From Prochlorococcus sp. AG-436-M02 (GTDB lineage Bacteria; Cyanobacteriota; Cyanobacteriia; PCC-6307; Cyanobiaceae), in contig QCPL01000006.1 in assembly GCA_003212515.1 (NCBI GenBank), positions 1 to 64,000 of the forward strand: a stretch of 64,000 nt of DNA. The letters run 5' to 3'. This document shows, in pieces, positions 1-64,000 of this stretch. Position 1 is the stretch's first letter; each line of letters starts with the position of its first letter. The translations under genes were made by a program, and so were the position numbers. The notes beneath the pieces were generated by a model. It was not told the origin of the DNA. It saw only the letters and a program-made list of their open reading frames with translations, and ran no database searches.

Positions 1-420
1 GCAGATCAACTGCGTTAGGCTATGCAGCAAAGGCTTCTGGGGTGGCGTCTATCGCCTTAGGTGATGCAGCACAAGCGACAGCTCACTATTCAACTGCATT
101 AGGTGATGGTGCAAGAGCTACTAAGAGCAGATCAACTGCGTTAGGCTATGCAGCACAAGCGACAGGTTACTATTCAACTGCGTTAGGTGATAGTGCAAGA
201 GCTACTAAGAGCAGATCAACTGCGTTAGGCAAAGGAGCAAAGGCTTATGGGGTGGCGTCTATCGCCTTAGGCGATGCAGCACAAGCGACAGGTCACTATT
301 CAACTGCGGTAGGTGATGATGCAAGAGCTACTAATAGCAGATCAACTGCGTTAGGCTATGGATCAAGAGCAGCTTATACTAATTCAACAGCGATCGGGAA
401 TGGTGCTAGAACGACTGCCA
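1..420 (+). repeat. 42-bp coding tandem repeats with a 210-bp higher-order period
   Basis: The unit encodes 14 residues (S-T-A-L-G-x-x-A-x-A-T-x-x-x). The 20-base phrase GCAGATCAACTGCGTTAGGC recurs at 1, 127, 211 and 337. That is spacing of 3, 2 and 3 units, so five units (210 bp) appear to have been duplicated as a block. Confidence 0.85.
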
Positions 421-1175
421 ATAATCAAGTGGTCTTAGGAACTAGCAGTGACACTGTCTACGTCCCTGGTGCTGTAAGAGTCGATGGAGAAATCACTACT
501 GCTAACGGCACTAATCTGATTAGGCAAGACAATGGTGGTATTCACCTTGGAGAAAATTCTTGGCATACAAAAGAAGAAAATGGACGACAAAAAGTCTGGG
601 CGACTGATGCAGGTGGTAATGCAATCCCCATTGATTACAGCAATGGAACTAAGTTATTAATCAATGGTAGAGACGTTGAACAGTCCATCGACAATGTTGG
701 TGCTTTAAGTGCTGCTTTAACTGGATTACCAACGGTTCCAGACGACTCACCACTATCATGTGGTGTTGGCTTTGGGATGCACAGTGGCAGTAATGCAATC
801 TCTGGTGGTTGTGCCTCAAAAGTTAATGAACGATTAACGCTCAATTATGCAGCTTCTATTATCCCTGCTAAGCAGGACTACCAAGGAAGTGATAGCTCCT
901 GGTCTGGTCGTGCTGGCTTTGTTTTCAAGTTGGGCAAAATTAACAAACCAACCTTGATTAGTAGGAATGAGAAGAAAGCACTTCAGTCATCAAACCAAGA
1001 GCTAAGAGAGTTAGTCGCGAAACAAAATGAGCACATAGCTTTACAAAACGAACGTCTAGAGAAACTTGAGCAGATTGCTCTCGCCACCCAAAAGGATCAG
1101 AAAACTGCTTTCTCCTTCTTCAATGGATCTAATTTGTTTTCAAGCATGAAAAGTTTTTTCATATCCAGCAAGTAA
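3..1175 (+). CDS. YadA-like trimeric autotransporter adhesin, 5' end outside window
   Basis: The reading frame is open to the left window edge, so the N-terminus and signal peptide are missing. About ten 14-residue head repeats of the type STALGDGARATKSR run to near position 420. This is the YadA/Hep-Hag left-handed beta-roll that trimerises on the cell surface. A spacer follows, then a YadA-type membrane anchor beginning near NVGALSAALTGLP (about nt 690) and ending near the strand GRAGFVFKLG (about nt 945). Unusually, some 75 residues follow the barrel and include a Glu/Lys/Gln-rich heptad-like segment (RNEKKALQSSNQELRELVAK), predicted as coiled coil. In the standard family the barrel strand is the C-terminus. 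The family assignment is firm from repeats plus anchor; the role in adhesion, grazing or phage avoidance is inference. Confidence 0.85.
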   Translation, partial: RSTALGYAAKASGVASIALGDAAQATAHYSTALGDGARATKSRSTALGYAAQATGYYSTALGDSARATKSRSTALGKGAKAYGVASIALGDAAQATGHYSTAVGDDARATNSRSTALGYGSRAAYTNSTAIGNGARTTANNQVVLGTSSDTVYVPGAVRVDGEITTANGTNLIRQDNGGIHLGENSWHTKEENGRQKVWATDAGGNAIPIDYSNGTKLLINGRDVEQSIDNVGALSAALTGLPTVPDDSPLSCGVGFGMHSGSNAISGGCASKVNERLTLNYAASIIPAKQDYQGSDSSWSGRAGFVFKLGKINKPTLISRNEKKALQSSNQELRELVAKQNEHIALQNERLEKLEQIALATQKDQKTAFSFFNGSNLFSSMKSFFISSK

Positions 1176-1210
1176 TCAAGTCAAGGCTCGCAGAAGTCTG
1201 GAGAATATAT

Positions 1211-1283
1211 AAGGTTGACAGCCGATTGATCTACAGAGGGTTGGACTAGTGCCAGCCCTTTTTTCATAGATCAGCTAGAAAGG
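1211..1283 (+). repeat. 73-bp terminator-plus-leader repeat, copy A
   Basis: This block matches 18723-18795 at 71 of 73 positions by direct comparison. It holds a terminator hairpin followed by the leader AGATCAGCTAGAAAGG (1268-1283), which ends in a purine-rich stretch just upstream of the 1288 start codon. Confidence 0.9.
1238..1264 (+). terminator. Rho-independent terminator after the YadA-like gene
   Basis: The stem GGGTTGG/CCAGCCC has 7 pairs including one G-T and a 7-nt loop, followed directly by six T residues. It ends transcription of the adhesin gene and isolates the following small gene. Confidence 0.8.
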
Positions 1284-1287
1284 GAAT

Positions 1288-1515
1288 ATGAGATGGCCAC
1301 CTAACCAAGCTTGGACTTCAACTTTTAAAAGGGAGGGCTATCGCCATTTTGAGGTTAAACAATTTGGAGGCAAAAAAGATCAACGGTGGGTCGAGCTATT
1401 TCCCATCAATAACAAAGACATTCTGATTCGAATTTCGTGGGATGAACTCAAGACTCGTTCAAAATGGACCACCGGTTGGCTCCAATTACCGAAAGATGAA
1501 GATTGCAGTGGATAA
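1288..1515 (+). CDS. Tryptophan-rich DUF2389/TIGR02450-like small protein
   Basis: This is a 75-residue protein with conserved-looking tryptophans in RHFEVKQFGGK, RISWDELK and W..GWLQLP. The pattern fits the small Trp-rich cyanobacterial and proteobacterial family TIGR02450/DUF2389, whose function is unknown. The start ATG sits a few bases after the leader repeat, whose AGAAAGGGAA can serve as the ribosome binding site. The next small membrane protein begins on the base after this gene's stop codon, so the two are probably co-translated. The family match is from memory of the motif and needs a profile search. Confidence 0.6.
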   Translation: MRWPPNQAWTSTFKREGYRHFEVKQFGGKKDQRWVELFPINNKDILIRISWDELKTRSKWTTGWLQLPKDEDCSG

Positions 1516-1701
1516 ATGAACTTTGCTGATAACTGGGCCAGGATTTTTGTTGTGATTACGTTTCTTACTTTTGGAGAAGCTCAGGTTATTGGTGGTATCG
1601 TTCCCAACCTGATTGCTTTTGGATTATTTGTTGGAGCAATTGGTTATTTTGCTTTAACTGGAAAGATGGCAAAGATGTTCGGCTGGAAAAACAAGAAATA
1701 A
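1516..1701 (+). CDS. Small two-helix membrane protein, unknown function
   Basis: The 61-residue product has two hydrophobic segments, roughly IFVVITFLTFG (10-22) and LIAFGLFVGAIGYFAL (33-50), and a Lys-rich C-terminal tail (KMFGWKNKK). Its ATG follows the upstream stop codon with no gap, a strong sign of a two-gene operon with the Trp-rich protein. No family is recognised. It lies in the oldest, leftmost part of the island. Confidence 0.6.
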   Translation: MNFADNWARIFVVITFLTFGEAQVIGGIVPNLIAFGLFVGAIGYFALTGKMAKMFGWKNKK

Positions 1702-1721
1702 AGCTATCACTAGCAAGTTAA

Positions 1722-1764
1722 TACTTCTCGTTTTTGGCTGATCTAGCGCAAGACTTCAGGCAGC
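1722..1764. repeat. 43-bp dispersed repeat, copy A
   Basis: The block is 41/43 identical to 9470-9512 (TACTTCTCGTTTTTGGCTGA at its start). Both copies lie at a gene end or start within the island. The first ends at the stop codon of the 39-residue minus-strand gene. Confidence 0.85.
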
Positions 1765-1883
1765 TAAGAATCCTTCTTCTTGAAAAACTTTTGGAACATC
1801 CAAACTAAATAAAGAGTTGAGCCTATAAACAAAATCAAGCTAAAGGTACCAACTGCTGAATTTGCTGCTTCTACTGTTGGCAT
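1764..1883 (-). CDS. 39-residue single-helix membrane protein
   Basis: This short minus-strand frame starts at ATG (1883) and encodes one clear transmembrane helix (TFSLILFIGSTLYLVWMF) and a basic tail (FKKKDS). The layout resembles the one-helix subunits of photosynthetic complexes, but the sequence does not match one I can name. Its stop overlaps the end of a 43-bp dispersed repeat. Support is the coherent membrane-protein composition only. Confidence 0.5.
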   Translation of the reverse strand: MPTVEAANSAVGTFSLILFIGSTLYLVWMFQKFFKKKDS

Positions 1884-1956
1884 TTACGTCTTTTTCCCAA
1901 TTACACAAAACATACTTTACGTAGATGATCTGGCTCAAGTTTTCAGACAGTCTTCG

Positions 1957-2208
1957 TTAGTAGAGCCATAACGGTTTACTTTTCTGCCAGCCTTCCTTCA
2001 ATAATTCAGCCCAAAGTGATATCGCTTCTGATCTAGGAAGATTTTTACTTTCAATAATTACCACGTCTGGAGTAATGCCATGCAGAAATAAGTTTTTGCA
2101 AAAAGCTCGGTGAATATATACATGCGGAAAAGGATGGTGAGGGTTTTGGTAAAACCTCATGGCCCATGCCCTACTTGGGTTAATCAACCAGCCTTCTCTT
2201 ATCTTCAA
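1957..2208 (-). CDS. DUF1651 family protein
   Basis: The 83-residue product begins MKIREGWLINPSRAWAMRF and ends with the block LPRSEAISLWAELLKEGWQK. That layout (N-terminal GWL, central V-rich strand, then R-x-E-A-x-x-L-W..L...GW) is characteristic of DUF1651, a small-protein family expanded in picocyanobacterial genomic islands and of unknown function. It lies 3 bases downstream of a secreted small protein on the same strand, so they probably form an operon. Here the usual acidic and aromatic residues in the middle are diverged. Confidence 0.7.
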   Translation of the reverse strand: MKIREGWLINPSRAWAMRFYQNPHHPFPHVYIHRAFCKNLFLHGITPDVVIIESKNLPRSEAISLWAELLKEGWQKSKPLWLY

Positions 2209-2211
2209 GAC

Positions 2212-2367
2212 CTACTTCTTTTCTGACTCTTCTACTTGCTCAGTTTTGGTCTCTTGATTGGATTTGTCTTTCGAGAAAGGGCAATCGCCTTCTCCACCCC
2301 ATCCCCAAGCAAGTGCAGGACCAGCACTAATTGAAAGTGCGAAAACTAATGGAAGAACTTTTTTCAC
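2212..2367 (-). CDS. Small secreted protein, GTG start
   Basis: This 51-residue frame has a textbook signal peptide (basic KK, hydrophobic core LPLVFALSISAG, A-L-A cleavage site near residue 20). It leaves a mature peptide beginning WGWGGEGDCPFSKDK and an acidic/lysine tail. Similar short exported peptides with a GDCPFSK-like core are common in Prochlorococcus; their function is unknown. The start is GTG at 2367; no ATG is available in frame. Confidence 0.6.
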   Translation of the reverse strand: MKKVLPLVFALSISAGPALAWGWGGEGDCPFSKDKSNQETKTEQVEESEKK

Positions 2368-2442
2368 TGTGAACTTAAAAGTAGAAACATCTTAAGAACT
2401 TTTTCAGCAGTCCGTTAGATCCCTTTATTTCCAGTGATCTTA

Positions 2443-2552
2443 CTTACCTTTTGCAGGAGTTTTGCGGGAACGCTCAAAGCCCTATTCCTTGAAAACCTAG
2501 TCGGAACAATAGGGTTCGAAGCTGCCGCTTAGTGCCCAAAGCAGCCTCGCGG
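2443..2552. other. Oldest, decayed tRNA-Pro attachment site (att0) with repeat pair
   Basis: From 2492 the sequence AAAACCTAGTCGG followed by degenerate matches (GGGTTCGAA, TAGTGCCCAAAGCA) aligns with the tRNA-Pro 3' half but is no longer a functional copy. Just outside it lies an imperfect direct repeat, TTTTGCAGGAG then TTTTGCGGGAA (period about 11 bp), placed like the arm-site pairs at the younger junctions. Confidence 0.6.
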
Positions 2553-2606
2553 TTAAGAGAAAAATGCTTTACATTCCGCAACAATAAACGCAATCTTTCT
2601 TAACAA

Positions 2607-3668
2607 TTGAACTTCTCTTCTCGGGCTGTTTTTTTTCAAAGCAATTCATCTAGTTATAAGAAGCATAATCAAGAAAGCTTAAGGCCTGTTATTGCAGTAA
2701 CAATGGCCACCAGTCGACAGGGATCTTCAGTCGTAAGGCATTTGTCCAAAAATGGTATTTTTCGGATTCGAGCAATTACTCGTTCTCCCTTTAGTAAGCG
2801 AGCTGAGCTTTTGGCCAAGTTGCCAAATGTCGAAATTGTCCAAGGAGATCTCCTGGAACCAGAAAGCTTAGAAAGAGCTTTTTCAGGGGTTTATGGAATA
2901 TTTGGCAATACGACTCCCACAAAAGGGTGGATATTTGGCCGTGGAAGCATGGTTCGTGATTATGAGATAGAGCAAGGGAGAAACTTAGTAGACGTAGTGA
3001 AAAAACTTGCTGACTTGGGAACATTAAAGCACTTTGTTTTTAGTTCAGTATGCAAACCCAAAGACCCTCTGAAAAGTCAGCCAGCGCCTGGACATTTCAC
3101 AAGCAAGTGGAGTATTGAGGAATATATCTTGATTAATGGGTTAAACAAACTTTCGACAATTCTTCGACCTGTTAGCTACTTCGAAAATTTCGATAGTGAT
3201 CTTCCTGGTGTGCAGATTTCTCAATCAAGTTTCCCTGGAGTTGTCCACAAAGACAAAGCTTGGCAAACCATCGCAGTTGATGATGTTGGACTATGGACAA
3301 GGGCTGTTTTTGAAAATCCCCAAAAGTTTTGGGGAGAATCAATGAATATTGCTGGAGAAGAGATGACTGGACAAGAAATGGCAGCTCTTTGGCAAAAAAT
3401 AAATGCTAAGGACTCTACATCAGTACGCTATTCAATGGTCCCGCGCAAACTTATTAATTTCATTGAACACGATATTGCACTAATGGCTAGCTGGATAGAA
3501 AGAGCAGGTTATGGAGCAGACTTGAAAGCACTAAAAGTCCTAGCAGATGAGCTAGGCATAACTATGACCCCGCTATCTTGTTGGCTTAGAGAAAAGATTT
3601 CATCAGGCAATACTCAAAAAAGATTACCTAATATTGATTTACAAAGAAAATTTGTAACTGCGACCTAG
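2607..3668 (+). CDS. NmrA-like NAD(P)-binding oxidoreductase whose 3' end is formed by att1
   Basis: A Rossmann-type N-terminal region (RPVIAVTMATSRQGSSVVRH) is followed by a downstream pattern typical of NmrA/atypical short-chain dehydrogenases: LRPVSYFENF and AWQTIAVDDVGLWTRAVFEN. The usual GATGxxG is altered to MATSRQG, which may weaken cofactor binding. The annotated start is TTG (2607); a start closer to RPVIAV would fit the family better. The stop codon TAG (3666-3668) lies inside a tRNA-derived attachment sequence (3658-3681), so recombination set the last codons of this gene. Substrate unknown. Confidence 0.7.
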   Translation: MNFSSRAVFFQSNSSSYKKHNQESLRPVIAVTMATSRQGSSVVRHLSKNGIFRIRAITRSPFSKRAELLAKLPNVEIVQGDLLEPESLERAFSGVYGIFGNTTPTKGWIFGRGSMVRDYEIEQGRNLVDVVKKLADLGTLKHFVFSSVCKPKDPLKSQPAPGHFTSKWSIEEYILINGLNKLSTILRPVSYFENFDSDLPGVQISQSSFPGVVHKDKAWQTIAVDDVGLWTRAVFENPQKFWGESMNIAGEEMTGQEMAALWQKINAKDSTSVRYSMVPRKLINFIEHDIALMASWIERAGYGADLKALKVLADELGITMTPLSCWLREKISSGNTQKRLPNIDLQRKFVTAT

Positions 3669-3681
3669 TGCTCCCAAAGCC
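3658..3681. other. Partial tRNA-Pro attachment site (att1)
   Basis: The 20 bases GCGACCTAGTGCTCCCAAAG match the anticodon-arm side of the tRNA-Pro 3' half exactly. The acceptor side is gone. It marks the left end of the element that carries the first integrase. Confidence 0.8.
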
Positions 3682-3785
3682 CTGGTACGGACCCAGTGAG
3701 ACTGAGCTTTTCCTAGTTATAACTTCAATCAGGGGCTAAGAAGTTTTGCAATGATACGCAGACTAGACACAACTTTCGCTTGCAT

Positions 3786-3810
3786 TTACACGCATCCGTG
3801 TGTAAAAAGA
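3786..3810. promoter_or_regulatory. Putative integrase arm sites, left end of element 1
   Basis: TACACGCA (3787-3794) is followed by CGTGTGTAAAAAGA (3797-3810). Both motifs recur at the right end of the same element (7617-7680). The TTTACAC/GTGTAAA halves also form a short inverted repeat. Confidence 0.65.
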
Positions 3811-3834
3811 GTGTAGTTACGACCCGGTGCTCTT

Positions 3835-4053
3835 TTGATTGAAAAGTGGACACCAACCAAAGAACAAAGCGAAGGCGTAGTCACTCGGACTGTTGATTTC
3901 TTCTTAGATGAACTGAATGAATTGCAGGAAGAATTGGATTGTCCTGATGAATTTATTTTTGATCTTTTAGGAGCCATAAGGAATAGATGGTCTCCTGAGA
4001 GCTGCCATTCACGCATGAGAGAACTTAAGAAGGAGAATCCTGATGCCTTCTAA
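3835..4053 (+). CDS. Small acidic protein overlapping the integrase start
   Basis: This is a 72-residue, Glu-rich, predicted all-helical protein (FFLDELNELQEELDCPDEFI), with a TTG start. Its 3' end overlaps the integrase start by 11 bases, so translation is probably coupled. Position and size would fit a recombination directionality or regulatory protein, but no DNA-binding motif is visible. That role is a guess from context only. Confidence 0.55.
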   Translation: MIEKWTPTKEQSEGVVTRTVDFFLDELNELQEELDCPDEFIFDLLGAIRNRWSPESCHSRMRELKKENPDAF

Positions 4054-5290
4054 AGAAGTTCAGCCTGCTTGGGTCAAAGAATTTAGGAAGGCAGTTAAAG
4101 CTTCATGCCCTAAAGGTTGGCTTGTGATGCCATGCAGAAAAGAAAGCATGAGGGTGCAAGTTTGGAAAAAGAGTGTCCGTATTGCTGACGTCACTATTCC
4201 CTACGCATGGAATGAAGCGTCATGGCCCGATGCACTTCTAAGAATTAGAGCTGCTGCGAAAGCATATGAAGAGTCAGACAGAAAATTAGAAATTAGAAGT
4301 TGCTTCAATATTGCTCATACTGTTTCCAGCAAAAATAAAACTGATTGGGATAGTGCGATCAATTTATATAGAGAGCACAAAAAAGATCGCGTAAAAGATT
4401 CAACTTGGAAGAGTAAATATGACCCCGTTTTTCAAATTGCGCTTAAAGCACTTAAGAGTTCAAAGAGTCCAAAAGATGGACCTGCGCTTTCCAAAATTGC
4501 GTTGAAGAAATGGAAAGCAGGAACGCCAATGCATCGCCACATGCGATTAGCGCTTTATGGGTTCCTCAGATTTTGCGTACAGGAGCAAAAGTTTGAATCC
4601 ATATGGTTGCCGCCGGCAGTTACAGATAAAGATGTCGTTACGACTAAAAAGAGAATTGGCTATCCACTCACTGATGCTCAGATACTCAGGCTGTTGGATT
4701 CATTCCCTGAAGATGAGAACGGTTGTAAGTGGCGCTTTGCCTTTCAGTGCATGGCTGTTTATGGCTTAAGACCAGAAGACCTCCGCTACTTACATACAAG
4801 GAACGGAGGCCAAGAGATCTGGTCTAATTATGAAAAATCTAAGGGTGGAAAGAAAGGAGAAACAACTGATGCAAGGCGTTTATATCCCTTGCTTGTACAT
4901 GATGTTGATGGTCCTGTTAATTGGAATTTGAAGGAGCAACTGTGTATATGCGAGCAAGAGGGGAAAAACTTGTTGCCTTCTTTAGGTGAGCCAGGGAATG
5001 CAGGGGATAGATGCAAGTCTTACCTCTCTCGTCGCAAGGTGTGGGAAGCCATTCGAAAGGAAGTGGCTAGAGAAAATCAGGAGTTGACCCCTTATAGCTT
5101 TAGGCATCGATATGCCTATTACGGACACAACCGACCAAAGGTAGATGGAACCTATAGAGCACCCAAACAGGTTGCTGAAGCAATGGGGCACGAATTGGAT
5201 ACGCACCTTTTGGCCTACTCCAGATTCAAAACTAAAGATCTTGCAGATCAGTTTGATGAGGGAGTAATACCTGTGAAAGTGGCGGCTTGA
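4043..5290 (+). CDS. Tyrosine recombinase (integrase) of element 1
   Basis: The 415-residue protein has an N-terminal arm-binding and core-binding region (about 1-200) and a C-terminal catalytic domain. Catalytic residues read as Arg243 in VYGLRPEDLR, box II PYSFRHRYA with Arg354, His383 in AMGHELDTH, and nucleophile Tyr392 in LLAYSRFK. The His that usually opens box II (HxxR) is Tyr351. It sits just inside att1, facing inward, the position expected for an element integrated at the tRNA 3' end. It would cut and rejoin DNA at the tRNA-Pro sequence. It shares the YSFRH variant and layout with the integrase at 10284-11555. Confidence 0.92.
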   Translation: MPSKEVQPAWVKEFRKAVKASCPKGWLVMPCRKESMRVQVWKKSVRIADVTIPYAWNEASWPDALLRIRAAAKAYEESDRKLEIRSCFNIAHTVSSKNKTDWDSAINLYREHKKDRVKDSTWKSKYDPVFQIALKALKSSKSPKDGPALSKIALKKWKAGTPMHRHMRLALYGFLRFCVQEQKFESIWLPPAVTDKDVVTTKKRIGYPLTDAQILRLLDSFPEDENGCKWRFAFQCMAVYGLRPEDLRYLHTRNGGQEIWSNYEKSKGGKKGETTDARRLYPLLVHDVDGPVNWNLKEQLCICEQEGKNLLPSLGEPGNAGDRCKSYLSRRKVWEAIRKEVARENQELTPYSFRHRYAYYGHNRPKVDGTYRAPKQVAEAMGHELDTHLLAYSRFKTKDLADQFDEGVIPVKVAA

Positions 5291-5301
5291 TTATTTAATT
5301 A

Positions 5302-5380
5302 TTGCCGGGGGATGGATAGCGCATACAACGCCCCCTGTATTCACGAGTCACTCGCTTTTGTATTGCAGGCTCCCCGGCAA
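5302..5380. other. GC-rich structured intergenic element
   Basis: The 9-bp arms TTGCCGGGG (5302-5310) and CCCCGGCAA (5372-5380) enclose internal short helices ATACA/TGTAT and CGAG/CTCG, giving a branched fold of about 80 nt. It follows the integrase stop codon. It could be a structured 3' UTR, a small RNA, or a replication or packaging signal. No tRNA T-loop is present. The rest of the 5291-5585 gap shows nothing recognisable. Confidence 0.5.
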
Positions 5381-5585
5381 GAATTTCTCAGAATAAACCT
5401 TTGTTTCTTTCTCAGGAAAACCTGACTAGGCGATCTAGATTGAAAGAAAGAACTCTTCTCTTTGGACCTCGACAGGCAAGCAATTACTGATCCAAGGCCT
5501 TCTTCTTTCGAGGGCAATGAAGGCTTTGGGCTTGTAGAAGCAACAATCGTGTTGAGGGTTATCTCGATTTTTTCAAAAGAAGTGA

Positions 5586-6386
5586 ATGAATAATCAGGCT
5601 TGTCTTCAATTAAAGGTAATTGTCCCTTTAATAACGGGAGTGCTAAGTGTGATAGCCCTACCTATAACAGTTAGATCAGGTGGAAGCATCCAAGACCCCA
5701 CGTACTGCAAGGACGTAGTGGGTCCTCCTCAAGATTGCACCACCACTCCAGAACGTTACGAACTTACCATTTATGAAATGGGCATATGCTCATCTGATCC
5801 TCTACCAGGTGGAGACAATTCAGAATTTGATGACTCCAGTTGCGTAAAAACATTAGATAACCCTAATGGTCAAAAAGCTGATCTAACAAACAGAGCATCA
5901 GTTGATTTGACTGCTGGGACAACGTATCGGCCTCCCAATGGGACCTACACCCATTCCTATCTTAAATTCAGCAATGTCATTGGCATGAGGGGTACTGTTG
6001 AAACTTCCCAGGTTTATTATTCAAAATCAAATTTGGATGTAGATGGAGCTTCCATACCATCAGTGACACCTCCTGCCGAAAATTGGGACGATACAGTTAC
6101 TGATATAGGCGATACAGGAGGATGTGGTGGCACTGTTTCATGGTCAGGTGAAGAGGGAACGATGAAGGCTTTACTGTCTTGTACAGACGCGAGCTCGTCA
6201 GATGCCAGGCTAATCGCTGTATATAAACCTGATTCGCAACTTATAATTGATGACGATACGGAAGGATTACAAGCAACATTCTTGGTTGAAAATTTGGGGC
6301 TGGAGGCAGGAGTAGATGAGGAAGGTGACGGACAACCAGATCAATTTGACAGTGCTCCATTCAGGGTGCGTATAGAAACGTTTTAA
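5586..6386 (+). CDS. Secreted Cys-containing protein, unknown function
   Basis: The 266-residue protein has an N-terminal hydrophobic segment (VIVPLITGVLSVIALPI) consistent with a signal peptide or anchor. A long Asp/Ser/Thr/Gly-rich, beta-looking region follows with several cysteines (C39, C51, C68, C86, and two more after residue 175), suggesting disulfides outside the cytoplasm. The phrase ERYELTIYEMGICSSD and a later FRVRIETF end suggest a beta-sandwich fold. I do not recognise a family. It is probably a surface or periplasmic cargo protein of element 1. Confidence 0.6.
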   Translation: MNNQACLQLKVIVPLITGVLSVIALPITVRSGGSIQDPTYCKDVVGPPQDCTTTPERYELTIYEMGICSSDPLPGGDNSEFDDSSCVKTLDNPNGQKADLTNRASVDLTAGTTYRPPNGTYTHSYLKFSNVIGMRGTVETSQVYYSKSNLDVDGASIPSVTPPAENWDDTVTDIGDTGGCGGTVSWSGEEGTMKALLSCTDASSSDARLIAVYKPDSQLIIDDDTEGLQATFLVENLGLEAGVDEEGDGQPDQFDSAPFRVRIETF

Positions 6387-6655
6387 TGATCTTCTCCGTT
6401 TCTGATTTTTATCTGTAGGCGTCTCTAGGTGTTCATTTGACACAAAAACCTATAGACAAATTCTTAATTACTTTCAATCTCCTTAATATCGGTAGCCAAT
6501 TATCAATAATGGGTCCTTCTTTGGCAGTTCTTCATGGGTTGTCGCAGCGGCTCAGCTTGCCTCTAGTTGAGAATTAACAAAAGCATGGACGGTTTACTTT
6601 TATTGAGAAAAATTAGTTACAGCAACCCTTTTACCGGAACATATGAAGCCTTTGG
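6387..6655. other. Intergenic, nothing recognised
   Basis: This is spacer between the secreted-protein gene and the convergent HTH gene. No convincing gene, hairpin with T tract or repeat was seen. Confidence 0.5.
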
Positions 6656-6877
6656 TTAACGACTACTGTGTAATACGCCGTCTGGTCTCCATTGAGCTAT
6701 TCCTGCCATGTGTTCACCTAAAGGTGGCTTCCCTGGAGGCTTTAAATTCAGATATTTCGTGCCTTCAATTTCACTGACGTAATCATCTAGCCAGCCGTCT
6801 TTAAGCATTCGATAAATCTGACTTCGAGACTTATAACCAAGGATTCGGCTCGCTTCTGTGATCGTTGCAAGAGGCAT
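6656..6877 (-). CDS. Excisionase-like helix-turn-helix protein
   Basis: The 73-residue product starts PLATITEASRILGYKSRSQI, an HTH of the MerR/excisionase (HTH_17) type: T-I-T-E-A-(S/A)-R-x-L-G..S.SQIYRML. Proteins like this act as directionality factors or repressors in integrating elements. It lies inside element 1 on the strand opposite the integrase. ATG start. The exact role is inference. Confidence 0.65.
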   Translation of the reverse strand: MPLATITEASRILGYKSRSQIYRMLKDGWLDDYVSEIEGTKYLNLKPPGKPPLGEHMAGIAQWRPDGVLHSSR

Positions 6878-7131
6878 AACAGGACCTGGCGAAAGGAATA
6901 GAAGTGTCCATACTTATTTCTCCTAAAGCGCTGCTAATACTGTTTAATTTGCTCTCTAGAAGACCTGTGGTTGTTAAGTCGTCCCTACTTTAAAAGCCCG
7001 TGCCTAGGAAAATTCCGCGCGAACGAACGACCCACCGGGTTTCTCTTAGGAAGGACCCATTAAACGCATAGGACGCAAAAACCGGGGTTTTTTAACAGAG
7101 AGGGGGTGGTGAAAAAGAGTGGGGCCAAACC
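6878..7131. other. Intergenic, unusually GC-rich toward the right
   Basis: No gene was found. Around 7077-7091 AAAAACC.GGGTTTTT forms a short palindrome that could end transcription from either side. Base composition rises in G and C approaching the twin hairpins. Confidence 0.4.
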
Positions 7132-7183
7132 AGGCAGGACTACCACGAACTGCCTTTTGGGAGGCCCAACCACGAACCTCCCA
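7132..7183. other. Twin hairpins with the same loop motif
   Basis: Hairpin 1 is AGGCAG (7132-7137) paired with CTGCCT (7150-7155). Hairpin 2 is TGGGAGG (7158-7164) paired with CCTCCCA (7177-7183). Both loops are 12 nt and both end ACCACGAA. Stems differ while loop size and the 3' half of the loop are kept, which points to selection on the loop. They lie 19 bp beyond the stop codon of the capsid remnant. Confidence 0.65.
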
Positions 7184-7201
7184 CCCCGCTTAAAGCACCG
7201 A

Positions 7202-7612
7202 CTATGCAGCGATGGCGTCCTTAATCAGACCGAAGGATTCACCATGGCGAACACCTATATCGATAGTGGTCAAAGCACGGATTCCGATGGTGCCCTTGGC
7301 AAAATCTGTGAACGGATCGATTTCTATCTCAACGCCAGACCACTGCCCAATGAGGAGATCAGAGAAACGACCGTAGAGAATCGCGCTCAAGTTGCTACCG
7401 CTTCCTTTAGAGAGATTGCTTGGAACGTTGTTAGAAACGAGCATTCTTCTATTGGCAAAACGTGCCTCGCCTAGCTCTCCACCAAATGGATTGAGGAAGT
7501 ATGCACCGTTGGAATCTTTCAACTGACTGATAGCTGATTCGACCTTGCTATCGGATACACCAAGTATAGCGTTGGCAAACCTCAGAAGAGCAAAGAAAAC
7601 CTGTATTTCTAA
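7202..7612 (-). pseudogene. C-terminal remnant of an HK97-type phage major capsid protein
   Basis: Reading from about 7612, the frame gives ALLRFANAILGVSDSKVESA, then AYFLNPF, RRMLVSNNVPSNLSKGSGSN, LYGRFSDLLIGQWSGVEIEI and IGIRALTTIDIGVRHGESF. These are the hallmark C-terminal blocks of the HK97 capsid fold: (V)SNxVP, G.FS..(L)IG......V, and R....D..VR..ESF. The N-terminal delta domain and most of the shell domain are absent and there is no ordinary start codon, although TTG at 7522 could start a 106-residue piece. No terminase, portal or protease is nearby. It suggests element 1 once carried, or captured, packaging genes. Confidence 0.75.
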
Positions 7613-7616
7613 AAGT

Positions 7617-7680
7617 CGTGTGTAAAAAGAAGCCTCAAACCCCTTTCAAGAAAGAAGCCCTACACGCATTTCTACACGCA
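7617..7680. promoter_or_regulatory. Putative integrase arm sites, right end of element 1
   Basis: CGTGTGTAAAAAGA (7617-7630) is identical to 3797-3810. It is followed by a direct pair TACACGCA at 7661-7668 and 7673-7680 (12-bp period), matching TACACGCA at 3787-3794. The pair lies about 20 bp outside att2. Confidence 0.7.
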
Positions 7681-7701
7681 GGGCGTTGAGACTGATCTTA
7701 G

Positions 7702-7753
7702 AAACCTAGTCGGGGCGACAGGATTCGAACCTGCGACCTAGTGCTCCCAAAGC
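7702..7753. other. tRNA-Pro attachment site (att2)
   Basis: These 52 bp are identical to the 3' half of the resident tRNA-Pro, from beyond the acceptor end to the anticodon loop (CTCCCAAAGC). The tRNA 5' half is not present, so it is not a functional tRNA. It separates element 1 from the next segment. Confidence 0.9.
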
Positions 7754-7787
7754 CTCGGATGATTTACGTTAATTGACCAAGAAAGAT

Positions 7788-8072
7788 CTATTTAATCGAA
7801 TGTTCCTTTATTAAAGTTGATAGTTTGTTTACTCGAGGCTCATCTATAGGCCTTGTAGCGTCAAGTACAGCCGCACAACATAAAAACCAACTTGCCCCAC
7901 TTTCTAAATCCAGGCTTTCAGAAATGTTGGGAGGAGCAACAGAGAGAGAAGTTATTTCTCCAATGTGCAGAAAAGTCTCCCATAGCTCAGCTTCTAAGAA
8001 ATCGAGCTCGACTTTTGAAAGAAGCTTTGTTGCTACAAAATCTTGTACTAAGTCGGTTAATTCAAGAGTCAT
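7788..8072 (-). CDS. Hypothetical acidic helical protein
   Basis: The 94-residue product (MTLELTDLVQDFVATKLLSK...) is Leu- and Glu-rich and has no signal or membrane segment, with an ATG start. The minus-strand frame has the more protein-like composition; overlapping plus-strand frames are Ser/Cys-rich and look like shadows. It is divergent from the 75-residue gene that starts 45 bp away. Function unknown. Confidence 0.55.
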   Translation of the reverse strand: MTLELTDLVQDFVATKLLSKVELDFLEAELWETFLHIGEITSLSVAPPNISESLDLESGASWFLCCAAVLDATRPIDEPRVNKLSTLIKEHSIK

Positions 8073-8116
8073 ATCTTTATTATGGCTCTTATTCCCATTA
8101 GAAAAAGCGTTTAAAG

Positions 8117-8344
8117 ATGGAAGGGTTGAAAGAGCATGTAGAGAGTCTTATTCAACCAAGATCGACAAGTATTCAGTTCAGGCAAAAACCAGACATTGAT
8201 CTTGATACTTGGTTAAGGATGGGTGAAGCGGCAAATGCTATCTGCCAAGAAATGGGATGGGTCATTAGTAGTCCTAAGACTGCTGCTGAATGGTCACTAA
8301 TTTATGAAGCTATGGAGAAAGCAAGAGAAGAATCAGTAAAATAG
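8117..8344 (+). CDS. Hypothetical small protein
   Basis: This 75-residue, helix-rich protein (DIDLDTWLRMGEAANAICQE, EWSLIYEAMEKAREESVK) starts at ATG with GTTTAAAGATGGAAGG around it and no strong ribosome site. It is not recognised. It lies in the att2-att3 segment, which has no integrase. Confidence 0.55.
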   Translation: MEGLKEHVESLIQPRSTSIQFRQKPDIDLDTWLRMGEAANAICQEMGWVISSPKTAAEWSLIYEAMEKAREESVK

Positions 8345-8405
8345 ATATGTCGTAGCGCAGAGCTTGTTGGCTCTCCATCGGCACTAAAAGCATTTCTACA
8401 AACTA

Positions 8406-8597
8406 ATGAACACACTTAAATGTGTGGCAGCATTTTGCATTGTCATTTTGCTATTGCCACACCTGATTCTTTGGTGGGCCTGCGAGAGTAGACCTACAAC
8501 AATTAACAAGATGCGTAGCTGGGGCTACACCTGGAAACAAATTGGCGAGAGATATAACGTGAGCGCTTCTACTGCTAGACGCTGGAGTCTGGCTTAA
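8406..8597 (+). CDS. One-helix membrane protein with C-terminal helix-turn-helix
   Basis: In 63 residues there is an N-terminal hydrophobic helix (VAAFCIVILLLPHLILWWA) followed by SWGYTWKQIGERYNVSASTA and RRWSLA. The second part reads as a resolvase/Hin-type HTH (W..IG..Y.VS.STARRW). A membrane-tethered HTH this small is unusual. Part of the N-terminus could be a mis-set start, but the hydrophobic stretch is continuous with the ATG frame. Role unknown. Confidence 0.55.
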   Translation: MNTLKCVAAFCIVILLLPHLILWWACESRPTTINKMRSWGYTWKQIGERYNVSASTARRWSLA

Positions 8598-8601
8598 TTA
8601 G

Positions 8602-8805
8602 TTATTTGCACATCGGTTTGTTTCTATAAACAGGTGAATCACAATTGATTCCTGGTGGTGATTCCTTGGTGGTTTTTTCTGACCAATCCATAATTGGAGG
8701 ATTTTCGTAAGGGTTTAAACCTTTATCTCTACCTTGCGTATCTTGTGGACCTTGGCTATTTGGTAAGCGGTAATTAGGAGTTAATTCGAGGTTGGCTTTT
8801 AGCAA
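8602..8805 (-). CDS. Small Pro/Asn-rich protein downstream of the pilin
   Basis: The 67-residue product (ELTPNYRLPNSQGPQDTQGR...) contains two Cys near the end (NCDSPVYRNKPMCK) and no signal peptide. Its ATG overlaps the 3' end of the pilin gene by 7 bases, so the two are translationally coupled. It may accompany the pilin, but no family is recognised. Confidence 0.5.
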   Translation of the reverse strand: MLKANLELTPNYRLPNSQGPQDTQGRDKGLNPYENPPIMDWSEKTTKESPPGINCDSPVYRNKPMCK

Positions 8806-9380
8806 TTAATTTTAGATGCTTTCCCTTTATCTTTTGATAAATTAACTTGGTTTACTCCAGTTTGAGTATTAAAACAAGCAGAAACACCTAAACCTCTATT
8901 TGAACAACCACTTTCTAGTAAGTAGCAATATTTTGATACGTGTACTGGATCAGCAATAATATGAGTCCTGGAACTATCAAACCTAATCCTAATGTGATGA
9001 TGTGCACTAGGACTATGCCATTCATTTGATGTGCCTACTACCCTCATCCCAACATTGTTTTTACAATTTTTGATATTCGTTTCAGGGTGTGAACAGGCTA
9101 TGACAGAGACATATTCATCTAAATGTTTGGCATATTTAGCTATAGAGCCATGCTCAGCGAAGTAGGACTTAGCTGCCTTGATATATGAAGACACAAGAAC
9201 AGCGGCTTCCGCTTGTCTTGCTTTTTCTTTGAAAGACAAAAATTGTGGGATTGCAATGGAGGAAAGGACTCCGATTACCATTACAACAACTATTATTTCT
9301 ACAACGGTGAACCCTTCTTCACCTTTCCTATCTTTAAGGTAACTGAGTAAAAGTAATTTTTGTTTAGCTTTTAAAAGCAT
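8799..9380 (-). CDS. Type IV pilin-like protein
   Basis: The 193-residue protein from ATG 9380 has a positively charged leader (LLKAKQKLLLLSYLKDRKGEEG), then the prepilin peptidase site G^FTVVE and the N-methylated hydrophobic helix IIVVVMVIGVLSSIAIPQFL. The globular part contains six or more Cys, likely disulfide-bonded. An upstream ATG at 9464 would add a poorly fitting N-terminus, while the 9380 start reproduces the usual picocyanobacterial pilin leader. It would be processed by PilD and assembled into a pilus or pseudopilus. A pilin as cargo in an integrative element could alter adhesion, DNA uptake or phage reception. Confidence 0.85.
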   Translation of the reverse strand: MLLKAKQKLLLLSYLKDRKGEEGFTVVEIIVVVMVIGVLSSIAIPQFLSFKEKARQAEAAVLVSSYIKAAKSYFAEHGSIAKYAKHLDEYVSVIACSHPETNIKNCKNNVGMRVVGTSNEWHSPSAHHHIRIRFDSSRTHIIADPVHVSKYCYLLESGCSNRGLGVSACFNTQTGVNQVNLSKDKGKASKINC

Positions 9381-9469
9381 TATTCCTTGATTTTTAGTTG
9401 CTAGAGAAAAGATAAACCTATTTGATTTTGTATCAATGAAGAAGCTAGCTTTCTTTATTGACATGTTAT

Positions 9470-9512
9470 TACTTCTCGTTTTTGGCTGATCTAGCTCAAG
9501 TCTTCAGGCAGC
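9470..9512. repeat. 43-bp dispersed repeat, copy B
   Basis: It matches 1722-1764 at 41 of 43 positions. It lies just upstream of the pilin gene's outer ATG, between the pilin and att3. Confidence 0.85.
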
Positions 9513-9627
9513 CTTTACAGCTTTATTTCTTTTGGCGTAAAGATCAGCAAGAAACAGAAATCAAAAACCTTAAAGGTCAACAAAAAGCACCTTCGTTCAG
9601 TCTCTTCCCTTGTACTTAGACAGCTTA

Positions 9628-9647
9628 TGGGGACACTTTTGGGGACA
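9628..9647. promoter_or_regulatory. Orphan arm-site-like direct repeat beside att3
   Basis: TGGGGACA occurs at 9628-9635 and 9640-9647 (12-bp period), about 20 bp outside att3. That is the same geometry as the pairs beside att2 and att4, but no matching pair is visible at the left end of this segment. Confidence 0.6.
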
Positions 9648-9668
9648 ACCCTAAACGCCCATTCCTTA

Positions 9669-9723
9669 AAAACCTAGTCGGGGCGACAGGATTCGAACCT
9701 GCGACCTAGTGCTCCCAAAGCAC
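9669..9723. other. tRNA-Pro attachment site (att3)
   Basis: This 55-bp sequence is identical to 19425-19479, which overlaps the resident tRNA-Pro. It starts AAAACCTAGTCGGGGCGACA and ends at the anticodon arm (CCCAAAGCAC). It is the distal boundary of the youngest element. Confidence 0.93.
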
Positions 9724-9849
9724 TATGTTGTACGAGTAAGACTGATCATTTTCTCTAGTTATAGCAACACTTCAACCCATTGGCCTGGAATGGGCTTGAG
9801 ACTAGGCATTGCCTAAGTAGAGCTAAGTATTTACCATGTACTTACTACG

Positions 9850-9870
9850 GAGAGTGCAAAGAGAGTGCAA
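9850..9870. promoter_or_regulatory. Putative integrase arm sites, left end of element 3
   Basis: GAGAGTGCAA is repeated at 9850-9859 and 9861-9870. The same pair with the same 11-bp period lies at 19385-19405 at the other end of the element. Confidence 0.7.
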
Positions 9871-9895
9871 CTCCACAACCCAGTGCTTATTTCTT

Positions 9896-10279
9896 ATGGA
9901 TAAAACAACGACTTGGTTAGTTAGAGGTGCAGCTGTTGTTGTAATAGGGTTTGGTGCTGCCTCACTGTTCTCCCAAAGCCCAGAACAAAAAGAAGAATTT
10001 CAAACAGACAGAATGTTCGAGAAAAGCTATGCAAGAGCTGAAAAGGAATTAAAAAAATATTGCGCCCCACTCTTTAGAAAATGTTTGACTTATAAGTACA
10101 GCGAGTTCAAACAAGCCGTCAAGAAGGGGAATGTAGAGAAAATAGTAATTTTCATAGACGCAGGAGCAGCGGTTGTTGAATTAAAAGATGGGAAAAAGGG
10201 GAAAGTCAATCTTGCTCCTGATCAAGATCTTTTGGGGCTATTAAATAAGCACAATGTCGAAATCAAAGTGGGCAATTAA
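9896..10279 (+). CDS. Membrane-anchored protein resembling the FtsH periplasmic (FtsH_ext) domain
   Basis: From ATG 9896 the product has 127 residues: one N-terminal helix (WLVRGAAVVVIGFGAASLF), a charged spacer with two Cys, then YSEFKQAVKKGNVEKIVIFI, VVELKDGKKGKVNLAPDQDL and LGLLNKHNVEIKV. The last 60 residues follow the FtsH_ext pattern (YS.F...V..G.V..V.I, V.L.DG....V.L.PD..LL..L....V...V). The AAA ATPase and zinc protease domains of FtsH are absent. An upstream ATG (9836) would place the N-terminus in the arm repeats and is unlikely. The stop is 4 bp before the integrase, so they may be co-transcribed. It may bind host FtsH complexes; this is inference. Confidence 0.65.
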   Translation: MDKTTTWLVRGAAVVVIGFGAASLFSQSPEQKEEFQTDRMFEKSYARAEKELKKYCAPLFRKCLTYKYSEFKQAVKKGNVEKIVIFIDAGAAVVELKDGKKGKVNLAPDQDLLGLLNKHNVEIKVGN

Positions 10280-10283
10280 ATAA

Positions 10284-11555
10284 ATGAAAGCCAGAGAAGC
10301 ATCAGAACCGTGGGTGCAAAGTCTAAGAACTTTCCTTAGAGACTCTGTAGGCCCAAAATGGCAAGTTAGAGAAATACGTGGAAAATCATATCTTGCTGTT
10401 CGCTATGAAGGTGAAAAAAGAGTTTTTAGGAATCTTGGGTTTACTTGGTCTAGGGGTAACGCAGCCCAAATCAGAGAAGCCGTAGAAGAGATTTATGACT
10501 TAGTAGTTAGAAAAAGTATTTCACTAGAAGAGGCAGTAGAGCGAGTTAAAAAGACCAAGGTGGCTACACCTAAGACAGCAAAAAGAGCTAATCCCAAAGC
10601 TCTCTTAAATGCTTGGGAAAAATACGAGTCCTTCAAAGTAAAAGTTGCAGGAGACGTAACTCAAGACACTTGGAACAAGGAATATGGGAAGACTTTTAGA
10701 AGGCTGAAAGAAGTTGCTGCTGCAAATGCAAACGACCTACTAATAGAAGTAGGCAAAAAATATGAGCCTGGAACTCGTAGCAGGCAAATCAGAGTCCAAC
10801 ATGTAGCAGCTTTTCTACGTTGGGCAGTTTCTAAGCAATCGGGCTATTTACTACCAGAAGATGCATGGACACCACCTCCTAAAAATTCTTTAGGTGACTA
10901 TGTAGGACGCAAGAGCAAAGAGAAACAAGCTCAAGCATCCGCTCCAACGGTTGTGATAGAAGACAAAGACTTACTAGAGCTGGTTGACTCACTACCGATT
11001 GACCTAGACACCTATGAGAAGAAGCACCGCTTAAGAGAGAGGGCTATGGAGTGGGACTTAGCTATAAAGCTTGCTATCACATACGGCTTAAGGCCCATAG
11101 AAGTTAGCTACGACTATTTAGAAGTCAGGAAGAATAGCAAGGAATACATGTTTTGTACCTACGCAAAACGAGCTGGAGCTGGCACAACAAAACCTCGAAG
11201 ATTGTTCCCATTGCATCCTGAGTGGGAACAGAAATGGAACCTTATGAAACGGATCAAACAGAAAGATCCTTTACCAAAAATGACAAGTGGCGCAGGAGAC
11301 AGTTTCAAGAATTATTTGAGGTTCAATAAAGTCTGGAAACGACTAAAGGAACAGAATAAAGTCGTGGTTTATTCCTTCAGGCACAGCTACGCCAAAAGAG
11401 GGCATCAGATCTATAAGTTGAGTGATACAGAAATGGCCGCAATGATGGGTCATACAACTCAAGTACATAATCAGGCCTATGCCCAATGGTCTAGTGAATC
11501 AATGCTGGAAGATTCCATGAAACGAGCTATCAAATTTAGAGATTTGACTAACTAG
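10284..11555 (+). CDS. Tyrosine recombinase (integrase) of element 3
   Basis: The 423-residue protein has a long N-terminal arm/core-binding region and a C-terminal catalytic domain with Arg270 (TYGLRPIEV), box II VVYSFRHSYA with Arg366, His390 (MMGHTTQVH) and Tyr399 (AYAQW). As in the first integrase, the first His of box II is replaced (Tyr363). It is encoded just inside att3 and flanked by GAGAGTGCAA pairs at both element ends. With 55-bp identical att copies it is probably the enzyme of an intact, possibly mobile element. The gene ends in CTAG shared with a convergent small gene. Confidence 0.92.
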   Translation: MKAREASEPWVQSLRTFLRDSVGPKWQVREIRGKSYLAVRYEGEKRVFRNLGFTWSRGNAAQIREAVEEIYDLVVRKSISLEEAVERVKKTKVATPKTAKRANPKALLNAWEKYESFKVKVAGDVTQDTWNKEYGKTFRRLKEVAAANANDLLIEVGKKYEPGTRSRQIRVQHVAAFLRWAVSKQSGYLLPEDAWTPPPKNSLGDYVGRKSKEKQAQASAPTVVIEDKDLLELVDSLPIDLDTYEKKHRLRERAMEWDLAIKLAITYGLRPIEVSYDYLEVRKNSKEYMFCTYAKRAGAGTTKPRRLFPLHPEWEQKWNLMKRIKQKDPLPKMTSGAGDSFKNYLRFNKVWKRLKEQNKVVVYSFRHSYAKRGHQIYKLSDTEMAAMMGHTTQVHNQAYAQWSSESMLEDSMKRAIKFRDLTN

Positions 11556-11722
11556 GCAGCTTTAAAATTTCTCTTTTCTAAGTCCCACATTTGAGAAGCA
11601 ATCCTAGAGGTGAATTCTCTGTGAACATTTCTGGAAAGAGTGTTTACGTGCTTCTTTGCTCTAACTTTTTCAGCACCAACAAAAAGGCTTTCCATTGCCA
11701 TTTCGATCTCTTGTTCTGTCAT
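11552..11722 (-). CDS. 56-residue protein convergent with the integrase
   Basis: This short minus-strand frame from ATG 11722 (MTEQEIEMAMESLFVGAEKV, then RAKKHVNTLSRNVHREFTSR) is charged and helical, with ordinary composition. Its stop codon overlaps the integrase stop through a shared CTAG, a 4-bp convergent overlap. It could be a small regulator. The plus-strand frame across it is Cys/Phe-rich and unlike a protein. Confidence 0.6.
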   Translation of the reverse strand: MTEQEIEMAMESLFVGAEKVRAKKHVNTLSRNVHREFTSRIASQMWDLEKRNFKAA

Positions 11723-11967
11723 GGATATTTTGTGAGGGCACCAAACCTACCTACGGAAACTGGGAAGCATATCCGACTTTTTACCTAATTAATTGGCATA
11801 GGCACAATCGCTATATATGGAGTCATTTAGCACTAACTGGTACTACTTGTCCCTAATTGTGCTATAAGTAATCAACCTTTCGGACACCTCAGCGAACAAC
11901 GTTAAGTCGTACGCGTTAACTGGTATGGGTGTGGATGATGAGTGGCTCTGTCCTCCCTTTTAGTTTC
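11723..11967. promoter_or_regulatory. Intergenic region with inverted GCACAAT/ATTGTGC sites
   Basis: GCACAAT (11812-11818) and ATTGTGC (11856-11862) are inverted copies 37 bp apart, with TTAGCACTAA between them. They lie ahead of a run of small regulator-like genes. They may be operator half-sites for one of the HTH or ribbon-helix-helix proteins downstream. No promoter is clear. Confidence 0.35.
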
Positions 11968-12183
11968 ATGACTAGAAAACAGAATCGTTACTTCAACAGA
12001 TTCCAGATGAACGGCAAATCACATGCCATTTCATCTAAATCTGACCTATCCGCATCTAACATCAGCAAAAGTCTTGACCGCCTTACTTCAGGGCGTGAAG
12101 CAATCCGATGGGAAGCAATAGGTTTACTAGAAGACGAAGCTGTTCAAGAAGTCATGCGAATTAAATCAATACCACTCGCTTAA
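11968..12183 (+). CDS. Small hypothetical protein
   Basis: From ATG 11968 the product has 71 residues (MTRKQNRYFNRFQMNGKSHA...), basic at the N-terminus and with a helical C-terminus (REAIRWEAIGLLEDEAVQEV). A GTG at 11929 would add 13 poorly fitting residues. It is followed 3 bp later by a DNA-binding protein gene. Not recognised. Confidence 0.5.
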   Translation: MTRKQNRYFNRFQMNGKSHAISSKSDLSASNISKSLDRLTSGREAIRWEAIGLLEDEAVQEVMRIKSIPLA

Positions 12184-12186
12184 TAC

Positions 12187-12414
12187 TTGTCTGACAACTT
12201 AAGACCCAAATGGCTCACAACTTCTCGTGCTGCGAGAGAGCTGAGCATTTCACGTAAGCTTTTGCTTAATTCAAAGGATCTCTTTGAAAAAGAAATCCAT
12301 TACAAGCAAATTGGCAAAGCACCTAATAGCCCCTTTGTTTGGAACTTAGAAGAAGTTCTGAACAAAGCTCCCTGGTTGCCCTCCTTAGGGAGAGGTAAGG
12401 CCGATGCCAGTTAG
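12187..12414 (+). CDS. Excisionase-like DNA-binding protein
   Basis: The 75-residue protein, TTG start, contains WLTTSRAARELSISRKLLL, an N-terminal helix-turn-helix of the excisionase/HTH_17 kind, followed by a wing-like segment (HYKQIGKAPNSPFVWNLEEV). Its location, between integrase and replication-type genes of the same element, fits a directionality factor or repressor. Its start is 3 bp after the previous stop. Confidence 0.6.
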   Translation: MSDNLRPKWLTTSRAARELSISRKLLLNSKDLFEKEIHYKQIGKAPNSPFVWNLEEVLNKAPWLPSLGRGKADAS

Positions 12415-12510
12415 AAAAGCCCCTTTGCCTTCCAAGAAGGAGCCAATTGAAGACTAATAACAATTAAGAGTTGTTAATTAGTTAGCCCTAAGTAATAACT
12501 AACTAGCCCT

Positions 12511-12543
12511 AAAGGGCTTGGGATCACTCTTAGGCCCTTTTTT
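12511..12543 (+). terminator. Rho-independent terminator
   Basis: AAAGGGCTTG pairs with TAGGCCCTTT through a GGATCACTCT loop (two G-T pairs), followed by a T run. It separates the small-regulator genes from the replication-type operon that starts at 12579. Confidence 0.7.
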
Positions 12544-12578
12544 ATGTCTATTTTGTTGACAATGACCACAACACCTAA

Positions 12579-12785
12579 GTGACTGAACAAGAAAAAATTG
12601 ATTTTTACAAGCAGGATATTACTGGTGCGCCAATGGTTGAACATCTTTCTTTTAGGTGTACCAAAAGGCTTGCAATATTCCTAAAAACGCTTGCCCTCAC
12701 TGAAGGGAGAGAATGTAGCGCAATTATTCGCAGGTTAGTTACTACAGCAGCTATCGAAGAGGGCTACAACATAAATGGCTACTAA
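12579..12785 (+). CDS. Ribbon-helix-helix-like small protein
   Basis: The 68-residue product, GTG start, has the segment HLSFRCTKRLAIFLKTLALT followed by GRECSAIIRRLVTTA. That is the strand-helix-helix pattern of CopG/Arc-type regulators (L.FR....L...L...A...G...S..IR.L). It leads a three-gene overlapping operon ending in the RepA-like ATPase, like copy-control genes of plasmids. TTGACA lies at 12555-12560 but no matching -10 is clear. Confidence 0.55.
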   Translation: MTEQEKIDFYKQDITGAPMVEHLSFRCTKRLAIFLKTLALTEGRECSAIIRRLVTTAAIEEGYNINGY

Positions 12786-12969
12786 TTTCATTACTGCTCA
12801 CCCCCTAGAAGAACCTCCTGGCTTCGGTGAAATTCTTACAGACATAGATATTGCACTTGAACCTACTTGGACTCAGTTAGCAGTCCTTTGCGCCTGCATA
12901 GAGATTGCAAAACAAAATGACTTGACTCTCAGAGAACAACTTCATACATGGAGGCCCTTTGATGTCTAA
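12775..12969 (+). CDS. Small hypothetical protein between regulator and ATPase
   Basis: This 64-residue, acidic protein (PLEEPPGFGEILTDIDIALE) overlaps the preceding gene by 11 bp and the following ATPase gene by 8 bp, so all three are translationally coupled. No family is recognised. Confidence 0.55.
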   Translation: MATNFITAHPLEEPPGFGEILTDIDIALEPTWTQLAVLCACIEIAKQNDLTLREQLHTWRPFDV

Positions 12970-14407
12970 TGAACGGGTCTTTAATAAACATACTGAGGCT
13001 TTTGAAAGATTAGTAATACTTAAGAAGCTCCCACGAGATCACAAACAAGTAGAGGGCCATGATTACAGCACCGATTTAAAAGTCGCACTCAAAGAGATAG
13101 ATCGAAAAGAAAAACAGCCAAACCTATCTGAAGTAAGGCAAAGATTTAATGCTTTTGAAAATAACTACTCCATTAAATCAGGAAAAGAAAAGAAAGAACC
13201 TCTTAACCTTTTAAAAGCTTCTAAAAATGCTGTTCATTTAATCAAAACTCAATGGGAGCAAATTCAAACTTTCAAGAAACCTGCCGAGAGAACCGCAGCT
13301 CTTGAATTTCTTAAAAAGGAATCTGGTCTAGGTCCAAAGGGATTTAATAATGTCGTCTTAGAATTAATAGCAGAGGAAAATGAAGATAATAAAAAATACA
13401 AAACCTTTGGGGCTTTAAAGAAATCCAAAGACCTTAAATCAGAACCTTTAATAGATCGCCTCCTACCTAAAGGAAGAACTGTTCTACTAGCTGCTGATGG
13501 TGGTACTGGTAAATCAACTCTTGGTTATGAAATTGCCGAGGCTATCAGTAATGGAGGCAAATTATTTGGTCAGTTACAAGCACAACAAGGACGAGTTCTA
13601 ATTTATCAATGTGATGAACCTCCTGTAGATGCTGATACAAAGGCAGATGTCATGGACTTAAGTCTTGATGAAGCTAATCACGAAATTCAATGGGACTTCA
13701 ATCCCTCCATGGTTCCCGATATGGAGCAAAAGATCATTAAAGAGAAATGGGATCTCGTAATACTGGATTCCTTTACAAAAATATTTGGCCAAGGCAGTGA
13801 TATGAATACTCCTGAAGTGGGTCTGTATGTATATGAACTAAATAAAGTTGCAAGTAGAACAGGGGCAACAATATTGCTCCCTCATCACTTAAATAGAAAT
13901 CAAGCTCAAAAAAATAAAAAACAAGACGGTGATAAAGAAAATTTTCGTAGAGATGTTTCTAAAGATGATCTCTATGGCAGTGTTTTTATCTTTAATGGCT
14001 GCTCTGATGTATGGGGCTTATGGATTGCTGGTAAACATGAAGGGCAAAAGTTATTTCACATGAAATACCTTAAGACTCGTTCTATGATCGCTCCCTCCAA
14101 TCACCTCTATCAATTTAAAGGTAATGATGAAACTCTTCGCTATGAAATGATCCTCAAATCTGATGGTGATATTGATGATGCTGAAACCATAGAAAAAGCT
14201 GTATTAATTCTCCTGAAGCAACATATTGGTGAGAAGTTTTCTATTAATCAGATCTATCAGAAAATTCCTAAATGTAGAGATAGTAAAGATTACTTGGGAC
14301 AAGTTGTTAGTCGTATCTATCGAAATAGAGACGTAACTGGCGTGGGTCGTTGTAGGTCTCCTCATCAAACAGGTGGTAGACCTTCTTTCCTTTATTTCAA
14401 AAGATAG
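12962..14407 (+). CDS. RepA-like AAA/RecA-fold ATPase
   Basis: The 481-residue protein has a Walker A motif AADGGTGKSTLGYEIA (near residue 180), Walker B-like WDLVILDSF (near 265) and ATILLPHHLNR, the arrangement of the AAA_25/RepA replicative-helicase group. An N-terminal 150-residue charged region and a C-terminal winged-helix-like region (SINQIYQKIPKCRDSKDYLG) flank it. ATG 12962 is preferred over an upstream TTG. It probably acts in replicating or maintaining the excised element. Iteron-like repeats lie 800 bp downstream. No primase motifs were seen. Confidence 0.75.
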   Translation: MSNERVFNKHTEAFERLVILKKLPRDHKQVEGHDYSTDLKVALKEIDRKEKQPNLSEVRQRFNAFENNYSIKSGKEKKEPLNLLKASKNAVHLIKTQWEQIQTFKKPAERTAALEFLKKESGLGPKGFNNVVLELIAEENEDNKKYKTFGALKKSKDLKSEPLIDRLLPKGRTVLLAADGGTGKSTLGYEIAEAISNGGKLFGQLQAQQGRVLIYQCDEPPVDADTKADVMDLSLDEANHEIQWDFNPSMVPDMEQKIIKEKWDLVILDSFTKIFGQGSDMNTPEVGLYVYELNKVASRTGATILLPHHLNRNQAQKNKKQDGDKENFRRDVSKDDLYGSVFIFNGCSDVWGLWIAGKHEGQKLFHMKYLKTRSMIAPSNHLYQFKGNDETLRYEMILKSDGDIDDAETIEKAVLILLKQHIGEKFSINQIYQKIPKCRDSKDYLGQVVSRIYRNRDVTGVGRCRSPHQTGGRPSFLYFKR

Positions 14408-14410
14408 ACG

Positions 14411-15070
14411 TTATGAAATTGGTTGATTGCTTGGGGACAATTTATCCTTTGCAATATATATCAAGCAGGTAGGAACTATCCATCCAAAAAATGTACTAAA
14501 TAGATCAAAAATAATATGAAGAGGTAGATTCGCACTTGATGCTTCCGTAATTCCAATCAGAATCAATGCTAAAAAGAAGAAGAAAAGATTTGAGAAAAAT
14601 ACTACCCATCCCTTATTCATAGATAATTCTTTACTCTTCCTCAATGACTCCAAGGGGCCGAGAGAATCTTCCTCAGCAATTAATAAGGCATATTGATACC
14701 TCTTCAACAAGACAAAGCCTGGTACTATAAAACATATAAAACCAAGCCCTACAAATAGAGCAACTAATAGCTCTACTTTTAATAATTTATAAATTTTAAC
14801 AAGGTTAAAAGAAACTTTGAATTTAGTTGAATTTTTTATCGAATTCAATGCATTTACTACTATTCTAAAAACGAAAAAGTATATGAGACATAATAGAATA
14901 AATCCTAGAATTGTAAGGGGAGTAATTAAAAGTGGGCTTATATTTTCTATGCTATACGGTATCGAATAAAGGCAAAGCCAACAAAGAAACAAAGGTAATG
15001 TAATTAATCCCCTTAGCTTAAAACTAGCTGCTTGTTGAAAAGTACTTTTAATTAAATTAATTGCAAGCAT
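14411..15070 (-). CDS. Polytopic membrane protein, GPDPase-membrane-domain-like
   Basis: The 219-residue protein has about five to six transmembrane segments (for example LITLPLFLCWLCLYSIP, LLVALFVGLGFICFIVPGFV, VVFFSNLFFFFLALILIGI). The cytoplasmic motif LGPLESLRKSKELSMNKGWV resembles the conserved P.EAL..S..L......W of glycerophosphodiesterase-type membrane domains and related YciC-like families. It is convergent with the ATPase gene, 3 bp apart. The function in the element is unknown, and codon use looks more AT-rich than its neighbours. Confidence 0.55.
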   Translation of the reverse strand: MLAINLIKSTFQQAASFKLRGLITLPLFLCWLCLYSIPYSIENISPLLITPLTILGFILLCLIYFFVFRIVVNALNSIKNSTKFKVSFNLVKIYKLLKVELLVALFVGLGFICFIVPGFVLLKRYQYALLIAEEDSLGPLESLRKSKELSMNKGWVVFFSNLFFFFLALILIGITEASSANLPLHIIFDLFSTFFGWIVPTCLIYIAKDKLSPSNQPIS

Positions 15071-15200
15071 TTTGCTAATTTCCTTTAGTCCAATATTAAG
15101 AGAATATCATCTGAACCTTCTATTTCTTAGGGTGTCAGTAAAAAACGTAAAAAGTTCCAGACTATTTAGTCCCAGAGGGGGATTACAGACATAAAAAAGT

Positions 15201-15243
15201 ACCTTTTTAAGGTGTTAGACCTTTTTAAGTTCCTTTTTAAGGT
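15201..15243. repeat. Three iteron-like CCTTTTTAAGGT repeats
   Basis: Near-identical copies start at 15202, 15220 and 15232, the middle one lacking a G. Each is itself a short inverted repeat (ACCTT-TTT-AAGGT). They lie in an otherwise empty 312-bp gap (15071-15382) downstream of the RepA-like gene. They may be initiator-binding iterons or operators. Confidence 0.6.
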
Positions 15244-15382
15244 CTCTAATTACTTACTACTACAATCTTCTCTCTACCTTTTTGATCTTTCTTCTATACA
15301 CACCCCTAGGTATCAGCAATGCTCAATTTTTTCACATTTTAAAAAATACATTTAAACTACAGGAAATAATTTTGGTCAATTC

Positions 15383-15556
15383 ATGGGTATTGAAAGAGAA
15401 TTAGCGAATTTATGTCGACGTTTAAATAAGATTGTTCCAATAGTATCTCCACCTGAGTTAAGGATGCACATCATTCAGGCAGGGATGAAGGCTCCTAACG
15501 TAACAAGTCATTGGGAAATGATTGTTTACGTAGAACCCAGAGAGGCCCTTTCATAA
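15383..15556 (+). CDS. 57-residue hypothetical protein
   Basis: This short frame starts at ATG 15383: MGIERELANLCRRLNKIVPI, then PELRMHIIQAGMKAPNVTSH and EMIVYVEPREALS. The composition is protein-like and it fills the space up to the convergent recombinase gene, ending 13 bp from it. Not recognised. Confidence 0.55.
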   Translation: MGIERELANLCRRLNKIVPIVSPPELRMHIIQAGMKAPNVTSHWEMIVYVEPREALS

Positions 15557-15569
15557 AAGAATTGCCCAT

Positions 15570-16151
15570 TCATGCAAAAGCTAGGGCAGCTTTCTTTTTA
15601 GCTTCAGGAGAGACCTCTAGATAACGCTGAAGCGTGCCGAGGTCAGAGTGCCCTGAAAGCTCCATAAGATCTCTCAAGGGGATGTTCTTGGCGCTTGCTG
15701 CTGTCAATGCAGATCTTCTGAAACTATGAGTCGAGAGTCCATTAAAACCGCATGACTTAGCCGATTTTCTTAATACATAATCAAAGCTTTGGCGCGTTAA
15801 ATGCTCCCCTGGAGCCTGACCTGGGAATACCCAGTCCATTGCTTTAACAGGTTGATTAAAATCAGCCTTCCAGGAATGAAGAATAATTTTCAAATCTGGA
15901 TGTAATGGTATTTCTCTACTTTTCTTAGCTTGTTTGGTAATTGGAGCTGGAAAGACAATTGAGTGGTCGTTAATGTAACCCCATTTAAGTTGCAATCCTT
16001 CCGAGACTCTTGCGCTTGTTCTCCTAAGAAGATGAGCCAAGACGCGATGCGAACCTTCTGGAATCTCTTGAAGAAGGATATTCAATTCCTCAGAGGTTAA
16101 GACCCTCGCCCTTCCATAGCGATTGATCTTCATAGTTAATTGTCGAAGCAA
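15570..16151 (-). CDS. Tyrosine recombinase, catalytic domain only
   Basis: This 193-residue protein has all catalytic residues but no N-terminal DNA-binding region: Arg48 (RRTSARVSEGLQL), Lys-containing KKSREIPLHP turn, box II THSFRRSA (His142, Arg145), SGHSD His168 and Tyr177 (TLQRYLE). Unlike the two large integrases it has the canonical HxxR. It is XerC/D-like in the core. It lies mid-element on the opposite strand, so it is not the integrase of the tRNA junction. It could resolve replication dimers or invert a local segment. Confidence 0.88.
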   Translation of the reverse strand: MLRQLTMKINRYGRARVLTSEELNILLQEIPEGSHRVLAHLLRRTSARVSEGLQLKWGYINDHSIVFPAPITKQAKKSREIPLHPDLKIILHSWKADFNQPVKAMDWVFPGQAPGEHLTRQSFDYVLRKSAKSCGFNGLSTHSFRRSALTAASAKNIPLRDLMELSGHSDLGTLQRYLEVSPEAKKKAALAFA

Positions 16152-16467
16152 AGATAAGAGCTTTTGCTCTTATGTATATTAAAGCAAAATCAAGTCGTAA
16201 GTATCATTGATTAACTGCAAATCGTTGCACAATTAACTTTACTATTTCTTATCAAATTAGGTATTACTAATCAACACTATTAATTTGACAATTGGCGGGG
16301 TAATGGTTCAGAATTTCGGTAGATTTAGCGTGGCGTGGGTAACTTAAGCAGACAAATCAAAGGGCTTAATTATTAATTAGCAAACCTAATCAATTGTTGA
16401 CGCAAATGTAATACAATGTCCACGTAGATCACTTGCTATAGTTGCTTTATCCCTCTAAATAGATTGC
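16152..16467. promoter_or_regulatory. Divergent intergenic region with likely promoters
   Basis: This gap separates the minus-strand recombinase from the plus-strand 69-residue gene. It contains TTGTTGACG with TACAAT and TATAGT close downstream, but the spacings are not ideal, so no promoter is assigned firmly. Repeated ATTAATTA-type AT-rich words are present; no gene was seen. Confidence 0.35.
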
Positions 16468-16677
16468 ATGGATGATCCAAATTGGGAAGCATACATGCAT
16501 CCTTCAAGCTTGATGCAACGATGTACTAAATGTGGGCTACAGATCTTTGGGCCTAACACTAAGTATGCATATCAATGGGCAGAAATGGCTTATCACAAAG
16601 CTCAGCAAGGGGGGTCAAGTCCAGAAGCACTTAGGGATAAAAGATTAGGTCAATTTAGACCCAATAAATCTCTATAA
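16468..16677 (+). CDS. Small CxxC protein
   Basis: The 69-residue product (MDDPNWEAYMHPSSLMQRCT...) has a single RCTKCGLQIFG zinc-knuckle-like motif with just one CxxC, so metal binding would need dimerisation or His ligands. It is the first of three same-strand small genes. Not recognised. Confidence 0.55.
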   Translation: MDDPNWEAYMHPSSLMQRCTKCGLQIFGPNTKYAYQWAEMAYHKAQQGGSSPEALRDKRLGQFRPNKSL

Positions 16678-16704
16678 AAAACAAATTAGTTTATTACTTA
16701 TTCT

Positions 16705-17199
16705 ATGAACTCTCTAACAGTTGATTACACCGAAAAGTTTGCAGCCTTTTGGGCTAAGAGCTTCCCAGAAAGACCTTGCCCTCCTCTTCCAAAGCAGCAA
16801 GATGACCTACCACTAGCAGCTCAAATGCTTCTACAGAATGACGAGCCAATATTATTCCAGAATTTATTTGCAGGTAAGAAAGGAAGTGGAGCTTTGCCAG
16901 CAGATACGGCTACCAGGCTACAGAAGAATGAATTAATGCCTCAAGATGCTGTTGCACTACGAGCCGCAGGTTATGAACACTATGCACTTGCGTGTGAGAG
17001 CTTAGCTGCACGACTTGATGACAAAAGACTTGCAAATAGTGAGGCTGAAGGCAGGAAAAGATATTTAGAGCAAAAGAAAGCTAGAGAAGAATGGAATGCT
17101 TTACCACTTGGGCATCCAGCAAAAGCACCATCACCTGAAGCGGTTGCAAATGCTCGGAGGCAATGGGGCATCAGTGGTAGGCCGTCATGGGAGTTATAA
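16705..17199 (+). CDS. Hypothetical soluble helical protein
   Basis: This 164-residue, Ala/Leu/Lys-rich protein has a central helical region (EHYALACESLAARLDDKRLA, EGRKRYLEQKKAREEWNALP), perhaps coiled coil, and a C-terminal GISGRPSWEL. No signal or membrane segment. The next gene starts on the base after its stop codon, so they are co-translated. It has the look of an element-specific structural or DNA-associated protein, but no family is recognised. Confidence 0.6.
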   Translation: MNSLTVDYTEKFAAFWAKSFPERPCPPLPKQQDDLPLAAQMLLQNDEPILFQNLFAGKKGSGALPADTATRLQKNELMPQDAVALRAAGYEHYALACESLAARLDDKRLANSEAEGRKRYLEQKKAREEWNALPLGHPAKAPSPEAVANARRQWGISGRPSWEL

Positions 17200-17502
17200 A
17201 TGACTTCCATCACACCAAAAAGAGAAAATTTGCCTGCTAATACTGAAGAGGCAATTACTTCTCAAATGGAAGAAGCGCATTTAATTTTAGCGGCTGCTAT
17301 GCCTGCCCTTGCTAATGAATTAGTTGAGATTGGCCTGTCTCCAAAAGTGAAGCCTTACGTGAAAGTACCTGCAATAGCTGAAGCATACAAAATTCTTCAG
17401 ACAGGAGTAATTGATCGACAAAACAGAGAGAAACTAGAAAGTATCAGACTTGCCTTAGATCAATTAGAGAATGGAACGACGCGTGAAGTAATTGATGTTT
17501 AA
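17200..17502 (+). CDS. Hypothetical helical protein
   Basis: The 100-residue product (EEAITSQMEEAHLILAAAMP, SPKVKPYVKVPAIAEAYKIL, REKLESIRLALDQLENG) is predicted all-helical, ending in a possible coiled coil. It abuts the 164-residue gene without spacing. Size and composition are compatible with small DNA-binding adaptors such as terminase small subunits, but no HTH is visible and I make no such call. Confidence 0.55.
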   Translation: MTSITPKRENLPANTEEAITSQMEEAHLILAAAMPALANELVEIGLSPKVKPYVKVPAIAEAYKILQTGVIDRQNREKLESIRLALDQLENGTTREVIDV

Positions 17503-17509
17503 TTGAACT

Positions 17510-17525
17510 AGATCAGCTAGAAAGG
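17510..17525 (+). repeat. Leader motif AGATCAGCTAGAAAGG, copy C
   Basis: It is the same 16 bases as the 3' ends of the 73-bp repeats at 1268-1283 and 18780-18795, here without the terminator hairpin. It lies 31 bp before the start codon at 17557. Confidence 0.8.
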
Positions 17526-17556
17526 GCGTAGGGAAGAAAGGTAGCGTTATTAATTA

Positions 17557-18135
17557 ATGGAAGAAACTGATTGGGAAAGAAAAGAACTTGAAAAAGGACG
17601 AAAACTCTTCTATGGATTTCTTGGCGTAATTTTTTTAATAGTTAGTGGAACTGTTATTTATCGTCATTCTCTACATCAACATCTAAAAAACAATCCAAGA
17701 AGCGCAATTCTTACCAGAGACGATCCAATGGAAAACAGAAAGATACGCACGCTTCTATTACCTAGTGAAAGCAATTATTCAACTTCAATTAATTTCAATA
17801 ATGATGCGACGTTGTATTTCAGATGTACTGGATCGTACCCAGAGGCGGTTTTGGCAACAAAAAGGATTATGTCTAATGGCAGAATTCGACTTAAATGGGA
17901 TGAGGGCAAAGTTGAATACTTTGCTTGGGCTATAAGTAATACGCACGAAGCACTCTTTGTTCCTGATCCTAAAGACTTTGTTTCAAAAGTGCTAAATCAT
18001 AAAAAATTGATGGTTAGTTTTACGCCCTTTTCTTCAAATGAAGAATTTGCAGAATTTCGTTTAGATGACGAAAAAGGTATTGGTACTATTTCTTTCAAGG
18101 ATGACTTGAAAACCATGAAATCATTTTGCTTTTAA
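17557..18135 (+). CDS. Single-pass membrane-anchored hypothetical protein
   Basis: The 192-residue protein begins with a basic cytoplasmic segment and one helix (FYGFLGVIFLIVSGTVIY, about 23-42). A beta-rich outer domain follows (YSTSINFNNDATLYFRCTGS, RLKWDEGKVEYFAWAIS, FTPFSSNEEFAEFRLDDEKG). The pattern is of a periplasmic or cell-surface domain. The leader repeat upstream links it to the other cargo genes. Function unknown. Confidence 0.6.
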   Translation: MEETDWERKELEKGRKLFYGFLGVIFLIVSGTVIYRHSLHQHLKNNPRSAILTRDDPMENRKIRTLLLPSESNYSTSINFNNDATLYFRCTGSYPEAVLATKRIMSNGRIRLKWDEGKVEYFAWAISNTHEALFVPDPKDFVSKVLNHKKLMVSFTPFSSNEEFAEFRLDDEKGIGTISFKDDLKTMKSFCF

Positions 18136-18173
18136 CTATGCCCCGCTTACTACTTCTCCTACTCGCTAATTAA

Positions 18174-18251
18174 ATGTATAAAACAACTACTTGGCTTGTC
18201 AGAATCGTTTGCTTAGTTTTTCTTGTCGGTTTTCTAACTCAATGCAAATAG
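18174..18251 (+). CDS. 25-residue membrane or lipoprotein-like peptide
   Basis: This very short frame, MYKTTTWLVRIVCLVFLVGF followed by LTQCK, has a lipobox-like end (LTQC). Its first ten residues match those of the FtsH_ext-like protein (MDKTTTWLVR), as do the underlying bases. It overlaps the next gene by 10 bp. It may be a degraded paralogue N-terminus or a leader peptide. Confidence 0.4.
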   Translation: MYKTTTWLVRIVCLVFLVGFLTQCK

Positions 18252-18631
18252 GTGAAAGAACAATTGATATAAGGCTTTGGCACTTAGTTGTCCTGTTCGC
18301 ATTGATTCCCATTCTTAGTGCTCCAAAGACGACTCTTTATATCTCATATTTTGCTGTAACTCTGTTCATATCTTTAAAGACTTTATTTGCTGATAATTAT
18401 GTAAGACATGGTCGTTATCCGATTTTGTCTCGACCAGGTGCAAAGAATTTGTTTTGGTGTTTTGGAATAAATGGACTTTTCTTTGTGTTGGGGTTTTGGA
18501 TATTGATTGAATTAAATTCATGGCCTAATCCACTAGGAACACTTCAACTTTTATGGGGTTGTTACTGGGTTATATCTTTCTTCCTTTCAATGGGTTCAGG
18601 ACTTGGTCTTCTCGTATGCCACAAGGAATAG
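18242..18631 (+). CDS. Polytopic membrane protein
   Basis: From ATG 18242 the product has 129 residues with about four hydrophobic helices (LWHLVVLFALIPILSA, LYISYFAVTLFISL, FGINGLFFVLGFWILIEL, YWVISFFLSMGSGLGLLV). An upstream in-frame codon at 18191 would add a non-membrane extension and is less likely. Overlap with the 25-residue frame suggests coupled translation. Not recognised. Confidence 0.55.
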   Translation: MQIGERTIDIRLWHLVVLFALIPILSAPKTTLYISYFAVTLFISLKTLFADNYVRHGRYPILSRPGAKNLFWCFGINGLFFVLGFWILIELNSWPNPLGTLQLLWGCYWVISFFLSMGSGLGLLVCHKE

Positions 18632-18722
18632 GTTCTTTCTGAGCGAATCGATGTGGGTCATCCGAAAGGGTCTTCTATTAGTTAGTGTTAACCTCTCAAA
18701 CCTGCAGACTGCTTGAATAAAG

Positions 18723-18795
18723 AAGGTTGACAGCTGATTGATCTACAGAGGGTTGGACTAGTGCCAGCCCTTTTTCCATAGATCAGCTAGAAAGG
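18723..18795 (+). repeat. 73-bp terminator-plus-leader repeat, copy B
   Basis: It differs from 1211-1283 at two positions only, although the copies are 17.5 kb apart. It ends with AGATCAGCTAGAAAGG just upstream of the 18815 start codon. Confidence 0.9.
18750..18775 (+). terminator. Rho-independent terminator, same as 1238-1264
   Basis: GGGTTGG/CCAGCCC stem, 7-nt loop, five T residues. It ends the membrane-protein transcript before the next cargo gene. Confidence 0.8.
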
Positions 18796-18814
18796 CAATA
18801 GAAGAGAAGTGTTT

Positions 18815-19306
18815 ATGGCCTTTTTCATTGTTCTATTTCTTGGAGTAATTACAGGATTTTTATCTTCAACTGTTGCCTCCGATAAAGGTCATGATGGACC
18901 TACTTGGTTTTTCGCTGGGTTACTTTTTGGTCCGCTAGGACTTATTTCTGCTGCAGGTTTGTCTGATCGAAAGCTACGGAAATACATCAGACAAATTGAA
19001 CAGAAGCAAGGTGACATAAAACCTGAAGAACTGCCAAGGGTTTCACAGGAACAGAGAAAGGAAAATATTGTTGGCCCCTTTCAATTAGTCAAAACTGCTG
19101 ATGATGATGCCGTTTGGGAGAAGGTTCTCAGCAGGCTTAGCTCTGATATTGCCAATAAAGCTGATCGGTCAAAATCATATCTAAATGAATCTTTGTTTGG
19201 GAGCACAGAATTTGTAGTCAATGATTCAAATGGTGAGCTTCTTGCATTTGCCTCTCGAAAAGAATTTTCGAGTGATAAATATCAGTGGGAAGTCTCTTTA
19301 GGCTGA
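18815..19306 (+). CDS. Two-helix membrane protein with cytoplasmic tail
   Basis: From ATG 18815 (a GTG two codons upstream is less likely) the 163-residue product has two helices (AFFIVLFLGVITGFLSST and PTWFFAGLLFGPLGLISAAG, the latter with a cyanobacterial-type glycine-rich FGPLGL). A charged soluble tail follows. The N-terminal hairpin looks like a general small membrane module seen next to DUF-type domains. No function is assigned. It is the last cargo gene before the tRNA. Confidence 0.55.
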   Translation: MAFFIVLFLGVITGFLSSTVASDKGHDGPTWFFAGLLFGPLGLISAAGLSDRKLRKYIRQIEQKQGDIKPEELPRVSQEQRKENIVGPFQLVKTADDDAVWEKVLSRLSSDIANKADRSKSYLNESLFGSTEFVVNDSNGELLAFASRKEFSSDKYQWEVSLG

Positions 19307-19384
19307 CTTGGATCAGTACTTTCCTATTTTCGAGTGCTCAAGAAGGCACCTAAACCAAGCTGTACCAACGAAGCAATGCCTAGG

Positions 19385-19405
19385 GAGAGTGCAACGAGAG
19401 TGCAA
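19385..19405. promoter_or_regulatory. Putative integrase arm sites, right end of element 3
   Basis: GAGAGTGCAA lies at 19385-19394 and 19396-19405, the same pair and period as 9850-9870, and about 20 bp outside the tRNA-overlapping att copy. Confidence 0.7.
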
Positions 19406-19424
19406 TCTAACGGTGAGAATCCTG

Positions 19425-19479
19425 AAAACCTAGTCGGGGCGACAGGATTCGAACCTGCGACCTAGTGCTCCCAAAGCAC
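19425..19479. other. Resident attachment site att4, overlapping tRNA-Pro
   Basis: This 55-bp segment is shared exactly with 9669-9723. It runs from 9 bp beyond the tRNA 3' end to the anticodon arm, which places the crossover within the tRNA 3' half, as is usual for tRNA-targeting tyrosine integrases. Confidence 0.92.
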
Positions 19480-19507
19480 CCGCGCTACCAAACTGCGCCA
19501 CGCCCCG
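19434..19507 (-). tRNA. tRNA-Pro(TGG)
   Basis: On the minus strand CGGGGCG and CGCCCCG form the acceptor stem, GGTTCGAATCC the T arm, and the anticodon loop TTTGGGA gives anticodon TGG. The 74 nt include the discriminator A; CCA is not encoded. It is the intact gene restored at the newest integration and the target of all the stacked elements. Confidence 0.95.
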
Positions 19508-19677
19508 TACAAACAAATTTTAGTTCCCCATCTGATCATTTAGGTAAAAAGTCTTCAAATGTTGTTTCATCAACAATGACAAAGGAGATCCATTAAGTTA
19601 TGAAATACTTTTGCAAACAAATCTAATGAAAAATGATCTTTTTATATCAAAATAAGGATTTAACACTTTAGAGATCA

Positions 19678-20028
19678 ATGAGACTTTTTCTACTTGCATT
19701 GTTAATAACAGTTTTAACGTTTGGCACTTCAAGTCAAGTAAATGCATCACAAGATATAGAGAAGCAATTAACGAAACTGGAAAATAAAATCTCTAAGAAA
19801 TTCTCCAAGACATTCTGCAACAGCACAGGCTTTGGGATTTCTTATGAAGGTGCTCTAAAATTTGCATTAGGCGAAACAAAAGGAGAGTTCTCCAAAAACA
19901 AACTTATTGATAAAGTAGATGTTGATACTCTTAAGGATCAAATTATAGCTGATGTAGGCAACACCTGTTATTACTTTGAGCTTACTAAAGCTGACTTAGA
20001 TGGACTAAAACTTGAGAAAACAAATTAA
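19678..20028 (+). CDS. Small secreted protein
   Basis: The 116-residue product has a clear signal peptide (MRLFLLALLITVLTFGTSSQ, cleavage near VNA-S), then a charged helical region (EKQLTKLENKISKKFSKTFC) and a second Cys (NTCYYFEL), suggesting one disulfide. It is the first gene on the core side of the tRNA. Conserved-looking but not recognised. Confidence 0.65.
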   Translation: MRLFLLALLITVLTFGTSSQVNASQDIEKQLTKLENKISKKFSKTFCNSTGFGISYEGALKFALGETKGEFSKNKLIDKVDVDTLKDQIIADVGNTCYYFELTKADLDGLKLEKTN

Positions 20029-20029
20029 A

Positions 20030-20073
20030 TTACCAATTAATTGGTAACAAACTCTTACCCTTATCAAGGGTAA
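20030..20073 (+). terminator. Two hairpins after the secreted-protein gene
   Basis: A perfect 18-bp palindrome TTACCAATTAATTGGTAA (20030-20047) begins one base after the stop codon. A second stem TTACCCTT/AAGGGTAA with an ATC loop lies at 20055-20073. There is no strong T tract, so they may protect the mRNA end rather than terminate. Confidence 0.55.
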
Positions 20074-20132
20074 TTTCAAAAAGATTAATATTATTAGCAA
20101 AATAAAATTATGTTAGTTTTTTAAACTAATCA

Positions 20133-20258
20133 TTAGGATCTTGTCCAAACTTTCTGACGCTTTGTCTTTTTTTTACCATTCCGTAAGATAAAAAGCATCA
20201 AAACCGGAGCTATCCCTATAATTGGAACAGCGATATTCATAGCCAAGCCATGTTCCAT
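20133..20258 (-). CDS. 41-residue single-helix membrane protein
   Basis: This short minus-strand frame from ATG 20258 has a hydrophobic helix (AMNIAVPIIGIAPVLMLFIL) and a strongly basic tail (RNGKKKTKRQKVWTRS). The composition is that of a real small membrane protein. A second ATG lies at residue 7. Function unknown. Confidence 0.5.
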   Translation of the reverse strand: MEHGLAMNIAVPIIGIAPVLMLFILRNGKKKTKRQKVWTRS

Positions 20259-20662
20259 ATTAAAGAAAAGAAGATATAATTACTTATAGCAATGAAAAAT
20301 AGGGGTAGAATCAGTATTTGCTCCTATAAATTCCAACATTCTTAAGAAGTATACCTATAACAGCTAAAAGACATCTGCTTCAAAGCTTTTATCATCAGAT
20401 ATCTATTCTTAAAATCTTAAAATTACTTTTTACGTACAAGTTTTCTATTCTTTTTCAACGAAAGCTTTACCAAACCTAAGTTTTCAAGAATATCTATAAT
20501 CTTTAGAAGATTTCCTGAAACTGAGTTTGCACATAATTTCTTTTAGACCAAAGTATCAAATTCTATTTAGAGCGAAGTCTGATCAAGAAAATCTATAATC
20601 AGTATTTTTAGCAGAGAATAACTAAAAAGCCTTTAACATTAGGAAGCATTATAAAAAACCAA
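20259..20662. other. 404-bp AT-rich gap
   Basis: I see no convincing gene, hairpin or repeat here. The sequence is AT-rich with scattered stops in all frames. Confidence 0.5.
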
Positions 20663-20887
20663 ATGACCAACTATGAGGCAAGTGATAAGCAGAAAGAACT
20701 AATGAATGATGCCTACAAAATAATTTCAAGAGTTCTCGCTGAATTGAGAGACGAAGGTCTCCCAGATGAAAAGATCTTTGAATTTGGTCAATCTCTTATT
20801 CGTCACTACGACCCTATAGAACAAAAGCGCCTCGAGAAATTATCCGACGAGAAAGACGCCTTATTCAAAGAAGCCAATGATTTATAA
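20663..20887 (+). CDS. Hypothetical small acidic protein
   Basis: This 74-residue, all-helical, charged protein (NDAYKIISRVLAELRDEGLP, QKRLEKLSDEKDALFKEAND) has a possible C-terminal coiled coil and starts at ATG. Not recognised; probably a conserved picocyanobacterial small protein. Confidence 0.55.
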   Translation: MTNYEASDKQKELMNDAYKIISRVLAELRDEGLPDEKIFEFGQSLIRHYDPIEQKRLEKLSDEKDALFKEANDL

Positions 20888-20941
20888 GCTTAAGAAAACA
20901 AGAAAAGTTCATTATCATTAAAAGCTAACTAAAAAAGTTAA

Positions 20942-21076
20942 CTATTCCCATGGCTGCTTAATTTGATCTGAATTACTTTCTTTCAAAAAACCAGTAAACC
21001 AAATCCAAATATAATATAGACCTGAAAGAGCCAAAAACACCAAAGCGCCAATCATAATTTTTTCTTGATAATCCAT
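20942..21076 (-). CDS. 44-residue single-helix membrane protein
   Basis: This minus-strand frame (MDYQEKIMIGALVFLALSGL, then YYIWIWFTGF) has one aromatic-rich transmembrane helix followed by an acidic tail. A purine-rich ribosome-site-like stretch (AAAAAAAAGGAAAT) precedes the ATG. The size suits a photosynthetic-complex accessory subunit, but I cannot name it. Confidence 0.5.
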   Translation of the reverse strand: MDYQEKIMIGALVFLALSGLYYIWIWFTGFLKESNSDQIKQPWE

Positions 21077-21390
21077 AAATTTCCTTTTTTTTTATTCCCA
21101 GAATCAATGGTAAGGATAAACGTGTAAATAAGCCATTTAGAGGCTAATTCACAAAGTCTTTGCAAAACTCTATTAACAAAGATAGGATGATAAATCTTAG
21201 ACCTTCTATAGCTTATTAAAAAGCCTCAATTTCATTAGCTTGTATTAAGAGTCACTAGGGAAGCGAAGCAAATCCCATCTAGAAGAGAAGATAAGCAAAT
21301 CCCATCTGATAAGTATAAGCTTGCCCTAACTATTAAACTTATTGTTAAAGGAGTCTTGCAAAAAATTAACAAGTACGTAATTATTATGCT
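21077..21390. other. Gap with a short direct repeat
   Basis: AGCAAATCCCATCT occurs twice, near 21267 and 21296, about 28 bp apart. TATTAT at 21382-21387 may be the -10 box of the sRNA that follows. No gene was seen. Confidence 0.4.
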
Positions 21391-21484
21391 TGTGAGGAGT
21401 TGGCTTCACTAGATGGTGGAAACAACTAGGTAACACCTTCTATGGAGCTTAATAAAAAGGCTGCCTATAATGGGCAGCCTTTTT
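21391..21484 (+). ncRNA. Yfr2-like small RNA candidate
   Basis: A TATTAT box precedes TGTGAGGAGT, then CACTAGATGGTGGAAACAAC, then a perfect terminator (GGCTGCC/GGCAGCC with five T, 21454-21484). The GGAAACA loop motif and the length of about 90 nt fit the cyanobacterial Yfr2 family as I recall it. GTGAGGAGT is complementary to the core ACTCCTCAC of the sRNA Yfr1. The transcript start is inferred. Confidence 0.6.
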
Positions 21485-21956
21485 ATTAGTAAATTTCTTT
21501 GTTAGGGAGTCTTGGTAGATCACAAAGACTCCCAACTATCAGAACCAAATAAAATAGTGTGAGGAGTCCATAAGGCTCTGATAATTAATATCTAAACGAT
21601 CTCGTGCAATAAATAAAGAATTTAAAGTTAATTAATATTGAAAGTCTGACACATCATAGTGAGCTTCAAAAAGGCCTATAGGAAAGACTTGATAAGCCAT
21701 GGAATCCGGGGGGAGGTCCATTGAATCTCAAATGTTTTTTTCCAAAAGCTTCCTTTTCTTAAATCACTCTATAAAAAACCTTTTTTCTTTAGAAACGAAC
21801 AAATGATCGGAATGCTTCTAAAGCAATGCTGTTGAAATCCAAGCAAAAGACCTGAGAATTATGATTTGCCTTTAATTACTGCATTGCTATAAATTCTGAA
21901 AACGATGGTTTTATTTGATGTATACCTGTTAATGTGGAACATTGATTAATTTTCTT
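21485..21956. other. 472-bp gap with a hairpin and a second Yfr1-complementary site
   Basis: GTGTGAGGAGT (21557-21567) is complementary to the whole 11-nt Yfr1 core ACTCCTCACAC. GGGAGTCTT/AAGACTCCC forms a 9-bp stem near 21506-21532. No protein gene was found. It may hold a second sRNA or Yfr1 itself on the minus strand. Confidence 0.4.
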
Positions 21957-22136
21957 TTGACTCAAGTAATAGTTGGCGAAAACGAAGGCGTTGAATCTGC
22001 ACTGCGTAGATTTAAACGGGAAGTTTCAAAAGCTGGAATATTTAATGAGCTGAAGCGCATTCGTCATCACGAAACACCAGTAGAGAAATACAAAAGAAAG
22101 CAAAGGCTTAAAAACAGAACAAGACGTCGCAAGTAA
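21957..22136 (+). CDS. rpsU: 30S ribosomal protein bS21
   Basis: [40 protein letters not shown] and a basic tail ending RTRRRK are the S21 sequence throughout. It binds at the mRNA platform of the 30S subunit and supports initiation. TTG at 21957 gives the canonical N-terminus (M-T-Q-V-I-V); an upstream TTG at 21942 adds five residues not found in the family. Length 59 residues, as usual. Confidence 0.93.
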
Positions 22137-22389
22137 ATTACTTTTTCATAAAAGTAAATCCTTTAACATTTGCAATGAAGGTCTAATTCTTAGTTAGAGA
22201 AAAGAATTGTCAAACCTTTTCATATATAATTGACATCAATTTAAACTATCATTTGACTACAGTTAGTTGCTAGAGTTAATAGTTATAATGCGTAAAAACA
22301 ACTTAAAGGGTTTAGATAAAAGATATATTATTAGTTTAAATTAGATTAAACAAAAGAGTTTCATAATTCTTATTAGCATTCAAAAAAAA
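22137..22389. other. Gap, nothing recognised
   Basis: This is AT-rich DNA between rpsU and the convergent DUF3303 gene. No hairpin with T tract or gene was seen. Confidence 0.4.
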
Positions 22390-22689
22390 TCAATAATCTT
22401 GATTAAGCAAACTAATAAGCTCTTCTGATGAAAGTCCAGGCTTGTAATTCCAAGTCATTCCATACTTCTCTCTCCAAGGACCAAAGACTTTATATAGAAC
22501 AGATGCACTTTCCGCCTTACATATCACGGTCCCAGTTCCATCTTGTGGGGTATGTACCCAGGCAATTCTTTCATATCCCTCAAGTGCCTCATCAGATTTT
22601 CCACTTTCAACATATTCTTTTAAAGCCTGACCAGCAAAAGTTTGATACTCAGAAGATTGAAAGCACCAAGTAACTACATAAAGCTGCAT
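22390..22689 (-). CDS. DUF3303 family protein
   Basis: The 99-residue product begins MQLYVVTWCFQSSEYQTFAG and contains GYERIAWVHTPQDGTGTVIC and FGPWREKYGM. This dimeric alpha/beta-barrel-like family is common in cyanobacteria (DUF3303) and of unknown function. Full length, ATG start. Confidence 0.7.
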   Translation of the reverse strand: MQLYVVTWCFQSSEYQTFAGQALKEYVESGKSDEALEGYERIAWVHTPQDGTGTVICKAESASVLYKVFGPWREKYGMTWNYKPGLSSEELISLLNQDY

Positions 22690-22813
22690 TTTAGAAATAA
22701 ATACAGAGAAAATTTACTTCTAATATAATTAGAAAATCAACTAATACCAAAGTAAAAATAAAAGAAAACCCTAATCTAAGAACAAAGGATTCTGTAAAAC
22801 CTTGATGACCAAG

Positions 22814-23131
22814 TCATCCTTTAAACCAACCCTTTAACTTTCGTTGAATTGATGAAATTCTTAGAAGTGCTTGTCTCCCTGAACTAGCAAGCGAATACCT
22901 AACGGCCTTCCCAGATTTAAACATTGCTTCGCTAATGGCTTTTGCTCTAAGAAGTTCTTGCTGAAAAGCTCTATTAACAGCCCTTTCTGCATCAACATTT
23001 GCTAATTGAGCTTGTTTTGCTAGACGTTGAGTCTTTGATTTTGGTATTACAGTTAAAACACTCTCCTCCTCAGCCCAACGGAGTAGCCAAGGGCGTGTTG
23101 ACTTTGAAAGAGTGGAAGATTTCTTAGGCAT
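22814..23131 (-). CDS. Conserved basic hypothetical protein
   Basis: From ATG 23131 (MPKKSSTLSKSTRPWLLRWA) the product has 105 residues, basic and helical (QRLAKQAQLANVDAERAVNR), with no membrane segment. An upstream ATG (23152) adds seven residues. Not recognised; the composition suggests a nucleic-acid- or ribosome-associated protein, but that is speculative. Confidence 0.55.
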   Translation of the reverse strand: MPKKSSTLSKSTRPWLLRWAEEESVLTVIPKSKTQRLAKQAQLANVDAERAVNRAFQQELLRAKAISEAMFKSGKAVRYSLASSGRQALLRISSIQRKLKGWFKG

Positions 23132-23519
23132 TTGATCTATTTCTATGTTCACCCTTCTCAGGATGAGTCTTAAAGTGCCATATCTACCTAAAAAGTTGCT
23201 CTCTGAAATTTCCTTTATTAATACTTAAAGAAAAATCACTCTAAAAATCAACCCACTATCAGGTAGAAAGTGCTAGATCATTAACTTTGTTTTTAATCTA
23301 TACCAGCACAATATATCTCTGAACCTAACCCATCAAGAGAGAGGATTGTTCAGCAAAAGCCAAAAATAAAGGGAAAGATTCGCCGAGATGGCACACGCAA
23401 CAGCAACAAGCTTCATTTTCTATATTTAAGAGGGTTGCTCTTCCAATCCAGCCAAGAGATTGCTTACCTGGCGAGTTTTTATGTCTATTTCAAGACAGAT
23501 TTAAAGACGCAGAGCTGAC
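23132..23519. other. 388-bp gap
   Basis: No convincing gene. A 27-residue hydrophobic minus-strand frame (23333-23416) was considered and not accepted. No clear terminator. Confidence 0.4.
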
Positions 23520-23861
23520 TTAGTTAGAGAAATAGAGCAGTCCATTTCGGCATTTCTTAAGACGCGCTCTAACCTCTTTCAAATCATTCATTCTTGGTAA
23601 ATCCGCAGATGTAATCCCTTCAGGCATAACAAGTTCATCATCCCTATCTAATCGAACATTCTCCGCAAACCAAGTTCCATTTCCTTCTAGAAATGCTCTA
23701 CAAAAAATTGTTTTTGTTTCAGATTCATATTTTTGTTCAATCCTCCAGTCTCTATGCAAATCAATCACCGTAAAAGTATCAAGTCCAGCATCAGCATTAT
23801 GCGCAACAACAAGGGATGTAAGCATATAAGTTGCTAGAAACCTTGTTAGGCGCTTTTGCAT
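23520..23861 (-). CDS. Small secreted protein
   Basis: From ATG 23861 the 113-residue product has a signal peptide (MQKRLTRFLATYMLTSLVVA, cleavage near NADA-G). A mature domain follows with DTFTVIDLHRDWRIEQKYES and two Cys (IFCRAF and LKKCRNG). Frames extending further upstream run into the tRNA-Lys gene and are not genuine. Role unknown. Confidence 0.65.
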   Translation of the reverse strand: MQKRLTRFLATYMLTSLVVAHNADAGLDTFTVIDLHRDWRIEQKYESETKTIFCRAFLEGNGTWFAENVRLDRDDELVMPEGITSADLPRMNDLKEVRARLKKCRNGLLYFSN

Positions 23862-23884
23862 GCTCTTACAAGATTTTTCAAAAA

Positions 23885-23956
23885 TGGGTCGCCTGAGATT
23901 CGAACTCAGGACCAGCCGGTTAAAAGCCGGATGCTCTACCGCTGAGCTAGCGACCC
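23885..23956 (-). tRNA. tRNA-Lys(TTT)
   Basis: On the minus strand the gene begins GGGTCGCTAGCTCAGCGGTA, with anticodon stem-loop CCGGCTTTTAACCGG (anticodon TTT) and T arm GAGTTCGAATCTC. It is 72 nt with no encoded CCA. No partial copies were seen nearby, so this tRNA is not an occupied integration site. Confidence 0.95.
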
Positions 23957-24162
23957 ACACTTTTGAACCTTAAAGGTCCACAACGAAGTTGTCACGCGAC
24001 AATCTTCATATGAAAAAGGATTATATGCATATATAGGTACTTGTTAAACAAATAAAAATTCACCCGCGCAAACATTTCCCAACGCTTGATTAAATGAATT
24101 CACTTAAAAATGACAAATATGCCACTCTTGAATGTAAAATCACGACGAAATAACTCATCTCC

Positions 24163-24285
24163 ATGCTAAACCTCTTTGTTATAACTCTTCCAATCCTTGC
24201 TGCAGTTACTTGGGTGGTATTCAACATTCAAGGACCTGCTAGAGAACAATGGAATCGTCAGTTTGACGACAACAGTCCTTTCTAA
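24163..24285 (+). CDS. psbY: Photosystem II protein PsbY-like
   Basis: The 40-residue product has one helix near the N-terminus ([19 protein letters not shown]), then [17 protein letters not shown]. The V..LPILAA..W..FNI core fits PsbY, the single-helix subunit at the edge of photosystem II near cytochrome b559. The acidic tail is longer than in many PsbY. The identification is moderate because such small proteins resemble each other. Confidence 0.6.
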
Positions 24286-24309
24286 GCTTTATCTAAAAAA
24301 TTTATTTTT

Positions 24310-25698
24310 TTGAGGCCATCTCCCCATTTATTAGTAGTTGGTGCAGGTCTGGCAGGTTCAGAAGCTGCATGGCAAATTGCCAGGGCAGGTATTCCTGTCA
24401 AATTAATTGAAATGAAACCTCATTTGAGGTCTCCGGCTCATCACTCAAATAATTTTGCGGAACTTGTCTGTAGCAACAGTTTTGGATCTCTTAACAGTGA
24501 TCGAGCCTCAGGCCTCCTTAAAGAAGAGCTTAGACAGTTAGATTCATTTATCATTAAAACGGCTGATAAATATGCTGTGCCTGCAGGAGGTGCTCTGGCT
24601 GTTGATAGAAGTAAATTTAGCCATTTCGTAACTCAAGAAATATCAAAACACCCATTAATTACTGTTGAAAGGAAGGAAAGTAAATTTCTACCAACTGAAG
24701 ATCAAATCACTGTCATAGCATCCGGTCCTCTTACTAGTGATCACTTAGCAAACGATCTGAGAGAATTTACAGGTCTTGAAGAATGCCACTTCTTTGATGC
24801 AGCGAGTCCAATAATTGAAGGTGAAAGTATTGATCTTTCTTTGGCATTTAAAGCAAGCCGTTATGACAAGGGAGATGCTGACTACATAAATTGTCCAATG
24901 AATAAAGAAGAATATCTTTCTTTTAGAGAGGCTTTACTAAAAGCTGAGCAGGCAGAAGTGAAAGGGTTTGACAAAGAATCTGCTGCATTTTTTGAAGGAT
25001 GCCTGCCAATAGAAGAATTAGCAAGAAGAGGAGTAGATACGATGAGATATGGTCCTCTGAAACCAATTGGCCTATGGGATCCAAGATGGGGTGATTTGAA
25101 TGATAAAGAGCTAAGAAAAGCAAAAAGAGCTTATGCAATAGTTCAACTCAGACAAGAAGATAACGATGGCAGACTCTGGAACTTAGTTGGATTTCAAACA
25201 AACTTGAAATGGGGAGAACAAAAAAGAATTCTTCGCTTAATTCCTGGGTTGCAAAATGCAGATTTCATACGTTTTGGAGTAATGCATCGAAACACATTCC
25301 TTGAATCGCCAAAGCTTTTAGATCCGACTCTTCAATTTAGAAAAAGATCAAAACTTCTTGCTGCTGGTCAAATTACTGGTACTGAAGGCTATACAGCTGC
25401 TGTAGCAGGGGGATGGTTAGCAGGAACAAATGCAGCTTTATTAGCAATGAGCCGTGACCCCATAACACTTCCAAGAACAACTATGATAGGAGCACTAATT
25501 GATTTTATAAGTAATCTAAAATCAACAGAGAAGTTAAACCGGAAAAATCATTTCCAGCCAATGCCTCCTAATTTTGGCCTTTTACCTGACTTAGACCTAC
25601 GAATACGTGACAAACGTTGTCGTTATGGTGCTTACCGTGATAGAGCATTAAAAGAGATCAAAACGATTAAAAAATCAATGAAAATCTCTTCCACCTAA
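24310..25698 (+). CDS. trmFO: Methylenetetrahydrofolate-tRNA-(uracil-54-C5)-methyltransferase
   Basis: This FAD enzyme makes m5U54 in the tRNA T loop using methylene-THF. It has an FAD-binding [16 protein letters not shown] at 9-24, the [15 protein letters not shown] block with Cys54, [10 protein letters not shown] with Cys231 (the family's catalytic Cys position), and the C-terminal [19 protein letters not shown] motif. The 462 residues are full length. The start is TTG (24310), which gives the family N-terminus; no ATG lies between it and the Rossmann motif. Confidence 0.95.
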
Positions 25699-25713
25699 GG
25701 ACTGCCTACAGCA

Positions 25714-27279
25714 ATGAACATAGATACTAAAAATCTTAAAAATAAAGATTTCTTATGGGATGCAATCGTTATAGGTTCTGGAATTGGCGGACTAGTTACT
25801 GCAACTCAACTAGCGGCAAAAGGAGCAAAGGTATTAGTTCTTGAAAGATACACTATCCCAGGAGGGAGCAGTGGGGCCTTTCATCGAGAAGGCTATACAT
25901 TTGATGTTGGTGCATCCATGATTTTCGGGTTTGGAGAAGAAGGCTACACCAATCTGCTAACAAGAGCGCTCGCTGATATAGGGGAAAAATGTGAAACTAT
26001 TCCTGATCCAGTTCAACTTGCTTATCATCTTCCTAATGGACAAGAGGTTGTTGTAAATAAAGATTTTGATCAATTCATTTCAAACCTAACTTCTCTATTC
26101 CCTCATGAAGAGGCTGGAATAAAAGCTTTCTATGAAAAATGCTGGAAAGTCTTCAATTGCCTTGATTCAATGCCTCTATTATCAATCGAAGACCCTGCAT
26201 ACTTAGCTAAAGTTTTCTTCAAAGCGCCATTATCATGTCTAGGTCTTGCCCGATGGTTGCCATTCAATGTTGGTGATATCGCTCGTCGTTATATAAAAGA
26301 TGAGAGCCTGCTGAACTTTATAGATATCGAATGTTTTTGCTGGTCGGTAATGCCTGCAGAAAAAACTCCAATGATAAATGCTGGCATGGTTTTTTCTGAT
26401 CGCCATGCAGGTGGGATTAACTATCCCAAAGGAGGAGTTGGAGTTATCGCTGAGAAATTAGTTCAGGGGCTAAAAGCAAAGGGAGGAGAAATAGCCTACA
26501 AGTCACGGGTAACAAAGATTATTGTAGAAGGGAGAAGAGCCGTTGGTGTCAAGATAGCAACAGGAAGCAGCTTCTATGCACGTACAATAATTTCCAACGC
26601 AACTCGTTGGGACACTTTTGGTGGCGAAGGAGTCAAAGAAGCACTGATAGAGAAAGAGAAGGTTCCGACTAGTGAAAAGAGATGGAGAAATCGCTATCAA
26701 CCTTCTCCTTCTTTTCTATCCATTCATCTTGGAGTTGAACGAACATGTATTCCTGATGATTCTCACTGCCATCATTTAATTCTCAACCAATGGGAAGAGA
26801 TGGAAGCTGAGCAAGGAGTGGCTTTCATTTCTATACCAACATTATTAGACAAATCCCTAGCACCAAAAGACCGCCATATTATCCACGCATTCACACCTTC
26901 CTCCCTCTCAGAATGGAAAGAATTGGAACCATCAAGTTATGCAAAGAAAAAACAACTTGACTGTAATCGTCTAATATCAAAAATCGAACAAGTTTTCCCA
27001 GAACTGAAAAATAATATTGTTCACCAAGAGATTGGAACTCCTAAAAGTCATCGACGTTTTTTAGGACGGCACAATGGTAGTTATGGTCCAATACCTAAGA
27101 TGAGACTTCCAGGCCTTTTACCAATGCCTTTTAATAGCACAGCCATTCAAGGACTCTATTGTGTAGGCGACTCATGTTTCCCAGGACAAGGTCTAAATGC
27201 CGTGGCTTTTAGTGGCTTTGCTTGTGCTCATAAGATAGGGGCCGAATTAGGTATTAACGCATGGTCTCTTCCAAGCTAA
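25714..27279 (+). CDS. crtH: Prolycopene (carotene) cis-trans isomerase
   Basis: The 521-residue protein has an FAD-binding VIGSGIGGLVTATQLAAKGA at the start, LERYTIPGGSSGAF, GYTFDVGASMIFGFG and the C-terminal GLYCVGDSCFPGQGLNAVAF. It is CrtISO-like, converting poly-cis lycopene to all-trans lycopene ahead of cyclisation to alpha- and beta-carotenes. It follows trmFO by 15 bp and may share its transcript. Confidence 0.93.
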   Translation: MNIDTKNLKNKDFLWDAIVIGSGIGGLVTATQLAAKGAKVLVLERYTIPGGSSGAFHREGYTFDVGASMIFGFGEEGYTNLLTRALADIGEKCETIPDPVQLAYHLPNGQEVVVNKDFDQFISNLTSLFPHEEAGIKAFYEKCWKVFNCLDSMPLLSIEDPAYLAKVFFKAPLSCLGLARWLPFNVGDIARRYIKDESLLNFIDIECFCWSVMPAEKTPMINAGMVFSDRHAGGINYPKGGVGVIAEKLVQGLKAKGGEIAYKSRVTKIIVEGRRAVGVKIATGSSFYARTIISNATRWDTFGGEGVKEALIEKEKVPTSEKRWRNRYQPSPSFLSIHLGVERTCIPDDSHCHHLILNQWEEMEAEQGVAFISIPTLLDKSLAPKDRHIIHAFTPSSLSEWKELEPSSYAKKKQLDCNRLISKIEQVFPELKNNIVHQEIGTPKSHRRFLGRHNGSYGPIPKMRLPGLLPMPFNSTAIQGLYCVGDSCFPGQGLNAVAFSGFACAHKIGAELGINAWSLPS

Positions 27280-27290
27280 TCAGGAAGCTT

Positions 27291-27923
27291 TTAGAAGATA
27301 ACACTAGATGTAAGAGTCAGGCCCGACACGAAAAGAATCCCTAATATTATTTTCTTAAACTGCCAAAAGTTTTTAAAGATAAATCTTCCACAGTAAATAA
27401 TAAATATCTCAACTAGAAGAACCCCAATGAAATAACTAATTAATGGCGTTGGTTCAAGTCCGATCATTGCCTTAGCTAATACAAAGCCATGGCAGGCAAT
27501 AGATATAGGAATAACTACAAGTGGCAATCTTTTCAATGCCACTAATACAGAAAAAATTATACTAACTCCCATTAAAATCTCTGACCCGGGGAAAATAGGT
27601 AGAAATAGGGAAGCAATCCCGCTCAACAATCCCAAGGTTATCAAGAAAGGGACTCTTATCAAAGGAGACAACCCGCCTAATAGGCCTACAGATATAAAAA
27701 AAAGCAAATGATCAAGCCCAAGTATTGGATGAGCTAGACCGCTTATAAAAGCCTGAAAAAGATTCAAATTCTCTCGTTCACCTTCCCAAGGGTGGTGAGC
27801 TAAAACTGGAACTGAAGTAAAAGTAAAAGCAAAAAATAAAAGCGAAAATCCTAAAATAAAAACAATTTCGTTTTTAATAAACTTAAAAAATTGGTTCTCA
27901 GAAAGTTGCATCATCATTTTCAT
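27291..27923 (-). CDS. HupE/UreJ family membrane protein
   Basis: From ATG 27923 the 210-residue product carries a signal-like first helix and the family motif AHHPWEGER..., FISGLAHPILGLDHLLFFIS with conserved His/Asp, plus five or six more helices. HupE/UreJ proteins are implicated in nickel or cobalt uptake for hydrogenase, urease or Ni-SOD. Which metal enzyme it serves here cannot be told. A longer frame starting at 28049 overlaps the neighbouring gene and is unlikely. Confidence 0.85.
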   Translation of the reverse strand: MKMMMQLSENQFFKFIKNEIVFILGFSLLFFAFTFTSVPVLAHHPWEGERENLNLFQAFISGLAHPILGLDHLLFFISVGLLGGLSPLIRVPFLITLGLLSGIASLFLPIFPGSEILMGVSIIFSVLVALKRLPLVVIPISIACHGFVLAKAMIGLEPTPLISYFIGVLLVEIFIIYCGRFIFKNFWQFKKIILGILFVSGLTLTSSVIF

Positions 27924-27936
27924 ACTAGTCAATATC

Positions 27937-28425
27937 TTAAGAAGGATTAGCTTCAAAAGAGTTAAACCAATCAGGGATTGATTCAAAATATGCAGAATTG
28001 AAATTATTTTCACTTGCTTTTGTTCTAGAACAGCAAGTTCGTCCAGCATCCCTTTTCAACAAAATTTGATTTGCCCATTCCCAAACTAATCTTGCAGTAG
28101 ATTCCATTCCCACATTCTCCATTATACGAAGATCCAAAGCCTTCTCAGCATGTAATTTTTCCCAACAAGGTATAAGAGGATCATCCCTATTAACAAGAAA
28201 AGTATGGTCAAATTGCTCTTTCAATTTTTCATCTAATAAAGTAAGCCTAGAAAAGTCAACAACAAATCCATGTTGATCTAATTCCTTAGCTTTAAACCAA
28301 AACGTAAAACTCCTACTGTATCCATGTACGAAGCTACAATGACCTGAATGCTTCCATTGTCTATGGCAACATGGATAGCCTTCAAAATGCTTCCTGCAGC
28401 TAAAACCAGTAATTTGATTAGTCAT
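27937..28425 (-). CDS. 6-pyruvoyl-tetrahydropterin synthase / QueD-like protein
   Basis: The 162-residue protein has RKHFEGYPCCHRQWKHSGHC and SFVHGYSRSFTFWFKA, the zinc His set and the G-H-x-S/C-F-x-H-G(Y/H) motif of the family, then VVDFSRL and FDHTFLVNRDDPL. QueD makes 6-carboxy-tetrahydropterin for queuosine; some relatives make pterins. The zinc and substrate residues look present. It reads in the same direction as hupE, 13 bp apart. Confidence 0.82.
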   Translation of the reverse strand: MTNQITGFSCRKHFEGYPCCHRQWKHSGHCSFVHGYSRSFTFWFKAKELDQHGFVVDFSRLTLLDEKLKEQFDHTFLVNRDDPLIPCWEKLHAEKALDLRIMENVGMESTARLVWEWANQILLKRDAGRTCCSRTKASENNFNSAYFESIPDWFNSFEANPS

Positions 28426-28494
28426 CTAACTCGTACTTGAGGTAACTCAATAAAAAGATGATTGAAATCAATGTTTTCTTTATTCATTAAGAAT

Positions 28495-29175
28495 ATGACG
28501 CAACTGAACCAAGATTTCATCGAAAAACTTCGTTTTAATGAAAAAGGTCTAATCCCTGCAATAGCACAAGACTGGTTAGATGGAGCCATTTTAATGATGG
28601 CATGGGCTAACAAAGCCTCATTAATTAAAACTCTAAGCACAGGAGAAGTTCATTATTGGAGTAGATCAAGACAACAGCTCTGGCACAAAGGCGAAACAAG
28701 TGGACATATTCAAATTCTTAAAGACATTCGATTTGATTGTGATTCAGATGCAATAGTTTTTTCTATTGATCAAGTTGGTTCAACTGCCTGCCATAAAGGT
28801 TCAAGAAGTTGCTTCTTTAATGATATTGATCCAAATTCAGATAATAAAAATCCCATTTTTCTTCCACCACTTGCAGATTCTTGTAGTGAGCTCTTCGAAA
28901 CTATTAAAGATAGATCAATAAATCCAAGGCCTAAAAGCTACACTAATAATCTTTTAGAAGGAGGGGAAAATAAAATCCTGAAAAAGATAGGCGAAGAATC
29001 TGCTGAATTTGTAATGGCATGCAAAGACAACGATAGTGATTCAATTTCAAATGAAGCAGCCGATCTAATTTTTCACTTACAAGTTGCTCTTAAATATCAC
29101 AACGTAGAATGGAGGAATGTTTTAGAAGTGCTCACTAAAAGACGTACTGCTAAAAAAGAAAGTCTTAATGATTAA
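28495..29175 (+). CDS. hisIE: Phosphoribosyl-AMP cyclohydrolase / phosphoribosyl-ATP pyrophosphatase
   Basis: This is the bifunctional histidine enzyme for steps 2 and 3. HisI domain (about 1-115): AIAQDWLDGAILMMAWANKA, TGEVHYWSRSRQQLWHKGET SG, CDSDA and ACHKGSRSCFF metal-binding residues. HisE domain: GENKILKKIGEESAEFVMAC and NEAADLIFHLQVAL. ATG 28495 fits the family; an upstream start at 28462 would add 11 residues. Divergent from the QueD-like gene. Confidence 0.93.
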   Translation: MTQLNQDFIEKLRFNEKGLIPAIAQDWLDGAILMMAWANKASLIKTLSTGEVHYWSRSRQQLWHKGETSGHIQILKDIRFDCDSDAIVFSIDQVGSTACHKGSRSCFFNDIDPNSDNKNPIFLPPLADSCSELFETIKDRSINPRPKSYTNNLLEGGENKILKKIGEESAEFVMACKDNDSDSISNEAADLIFHLQVALKYHNVEWRNVLEVLTKRRTAKKESLND

Positions 29176-29196
29176 TCTCGCAGTTTTTCAATTTTA

Positions 29197-29688
29197 CTAG
29201 CCTGAGAGACCAATACCTCTGGCCATGGAAGTAGCCATTAAAGGAATCAATGAAAACCCAATTAATTCTATATTAATTATCATCCTAAACCTTAAGACTA
29301 GGTCTGACGAAATATTAGGCAGCTTATTTTTACTTAAAGGAATAGCCCATAGAATATATGTAATAGTTGGATAAAGTGAAAGTAGTCCAACAGCTATATA
29401 AGAACCCACCTTAAACCAAAACAATGGATTATGAGTATAGAACTCTGCTCCTTGTCCAAAATATTTAACTCTTAAAATCCCAGAAATTATTATAATTAAA
29501 CCTGCCAACCCATAAACAATATCAGCTAAAATGATCGAAATTGTATCCTCTCTGCTTAAATCGACTTTCAAACGCAACCTTTCAAAAAGTAGCGCTCCGA
29601 AACAAAGAATAATGCATAAATAATGAAGATATGCAATGAATGCACTTTGAAAAATTGGTTGAAAAGTCAAGGCTCCTAAGACCATCAT
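29197..29688 (-). CDS. DUF2214 family membrane protein
   Basis: The 163-residue protein has four transmembrane helices (AFIAYLHYLCIILCFGALLFE, IVYGLAGLIIIISGILR, VGSYIAVGLLSLYPTITY, IELIGFSLIPLMATSMA). The central RVKYFGQGAEFYTHNPLFWF with conserved aromatics is typical of DUF2214, common in cyanobacteria and of unknown role. Convergent with hisIE. Confidence 0.75.
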   Translation of the reverse strand: MMVLGALTFQPIFQSAFIAYLHYLCIILCFGALLFERLRLKVDLSREDTISIILADIVYGLAGLIIIISGILRVKYFGQGAEFYTHNPLFWFKVGSYIAVGLLSLYPTITYILWAIPLSKNKLPNISSDLVLRFRMIINIELIGFSLIPLMATSMARGIGLSG

Positions 29689-29888
29689 TCATAAATAATT
29701 CGATATGAGCCTAGCCAAAAGATGTCATTTCCGTAATAACCTGAGCAAAAAAGTGGCTAATTAGTGAGAAATATTCAGAATAAAAAAACACTCAATTAAG
29801 AACCTAAGATAAATTTAAAACTCTCGCTTGCATTACGCGAAGGTTAATACTTTTATCTGGATTTTACTTGTAACAGGAGTTTTAAATC

Positions 29889-30818
29889 GTGAGTTCTTTA
29901 AGTGACTTTCTTGGAGAAATAGGTAGACATCCTCTCCTGACACCTGAAGAAGAGCTCACCATGGGGAGAAAAGTTCAAGCGATGGTTGCCTTGATTGAGC
30001 GATGCAACTTAGCTGAAAATAAAGGTAGGCAATGTATTCTCACAGACCTTGAAAAAAAGACTATCAGAATAGGAGAAAAAGCAAAAAACGAAATGATCAC
30101 TGCCAATCTTAGACTGGTTGTTAATTTAGCTAAAAAATATCAAGGCAAAGGTTTAGAACTACTAGATCTAATTCAAGAGGGTACAATTGGGTTGACTCGA
30201 GCAGTAGAAAAATACGATCCAAAAAGAGGGCACCGTTTCTCTACATATGCATATTGGTGGATTAGACAAGGTTTAAATAGAGCTTTGTCAACACAGAGCA
30301 GAACTATAAGAATTCCTGTAAATATTAATGAGAAGCTAACAAAGCTAAGAACTGCAAAGTCTCAATTAATGCAAGAGAATGGGACTCATCCAACGGTAGC
30401 GCAACTTGCCAAGAAAATGGGCATCGCTGAAGAAAACGTTGGTGAGCTTCTTGAATGTGAGATGAGAAGTATCACAGTCAGTCTTCAAGGCTTTATTCAA
30501 TCAAAATCAGAACCTTCTGAACTTGGAGATATTTTACCTAGCGAAGAAGTTCCACCCATGGAACTTGCAGAATTAGCAGAAAGAAATGATTCTGCATGGT
30601 CCCTACTTAATAAAGCCAATCTGACATCTAAAGAAAGAACAATTGTTAGTCTTCGTTTTGGTCTTGATGGCACAAATGAATGGAGAACTCTAGCTGAAGT
30701 TGCTAAGCATATGAATTGCAGTAGAGAATATTGTAGACAGGTTGTACAAAGAGCTTTAAGAAAGCTTCGAAAAACAGGGATTCAAAGTGGCTTGGTTGAT
30801 TCAAGCTTAAGTACATAA
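29889..30818 (+). CDS. Group 2 RNA polymerase sigma factor
   Basis: The 309-residue sigma-70 family protein, GTG start, has region 1.2 (DFLGEIGRHPLLTPEEEL), region 2 (MITANLRLVVNLAKKYQGKG, EGTIGLTRAVEKYDPKRGHR, FSTYAYWWIRQGLNRALSTQ), region 3 and region 4 (STSKER-type LTSKERTIVSLRFGLDG, LAEVAKHMNCSREYCRQVVQ). It lacks the long region 1.1 of the principal SigA, so it is a non-essential type alternative sigma. The region 4 HTH is somewhat diverged (MNCSREYCRQV for the usual LGVTRERVRQI). Which SigB/C/D subtype is uncertain. Confidence 0.9.
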   Translation: MSSLSDFLGEIGRHPLLTPEEELTMGRKVQAMVALIERCNLAENKGRQCILTDLEKKTIRIGEKAKNEMITANLRLVVNLAKKYQGKGLELLDLIQEGTIGLTRAVEKYDPKRGHRFSTYAYWWIRQGLNRALSTQSRTIRIPVNINEKLTKLRTAKSQLMQENGTHPTVAQLAKKMGIAEENVGELLECEMRSITVSLQGFIQSKSEPSELGDILPSEEVPPMELAELAERNDSAWSLLNKANLTSKERTIVSLRFGLDGTNEWRTLAEVAKHMNCSREYCRQVVQRALRKLRKTGIQSGLVDSSLST

Positions 30819-30879
30819 TGATAACTAAAACTCTGAATTCCCAAGCTCTAAGTTCAACTAAAGAAAATCATTCTTGAAC

Positions 30880-31245
30880 ATGTCAGACAAAGCAGACAAT
30901 CAACAGGAGGTATTTGATGCAGAAGTAATTGAAAGTTCAGTCATTGATGAAAATATCTTCAAAAAGGTTCTGCTAAGAGCTGGAAGGACTATTGCTAAAC
31001 CTGCATTAGAAGCATTTGAAATGATTTTAGATCCTTTAACACCTCCTCAAGCAAGAGTTTCCTTAATGGCAGCGCTTACATATTTAATTATGCCTATAGA
31101 TTTAATGCCTGATTTCATTCCAGTAGCAGGATTCAGCGATGATCTTGTTGCGCTTACTGCTGTAATAAGCCTATGGAGCCAACATATGAGCCCTGCTATA
31201 CGCAATAGAGCTCGTAAGAAACTTGATACATGGTTCCCTCTTTAA
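30880..31245 (+). CDS. DUF1232 (YkvA-like) membrane protein
   Basis: From ATG 30880 the 121-residue product has the signature ARVSLMAALTYLIMPIDLMP and DFIPVAGFSDDLVALTAVIS: a helix ending in P-x-D-x-x-P-D, then GxxDD. Function unknown, possibly membrane-associated. It follows the sigma factor by about 60 bp and precedes another small gene by 5 bp, so the three may be an operon. Confidence 0.82.
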   Translation: MSDKADNQQEVFDAEVIESSVIDENIFKKVLLRAGRTIAKPALEAFEMILDPLTPPQARVSLMAALTYLIMPIDLMPDFIPVAGFSDDLVALTAVISLWSQHMSPAIRNRARKKLDTWFPL

Positions 31246-31250
31246 AACCA

Positions 31251-31565
31251 ATGGCTAAATGGAATAAATCACTCGAAGAAGAAATTACTCTTCTAATCAA
31301 GGATTGGCTTAAACAAAAAAAGAAAACACAAAAAGATCTTAAAAGAGTTCTGAATGCAAACTCAGAGAGAATGCCTGTTTTAATAGAAACTCTTAAATCA
31401 GAATATTCTATTGGAGGGTTGCCTCAACTTTTAAGCGTTCTATGCGCAATAGAGGAATCTTGGGCAAACAACAATGAACTCAAAAAAAGTGAAAGAGTTC
31501 TTGCCGATCCATTTGATCAACTTGATCTACTTCTAGAAGAACTCAAAGACGACTGTAATACTTAA
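31251..31565 (+). CDS. Conserved hypothetical helical protein
   Basis: From ATG 31251 the 104-residue product (MAKWNKSLEEEITLLIKDWL) has a helical, HTH-like layout (KKKTQKDLKRVLNANSERMP) and a C-terminal acidic stretch (LDLLLEELKDD). Start codons further upstream overlap the previous gene. Common among picocyanobacteria as far as I recall; function unknown. Confidence 0.6.
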   Translation: MAKWNKSLEEEITLLIKDWLKQKKKTQKDLKRVLNANSERMPVLIETLKSEYSIGGLPQLLSVLCAIEESWANNNELKKSERVLADPFDQLDLLLEELKDDCNT

Positions 31566-31582
31566 TTGAAGATGAATCATCT

Positions 31583-31981
31583 ATGCCCAGTTTTGTGAAA
31601 TTCCAAAATAAATTTAAGAGGTATTTGGATCAGCTTTTCAATACCCTTAAGTTGTTCATGTTAATTACTCTCATTATTTCATCGCTCTTAAGTCATCCTC
31701 ACAAAATCTCAGCACTTAATGAAAATGAAGGAGAGCATCTATTCATCAAAAATTGCGCAGGCTGCCATATAAATGGTGGCAATATCATAAGAAGAAACAA
31801 AACCTTGAAGATAAAAGACTTAAAAAGAAATGGATTAGATTCGACAGAAAGAATTGCAGAAATTGCCAGGGAAGGGATAGGAAGTATGGATGGTTATAAA
31901 GAAGTTCTTGGAGAAAAAGGAGATCAGCTAGTTGCAAATTGGATATTGAAACAAGCTCAGAAAGCCTGGATCCAAGGATAA
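31583..31981 (+). CDS. Class I cytochrome c, c6-like
   Basis: The 132-residue product has a signal anchor (TLKLFMLITLIISSLLS), the haem site C58-AG-C61-H62, ALNENEGEHLFIKNCAGCH at the N-terminus of the fold and a distal Met102 (GIGSMDGYKE). It resembles the c6B/c6C branch, in which MDGY replaces the MPAF of classic c6. It would act in the thylakoid lumen or periplasm as an electron carrier, but its partner is uncertain. Its 3' end overlaps the convergent YciI-like gene by 25 bp. Confidence 0.85.
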   Translation: MPSFVKFQNKFKRYLDQLFNTLKLFMLITLIISSLLSHPHKISALNENEGEHLFIKNCAGCHINGGNIIRRNKTLKIKDLKRNGLDSTERIAEIAREGIGSMDGYKEVLGEKGDQLVANWILKQAQKAWIQG

Positions 31982-32226
31982 ATATCTAATGAAGTCCATA
32001 TTTGCTCTTTCCAATAAACGTCGTCTTCTAAAAGTTTCTTTACATCATCAATATTTGAAGCTTCAAAAACTCCAAATACATATTTATTACATTTCGTAGG
32101 TCCTAAGGTTATGAGTATGCCTTGGTCCTTGAGTTTACTAAGCCTAGATAAATGCTCATCACGAAAAGGTACTCGCTTTGAAATAGCATTTTTACAATAA
32201 GTACCAAAAAGAACAAATCTCTCCAT
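31957..32226 (-). CDS. YciI-like (YCII-related) protein
   Basis: The 89-residue product fits the small ferredoxin-like YCII fold: FVLFGTYCKNAISKRVPFRD-EH-, L-L-D-Q-G-I-L-ITLGP and a C-terminal DIYPW. Members have a conserved His-Asp pair; here RDEHLSRL supplies the His. Function unknown. Its 3' end overlaps the convergent cytochrome gene. Confidence 0.75.
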   Translation of the reverse strand: MERFVLFGTYCKNAISKRVPFRDEHLSRLSKLKDQGILITLGPTKCNKYVFGVFEASNIDDVKKLLEDDVYWKEQIWTSLDIYPWIQAF

Positions 32227-32330
32227 TGCTATCAGAGTTTAATTAATTGGATGAAAATTACATTTAAATGATTGCACAATTGGCAGACTAATTGCTATGT
32301 TATTTAAGTAGATCAATTTATTACTTAACT

Positions 32331-32699
32331 ATGCTAACAGGTAGCGACCTGCTCACTAAAGTCAAAGAACTTGGTGATGTCAGTAAATCAGATCTTGTTC
32401 GTGCATGTGGATATGTATCCAACAAGAAAAATGGTGGTGAAAGACTAAACTTCACAGCCTTTTACGAAGCTCTACTAGAAGCTAAAGGTGTAAGCCTAGG
32501 AGCAACTGGTGTTGCAGGTATTGGTAAAGGTGGCAGAAAGCTTAGCTATGTTGCAACTGTTCAAGGCAACGGAAATCTATTAATTGGTAAGGCATATACA
32601 GCTTTACTAGATCTCAAAGCTGGCGATGAGTTTGAAATCAAATTAGGTCGCAAGCAAATCAGACTTGTTCCTGCTGGAGCAGAAGATTCTGACGATTAA
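32331..32699 (+). CDS. cyAbrB-type transcriptional regulator
   Basis: From ATG 32331 (MLTGSDLLTKVKELGDVSKS) the 122-residue product has the cyanobacterial AbrB layout: an N-terminal helical region conserved in cyAbrB (LVRACGYVSNKKNGGERLNF), then a C-terminal AbrB-like DNA-binding region (LLIGKAYTALLDLKAGDEFE, IKLGRKQIRLVP). cyAbrBs regulate carbon/nitrogen balance genes. An upstream ATG at 32292 has no support. A strong terminator follows. Confidence 0.85.
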   Translation: MLTGSDLLTKVKELGDVSKSDLVRACGYVSNKKNGGERLNFTAFYEALLEAKGVSLGATGVAGIGKGGRKLSYVATVQGNGNLLIGKAYTALLDLKAGDEFEIKLGRKQIRLVPAGAEDSDD

Positions 32700-32760
32700 G
32701 TGAATTAATATGTAGCTTGATTATTCAAGAATACATAGCCTTTATAAATGATTAATTCTA

Positions 32761-32788
32761 AGCCTCAGAATGAACCTGAGGCTTTTTT
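32761..32788 (+). terminator. Rho-independent terminator after cyAbrB gene
   Basis: AGCCTCAG (32761-32768) pairs with CTGAGGCT (32776-32783) through a 7-nt loop, followed by six T residues. The downstream trpA gene is convergent and could use the same hairpin. Confidence 0.88.
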
Positions 32789-32832
32789 ATTTTTAATAAA
32801 TATTCCAATGATATAATTTTCTTCTTAAATCT

Positions 32833-33669
32833 CTAACCAGCTGCTTTACGAAGTTCCTTGCAAAAAGCAACTGCTTCCTCTACTGCCTTCCCATCAGATG
32901 CATTGGAAATCCTTTTAACAAGCGCACTACCAACTATTGCACCATCGGCACCCCATTCCTTAACTTGAGTTATATGATTAGCATCAGAAATACCAAAACC
33001 TACAGCAACAGGATTAGAACTAAATTGCTTAAGTTTTTCTACAAGGAATTTAACACGATCTTCTAGAATTAAACGTTCACCAGTAACTCCAGTAACACTC
33101 ACAAGATAAACAAACCCTTTGCTTCTTGAACAGATCTTTTCCATACGCTCTGAAGGAGTTGTAGGTGCAACTAAAAGAACTAAATCAAGTCTTCTTTCTG
33201 CTGCAATTAAAGATAGTTTCTCCGCTTCTTCTAAAGGTAAATCTGGAACAACTAAACCAGAGGCTCCAGCCTTAGCAGCCTCATCACAAAACTTTTCCAT
33301 TCCACAATTAAGCAAAGGATTGCTATAAGTAAAAAGTATTACTGGAATAGTTAGTTTCTCTTTCAAATTTGACAACATTTTTAAAACTGCTTTTGGAGAA
33401 GTTCCAGAAGAAAGTGCACGAGAAGCGGCTAACTGTATTATCGGACCATCTGCCAGAGGATCACTGTATGGGATTCCCAATTCGACAATATCTGCACCTG
33501 CCTCTTGAAGACTTAATAATATTTGAGCCGATGAATTGAGATCTGGATCACCAGCCATGATAAATGGCATTAATGCAATTCTCTTTTCTTTTTTTATTTG
33601 AGCAAAGCAGGTTTCTAGGGCTGAAGGTTGAATAGAATCACTACTAAGAATTTCTTGCTTCAAATTCAT
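32833..33669 (-). CDS. trpA: Tryptophan synthase alpha subunit
   Basis: It cleaves indole-3-glycerol phosphate to indole, which is channelled to TrpB. The catalytic pair reads as Glu63 ([13 protein letters not shown]) and Asp74 (LADGP), with the FTYSNPLL and VTGVTGER loops and GFGISDANH for phosphate binding. 278 residues, full length. It lies downstream of ndhL and a DUF3007 gene on the same strand, a gene order known in picocyanobacteria. Confidence 0.95.
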
Positions 33670-33701
33670 TAAGGAAAAAATGTGATCGAAAAAGACCCTA
33701 A

Positions 33702-34043
33702 TTAATTAGTTTCTTCATTATTATTGTTATCTTTTTCAACCTCTTTAATTAATCTAATCTTATCTTCGTTAGACATTGAATCAAATTTTGCTTCTAATTC
33801 TCTTTCTGTAATCTCTTGGTATTCTTTACGATAACGTTTACGTTGCTCCATAAAAGTCATTTTCCCAGTTACAACTCGTAGAAAATAAGAAAGGACCCAA
33901 ATCAACAAAAGTACAACCAAAACTGATTGAGACGCGATTCCAGCTTTAGCAACATCAAGGCCATAAAACACGAACGTCACGTAAGACAATCCTCCTAAGA
34001 GGAAAAGTAATAGACCTAATTGAAGAACATTTGCCTTTGTCAA
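33702..34043 (-). CDS. DUF3007 family membrane protein
   Basis: The 113-residue product has two helices ([40 protein letters not shown]), followed by [20 protein letters not shown] and a charged acidic tail. This matches the cyanobacterial/chloroplast DUF3007 family. Located 3 bp after ndhL, so likely co-transcribed; a link to NDH-1 is suggested only by the context. Confidence 0.8.
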
Positions 34044-34046
34044 ACT

Positions 34047-34286
34047 TCAGCTATCCTCTTGACCATGCATGCGAAGATTTAAGAAAGGGGCAAACAAGAG
34101 CATTCCTGGAAAGAAAAAGAAAACCAAGCCGTAAATAAATAACCTCTCATATTTGCCCATAAAGTTCCACCTAGCATTCATCCAATAGTAAAGAACGAGT
34201 GGAAAAGCCAACAAATAAATCCCTCCAAGGAATAAATAAGTTCCTATGACTAAAAATGAATTATTAAATGCCTCGATAGCTATCAA
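34047..34286 (-). CDS. ndhL: NDH-1 subunit L
   Basis: The 79-residue product has two helices ([20 protein letters not shown] and [20 protein letters not shown]) and the family's [17 protein letters not shown] link and C-terminal [12 protein letters not shown]. NdhL is needed for the cyanobacterial NDH-1 complexes that run respiration, cyclic electron flow and CO2 uptake. It heads the ndhL-DUF3007-trpA cluster. Confidence 0.92.
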
Positions 34287-34724
34287 AAGGAAAACTCCCT
34301 AATTCATCCTTCTAGAATTCTAATATCAGATCAATTTTCTTGGCTAAAGATTTCCAAGTAAAAACTTTTCTTAAATTAACCAAGATCCTCCTAGATTGGG
34401 AAAACACTAATAGCCAAAGACATATGACTTGAAAGAGAAAGTTATTTATTGCGATTTATCTTGCTTAATCAGGTAACAATCTCCTATAAAATCAATCTAT
34501 ATCAATACATCTTCAAAAGCTCCTAAAATTGAGTTCGATTTGTTGAATGCTGTTTTTACTGAGAATGGGGATAGGTTCTTTGGAATCACGTAAGCAATTC
34601 CAAAGGAAGGCTATCTAATATGAGACAAACGAGAATTAGCAAAAGAAATTTCTCGAAAAGGAATTTGGTAATTAGATCTAAACCATTTTGATCAAATAAC
34701 TTTTCAACTCTTATGAACATCTGA
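34287..34724. other. 438-bp gap upstream of ndhL and tRNA-Leu
   Basis: Several AT-rich possible promoter boxes are present, but no gene with a start codon is convincing. A 35-codon open frame ending near 34592 lacks a start. Confidence 0.4.
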
Positions 34725-34810
34725 TGCGAGTGGAGGGACTTGAACCCTCACGACCATTGCTGGTCTCAGGATTTTAAGTCCTGTGTGTCTACCAATTCCA
34801 CCACACTCGC
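34725..34810 (-). tRNA. tRNA-Leu(TAA)
   Basis: This is a class II tRNA of 86 nt on the minus strand. Acceptor GCGAGTG/CACTCGC, anticodon loop CTTAAAA (anticodon TAA), a long variable arm (GAGACCAGCAATGGTCGTG) and T arm GGGTTCAAGTCCC. No CCA is encoded and there are no partial copies nearby. Confidence 0.94.
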
Positions 34811-35006
34811 AACTATCGATCCTAGATATCCTAGGTATCTCAATCTATAATAGATCCACGCAAAACAAAATTCTGCAAATTAACAACTTTTTCTAACATC
34901 ATTTAGCTAGCATTTAAAAACATCTTATAAAGGCATACAAATCAATCCAATTGTTCCTCTTCAGATAAAGAGAAGCTGAAACCCTTCGATATTTCTAACT
35001 CTTAAA

Positions 35007-36077
35007 CTAATTGTAATTCTTATCCAAGGACCAATTAAGAGTCTCTCCCGCATGAAAAGGAACTATATATTCAAAAGGCTTATCTCCTTTTATCAACTGA
35101 AATTGTGAAGGAATAACATGAGGTTTTTTAATCAAAGAAATCACTTCTTCATTGACTGGCAATCCATAGAAATTAGGACCAAAAACACTTGCGAAGGCTT
35201 CTAATTGATCTAGAGCCTCTTCTTCTTCAAAAACTTGTGCATAACTTTCAATGGCATTTGGCGCATTAAAAATTCCAGCACAGCCACATGAACTTTCCTT
35301 TGATTCCCGAAGATGCGGTGCCGAATCAGTTCCAAGGAAAAAACAAGACTCTCCACTAGTAGCAGCACGTCTAAGCGCAATTCGATGGCGCTCTCTTTTT
35401 GCAACAGGTAAACAAAAAAAGTCACTTCTTAAACCACCTTGAAACATCGCATTCCTATTGATGTGCAAATGATGGGGAGTTATTGTTGCAGCTAGTTTTG
35501 CGGAAGTGGTCTTAACATATTCAACCGCCTCCTCTGTCGTAATGTGCTCTAACACGACTCGAAGAGCAGGGAACCTATTTAGTAATGGATGTAAATGCCG
35601 TTCAATAAAAACCTTTTCTCTATCAAAAATGTCAATAGAATCATCTACTACCTCTCCATGGATTAGCAATGGCATACCAAGCTCTTCCATTGTCTCAACA
35701 GCTGAGAAAATATTTTCTAAATTTATAACACCTAATGCTGAATTAGTAGTTGAATTGGCAGGGTACAATTTTGCAGCAAAAAAAACTCCTTTTTGAAATC
35801 CTTCTCTTAAAATTTCTGTTGAAATGTTATCAGTAAGATATACAGTCATGAGAGGAGTAAATAGATCTCCTTTAGGAACTGCGTGCAATATTCTTTGTCG
35901 ATAATCAATCGCAGATTGAACACTCGTAATTGGAGGCTGTAGATTTGGCATTACTACCGCACGTCGAAACACTCTGGAAGTAGGTACTACTACAGCTTTC
36001 ATGACATCCCCATCCCGAAGATGTAAATGCCAATCATCTGGTTGACGTATGATTATTCGGTCTTGGGACAAATTCAA
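35007..36077 (-). CDS. pyrC: Dihydroorotase (class II)
   Basis: It closes carbamoyl-aspartate to dihydroorotate in pyrimidine synthesis. Zinc ligands His17 and His19 (DDWHLHLRDG), carbamylated Lys103 (FFAAKLYPA), LLIHGEV, LEHITTEEAV and catalytic Asp in FFLGTDSAPH are all present. 356 residues, E. coli-like class. Divergent from the exchanger gene. Confidence 0.95.
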   Translation of the reverse strand: MNLSQDRIIIRQPDDWHLHLRDGDVMKAVVVPTSRVFRRAVVMPNLQPPITSVQSAIDYRQRILHAVPKGDLFTPLMTVYLTDNISTEILREGFQKGVFFAAKLYPANSTTNSALGVINLENIFSAVETMEELGMPLLIHGEVVDDSIDIFDREKVFIERHLHPLLNRFPALRVVLEHITTEEAVEYVKTTSAKLAATITPHHLHINRNAMFQGGLRSDFFCLPVAKRERHRIALRRAATSGESCFFLGTDSAPHLRESKESSCGCAGIFNAPNAIESYAQVFEEEEALDQLEAFASVFGPNFYGLPVNEEVISLIKKPHVIPSQFQLIKGDKPFEYIVPFHAGETLNWSLDKNYN

Positions 36078-36217
36078 GGGGCTCAGGCGTAAATTACTCT
36101 ATGGGCTAAGTACCATTACCTTTAAAATACACTGAATTACTATGTAAGAAAACATTTGATCAAATTGGGTTAAATATCTATCCACACCCAAGCAATCTTT
36201 TACTTGTCACTCTGCAA

Positions 36218-37303
36218 ATGTCACCTCAGTTAATACAATCTTCAATTGAAATCATTATTGGAATCCTTACTCTCTTTGCTGGAGGTGAATTTTTTGTTCA
36301 AGGGGCAGCCTCACTTTCTCTTATTTTAGGAATACCACAACTTGTAATTGGCCTAACTGTTGTATCACTTGGAACTAGCGCTCCAGAACTATTTGTCAGT
36401 GTTGGTTCCTTTTTCAGAGGTTCAGATGCAATCGCTTTGGGAAACATAGTTGGAAGCAATATTTTCAATGTTTTAGTTGTTTTGGGAAGCAGTGCTCTTG
36501 TTATGCCGTTGAGAGTGGAAAGTCGTCTCGTACGAAGAGATGTACCATTGTTACTGGCTGTATCTGCAGCTGTTTGGGGGATGGCATCCTCCGGAAACTT
36601 TAGTTGGCAATCAGGGATTGCCTTATTAATTGCACTTGGAATTAACACTATCTGGGAAATTCGTACAGCAAGAGAAGAGCCTCAAAGTATCAAAGATGCT
36701 GAGCCCGAAATAAAGTTGAACTCATATTCTAAAAAGTGGCTAAGGGCTATTGGGAAGATCATTGCTGGGATATTAATTCTCGGATTTGGTTCGAACTTAC
36801 TAATTAGTGGTGCTAAATCTTTAGCCAGTGCATATGGATGGAGCGAAACTGTAATCGGCTTGACAATTGTTTCCGCTGGAACATCAATGCCTGAGTTAGC
36901 AACCTCCTTAGTCGCCTCTCTACGTGGAAAAACAGATCTAGCAATTGGCAATGTAATAGGTAGTAGTCTTCTTAACCAACTATTGGTACTGGGGAGCTGT
37001 GCCTTACTTTCAGGGAATAACGGACTTGTAGTTGAGGAAGTCTTAATTCAAAGAGATATCCCTATTATGATTCTTACAGTTTTAGCTTGTATGCCAATCT
37101 TCTGGACAAAAGGGATAATCAGTCGATCTGAAGGAGGCACCCTATTACTACTCTATATATTATATCTAACTGATCAAATCATTCCATACACTTTGCCAAC
37201 TTTTCAAGAAGATTTGCGCATGTTAGTTGCCTATATAGTTTTACCAATAGTATTACTATTAGTTTCTTTCAAGGCATATCGGTATTGGCAGAAATTAACT
37301 TAA
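36218..37303 (+). CDS. Ca2+/cation antiporter (CaCA family)
   Basis: This 361-residue polytopic protein has two inverted alpha repeats: VVSLGTSAPELFVSVGSFFR with ALGNIVGSNIFNVLVVLG, and IVSAGTSMPELATSLVASLR with AIGNVIGSSLLNQLLVLG. Those are the ion-coordinating signatures of YrbG/NCX-type exchangers. It probably exports Ca2+ in exchange for Na+ or H+; the counter-ion cannot be told. Confidence 0.92.
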   Translation: MSPQLIQSSIEIIIGILTLFAGGEFFVQGAASLSLILGIPQLVIGLTVVSLGTSAPELFVSVGSFFRGSDAIALGNIVGSNIFNVLVVLGSSALVMPLRVESRLVRRDVPLLLAVSAAVWGMASSGNFSWQSGIALLIALGINTIWEIRTAREEPQSIKDAEPEIKLNSYSKKWLRAIGKIIAGILILGFGSNLLISGAKSLASAYGWSETVIGLTIVSAGTSMPELATSLVASLRGKTDLAIGNVIGSSLLNQLLVLGSCALLSGNNGLVVEEVLIQRDIPIMILTVLACMPIFWTKGIISRSEGGTLLLLYILYLTDQIIPYTLPTFQEDLRMLVAYIVLPIVLLLVSFKAYRYWQKLT

Positions 37304-37351
37304 TACGTTTTGAAATAACATAACAATTAATTATTAGATCTTAACTAGCGT

Positions 37352-38740
37352 TTATTGCATAGTAACAAATTCTTCTGCAATTGTAGGGTGTAAAGCCATC
37401 GTCTGATCAAAATCTGATTTCTTTGCACCCATTTTGATAGCAATAGAAGCCATCTGAATAATTTCAGCAGAATAATCTCCTAGCATATGGCAACCAAGAA
37501 CAATTTCTGTTTTACTATTAACAACTAATTTCAATAGACATTTTTCTTCTGATTTAGTTAACATTTTCGACATGGGGCGAAATCTTGCTTTATAAGTAGA
37601 AACATTGTTCTTGCCATATCTATCTAAAGACTCTTGTTCTGTAAGTCCCACTCCAGCAATCTCAGGTTGAGAAAAGACTGCCTTAGGAATAAATTCATAG
37701 TCAATCAATCTATTTTTCTTGCCAAAAAGATTGTCAGCACAGATTCTACCTTCTTCAATAGCCACAGGTGTAAGGTTGATCTTATCGGTAACATCACCTA
37801 CTGCAAGAATATGCGGAATATTTGTCTGATGTCTATTGTCTACCGCGATTCGATTCTTAATAGTTTTTAAGTCAATTAAATCAAGATTAAGTCCCTCAAG
37901 GAATGGTTCTCTACCAGTAGCAAAAATAACTGCACCGCATTTATATTCATATCCTTGACAATCAGTTAATCTCAAAGCTCCAACCTGTCCATCTAAAGAT
38001 ACGATTTCAGTTTGAAATCGTATATCTATTCCTCTGGCAATCATAGATTTTTGCAAAGCCAAAGAAACCTCCTGATCAAAACCCTTTAGTAAATTGCCAC
38101 CTCTAACTAGTTGTTTTACACTTATCCCTAAGCCATTCAAAATACAAGAAAATTCACAAGCAATAAAACCTCCCCCAATTACGACAACCTTTTCAGGAAA
38201 GCTTTTCTGCAAAAAGACATCATCACTTACCCATCCTAAAGAGGCACCTGGAATATTAGGTCTAGAAGGGCGACCCCCAACTGCAATCAAAATATTCTTA
38301 GCATTCAGTTCAATAGGTGAACTTAAGTCTGAAGTTTTTACCCCTACGGAATTTATACCAGTGAAATATCCCCAACCTCTTATAAGGTTGACATTCGCTT
38401 TCTCAAGCAAGTCAATGTGTAATTGATTTAAGCGATCAACTTCCTTCCGAACATTCTTTAACAAAGTTCCTGGATTTATTTTCACTTCATTTAATTCAAT
38501 TCCAAACAATGAAGCATTGTTAATATTTTCAACATGTTTAGATCCATATACCAGCAATTTTTTTGGGACACAACCCCTAATTACACAAGTGCCTCCTACC
38601 CGATCACCTTCTATTATTGCCACTCTTGCACCATAACCTGCAGCTCTTTTAGCTGCAGCCAAGCCCCCGGAACCAGCACCTAATACAATCAAATCAAAAG
38701 AATGGTTCTTCAAGATAAAACTCCTACTGAGCCTTTTCAT
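37352..38740 (-). CDS. gor: Glutathione-disulfide reductase
   Basis: The NADPH-dependent flavoenzyme has FAD motif VLGAGSGGLAAAKRAAGYGA, redox pair C52VIRGC57 (VGGTCVIRGCVPKK), NAD(P) motif VVIGGGFIACEFSCIL, ILAVGDVTD and the C-terminal base MALHPTIAEEF. The C52-V-I-R-G-C57 pair has isoleucine in place of the usual asparagine of CVNVGC-type, as in other cyanobacterial GRs. 462 residues. Divergent from a GST-family gene, 18 bp apart, suggesting linked glutathione functions. Confidence 0.93.
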   Translation of the reverse strand: MKRLSRSFILKNHSFDLIVLGAGSGGLAAAKRAAGYGARVAIIEGDRVGGTCVIRGCVPKKLLVYGSKHVENINNASLFGIELNEVKINPGTLLKNVRKEVDRLNQLHIDLLEKANVNLIRGWGYFTGINSVGVKTSDLSSPIELNAKNILIAVGGRPSRPNIPGASLGWVSDDVFLQKSFPEKVVVIGGGFIACEFSCILNGLGISVKQLVRGGNLLKGFDQEVSLALQKSMIARGIDIRFQTEIVSLDGQVGALRLTDCQGYEYKCGAVIFATGREPFLEGLNLDLIDLKTIKNRIAVDNRHQTNIPHILAVGDVTDKINLTPVAIEEGRICADNLFGKKNRLIDYEFIPKAVFSQPEIAGVGLTEQESLDRYGKNNVSTYKARFRPMSKMLTKSEEKCLLKLVVNSKTEIVLGCHMLGDYSAEIIQMASIAIKMGAKKSDFDQTMALHPTIAEEFVTMQ

Positions 38741-38757
38741 TATTCTCCTACTAATCC

Positions 38758-39996
38758 ATGAAAGAAGCCACCGAAGCCCTTAGTTGGGAAGAACTTGAGA
38801 ACCTTACAGAAAAGGAATCAGACTTAATTAATGGTCCAAACAACTCATACTCGTTTTTAAGACTATTTGGTCAAGACAAATCATCTATAAGAGTAATCTT
38901 TTATAGAGATAGGCATGCCTGGTGCCCTTACTGTCAAAAGGTTTGGTTATGGCTTGAGTGGAAGAGGATTCCTTATGAAGTTAAAAAAGCAACAATGAGA
39001 TGCTATGGGAAAAAAGAAAATTGGTATTTACAAAAAGTTCCTTCTGGGATTTTCCCAGCAATAGAATTAGACAAGAATCTGATCACTGAAAGTGATCAGA
39101 TTCTTGTAAGCCTCGAAAAAGTTTTCGGGACTTTAGGCATGCCGCTTGAAGATCCAGAAATTCTTAACTTGCGTAATTTAGAAAGAAAGTTATTCAGAGC
39201 TTGGTGTATCTGGTTATGTAGTCAATCATTTAGTGAAGGACAAGCCCTAAGAAAGAAACAACAATTCAAAATAATAGCGCAAGAGTTAGATAATCGACTA
39301 TCAAATACAAATTCACAATGGTTAGATTCATCTTTAGAGAGTTCACCAAAATCCTTCCCAGGTAGTCTCGATATAGTGTTTATTCCCTATTTAGAAAGAA
39401 TGAATGCATCTTTGTCATACTACAAAGGCTTTGAATTAAGAGAAGAATTTCCAAATATTAACAACTGGTTTAAGTCACTTGAGCAATTAGATGAATATAG
39501 AGGGACCCAAGGAGACTTTCATACTCATGCTCATGACCTACCACCCCAGATGGGAGGATGCTGGTTTGATCACAACAAGAATCAAAAATTGCTATCGCAG
39601 AGAATTGACATTGGGTATGGGCTAGGTGAAAAAGAAACAACCTACAAATCTTCCAAATCTGACTCCCCCGGGAAAATAGCATTAAGAAGAGTTTTAAAGC
39701 ATCGCAATCAAATCAAAAAGGTTAACCCTTTAGGTTCTGAATTCTTTGACCAACCCTTAAGAGCAGCTCTTAGCAGAATGCTTCTAAAACAATCTTTTGC
39801 TCCAGCCAAAGGAAGCGCAATTGGGCTAAGATACTTGAAAGATAGAGTGTCTGTTCCGAGAGATATGCCTCTACTTTCTGCAAGAGAGCTTAGAAAAGCT
39901 CTAGAAGAAACTGCTCAGATTGATGGTCCTGTTCAGGGACCATCAATTCCTATTAGGAACCGTTTTGATCAAAATCCTCTTGATTTTTTAAAGTAA
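38758..39996 (+). CDS. Glutathione S-transferase family protein, omega-like
   Basis: The 412-residue protein has a thioredoxin-like GST N-domain with DRHAWCPYCQKVWLWLEWKR (CPYC at 56-59), VPSGIFPAIELD and ITESDQILV, then an all-helical C-domain. About 150 extra C-terminal residues (from GTQGDFHTHAHDLPPQMGG) are found in the cyanobacterial branch. The cis-Pro and Glu-Ser glutathione site residues are present. Two strong DNA palindromes lie within the gene. Confidence 0.8.
   Translation: MKEATEALSWEELENLTEKESDLINGPNNSYSFLRLFGQDKSSIRVIFYRDRHAWCPYCQKVWLWLEWKRIPYEVKKATMRCYGKKENWYLQKVPSGIFPAIELDKNLITESDQILVSLEKVFGTLGMPLEDPEILNLRNLERKLFRAWCIWLCSQSFSEGQALRKKQQFKIIAQELDNRLSNTNSQWLDSSLESSPKSFPGSLDIVFIPYLERMNASLSYYKGFELREEFPNINNWFKSLEQLDEYRGTQGDFHTHAHDLPPQMGGCWFDHNKNQKLLSQRIDIGYGLGEKETTYKSSKSDSPGKIALRRVLKHRNQIKKVNPLGSEFFDQPLRAALSRMLLKQSFAPAKGSAIGLRYLKDRVSVPRDMPLLSARELRKALEETAQIDGPVQGPSIPIRNRFDQNPLDFLK
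39071..39107. repeat. Perfect 17-bp inverted repeat with 3-nt spacer inside the GST-family gene
   Basis: ACAAGAATCTGATCACT (39071-39087), GAA, then the exact reverse complement (39091-39107). It falls in codons for LDKNLITESDQILV, which form the glutathione-binding region. Confidence 0.9.
39919..39947. repeat. 11-bp inverted repeat near the 3' end of the same gene
   Basis: ATTGATGGTCC (39919-39929) pairs with GGACCATCAAT (39937-39947) across a 7-nt spacer. It lies about 50 bp before the stop codon, with no T tract, so it is not an ordinary terminator. Confidence 0.8.
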
Positions 39997-40020
39997 GCTG
40001 AATAAGAAAATCTAAATAAA

Positions 40021-41412
40021 TCAACGCTTACTTCGAGAATCTATCTGTAGTAAATCTCTAATTCTCTGAACCTGACTAGCCATCTGGGGGTCACTAGACA
40101 ACTTCTTCTCGACTTGTTCTATTGCATACATCACTGTAGTATGGTCTTTACCACCAAAAGCATCTCCAATTCGAGGCAAACTAAGATTAGTCCCTTGGCG
40201 CATCAAATACATGCCTACCTGTCTTGCTTGACTTACAGGGCGACGTCTACTTGCACTCTTCATCTCATCTGATGTTACCTGGAAAACTTCCGCAACCTTT
40301 TCCAAGACTTGCTTAGGGGTAACTTCAACCCCCTGACCATTTGGATCCAACATTGGGGCTATGGAATCCACGGTCATAGGTAGACCTGTAATGGAAGCAA
40401 ATGCAATAGCCCTAGTCAACGCTCCTTCAAGCTCACGGATATTGGAGGTGAAGCGCCCTGCAATGAATTGAATGAGATCTCGAGGCAGCCCTACTCTTTC
40501 TTGTTCAGCCTTCTTCTGTAAGATCGCCATCCTGGTTTCCAAATCAGGAGCCTGAATATCTGCAATCAATCCCATTGAGAATCTAGACATTAAACGTTCC
40601 TGAAGTCGAGGAATCTGACTAGGCGGACGATCACTCGCTAAAACAATTTGACTCCCTGCATCATGCAAAGCGTTAAAAGTATGAAAGAACTCTTCTTGGG
40701 TATACTCTTTACCTTCAATAAACTGAATATCATCAACAAGAATTAAATCTGCTGCTCTATATCTATCGCGAAAAGCCTGCATACGGTCTTGCCTAATTGC
40801 AAGAATCAAATCATTAGTAAACGTTTCTGTTGAAATATAAGCAACTTTTGCCGCAGGATCGATTTCCATTCTGTAATGTCCTATCGCTTGCATTAAATGG
40901 GTTTTTCCAAGTCCTACTCCTCCACAGATAAACAAAGGGTTAAATTCTCGTCCTGGAGCTTCTGCTACAGCCATTGCCGCTGCATGAGCCATACGACTAT
41001 TAGGCCCAACAACAAATCTATTGAAAACGTATCTCAAGTTAAGCAATGGGCTTGATTTCTTAGGAAGCTTTGAAGAGTCCTCCCCTAAAGTCCTATTAGG
41101 TAGATCTGTAGCAACAGCAGTAGAACTTTTCAAACCAGAAGAAATAGGAAGATCCTTAGCACCATCTGATATGTCTTTTACCTTTACATTTACAGTGACA
41201 GGTTCTCCAAAGATCTCTTCCGCTGTTTCTTGGATTGTTTGTGAGTAATTATTTCTTAACCATGCACTTGAAAAGCTATTAGGAGCAATCAAAGTTAGCT
41301 CTCCATTCTCAAAACTACTGAATTGAGTTGGGCGTATCCATGTTTCATATGAAGGCTTGCTTAGATTTTTCTTTAGCGAACTCTGAACCTTTTCCCAAGA
41401 CTCTTCACGCAT
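40021..41412 (-). CDS. dnaA: Chromosomal replication initiator DnaA
   Basis: Domain I ([20 protein letters not shown]), a variable domain II, the AAA+ domain with Walker [12 protein letters not shown] and Walker [12 protein letters not shown], and domain IV with the DnaA-box-binding [19 protein letters not shown] are all visible. 463 residues, full length. It binds oriC and melts the DNA. No cluster of DnaA boxes was identified in the 284-bp upstream gap. Confidence 0.97.
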
Positions 41413-41696
41413 TAGTCCTGAATCTCCTAATCAGAGGCTGAATCTAAACGTGGTTATGAATTTAGGCATTAAAAAATCAGAAAATCAGGTTTTTTCCTCG
41501 CGAACAATTTCCTTAAAACCATCTCTCTCAAAGGCATAAGGGGAAAGAGAACAAAAACACTTATTAAAGAAGCTTATTAAAGCTATACAGGATGCAACTA
41601 AAATTCCTCCTAAATGGCCGGGAAAGCAATCAAAGTTTTTACTAAAAAAAGACTTTCAAAAACTCCATCCAAAAAAATATCAACTAAAAGTATTAA
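41413..41696. other. Divergent gap between dnaA and the DUF2064 gene
   Basis: This probably holds the dnaA promoter. I see no DnaA-box cluster. A lysine-rich open frame runs through 41560-41690 but has no usable start codon. Confidence 0.4.
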
Positions 41697-42338
41697 ATGA
41701 GCAAGCCTCTTCTTATCTTAATGACTCGGTGGCCAGCCCCAAAAAGATGCAAAAAACGACTTGCCGAAGATATAGGGGCCTCTAAAGCAGCTGCAATACA
41801 ACAGAAGTTAACTTTTCACACTATTGTTGTCGCAAAAAGTCTTCACGAGCAGGGCTACCTAGAAATTCAATTAGCAGTAGAAGGAATTGGAAACAAAAAA
41901 GTTTCACGATGGGCACGTTCTCATGGCATATCTCAATCAAGTTGTCAGGGGGAAGGAAACCTTGGATTAAAAATGAAGCGGCAACTGGTTTTAGCCCAGA
42001 GGGAAAGAAGGTTGAATACGCAGAGAGGTCGAGATATTATCTTAATTGGGACAGATGTTGCAGACTTGTGTGAAAATGACATTATATTTGCAATAAACTC
42101 TTTAGCTAAAAATGAAATAGTTATTGGCCCTGCAGAAGATGGCGGTTACTGGCTAATAGGCTTTTCTAAAAAGATTCTTTACCCAGCTATTTCATGGCCC
42201 TTCACAGGCATAAGATGGGGATCAAATTCAGTTTTGCATGAAACTATTAAGAAAGCTCAAGTAAAAGGAGTTAAATATAAATTAATAGGGACAAAAAGCG
42301 ACCTTGATCAATCATCAGATCTAGGGTTTTGGTGCTAG
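41697..42338 (+). CDS. DUF2064/TIGR04282 nucleotidyltransferase-like glycosyltransferase
   Basis: The 213-residue product has the signature LLILMTRWPAPKRCKKRLAE at the N-terminus and ILIGTDVADLCENDIIFAIN plus IGPAEDGGYWLIG. That is the TIGR04282 family (transferase 1), often paired with a TIGR04283 glycosyltransferase, as here (next gene 14 bp downstream). The substrate is unknown; the pair is probably involved in a sugar or small-molecule modification. Confidence 0.85.
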   Translation: MSKPLLILMTRWPAPKRCKKRLAEDIGASKAAAIQQKLTFHTIVVAKSLHEQGYLEIQLAVEGIGNKKVSRWARSHGISQSSCQGEGNLGLKMKRQLVLAQRERRLNTQRGRDIILIGTDVADLCENDIIFAINSLAKNEIVIGPAEDGGYWLIGFSKKILYPAISWPFTGIRWGSNSVLHETIKKAQVKGVKYKLIGTKSDLDQSSDLGFWC

Positions 42339-42352
42339 TCAAATAAAGTAGA

Positions 42353-43039
42353 ATGCTTAGTATTATTATACCTACAATCAATGAAGCCAAAAAACTACCT
42401 CTTTTATTAGCAGACATTAACTTATACCCTCATCAATTTGAATTAATCATTAGCGATTACAAGAGTTCAGATCTAACTAAAATGATTGCAAGTATAGGAG
42501 GTGCAAAAGTAATTCACAATGAAAGCAAAGGTAGAGGGCATCAACTATTTAAAGGGGCCAAAGAAGCTTCAGGAGAATGGCTCCTTTTTTTGCATGCTGA
42601 CTCCAGATTAGAAACCTATTGGGGTTGGAAGGTAGCCGAAATAATCAACAAAGAATCTAATAATGTATATGGATGGTTTTTTGATTTTAAAATTGAGAAA
42701 AAAGGATTCACATGGTTTTTACTTGAATTAGCTGTTTTTATTAGAAGCTATTTTTTTCAAGCACCTTATGGAGACCAAGGGCTCCTGATAAGCAAAGATC
42801 TCTATTTAAGAATAGGAGGTTACAAGCAAATCCCTATCATGGAAGACATTGATATAAATATTCGACTGAATCAAGCAACAAATCTGAAAAGAATAGGATC
42901 AGCAATTACAACAAGTAGCAGAAAATATTTTAAAAGTAATATAATTAAAAATGCAATCAAAAATTCGAATTTAATAAATAGTTGGAAGAAAGGAGAAGAT
43001 CCTATTAGCTTAATGCAAAAATATTATTCAAATAAATAA
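42353..43039 (+). CDS. TIGR04283 family glycosyltransferase
   Basis: This 228-residue GT-A fold family 2 enzyme has LSIIIPTINEAKKLPLLLAD, VIHNESKGRGHQLFKGAKEA and WLLFLHADSRLE, a variant DxD, then DQGLLISKDLYLRIGGY and MEDIDINIRL. This is the TIGR04283 'transferase 2' family and the usual partner of the preceding gene. The acceptor is unknown. Confidence 0.87.
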   Translation: MLSIIIPTINEAKKLPLLLADINLYPHQFELIISDYKSSDLTKMIASIGGAKVIHNESKGRGHQLFKGAKEASGEWLLFLHADSRLETYWGWKVAEIINKESNNVYGWFFDFKIEKKGFTWFLLELAVFIRSYFFQAPYGDQGLLISKDLYLRIGGYKQIPIMEDIDINIRLNQATNLKRIGSAITTSSRKYFKSNIIKNAIKNSNLINSWKKGEDPISLMQKYYSNK

Positions 43040-43055
43040 AGTTTACAGTTAAAAC

Positions 43056-43587
43056 TTAATTAGCGTACCAAAATGCACAACGATATCCGTTAGGTTCAAG
43101 AATCCAGCCTTGGCTTCTATAAAAAACTGATAACTCCTGGATCAGCAAAAAGAACAACTCTTTCTATATTCATTTCTTTAAGACTTTGAATGACATATGC
43201 CATTAACTCTTTCCCTAGTCCAAAACCTTGATAAACCGGGTTAATCGCAACATCCCAAACTGTTGCATATAGAACCCCATCACCTGTACATCTAGCAAAG
43301 CCCACTAAACGAGGAAATTTAGGATCATGTTGCCATAGGCCAACCTTAAGCAAACTATTATCCAAGGCCTTTTGAACCCTTCTCATTGGTCTTCTTCCCC
43401 AACCCACTGATTGAAGCAACTGTTCCAGTTCAATCAAATCAAGAGGTTTAGACTGACTGAAGAAAAAACTTAAACTTATCTGTTTTAGAGATACATTCTC
43501 GAGATTCTGCTCCATAGATTTCTTTGAAATCATTAGAAGAATGGCGATTATTCGCCCAACCCATGAGGTTAATCTTCCCTTGTCCAA
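43056..43587 (-). pseudogene. GNAT acetyltransferase, frameshifted near the C-terminus
   Basis: The first frame runs from 43587 to a stop at 43117 and gives a GNAT fold: WDVAINPVYQGFGLGKELMA (acetyl-CoA loop Q-x-x-G-x-G/A) then IERVVLFADPGVISFL. In another frame the next DNA reads FYRSQGWILEPNGYRCAFWY-AN and stops at 43056, the expected family C-terminus. Dropping one base from the six-T run (43121-43126, A on the plus strand) joins the two. Either the gene has lost its last 20 residues, slips in translation, or the run length is a sequencing error. Confidence 0.75.
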
Positions 43588-43619
43588 CTTTTCTAATCAT
43601 CAATTAATACTTTCTCCAA

Positions 43620-45413
43620 TCAAAACTTGGCAAGTCCTTGCTCTTGTAGTTTTGCCAACTGAGCATATAAACCTCCTAGAGAAATAAGCTCTTGATGATT
43701 TCCTTCTTCTATAAGTTTTCCTTTTTTCATTACCAAAATACGATCAGATGCTTCAATTGTGGCAAGACGATGCGCAATAACCAAAGCAGTTCTTGTCTTA
43801 AGCAACCTATCCAAATCTCTTTGCAAGGTGGCTTCCGTCGAAGGATCCATAAAAGCAGTCGCCTCATCCATAATCAAGATTTTCGGGCTGCGAATAGCTA
43901 CTCGAGCAACAGATAGCAACTGCCTTTCCCCAGAAGAAATATTCCCTCCTCTCTCCCTCAACAAGGTTTTCAAACCATTTGGGAACCTATTCAGCAATGA
44001 CCCTAGGCCTAGCTCATTACATATTTGAGCCAATCTCTCATCACTAATTGATGAATCTAACCTAAGATTATCTGCGACATTTCCGCTAAATAAGAAAGTA
44101 TCTTGTAAAACTACACCTATTTGCCTTCTTAAATTAGATAAAGGTATCTCTTTTATATCAACTCCATCAATAAGTATTCTTCCTTCTTGGGGCTCATACA
44201 ATCTACACAATAACCTAATTAATGTTGTTTTGCCTGATCCAGTTGGTCCAACAAGTGCTACATGTTCTCCTGGTAAGATCTTAAAGCTGAGATCACTAAT
44301 AATCTGATCATCAGGTCTATAATGAAAACTTACATTTTCAAATACAACTTCACCAAGACAAGATTCTTTTGCAATATTTAATCTTACACTTTTCTCATGT
44401 TCTTTAAAATCTATTATCTCTATATTTTCTTCTAGTAATTCACCAATTCTTTCAACTGCAGTCAAGCCTCCTTGTATTTGAGTAAATCTTTCTGCAAGCT
44501 GTCTCAAAGGCTCAAAGAGTCTCTGAGAATAAAGAATAAATGCCGTCAAAGTGCCTAAGCCCATCGAGCCAGCAGTAACAAACCATCCACCTAAAGCAAT
44601 TACTAATGCAACTACAGCTAAAGAAACCCATTCAATGAAAGCAGATATACTGCTGTCATAAAAGATAATACTATTTACTGCATTCCTATAAGCCAAACCA
44701 GTCTTATTAAAGCGTCTTGCATTTACGCCTTGTCTTCTAAACATTTGAACAACCTCAATACCTTGAAGATTTTCTTGAAAATCAGCATTGAGCTCAGAGA
44801 GTTCTTCCCGAACTCGATAATTTGATCTTCTATACCTCTTCTGCAACCAAAGAATAAAAAGAGTTACCGGTATTTGTGTAGTTAAAAGTAATGCTCCTAA
44901 TTTCCAGTCAATTAAAAGCATGGTAATTGAGATCACAATTAAAGTCACAATATCTGCTAGGACTCCAACAGCTCCACTTCCAAATACTTCAGATAGTGCG
45001 TCTACATCACTAGTTAGCCTTGTAAGTAATTTACCTACAGGCATTGAATCGTGGTACCTCAAAGAAAGGTTAATAGCATGAGAAAATAAATCTTTCCTAA
45101 TTCGAGCAGTTAAACTTTGGCCAACTGATTGAATGTTATATGACTGAAAACCTTGAAGAGCAAGACGAATAAGTACAGAAAACAACAGAAGAGTTATCAA
45201 GATCCTAATTGCATATTCCATAGAAAGAGCATTTAGCCATGAAAAAGCAGCTTCACCTTTTAAAACGCTAATTGCTTGTCCAACTAATAAAGGTTGAATT
45301 GCACCAGCAAAAGAAAGTGGGAGAAGTAGGAATAGGATTAGCAATAGTCGTCTTTTATCCTTCTGGAGGTATCGACCAAGACGCTTAACTCTTTGGAAAT
45401 CCTGAAATGCCAT
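43620..45413 (-). CDS. ABC transporter, fused membrane and ATPase domains
   Basis: The 597-residue half-transporter of the MsbA/multidrug type has six N-terminal helices, then Walker A LVGPTGSGKTTLIRLLCRLY, Q-loop VVLQDTFLFSG, signature GGNISSGERQLLSVARVAIR and Walker B ILIMDEATAFMD, with IAHRLATI. It probably exports lipid or a hydrophobic compound as a homodimer. It lies 4 bp after hisG on the same strand and 33 bp before the GNAT gene. Confidence 0.92.
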   Translation of the reverse strand: MAFQDFQRVKRLGRYLQKDKRRLLLILFLLLPLSFAGAIQPLLVGQAISVLKGEAAFSWLNALSMEYAIRILITLLLFSVLIRLALQGFQSYNIQSVGQSLTARIRKDLFSHAINLSLRYHDSMPVGKLLTRLTSDVDALSEVFGSGAVGVLADIVTLIVISITMLLIDWKLGALLLTTQIPVTLFILWLQKRYRRSNYRVREELSELNADFQENLQGIEVVQMFRRQGVNARRFNKTGLAYRNAVNSIIFYDSSISAFIEWVSLAVVALVIALGGWFVTAGSMGLGTLTAFILYSQRLFEPLRQLAERFTQIQGGLTAVERIGELLEENIEIIDFKEHEKSVRLNIAKESCLGEVVFENVSFHYRPDDQIISDLSFKILPGEHVALVGPTGSGKTTLIRLLCRLYEPQEGRILIDGVDIKEIPLSNLRRQIGVVLQDTFLFSGNVADNLRLDSSISDERLAQICNELGLGSLLNRFPNGLKTLLRERGGNISSGERQLLSVARVAIRSPKILIMDEATAFMDPSTEATLQRDLDRLLKTRTALVIAHRLATIEASDRILVMKKGKLIEEGNHQELISLGGLYAQLAKLQEQGLAKF

Positions 45414-45417
45414 TTAT

Positions 45418-46071
45418 TTACAAATCAGAGCTAACAGACTGAGACTGAGACTGAATAGTTTTAACAATTTCATGAAGCTTTCCATTGTCTAATCTTAAAG
45501 AAAGTGGATGCGCAATTAAGCGCGCTGATGAATAAAAAAGTTGATCAATTTCAATCAATCCATTTTCGCGAAGTGTTTGTCCTGTTGCTACTAAATCAAC
45601 AATCGCCTCTGCGATTCCAGTTAATGGGCCAAGTTCAACAGAGCCTGTCAGGTGAACTAACTCAACTGGAAGATCAATCTCTTCAAAAAAACGTCTTGCA
45701 CAATTAGTAAATTTACTTGCCACTCTGCAGTGAGGCGGTAAATCAACTGCACTCTTATAACCACTTGTTGATTTAACTGCCACTGACATGCGGCAACCTC
45801 CAAAACCAAGATCAATCAAATTTGCAACTTGCATTTGTTTCTCGCTAAGTACATCAAACCCCACAATCCCTAAGTGCGCCTGACCATAAGCAACATAAAC
45901 AGGTACATCACCATTCCTTACTAGAAGGGCCTTAGCTCGACCGCAAGCTGATGGAACCATTAACAAGCGGTTAGATGAGTCCAGGACTGCCGAGAAATCG
46001 AGCCCAGCTTTGGCAAATCTTGTAACAGAGTCTTTTAGCAAAGCTCCTTTTGCTAAGGCAACAGTAATCAT
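45418..46071 (-). CDS. hisG: ATP phosphoribosyltransferase, short form
   Basis: The first enzyme of histidine synthesis. Short-form HisG (217 residues, no C-terminal regulatory domain), with [57 protein letters not shown] and the PRPP loop [20 protein letters not shown]. Short forms need HisZ, which is not in this window. Confidence 0.93.
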
Positions 46072-46121
46072 GAGTTAATTAATCATCCTGAACTTTAACT
46101 ATTTGAGCTACTTTTAAAGCT

Positions 46122-46883
46122 ATGGAACCAGAAAAACAAGATTTCATAATTCATCCTATCCCTGTACTAAAAGACAACATCATATGGATTTGGGTAAAAG
46201 GAGATCAAGCTGTAGTTGTGGATCCTGCAATTTCTCAACCAGTAATCAGTTGGTTAAAAGAAAATGAGCTGAAACTAACCTCAGTTTTGCAAACCCATCA
46301 CCATGAAGATCATATAGGGGGAACAGAAGATCTTCTAGAGGTTTGGCCATCTTCCTCTGTAATTGCTGCTAAAAGGGATCTGGATCGAATCCCTTTTCAA
46401 ACTCACTCTGTAGAAGATAATGAAATTTTTATTCTCTTAGAAGAAGAAATAAAAGTTTTAGAGGTTCCTGGGCATACAAGGAATCACATTTCTTTCTATT
46501 TAGGAGGTTCAAAGATACGCAAAATGCACCCGGTGCTTTTCTCCGGAGACACCTTATTCGGAGCTGGTTGTGGCAGGCTTTTCGAAGGAAGTCCAAGTCA
46601 AATGTTTAACTCATTAAATCGATTAAAGTCACTCCCAAATGACACTAAAATATTCTGTGCTCATGAATATACAGAAGACAACTTAAAATGGGCAAAATCA
46701 ATTTATCCAGAAGATTCAAACATAAGATCAAGACTGGAAAAAGTAATTAAACAAAGGTCCAAAGGGCTTCAAAGCCTTCCTAGTACAATCCTAGAAGAAA
46801 GAAAAAGTAATTTATTTTTCCTTTCTAAAAACTCAGCAGAATTTGCAAAGTTGCGTTTACATAAAGACAACTGGACTAATTAA
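46122..46883 (+). CDS. gloB: Hydroxyacylglutathione hydrolase (glyoxalase II)
   Basis: It hydrolyses S-lactoylglutathione. The metal-binding QTHHHEDHIGG (His59, His61, Asp63, His64) and GHTRNHISFYLGG, then SGDTLFGAGCGRLFEG and CAHEYTEDNLKWA are all typical. 253 residues, full length. Divergent from hisG. Confidence 0.95.
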   Translation: MEPEKQDFIIHPIPVLKDNIIWIWVKGDQAVVVDPAISQPVISWLKENELKLTSVLQTHHHEDHIGGTEDLLEVWPSSSVIAAKRDLDRIPFQTHSVEDNEIFILLEEEIKVLEVPGHTRNHISFYLGGSKIRKMHPVLFSGDTLFGAGCGRLFEGSPSQMFNSLNRLKSLPNDTKIFCAHEYTEDNLKWAKSIYPEDSNIRSRLEKVIKQRSKGLQSLPSTILEERKSNLFFLSKNSAEFAKLRLHKDNWTN

Positions 46884-46928
46884 GTCTTCAGAAGATATAA
46901 ATTCATTTGTAATTTAATAGTTGCACTT

Positions 46929-47327
46929 ATGCCTTCCTTATCAATAGAAGCAATTAAATCAAGCGCCGCTCCCTCCCCTGTTGGGCCTTATAACCAAGCA
47001 ATTCTTGCAGGAGAATGGCTTTTTTGCTCCGGACAAATTGCCCTTGATCCATGTACTGGAGAAATGGTTGGAGATGGAGATGTTGAGAAAGAAACACATC
47101 AAGTTCTTAAAAACCTTTTAGCTGTGCTAAAGGCTGCAGGCGGGGATGCATCAAATATTGTTCGAACTACAATCTTTTTATCAAATTTAAATGACTTCAA
47201 TAAAGTAAACAATATTTATTCTGAAATTTTCAAAGATAAAATTAGTCCAGCGAGGGCCTGTGTTGAAGTGTCTGCACTACCAAAAGGGGGGCTTGTAGAA
47301 ATTGATTGCGTTGCTTGGCTTGGTTAA
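46929..47327 (+). CDS. ridA: RidA family reactive-intermediate deaminase
   Basis: The 132-residue trimer-forming protein has the block SSAAPSPVGPYNQAILAGEW, LFCSGQIALDP and the catalytic Arg in SPARACVEVSALPKGGLVEI. It removes enamine/imine intermediates from amino-acid metabolism. 45 bp after gloB. Confidence 0.95.
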   Translation: MPSLSIEAIKSSAAPSPVGPYNQAILAGEWLFCSGQIALDPCTGEMVGDGDVEKETHQVLKNLLAVLKAAGGDASNIVRTTIFLSNLNDFNKVNNIYSEIFKDKISPARACVEVSALPKGGLVEIDCVAWLG

Positions 47328-47366
47328 AAAAGTCAAGAATCGGTAGATTTCTGACTTTTAATTTGC

Positions 47367-47636
47367 GTGCCGGTCACACCATTGTCTAGATTAGGAATTG
47401 ACCTGCGACAAATTATGTCCGCAGCCAAGCTGACAATCGGTGAACTAGAGGCTGGCTATCCCCTCTATTGCAAAGCACTAAGGCGTCTTCTTCAACTTGG
47501 ACGAACTCGCAAAGAAATTGAGAGGACCGTCTGTTGGAGCCATCTTGAGACACTTAATAGGTGCCTCCCAGGAAGATACAAGGCACCTTCATATCTTATG
47601 GCATTAATAAAAAGAGACCTCTCAGAAGGGAAGTAA
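47367..47636 (+). CDS. Conserved hypothetical protein
   Basis: The 89-residue product, GTG start, basic and helical (LRQIMSAAKLTIGELEAGYP, CKALRRLLQLGRTRKEIERT), with a C-terminal YLMALIKRDLSEGK. It lies convergent with the carboxysome operon. Not recognised; the Arg-rich region may bind nucleic acid. Confidence 0.6.
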   Translation: MPVTPLSRLGIDLRQIMSAAKLTIGELEAGYPLYCKALRRLLQLGRTRKEIERTVCWSHLETLNRCLPGRYKAPSYLMALIKRDLSEGK

Positions 47637-47658
47637 AGCCTTCCTGAAGAGCTGAAAG

Positions 47659-47916
47659 CTATCTTTTTTCTTCTAAGCGATCTATTTCAGAAGCAAAATT
47701 TTGATCTTCATCTGTAAGTTGAGCATTTTGCTCCTCACTTTCGGGCATTAAAGTTAAATTCACATAAGTTTTGCCAAAACTAATATCTGGAAATCTCTTG
47801 CGTTTTTCACAAAGCTCTCCAAGGCGCTCAAGAAAATCTCTAGTCAACTCATAGGTTGAGAATTCAAACCTTCTTTCAAGTCTTAGAGGTCTTGTCCTTT
47901 CATTCCATTTATCCAT
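47659..47916 (-). CDS. acRAF: Alpha-carboxysome RuBisCO assembly factor (acRAF), pterin-dehydratase-like
   Basis: This 85-residue protein has a pterin-4a-carbinolamine dehydratase-like fold (RRFEFSTYELTRDFLERLGE, KRFPDISFGKTYVNLTL) but lacks the family's catalytic His cluster. That is the known pattern of acRAF, which acts in form IA RuBisCO folding and is encoded at the end of alpha-carboxysome operons. It is the last gene in this operon. The C-terminal tail is acidic. Confidence 0.85.
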   Translation of the reverse strand: MDKWNERTRPLRLERRFEFSTYELTRDFLERLGELCEKRKRFPDISFGKTYVNLTLMPESEEQNAQLTDEDQNFASEIDRLEEKR

Positions 47917-47989
47917 ATGTATTATTCCAAATGTAAAAAATTAACTTAGCTAAAATTAACCAATCAAGAAGTGCATTATCAACTCTTTT

Positions 47990-48478
47990 TTAAAGACGCC
48001 TTTTCGCACCACTCACCTTAAGAGCTGGCTCAACTTCTATATGAGGTCTTGCAATAATATGAGCAGCTACTAGTCCATCCCCAACTCGCTCACATGCATC
48101 GGCTCCCGCTCGGACGGAAGCATTCACTGCACCTGTTTCGCCTCGAACCATGACAGTTACATATCCACCGCCAACATATTCTTTAGCGACCAAAGTTACT
48201 TCGGCTGCTTTGGTCATGGCATCAGAAGCTTCTATAGCTGGTACCATACCTCTGGTTTCGATCATTCCCAAGGCAATACCTTGAACAGAAGTTGCTGCTG
48301 ATTGATTCTTAACTGATGGAGTTTTACTTACTCCTGATCCTGAATAAACTTTGCTAGTTTTCGTAGTAGAATTAGCTTTCTTTGTATTTCCAGAACTTAA
48401 TTCCACATCTACTATTTGCTTAGAAGCATCAATGTTTTTTTTATTTTGATTTGTTTTGGAATTGTTAGAAGAAGTCAT
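47990..48478 (-). CDS. csoS1E: Carboxysome shell protein CsoS1E
   Basis: This is a single BMC domain (IALGMIETRGMVPAIEASDA, KEYVGGGYVTVMVRGETGAV, AHIIARPHIEVE) with a Ser/Thr/Lys/Asn-rich N-terminal extension of about 65 residues. The extension and gene position match CsoS1E of low-light picocyanobacteria. It forms hexameric shell facets or a minor variant. The extension may reach into the lumen or cytosol; its role is unknown. Confidence 0.88.
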   Translation of the reverse strand: MTSSNNSKTNQNKKNIDASKQIVDVELSSGNTKKANSTTKTSKVYSGSGVSKTPSVKNQSAATSVQGIALGMIETRGMVPAIEASDAMTKAAEVTLVAKEYVGGGYVTVMVRGETGAVNASVRAGADACERVGDGLVAAHIIARPHIEVEPALKVSGAKRRL

Positions 48479-48515
48479 TTGTAGATAATTTAAAAAATGT
48501 TGTCAACTTCTCGAA

Positions 48516-48782
48516 CTATCCATCCGGGCTCCAGAAATCGATTATTCCACCAATTGTTAAATCAGTTTGAGTTGCTGGATTAGGACAAGCGAACCTTGCA
48601 GCAGACCCACTAGCAGTAAAGACCCAGTTTCCTTCTCTTGCGCCAACAGGGTCAACAGCAACAAATCTCTTCCCTTTGTTATTTCTCAAAATTCGCAAAT
48701 TCATATGACCTAAGCCAGCAACTCGTTGTGTACAAACCATACGGCCCATTACTTGCATGATTTCCATTTCTTTAGCTCCCAA
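48516..48782 (-). CDS. csoS4B: Carboxysome pentameric vertex protein CsoS4B
   Basis: The 88-residue BMC-P/EutN-like protein (MEIMQVMGRMVCTQRVAGLG, VAVDPVGAREGNWVFTASGS AA, QTDLTIGGIIDFW) caps shell vertices. It overlaps csoS4A by 11 bp and shares its fold. Gene order 4A-4B follows the standard alpha-carboxysome operon. Confidence 0.93.
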   Translation of the reverse strand: MGAKEMEIMQVMGRMVCTQRVAGLGHMNLRILRNNKGKRFVAVDPVGAREGNWVFTASGSAARFACPNPATQTDLTIGGIIDFWSPDG

Positions 48783-49041
48783 CTATAGCTTTGGGCATCT
48801 CAGGATCCCAATGATCAATTATCCCAACTATTGTCAAATCACTAGGGTAAGACTTACTCCCAGCAGCTTCTCTTGCAGCGGAACTCCCTACACAAATAAC
48901 CCAATCATCAGGCTTACAACCAACAGCATCTACAGCAACTTTTTTAGAGCTACCGTCTAAGACAACTTGAAGATGCTTATGCTCAAACCCTGGTATCCGA
49001 TTAGTAGACACAAGTGGCTTTACAACCTTACAAATCAACAT
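48772..49041 (-). CDS. csoS4A: Carboxysome pentameric vertex protein CsoS4A
   Basis: The 89-residue EutN/CcmL-like protein (MLICKVVKPLVSTNRIPGFE, AVGCKPDDWVICVGSSAARE, SDLTIVGIID) forms pentamers at the icosahedral vertices. It starts 1 bp after the csoSCA stop codon. Confidence 0.94.
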   Translation of the reverse strand: MLICKVVKPLVSTNRIPGFEHKHLQVVLDGSSKKVAVDAVGCKPDDWVICVGSSAAREAAGSKSYPSDLTIVGIIDHWDPEMPKAIVGS

Positions 49042-49042
49042 T

Positions 49043-50587
49043 TCAATGTTCCTCCTGAAGGACAGGATCGAGAGAAGACCCTACAACTTCTGCAGAGTCT
49101 TTTTTATCACGATCTCGAATAGTAAGGCATGTATGTAAGAGTCCTTTATCTACTAGGTCTCGGTAACGTGAAGAGATAGCACTATCGACTCTCTTACAAT
49201 CTGACAATGCTCTTTCTCTTGCACCAGGAACTTTCCCTGAATAATCAAATCTAATCACAATAGGTATTGGCAAATCTCTAGAAACATTTAAACCTTTAAA
49301 AATCTTCACTCCCACATCTAAATCTGGGGCACCTTCTTCAACAGTATCTAAATGAGAGAAGTAAGTGAGGTTTCTTAAATGAACCTCCTTAAACCCTATA
49401 CCTACTCCTATAAAACGCTCAGCATGACCTGCATCTGGATACGATCCATTATGAAGATGACGTACATAATCAATTTGAGAGATATTGTTAACTATTAGTT
49501 TGCGGATAAATTCAACCATTCCAGGTTTAACTTGACCAGAAACACTTGACTTTATTATTTCTGAAATTTTCAACATAGCTTGATCAATTGAAAAATGTTT
49601 TGTCTCTTGATAAACATCAGCAGCAGAGACCCACTTCTCAAGATCGATATGATTTTTGGAGTCTGGTACATGCACCCTAATTGAATCAGTATCTGTATCA
49701 AGACCAATCAGTAAAAGATCTACAGATGCTCCACAACAAAAACTATTTTCAATAGACTCCTGAAAGTCTTGCAAACGTTTATAGCCTGAAGAAGCGGCAA
49801 GCTTGTCATTACTACCATGTGCAGCACAGCCTTGATGAGAAGGATCAAGTGAGCTGAAGTGGTAAAGAACTACTTTTAAATACGATGTTTGTTCATTTGC
49901 TGAATTTGGATCGCTCTCTCTATAACGTTTATGCTCAGTTTTTACCCATCTATTAACAGTGTTCTCTACATCAAACATTGCTCCAGCATGAGACCTCCTT
50001 CGAACTGAACTAAATGGAATTCTTAATGCATAGGCAATAGAATGTGCCAACCGACCATCCGCACAAGGAGTCACATCCAACAAGTGGAATCCACATTCAG
50101 ACAGGAATGATTGGAATAATTCTGCCTCCTTACTATCAGCTGAACCATTTAAAGGGTCTGAATGAAAAAAATGATTACTTGAAGATTCATGAGCTTTAAA
50201 CACGCATGCAGCGAACAAAGCTCGCATATCGAGAGGTTGAACCCAAGCCTTTTCAAGAATATGAAGAGGGAGTTCTATCTCTAGATCTTTCTTTGCAAGT
50301 ATTTGGGCCTTATCTACAAAATTTTCTTCATGCTGTAGAGCTGAGATTTTTTTAAGTAAAGGGACAATACTATCAAAACTTTTCTTGACCTTAGATTCGT
50401 AAGATTGAAGTTTTTTATTTTCAGCCAAATCTGTTAAGGGGTGAGCACTTACTTCATTAACCCCTCTTAAAAGATCAAAAGACTTTTCCTCACTTTTAAG
50501 TTCTGTGGCATCGGGAAAATGTTTTCTAGGTGCTGTCGGCCCTAGAAAACGTTTCCTATTATTGGCCAAACTTCTATAGGCCATCAC
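49043..50587 (-). CDS. csoSCA: Carboxysomal carbonic anhydrase CsoSCA
   Basis: This 514-residue epsilon/beta-type carbonic anhydrase dehydrates bicarbonate inside the carboxysome. The zinc site residues appear as Cys in LLDVTPCADGRLAHSIAYAL and His/Cys in SSLDPSHQGCAAHGSNDKLA. The N-terminal basic tail (MAYRSLANNRKRFLGPTAPR) resembles the segment that binds RuBisCO. A C-terminal pseudo-repeat domain follows. Start at the first ATG, a second ATG follows immediately. Confidence 0.95.
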   Translation of the reverse strand: MMAYRSLANNRKRFLGPTAPRKHFPDATELKSEEKSFDLLRGVNEVSAHPLTDLAENKKLQSYESKVKKSFDSIVPLLKKISALQHEENFVDKAQILAKKDLEIELPLHILEKAWVQPLDMRALFAACVFKAHESSSNHFFHSDPLNGSADSKEAELFQSFLSECGFHLLDVTPCADGRLAHSIAYALRIPFSSVRRRSHAGAMFDVENTVNRWVKTEHKRYRESDPNSANEQTSYLKVVLYHFSSLDPSHQGCAAHGSNDKLAASSGYKRLQDFQESIENSFCCGASVDLLLIGLDTDTDSIRVHVPDSKNHIDLEKWVSAADVYQETKHFSIDQAMLKISEIIKSSVSGQVKPGMVEFIRKLIVNNISQIDYVRHLHNGSYPDAGHAERFIGVGIGFKEVHLRNLTYFSHLDTVEEGAPDLDVGVKIFKGLNVSRDLPIPIVIRFDYSGKVPGARERALSDCKRVDSAISSRYRDLVDKGLLHTCLTIRDRDKKDSAEVVGSSLDPVLQEEH

Positions 50588-50591
50588 TCAA

Positions 50592-52985
50592 TCAACCTCT
50601 TGCTCCACCCGAGAAAGTAACCAATTGGCCTTCTCCGGTATTTCCACTTGAACCAGTTATAAGAAGATCTGGTTTAGCTAATTCTTCATTCCTTTTTTTA
50701 TCAAATGCAGGCATTGCACTGTTTCCACCAGGTCTAGAAGGGTTACGTCTTCTAGCAGAAGCACCCTCGGTACCTGTAACGCTTTCACCTCTCGCCCAAT
50801 CATCCCCAGTAATATTTAGTCCTGAAGATTGTCCTTCACCAGTAATTCTTGATTGTGGTCGAGCTGAAGCCTCCTTAGGTTGAGACATGGCCTCTATAGA
50901 TTGCTCTTGAGAGGGCATAACTAAAGATTTCTTATTATCAAATCTAAACTGTTCAGTACCAGTAACTTTATTTAGAGCCATGTCAAAAGGACCAGTTATG
51001 TTAGCAGATTTTTCATAACTAGTACCCGTTACCCCTGAAATAGAATCGCGTTCAGTTTTTGCAGATCTTGCTGGAGAGGTAACTGTAAATCGATTAGCAA
51101 ATTTCGATGAGCCAGAATCTTGAGATTCCCTACTACCAAGTGGTGCATTTACTCCACAAGCTTGCACAAGTTGATCGGCTCCAACATAAGGAGTTCCAGT
51201 AAGAGTCTCACAAGCACCTTTATCGGCTCCTGTCATTACACCACCAACGCCAGGCTGAAGCCCTGTCAAAGGAGCTGCAGGAGTACCAATCCTTCTAGGA
51301 GTTCTTTGTTGGATTTCATCAAGTGAGTGACTATCACATAATTGACCAGCTTCTTCTAAACCGGTATAAGGCGTTCCTGTAACAGACTTACATGTTCCAG
51401 GCTCATCTCCAGTAACCAAAGATGATCTACCTGTCATTGTACCGCTCACTGATTGAGCTTTGTTCGTCAAACTTAATCCAACCTTTCTAGCCTCTGGCAA
51501 TGGTGATCCTCCGCAAAACGAATCATACTGCTGTGTTCCTACATACTCATCTCCAGTTACGTTCTTACAGCTACCAGCCTCATCTCCAGTAACACTAGAA
51601 GCTCGCCCAACTCCTGTGCCGGTGACATGAGAACCATTCAGAGTATTAAAAACTCCTACCTTGCCTGCTGGCCTTCCTTCCGGCAAAGGTTCACTACCAA
51701 GGTATTGATCACCAGTCAAGCTCTTGTCAGAACCCGCCTCGTCGCCAGTAACACTTGCAGAACGACCGACCATGACACCACTAACCTTTCTCCCATCCTG
51801 AGTAAGGCTTTGTCCTACTTTTAAAGGAGAAGGGTTCACTCCGCCGCAATAAGAGGCTGATTGGTTGGCTGATAAATATTCAGTTCCAGTCAAATTTTTG
51901 CAAGTCCCAGGCTCATCACCAGTTACTTTCTCAGAGCGTCCAACTTCATTACCAGTTACCTGGTTACCATGTGAAGTACTAGTAACCGCAACCTTAGGTG
52001 GCTGAGAGGATGATACTGGTGGATTCTGACAGAAAGTACTAATTGTATCTACGCCCACATATTGAGTACCTGTAACCGAACGACAGGTACTTGCTTCATT
52101 TCCAGTGGTTTTAATAGATCTATTAGCTTGAGTACCTGTAACCACCTGTCCAGAAGAAGTTTCGCTAACTCCGACTTTCCAATGAGCATCTGCAGCTAAT
52201 GCCGACTCCTTTGATCCATTTTTATTGGGACCGCAAGGTCTTGTTCCACAAGAACGTTGTTTACCAGTAGCGCCACTTTTACTTCTAAGTTCTCTAACGC
52301 GCTGAGATATTTCACGGCTAGACAAATCAGGGTTACCTTGACGAGCCACTGCTGCCGGTGTTGTTGGTTGAACAGAAGCAGATTTGCCATGTTTTGACAA
52401 TGCTTCTCTTCTTGCTAGGACAAGAGACCTACTAGGATTTTCTATTGCTCTTCGTTTAGAACTGGAATTTCGACGAGTAATAGCCTTAGAGCTATTAAGA
52501 GCTAATCTGCTGGAATTTTCAGCTGCTGCTTGACGTGATTTTTCTTCTGCACAAGGTTCACAACAAGCTTCCACTTGGGTATTAACTAAAAATTCTTTAG
52601 GAGATTCTTTTGAAGCATTTTTAGCAACATCTACTCTTGTTCTATCTTGACTCTTATCTGCTGTCTTACCCCGCTGAGATAGAGCTTCACGACGAGCAAG
52701 CACTAACTCTCGACTAGGATTACTTATTGGTCTAGGGTTCCTTATTTTGGAATGACTATTTTTTGAAGACACAGGAATAGATGTTTTTGAATGCACTGCT
52801 TGGGCTGCACTTATCTGGTTTTTGCTTGACTTAATAAAGGATTCATCAGTTCTTGTAACGCCTACATCAGATGCAGACCTAACACGATTAGGACTTGATG
52901 AGCTTAGTCCAGAAGCCTTTTTGCCTTCAGTACTAAGAGCCTTACGACGCTCAAGTGCAAGTTCTCTACTAGATTGTGATGCCAT
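50592..52985 (-). CDS. csoS2: Carboxysome assembly scaffold CsoS2
   Basis: This 797-residue, intrinsically disordered protein links RuBisCO to the shell. The N region has four short motifs of the type SRELVLARREALSQRGKTA (three clear, one degenerate, VRELRSKSGATGK) for RuBisCO binding. The middle has six repeats of the type VTGxxxGRSxxVTGDExGxC with paired Cys (for example SVTGDEAGSCKNVTGDEYVG). The C region ends LITGSSGNTGEGQLVTFSGG, the conserved shell-binding tail. No slippery heptamer for the short isoform was identified. Confidence 0.96.
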   Translation of the reverse strand: MASQSSRELALERRKALSTEGKKASGLSSSSPNRVRSASDVGVTRTDESFIKSSKNQISAAQAVHSKTSIPVSSKNSHSKIRNPRPISNPSRELVLARREALSQRGKTADKSQDRTRVDVAKNASKESPKEFLVNTQVEACCEPCAEEKSRQAAAENSSRLALNSSKAITRRNSSSKRRAIENPSRSLVLARREALSKHGKSASVQPTTPAAVARQGNPDLSSREISQRVRELRSKSGATGKQRSCGTRPCGPNKNGSKESALAADAHWKVGVSETSSGQVVTGTQANRSIKTTGNEASTCRSVTGTQYVGVDTISTFCQNPPVSSSQPPKVAVTSTSHGNQVTGNEVGRSEKVTGDEPGTCKNLTGTEYLSANQSASYCGGVNPSPLKVGQSLTQDGRKVSGVMVGRSASVTGDEAGSDKSLTGDQYLGSEPLPEGRPAGKVGVFNTLNGSHVTGTGVGRASSVTGDEAGSCKNVTGDEYVGTQQYDSFCGGSPLPEARKVGLSLTNKAQSVSGTMTGRSSLVTGDEPGTCKSVTGTPYTGLEEAGQLCDSHSLDEIQQRTPRRIGTPAAPLTGLQPGVGGVMTGADKGACETLTGTPYVGADQLVQACGVNAPLGSRESQDSGSSKFANRFTVTSPARSAKTERDSISGVTGTSYEKSANITGPFDMALNKVTGTEQFRFDNKKSLVMPSQEQSIEAMSQPKEASARPQSRITGEGQSSGLNITGDDWARGESVTGTEGASARRRNPSRPGGNSAMPAFDKKRNEELAKPDLLITGSSGNTGEGQLVTFSGGARG

Positions 52986-53088
52986 GTCCGCCCTTTGAAA
53001 ACTTTGTAATTAGAGAAGATGTGATCCCTTCTTTAAGAAAGAGATAGCCTCGAGTAAACGAGGCTATTTAAACTAAATAACTGAAAAA

Positions 53089-53430
53089 TCAGCGACCTTG
53101 AAAAACTACGAATGCTGTACCTTGACTTTGGGTATAAGCTTCATAGCCGACCATACGAACATGGTGATCAGGGTATGCACGATGGCATGCTTCAAGTTCA
53201 TTAACAACCACGTTCAGATCCTTCTCTCCGAAGAAAGGTAGTTTCCAATAAGACCAATAGGACTGCATGGAACCACTTGGATGAACATGCTCGATAACAG
53301 GGCTCCAGCCCTGAGCAATGATGTAAGCAATTTGATCGTAAATTTCGTCCTGAGACATTGGCGGCAAAAAGCCGAAAGTCTCAAGAGTGGCAACTGTTTG
53401 ATAGTCACCAACTGTGCTCTGAAAAGGCAT
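53089..53430 (-). CDS. cbbS: RuBisCO small subunit, form IA
   Basis: The 113-residue subunit from ATG 53430 (MPFQSTVGDYQTVATLETFG, EKLNVVVNE-type EKDLNVVVNELEACHRAYPD) stacks as L8S8 with CbbL. An upstream in-frame start (53475) adds 15 non-family residues and is rejected. 54 bp after cbbL's stop. Confidence 0.96.
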   Translation of the reverse strand: MPFQSTVGDYQTVATLETFGFLPPMSQDEIYDQIAYIIAQGWSPVIEHVHPSGSMQSYWSYWKLPFFGEKDLNVVVNELEACHRAYPDHHVRMVGYEAYTQSQGTAFVVFQGR

Positions 53431-53528
53431 GGTGATCCTGTAAATAAATGAATAAACGCCGACTGTTATCGGCAAAGAATTTTAAGGAAGTAATAGAAGG
53501 AGACTAAGTTGACTCCTTCTATTCGCTA

Positions 53529-54941
53529 TTACTGAACGTCGAGTTTGTCTACAGTATCAAACTCAAACTTGATCTCCTTCCAAGTTTCTAGAGCAATAGC
53601 CAATTCAGGGCTGTGCTTAGCGGCTTCCATAAGGATGTCGCGACTTTCTTTTTCAATCTCTCTTCCAGCATTACGTGCTTTAACACATGCTTCTAGAGCT
53701 ACACGGTTAGCAGCTGCACCAGCGGCAGAGCCCCAAGGATGTCCGTGAGTACCACCACCAAACTGAAGACAAGAATCGTCACCGAAGATTGCTAGTAGTG
53801 CTGGCATATGCCACACATGAATACCACCTGAAGCTACGGCAAACACACCAGGCATAGAACCCCAATCTTGATCGAAGAAATTACCGCGAGTACGGTCTTC
53901 TGGGACAAAAGATTCGCGCAAGTTATCAATATAACCAAGGGTGGTCTGACGATCTCCTTCTAACTTACCTACAACGGTTCCAGTGTGAAGTTGGTCGCCT
54001 CCTGAAAGACGTAAGCATTTAGCAAGAACACGGAAATGAATACCATGCTTAGGATGACGGTCAATAACAGCATGCATTGCTCTGTGTATATGAAGCAGCA
54101 TGCCATTCTTACGGCACCAATTAGCTAGACCTGTATTTGCAGTAAAACCACCAGTAATGTAGTCATGCATGATAATAGGCATATCAAGCTCTTTAGCGAA
54201 CTCGGCACGCTCATACATCTCTTCAGGTGTAGTGGCAGTACAGTTAAGGTAATGTCCCTTAACTTCACCAGTTTCCTGCTGAGCAAGCTTTACAGCTTCT
54301 GCAACAAACTCAAAACGCTCTCTCCAACGCTGGAAGGGTTGTGAGTTGATATTCTCATCGTCTTTGGTTAGATCTAATCCACCACGCAAGCATTCATAAA
54401 CTACGCGACCATAGTTCTTACCTGAAAGACCAAGCTTTGGCTTAATGGTACAACCAAGGAGAGGGCGACCATACTTGTTCAAGCGATCGCGCTCTACAAC
54501 AATTCCGTTAGGAGGTCCACCACATGTCTTAATAAAAGCCATGGGGAAGCGGATATCTTCTAAACGCAAATGGCGTAAAGCTTTGAATCCAAAAACATTA
54601 CCGACTAAAGAAGTCAGAACGTTGGTAATAGAACCTTCTTCAAAAAGGTCTAACGGATATGCAATAAATGCATAGAAAGATTCCTTGTCTCCAGGAACAT
54701 CTTCAATTCTGTAGCAACGTCCCTTGTAAAACTCAAGGTCAGTTAGCAATTCAGACCAAACTGTTGACCAAGTACCTGTTGAAGACTCTGCCGCTACAGC
54801 AGCAGCAACTTCTTCTCTAGGAACTCCTTCTTGGCCTGTGCATTTAAAGCAAGCCAAAAGGTCTGTGTCTAGGGGAACATAGTCGGGAGTCCAGTAGGTG
54901 TCTCTGTACTCCTTAACCCCAGCATCATACTTCTTACTCAT
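53529..54941 (-). CDS. cbbL: RuBisCO large subunit, form IA
   Basis: The 470-residue catalytic subunit has catalytic Lys in [16 protein letters not shown] and the carbamylated Lys with Mg ligands in [19 protein letters not shown], the loop 6 region and the [15 protein letters not shown] segment. It is the carboxysomal proteobacterial-type sequence ([20 protein letters not shown]), not form IB, which fits alpha-cyanobacteria. Confidence 0.98.
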
Positions 54942-55009
54942 GAAATAACTCCTTTAGGTCGTTGTAGGTATTTGAAATCGCGCCTTTCTTAAAAAGAGCG
55001 CATCAGACT

Positions 55010-55321
55010 TCAGTCCTTCTGACCAAGGAAGTTGCCGTTGCCTAATGCAGGCTCAACTTCTCTATGAGGACGAGCAATAATGTGAGCAGCAACAAGTCCG
55101 TCACCTACACGCTCACATGCATCAGCGCCAGCACGAACAGCAGCATTAACTGCACCTGTTTCTCCACGAACTAAAACTGTTACGTAACCACCACCAACAA
55201 ATTCACGACCTATTAGGCGCACTTCAGCAGCCTTTGTCATTGCGTCAGCAGCTTCAATAGCTGGTACGAGGCCGCGTGTCTCGATCATGCCGAGTGCGAT
55301 GCCCATAGTTTCGGTAGCCAT
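55010..55321 (-). CDS. csoS1: Major carboxysome shell protein CsoS1
   Basis: This is a single BMC-H domain of 103 residues (GIALGMIETRGLVPAIEAAD, REFVGGGYVTVLVRGETGAV, GDGLVAAHIIARPHREVE). It forms hexamers tiling the shell facets and leads the operon, 68 bp ahead of cbbL. It is the main copy; CsoS1E is the second single-domain paralogue. Confidence 0.95.
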   Translation of the reverse strand: MATETMGIALGMIETRGLVPAIEAADAMTKAAEVRLIGREFVGGGYVTVLVRGETGAVNAAVRAGADACERVGDGLVAAHIIARPHREVEPALGNGNFLGQKD

Positions 55322-55667
55322 ATGCCTTGCGAAAAATAAACGAATGGAATGTTCATGCCAGACAATGCCTTGCTTGCTACATGTAAGTCAAGCATTTTTC
55401 ACTAAAAGCCCTATCACCGTCTCTATTCTGATTGATAAGGAAAACTTATCACCATTGCTATAACTGATATGAAGGACTGTCCCTTGTTTGGTTAGCACCC
55501 TCAAACAATTAATAGTTTTATAAACTTCTTCTAGTTATCTTTTTTCCGAGGCAGGTGCCCTAGCCATAGCTAAGGGATGGAATGTTCAACCCAATCCTGT
55601 CTCTAAAATTGATTAATCAGTTAATCTATAAGCCATTATTCTAAGAGCTTGAAAGGGCTTAATCATT
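55322..55667. promoter_or_regulatory. Divergent promoter region for csoS1 operon and rdgB
   Basis: These 346 bp hold no gene. It must contain the carboxysome operon promoter on the minus strand, possibly with CbbR sites. I could not assign boxes with confidence. Confidence 0.4.
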
Positions 55668-56252
55668 TTGGACAAACCACTACTAACTATTGCTAGTGGA
55701 AACCCTAAGAAGGTTGCAGAGATAGAGTCAATGCTAGGGCCCCTCCCTATTCGTGTTCAGCGCCAACCTGAGAATTTCTCAGTTGAAGAGACAGGCTCAA
55801 CTTATTTAGATAACGCCATTTTAAAAGCCAAGGCAGTTTCTCAATTAACTCACACATTGACAATTGCAGATGATTCTGGCTTAGAAGTTGACTTTCTTAA
55901 TGGTTCGCCAGGAATTTATTCAGCTCGCTTTGCAAAAAACAACGAAGAAAAGCTCAAGAAGCTTCTCAATCAACTTGCTGAAAGTCCTTATCGAAGCGCT
56001 AGGTTTCGTAGCGTAATGGTTTTATATGATAAAAATGGAAACCATATTTTTGATGCCGAAGGTATCTGCTGGGGAGAGATTTTAAAAAAACCTGCCTATT
56101 CCCAAGGAGAATTTGAATCAATCTTCTGGGTGAGAGAAGCAAATTGTACCTACGGAGAACTTAATAAAGAGCAATTATCAAGGCTGGGGAGTAGAGGCAA
56201 AGCTGCCCGTGCCTTAGCTCCATACCTTCTAAAAGAACTAGGTCTAAATTAA
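55668..56252 (+). CDS. rdgB: XTP/dITP diphosphatase
   Basis: The 194-residue Ham1/RdgB enzyme cleaves dITP/XTP. LLTIASGNPKKVAEIESML, TIADDSGLEVDFLNGSPGIY SARF, and the C-terminal SRLGSRGKAARALAPYL are present. TTG start. It separates csoS1 from csoS1D, as seen in picocyanobacteria. Confidence 0.93.
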   Translation: MDKPLLTIASGNPKKVAEIESMLGPLPIRVQRQPENFSVEETGSTYLDNAILKAKAVSQLTHTLTIADDSGLEVDFLNGSPGIYSARFAKNNEEKLKKLLNQLAESPYRSARFRSVMVLYDKNGNHIFDAEGICWGEILKKPAYSQGEFESIFWVREANCTYGELNKEQLSRLGSRGKAARALAPYLLKELGLN

Positions 56253-56264
56253 AAACAACTGCTT

Positions 56265-57035
56265 TTATTGGCGGTTAATCTGATCAATTGATCGCATTGC
56301 AGCTGCTGCTGCCTCTTCTACATCTCCTTCACGACCTGCAAGAGTTAATCGGCCAAATGCACCAACTCCCTTAACGTCAACTACTGTGATATTAGATGCT
56401 TTCTCAGCTTCATTTGCTGCCATTAAGACATATCCAGCTGGTTCAGTTTCAAGAATAAACATGCTCATGCCAGATTGAATCATTGAACCTCTACGATTCT
56501 GGCGATTAATCAAAACAGCATGATCTGGAGTAATTGCTCTTATAACTTCAGTCCAACTAACTTGAGGCTTAGTACGTCTACTTACGCTACTTCCAATAGC
56601 ATCTAAGACAACATCTCCTGAATGAAGGACAGTACTTTGATCTCGATGATATAACGCAAGAGAACCAAAGGCTCTCTCAACAACCATTTGTCCAAGCCTG
56701 ACATTACTAGCCTTTAATGCAATGTCAGTAACTCTATGAACAGCCATACCTGGTGAAACTTCCATCCAAAGGCAAGCATCTCCTGGAATGGGTAGGAAAC
56801 CCTGGCTTACTGTACCCATATATGCCGCTAACTGAGGCTGCAAAGAATCTAAAAATACGTAACTTCTTAACTCAATTTGCTGAACATGGCTGGCCTGACG
56901 AGATACCAGTGACTTCTCTGAATCAGTAGTAATAACGCAGCTTGCTCCAGCCTGAGGTCCAACCTCAGAACCTGTTACAAGCGACCCACCCGAAAGCCGT
57001 CGGTCACCATTCTTATAATTACTAAGAGCTTTCAT
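56265..57035 (-). CDS. csoS1D: Tandem-BMC carboxysome shell protein CsoS1D
   Basis: This 256-residue protein has two BMC domains ([20 protein letters not shown] and [16 protein letters not shown]..., ending [20 protein letters not shown]) and an N-terminal extension. CsoS1D forms gated, stacked pseudohexamers with a large pore. It is convergent with rdgB. Confidence 0.93.
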
Positions 57036-57133
57036 TCACGGGATACTACCTGAAAGATTGTCTTTTTTGGTAAAAAAAAGTCTTGCAAGCTTAAATTCGA
57101 ACCGATACCTTCAAAGAAATACAGTATAAAAAG

Positions 57134-57511
57134 ATGCCTGTTTCCCAAGAAAAAATAACTGACTCCCAAGCTATACCAAATAATTTGAAGCCTGAGCAGG
57201 CTCTAGGTCTAGTTGGTTTAGGCATGATGCAAAAAATTTCTCAAAGCGGAACATCCAGATTAAGATTAGTTGAGGATAGTGAAGAGAAATTTGATCTACA
57301 TAACCTTCGTCAACGTCTCGAACTAATCGCTTTAGCCTTAGAGACTGGCGCACCATTAAGTACTAGCGAAGTAGCACATCTACTTGGAGCACGTCCAGGT
57401 TCTTCAAAAACAAAAAGAGGGGGCTTAGTAGCAAAAAGAATAAGTAGAAATGTATGGAAACTATCTAAAGCTAAAACGGATGATGAAGAAACATCTTACT
57501 GGAGAAACTAA
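57134..57511 (+). CDS. Conserved hypothetical cyanobacterial protein
   Basis: The 125-residue product has a central helical region (LRQRLELIALALETGAPLST, SEVAHLLGARPGS) followed by a basic segment (KTKRGGLVAKRISRNVWKLS). The C-terminal part has HTH-like features, so nucleic-acid binding is possible. It lies divergent from csoS1D and upstream of chlN, an order I recall as common. Function unknown. Confidence 0.65.
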   Translation: MPVSQEKITDSQAIPNNLKPEQALGLVGLGMMQKISQSGTSRLRLVEDSEEKFDLHNLRQRLELIALALETGAPLSTSEVAHLLGARPGSSKTKRGGLVAKRISRNVWKLSKAKTDDEETSYWRN

Positions 57512-57607
57512 GTATTTTTACCTTAAAAAATTCCAAGAGTTAGCCATTAAGGTTTAAAGAGAAAACAACAAAATATATATTGAATTCCGAATTTTTCCTT
57601 TTAGTAA

Positions 57608-58915
<1,308 letters not shown>

Positions 58916-58919
58916 GAAC

Positions 58920-60515
58920 ATGGAACTAACCCTTTGGACCTACGAAGGTCCACCTCATATAGGTGCAATGAGAATCGCATCATCTATGAAAGGACTTCAT
59001 TACGTATTACATGCTCCTCAAGGAGATACTTACGCAGATCTTCTATTCACAATGATTGAACGCAGAGGTACAAGGCCACCTGTCACCTATACAACTTTTC
59101 AAGCAAGAGATCTAGGAGGAGATACAGCAGAGTTAGTCAAAGGGCATATCCATGAAGCAGTAGAACGCTTTAAACCAGAGGCTTTACTTGTTGGCGAAAG
59201 TTGCACCGCTGAATTAATTCAAGATCAACCAGGTTCTCTTGCAAAAGGGATGGGATTAAACCTTCCTATAGTTAGCTTGGAACTCCCTGCATATAGCAAG
59301 AAAGAAAACTGGGGTGCATCTGAGACTTTCTACCAATTAGTAAGGGGAATACTAAAAGACATTTCAGAAGACTTCTCAAACCAGCCAAAGACCACTTGGA
59401 AAGAAGAGGGCCGAAGACCAAGGGTTAACTTGCTAGGACCAACATTACTTGGTTTCAGATGTAGGGATGATGTTTTGGAAATCCAAAAAATACTGGGCGA
59501 ACATGGGATCGACGTAAATGTAATAGCCCCTTTAGGTTCTGCTCCTAGCGACTTACTCAGACTTCCAAAAGCAGATGCAAACGTTTGTCTATATCCAGAA
59601 ATAGCTGAGACAACCTGTACCTGGCTTGAACGGAATTTCAACATCCCTTTCACTAAAACAATTCCTATTGGTGTCAAAGCAACCCAAGATTTTTTAAAAG
59701 AGCTTCATGATTTATTGAACTTGGAAACAAGCAGCTCACTTAATAATGAGAGTCAATCAAAGCTTCCTTGGTATTCAAAATCAGTTGATTCCAACTACCT
59801 AACTGGAAAAAGGGTTTTCATTTTTGGTGATGGCACCCATGTTTTAGCCGCAGCAAGAATAGCCAAAGAAGAGCTTGGATTTGAAGTAGTCGGGATTGGA
59901 ACGTACAGTCGAGAAATGGCTCGAAAAATCCGCACAGCAGCTAAAGAACTTGAGTTAGAAGCCTTAATTACAAACGACTATCTAGAAGTCGAAGAAGCCA
60001 TAAAAGATACAGCCCCAGAATTGGTTTTAGGAACACAAATGGAAAGGCATAGTGCTAAAAGGCTAGGTATCCCATGTGCCGTAATAAGTACTCCCATGCA
60101 CGTTCAAGATGTTCCAGCGCGATACAGCCCTCAAATGGGATGGGAAGGGGCAAATGTAATTTTTGACGATTGGGTGCACCCTCTAATGATGGGTCTAGAA
60201 GAACACCTCATAGGCATGTTCCGTCATGACTTTGAATTTACAGACGGACACCAAAGTCACCTTGGTCACCTTGGTGGGCACTCCTCTCAAGCAGAAATTT
60301 CAAACAAAGAGATCGAATTTAGCGAGTCAGAGAATAAATCTAATAATGATCAAAACATTCATTGGACAACTGAAGGTAAAGCAGAATTAGCAAAAATTCC
60401 ATTTTTTGTAAGAGGTAAAGTTAGGAGGAATACAGAGAAATATGCTCAACAGGCTGGCTGCAAAGAGATTAATGGAGAGACTCTATTAGACGCAAAGGCT
60501 CATTTTTCGAAGTAA
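58920..60515 (+). CDS. chlB: Light-independent protochlorophyllide reductase subunit B
   Basis: The 531-residue partner of ChlN begins [20 protein letters not shown]. It shows [20 protein letters not shown], the cluster Asp near the N-terminus, and a C-terminal extension with [20 protein letters not shown] (a ChlB-specific C-terminal domain). It reduces ring D of protochlorophyllide in the dark. The AT-rich linker ([20 protein letters not shown]) before the C-domain is variable. Upstream starts lie inside chlN and are rejected. Confidence 0.96.
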
Positions 60516-60688
60516 AGTATGATCCAAGGAGGCAGATTAGTTATGAGTATTTACTACTATTTTCTGTGAAAGTTTAGATATCAGCACTCTACCTAAAACT
60601 TGTTGTATCTAATTAACTAAACATTTACTAACTAATCATATTCCTGCTTGAATATAAGGGACTGATTGAAAGCAACCAGAGGGTTTAA

Positions 60689-61582
<894 letters not shown>

Positions 61583-61590
61583 ACGCAAAA

Positions 61591-62604
61591 TCAATTTGCT
61601 TTAACAAGTTGCATAGAGAAGTCCCAAACATTTTTAGCAGTCTCAGGGTCAGTAATTCGTTCAGATAATTTCTGAGAGAATTGTTCACCATCTTTCCTTT
61701 GCCTATTCCCCCAGCTCCAGTGAACACCAGAAACTCCAAATTCTGGACTAGAAACCACTTGGGCAACTCTTTTGCCAGCCAAAGTCTCACTAACGAAACC
61801 ACCTGTTATAAACCTTTGGAATAAAGGGAAAAGCCATTGAAAAATTTTCGGAGTGTTCCGAAATAGCTTTGTTTTTGCAACACAACCAGGATAAAGAGAA
61901 CTAAAGACAACTGAAGAATCTTTAAATCTTCTATGCAGTTCTTGGATAGTAATCATATTGCATAATTTACTATCTTTATAAGCTTTACCAGGCTTAAACC
62001 GCCTGCCACTTGCCATAGAAATTGGATCAGCAAAACCTTGCTTAAATCCAGATAAATCTCCTAAATCAGCCGGTGCGGGTATAGGGATCTTCCCGCCAAG
62101 CTCTTTATAATTAGCAGTTACTGTACCTAACATAACTAACCTGGAAGATTCCATACTCCATGATCTCCCTTGCCAAACTGGTCGTTTTGAATTGCTAAGA
62201 GTTTCCAGCAAAAGTTGAATCAAAAGAAAATGGCCAAAATGATTTGTTGCCATTGACAATTCATACCCCTGAGGAGATCTCATAGGTTTTGCAAGCCTTG
62301 GCATATAAACTGCAGCATTACAAACCAAAGCGTCCAAAGGGCCTTCCAAAGAATCAAGAAGATTTCTCACTCCCTCGCGAACACTATTTAAATCTGAAAG
62401 GTCTAAATAAATATGATCTAGTTGATTTGGACATCTAAAAGGCAAACCTAATTTCACCGCAGCATCTTCAGCTTTGAGAGGAGATCTATTTGCTGTAATT
62501 ACTTTCCAACCAAGATCAATCAAAGCCTTAGTTGCATATAAACCAACACCAGAGGTAGTTCCAGTTATAAGGACCGTACCTGGGGCAGATTGAAATGAAG
62601 ACAT
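61591..62604 (-). CDS. por: Light-dependent protochlorophyllide oxidoreductase
   Basis: This 337-residue short-chain dehydrogenase has TG(T/x)TSGVG ([20 protein letters not shown]), CNAAVY, and YxxxK in [20 protein letters not shown], with the LPOR loop. It reduces protochlorophyllide in light using NADPH. It is convergent with chlL, 8 bp apart, so this organism has both routes. Confidence 0.96.
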
Positions 62605-62674
62605 ATCTGATTCATTGGCATCACACTAGCGACAGTCTAATGCCTATGAGTTCAAAGAAATTTCAAGAGAATTC

Positions 62675-63097
62675 TTATCTCCATATAATTCTCCTACTTT
62701 TAGGCGCAATCCACTGATCTTGTTCTTCCATTAATTTCCTTCTCCCTTCTAAAGAGAACAAGCTATCAAACCTTAAATGTAACCGTGCTAGCTTTTCAGT
62801 TTCCTCATTAAGCACTGATTTGATTTCGTTGTTACGATTTATTCTTTGATGTGAAGCAATTCCCAAATTCAGAAAACTTGCTATTGCTATAACTAATAAT
62901 CCTGACTTTATAAAAAGTGATATAAGAGCATAAGTTAATTCCCTTTCTTCTTCTTGGAGCTGAAACCTCGAGGCAAGAGTGGCAGCATCTACTTTTTTAG
63001 ATTTAGCAGTAATCCTATTATGAAAACCTTCTCTAAAAGGCCTATGGGATATTGCCCTAGGCTTAACTTCTTCATCAATTAACACCTGAGGTTGCAC
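62675..63097 (-). CDS. Conserved single-pass membrane protein
   Basis: This 140-residue protein has a charged N-terminal half, one helix (LTYALISLFIKSGLLVIAIA SFLNLGIA) and a basic C-terminal half ending QDQWIAPKSRRIIWR. The pattern fits cyanobacterial hypothetical proteins next to por/psaM. Function unknown. Confidence 0.65.
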   Translation of the reverse strand: MQPQVLIDEEVKPRAISHRPFREGFHNRITAKSKKVDAATLASRFQLQEEERELTYALISLFIKSGLLVIAIASFLNLGIASHQRINRNNEIKSVLNEETEKLARLHLRFDSLFSLEGRRKLMEEQDQWIAPKSRRIIWR

Positions 63098-63169
63098 TAA
63101 GAAAAAAATACTCTTAACCTGCTTTTACCCTATAGGAAGGCAAAAAGCCAATATATAAATCAATATGCT

Positions 63170-63274
63170 TCAAGCTCTTCTGAGGCTAATACCTAATCTC
63201 AAGGCTAAAATTCCTGCATGCATAACCACCACTAAACAAAGGCCTGCAAGATCAATAGTGGTTGAGGTCTCCAT
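63170..63274 (-). CDS. psaM: Photosystem I subunit XII PsaM
   Basis: This 34-residue frame (METSTTIDLAGLCLVVVMHA, GILALRLGISLRRA) is recognisable as PsaM: a single helix with the conserved V-x-x-x-H-A-x-x-L-A-L-R-L-G-x-S-L core. PsaM lies at the trimer interface of photosystem I. Too short for default gene thresholds. A plus-strand frame through it is a shadow. Confidence 0.88.
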   Translation of the reverse strand: METSTTIDLAGLCLVVVMHAGILALRLGISLRRA

Positions 63275-63420
63275 GAAAAGCATAAGTAACTTTATACATT
63301 CTCGACTTAAATCATCAAAAATGGGGATATTTGCAAAACCCTGTCATGGATTAATGCATTTTCACATAAATATCAACATCAAATATTTCCCTCAGAGAAA
63401 GGATCGACAAAGTCTTCTTA

Positions 63421-64000
63421 ATGAATAAAGATAAATACATTGATAATGGCTTGGCCTACAAAGAGGGGCAAATCATAAATTCTTTGAGGTTAAATGGGCC
63501 TGAGCAAATGGCGTGTGATGAAATGATGCTTGAGAGCATTAATCAAAGCAAAGACATATCAATGTCATTACGTTTTTATAAGTGGGAGGGCGTATGGCTA
63601 TCGCTTGGTTATCACCAAAAGAAAATACCTTCTAAATGGATTGACCTAGCAAAAGAAAAAAAGATCAATTTAGTTCGCAGACCAAGTGGAGGTAGCGCTG
63701 TCCTGCACTCAGGAGGGTTGACTTACTCTATGGCATGGAAATCACCTCCAAGAAAAAAACGACAATCTTATTTTGAAGCAAGTCAATGGTTAATTAAAAG
63801 TTTCTCTGAAATGGATTGTCCTTTAGGATTTGGTTCCAGTGATTCTATTACTCCAACTGGAAATTGTTTCTCAAGCTCAAGTATTGCGGATTTGATAGAT
63901 GCTCATGGAAATAAAAGAATAGGGAGTGCTCAATATTGGCGAAAGGGAAATTTACTTCAGCATGGAGAGATACTTTTAGATCCCCCTAGCGGACTTTGGA
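63421..64000 (+). CDS. Lipoate/biotin protein ligase family protein, 3' end outside window
   Basis: At least 193 residues are visible and the frame is open to the window end. The lipoate A/B ligase signature appears as LRLNGPEQMACDEMMLE, VWLSLGYHQKKIP, LVRRPSGGSAVLHSGGLTYS (R-R-x-(S/T)-G-G-x-A-V-x-H) and RIGSAQYWRKGNLLQHGEIL. It would attach lipoyl groups to dehydrogenase or glycine-cleavage proteins. The Cys in MDCPLGF may be peripheral. Partial. Confidence 0.85.
   Translation, partial: MNKDKYIDNGLAYKEGQIINSLRLNGPEQMACDEMMLESINQSKDISMSLRFYKWEGVWLSLGYHQKKIPSKWIDLAKEKKINLVRRPSGGSAVLHSGGLTYSMAWKSPPRKKRQSYFEASQWLIKSFSEMDCPLGFGSSDSITPTGNCFSSSSIADLIDAHGNKRIGSAQYWRKGNLLQHGEILLDPPSGLW

Follow-up and report, generated by a model that had tools for sequence, protein, structure and literature searches.

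Tycheposon-type satellites of Prochlorococcus and Synechococcus are cited in PMC11389934. The locus described here lies in a 64-kb stretch of DNA (64,000 nt in all, hereafter "the window"), and it resembles these satellites in having a tyrosine recombinase, tRNA 3′-end borders in a nested array, a helicase-like gene and a capsid gene. It differs from them in that the window copy is a remnant, with only 118 capsid codons left. In our literature search, no paper was found that describes a structured capsid 3′ UTR.

The element at issue can also be compared with the intrinsic terminators that lie behind phage major capsid genes, with which it shares a stable hairpin just past the stop codon, often with a T-run. 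However, it is longer than these and branched, several lineages have no T-run, the HL subgroup of relatives has a constant loop, and the window has twin identical loops. A stem that covaries around a constant loop is typical of the cis-regulatory RNAs listed in Rfam, and the element is like them in this respect, but no Rfam family matches it. At gathering score, Rfam release 15 yielded no family for the capsid 3′ region, either in the window or in 12 relatives, and a permissive Rfam search gave chance-level matches only.

On balance, we lean towards reading the element as a 3′-end structure of the capsid mRNA (i.e., a terminator or stabiliser), in an elaborate and unlisted form, within a decayed satellite integrated at tRNA-Pro.

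Genomic context

The window carries the following features around the hairpins:

3658..3680, minus strand: exact 23-bp copy of an internal tRNA-Pro segment, the probable far border of the segment with the capsid remnant
4043..5290, plus strand: tyrosine-recombinase integrase of the same segment (phrog_1 integrase; homologues in satellite loci)
6656..6877, minus strand: small HTH-like ORF of the kind usually found next to the satellite capsid on its 3′ side (tblastn matches in satellite loci, the best 59%, in L285)
7202..7558, minus strand: HK97-type protease-capsid fusion (Pfam PF05065; phrog_10/617 major head protein), C-terminal 118 codons plus stop, the rest lost
7709..7753, minus strand: exact 45-bp copy of the tRNA-Pro 3′ end, an element border
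9677-9723: exact tRNA-Pro copy, 47 bp
19433-19507: whole tRNA-Pro

The capsid remnant (coding part 7205-7558, stop 7202-7204, minus strand) is 63% identical to residues 418-535 of its intact counterpart at L123 in genome G064. Segment 3658-7753 holds the remnant, the hairpins, the HTH-like ORF and the integrase together, and 3658-19507 as a whole is a nested tRNA-Pro array, the copies marking probable stacked integrations. A tyrosine recombinase and a duplicated tRNA 3′ end occur together in the window, as in tycheposon-type elements, and we use the name "tycheposon-type satellite" in the sense of Hackl et al. 2023. The best reading of the hairpins is that they are part of a decayed phage satellite, integrated at tRNA-Pro, in a Prochlorococcus-type ocean cyanobacterium.

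Two segments of the array carry tyrosine recombinases (4043-5290 and 10284-11555). At 18620-18790, the window has AATAGGTTCTTTCTGAGCG...TTCGATGTGGGTCATCCGAA, partly common to genome G039 (L136, about 8406-8466), and further on TTGACAG...GATCTACA with a terminator-like hairpin, an arrangement similar to that 3′ of the HL capsid element.

The twin hairpins

Because the capsid gene is on the minus strand, the relevant RNA is the capsid 3′ UTR, and the loop is read in the transcript as TTCGTGGT. In transcript sense, the capsid stop and 11 nt are followed by these parts, in this order:

7184..7190, minus strand: outer stem 5′ arm AGCGGGG, which fits the AG[C/A]GG motif of relatives
7158..7183, minus strand: inner hairpin 1, TGGGAGG-TTCGTGGTTGGG-CCTCCCA in transcript sense and TGGGAGG-CCCAACCACGAA-CCTCCCA in plus-strand letters, with a perfect stem and 12-nt loop
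7132..7155, minus strand: inner hairpin 2, AGGCAG-TTCGTGGTAGTC-CTGCCT in transcript sense and AGGCAG-GACTACCACGAA-CTGCCT in plus-strand letters, with a perfect stem and 12-nt loop
7118..7124, minus strand: outer stem 3′ arm CCCCACT, with one C-A mismatch (CCCCGCT or CCCCGCC in relatives)
7111..7117, minus strand: CTTTTTC, a terminator-like T-run directly past the outer stem

The original prediction described twin hairpins with different stems, the same 12-nt loop length and the last eight loop bases in common, and this description was confirmed. It placed them 19 bp past the capsid stop, where we measured 18 nt. Three pairs differ between the two stems, each difference being compensated, and the eight shared loop bases are ACCACGAA on the plus strand. 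This octamer occurs at only two sites in the 64-kb window, both of them the hairpin loops, and since 0.81 sites are expected, finding it twice is not in itself remarkable. When 7100-7200 was shuffled with dinucleotides preserved, 2 of 20,000 shuffles gave such a hairpin pair (two non-overlapping perfect stems, each 6 bp or longer, with 8 loop nt in common), which is a local figure and not a window-wide p-value, the spot having been picked from 64 kb. Elsewhere in the window, every 100-nt stretch stays below 8 shared loop nt. The twin hairpins are real, and their origin by chance is unlikely.

In capsid sense, the 73-nt element is a GC-rich stem-loop structure (fold of -35.6 kcal/mol). A weak outer stem and the T-run, with five consecutive T in minus-strand sense, round it off as a terminator-like branched fold. 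The window outer stem is degraded, and alone it was not significant in an anchored test against shuffles; its C-A mismatch, at the third pair, makes the window the exception among the representatives examined. The automatic anchored search chose another 3′ partner in the window, a pairing that did not beat shuffles, and a terminator scan of the window made no call at CTTTTTC and the imperfect outer stem.

Relatives at capsid 3′ ends

We gathered relatives via the capsid protein and not via the motif, taking the DNA 3′ of the stop codon at ~30 picocyanobacterial loci from Prochlorococcus and Synechococcus. Sixteen representative flanks have the motif [A/G/C]G[A/C]GG 4-27 nt past the capsid stop and can form an outer stem, starting near AG[C/A]GG, around one to three inner hairpins. 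With the stem anchored at this motif, which was defined only after inspecting the sequences, the scores of the 16 flanks added up to 289, whereas shuffles averaged 195 and peaked at 225. For 13 representatives, the outer stem was 90.6% paired, with double changes at six pairs, and its covariation score was 0.62 (0.19 when shuffled and at most 0.10 with slid partners), a value biased upward by the picking of 3′ arms for complementarity. In an unanchored helix search, a few single flanks beat their own shuffles and most, the window included, did not.

The relatives thus have stems supported by covariation, as a structured cis-RNA should, while the outer stem of the window has decayed. What ties the window to them is position, start motif and architecture, not a model score. 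G039 (L192) and G255 (L285) have related branched folds, each likewise containing two inner hairpins.

These comparisons bear on whether the hairpins arose by chance in GC-rich non-coding DNA next to a dead gene. The exact twin is unique to the window genome among the genomes searched and the matches listed, the outer stem has decayed, the site was selected out of 64 kb, and the fold z-score of the stretch with the twin hairpins is only about -2, all of which would fit a chance origin. However, the local shuffles rarely produced such a pair, the hairpins sit in the correct place with the AG[C/A]GG start of relatives whose stems covary, and the two-hairpin folds of G039 and G255 are a further argument against chance, so we consider this explanation improbable.

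The twin itself was not found elsewhere. A twin ACCACGAA hairpin with differing stems was present in none of 399 other genomes of the family, among none of 269 ACCACGAA pairs examined and, for viral genomes, in none of the matches listed. Literal matches to the twin motif elsewhere were rejected as not being the same feature. The proposal that compensated stems surround a constant loop is supported for the HL subgroup, i.e., for relatives found via the capsid, and is not supported for the twin ACCACGAA/TTCGTGGT loop as a conserved signature.

The HL subgroup

The subgroup, cluster B, comprises seven HL Prochlorococcus sequences located via the capsid. They were aligned with MAFFT, and their structure was then written by hand from the alignment. 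In this alignment, 93.5% of cells are paired, compared with at most 47% when partners are slid, and nine pairs are doubly changed. The hairpin loop GGGTCGA stays constant while the stem varies. A model of the subgroup (R1) was run over 266 HL genomes and gave eight strong matches, all eight at the capsid 3′ end, in keeping with the predicted linkage to HK97 capsid genes: a hairpin structure does lie at the 3′ end of this capsid family. Three weak matches came from genomes in which the capsid gave no match; one of the three is clearly the 3′ half only, without the inner hairpin. R1 does not find the window element.

A separate terminator lies ~45 nt past the structure in the HL subgroup. L156, L157, L160, L290 and L323 share a conserved GATTGACAG[T/C]YGATC, an imperfect dyad about 8-10 nt past the element, which sits between the structured element and this downstream terminator.

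The loop segment GGGTC has its complement in a GACCC that lies, invariant, just past the outer stem, and L163 shows an analogous pair, GGGTTGT/ACAACCC. A GGGTC/GACCC pseudoknot in the HL RNA is only suggested by this, because the two segments never vary and loop-to-flank complementarity, tested over all flanks, was not significant alone (p 0.06-0.85 in the HL subgroup).

The element could be a cis-acting regulatory RNA whose constant loop (TTCGTGGT in the window, GGGTCGA in HL) sets capsid expression by binding a protein or by pairing with a distant sequence; the capsid protein and the small HTH protein are candidate binders. The HL loop kept amid a covarying stem, the complementary pairs in HL and L163 and the identity of the two window loops all argue for this, as does the word GTGGT, a weak signal present in 10 of 25 flanks (3.7 expected) in a test that spans many words and related sequences. 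Against this, the loop is not the same between subgroups, the HL complementarity is invariant and not significant alone, as noted above, and Rfam gives no match. We regard such regulation as a possibility, though not a likely one. An RNA-binding site at the window hairpins, which the original prediction had also raised, is likewise possible. Rather doubtful is the wider proposal of an undescribed, possibly pseudoknotted RNA family common to capsid-bearing picocyanobacterial satellites, in which the constant loop would be a putative protein or RNA site setting capsid output and the window would hold a lineage-specific form in which the binding hairpin is duplicated.

RNA or DNA

In all 16 representatives, which are related and so do not count as 16 independent tests, RNA in capsid sense folds more stably than the complementary strand. 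Their outer stems have 13 G-U pairs versus one A-C. Both observations argue for a transcript running in the capsid direction rather than for a site in the DNA.

A packaging signal or replication origin had also been proposed for the hairpins. A DNA-level site of this kind (cos/pac or replication) would suit satellites, which need a packaging site; no terminase ORF was recognised in one compact satellite contig (L139), and C-terminal capsid stubs persist with the region that follows them in elements without the rest of the gene. However, the strand asymmetry points to a capsid-sense RNA, the location and the T-runs match a terminator or the 3′ end of an mRNA, the half match to R1 noted above lacks the inner hairpin, and the stubs may simply remain from cargo that was replaced at a fixed slot. 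We therefore hold a packaging or replication site to be very unlikely. The stubs had been considered as proof of a packaging site and were rejected as such, cargo replacement beside a fixed border explaining them equally well.

Likely function

A T-run or terminator occurs at the structure or soon after it in many lineages, and in several the T-run is immediately 3′ of the structure. The stem lacks a T-run in cluster A, L163, L164 and L285, so the lineages do not all share termination at this point as a function. Unrelated phages also often have hairpins behind their HK97 capsid genes (in capsid sense, z averages about -2), which makes an ordinary class of function probable: transcript end and message protection.

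In the 3′-end reading that we favour, the twin hairpins would form the inner pair of arms in a branched RNA structure within the 3′ UTR of the satellite capsid gene, whose intact relatives have the stem near AG[C/A]GG and one to three inner hairpins described above. Judging from position, T-runs and strand asymmetry, the structure may end the capsid transcript ahead of the next small gene and may shield the capsid message from 3′ exonucleases. From their appearance, the two arms in the window could be a tandem duplication whose stems have since drifted with compensation. A terminator can do without a constant loop, so the identical loops would call for either a recent duplication or a binding partner.

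Other conserved sequences near satellite capsids

Many satellites carry a second conserved non-coding element, AGGTTCTT...GGGTAATTTCGAGCCCCAAATTTTTCTAGGCA (~65 bp), no more than ~850 bp 3′ of the capsid (e.g., L155 at 7096-7161 and 7534-7596, L151 at 6785-6849 and 7281-7340, and L163 at 975-1039), and in some of them two inverted copies stand on either side of the small HTH gene. It is strong in relatives, but a leave-window-out model failed to find it at 6995-7061 of the window (E 5.2 for 15 nt).

Lone C-terminal capsid stubs of about 20-61 codons, mostly with the terminator region that follows, occur at L307-L313 (G256, G372, G201, G084 and G205). Two loci of G201 have ~800 bp around the capsid stub in common.

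Significance

The element gives the coat gene of ocean phage satellites a defined 3′ UTR element, and thereby a handle for spotting satellite remnants. Should a partner bind the constant loop, this would reveal how a satellite controls its own capsid output.
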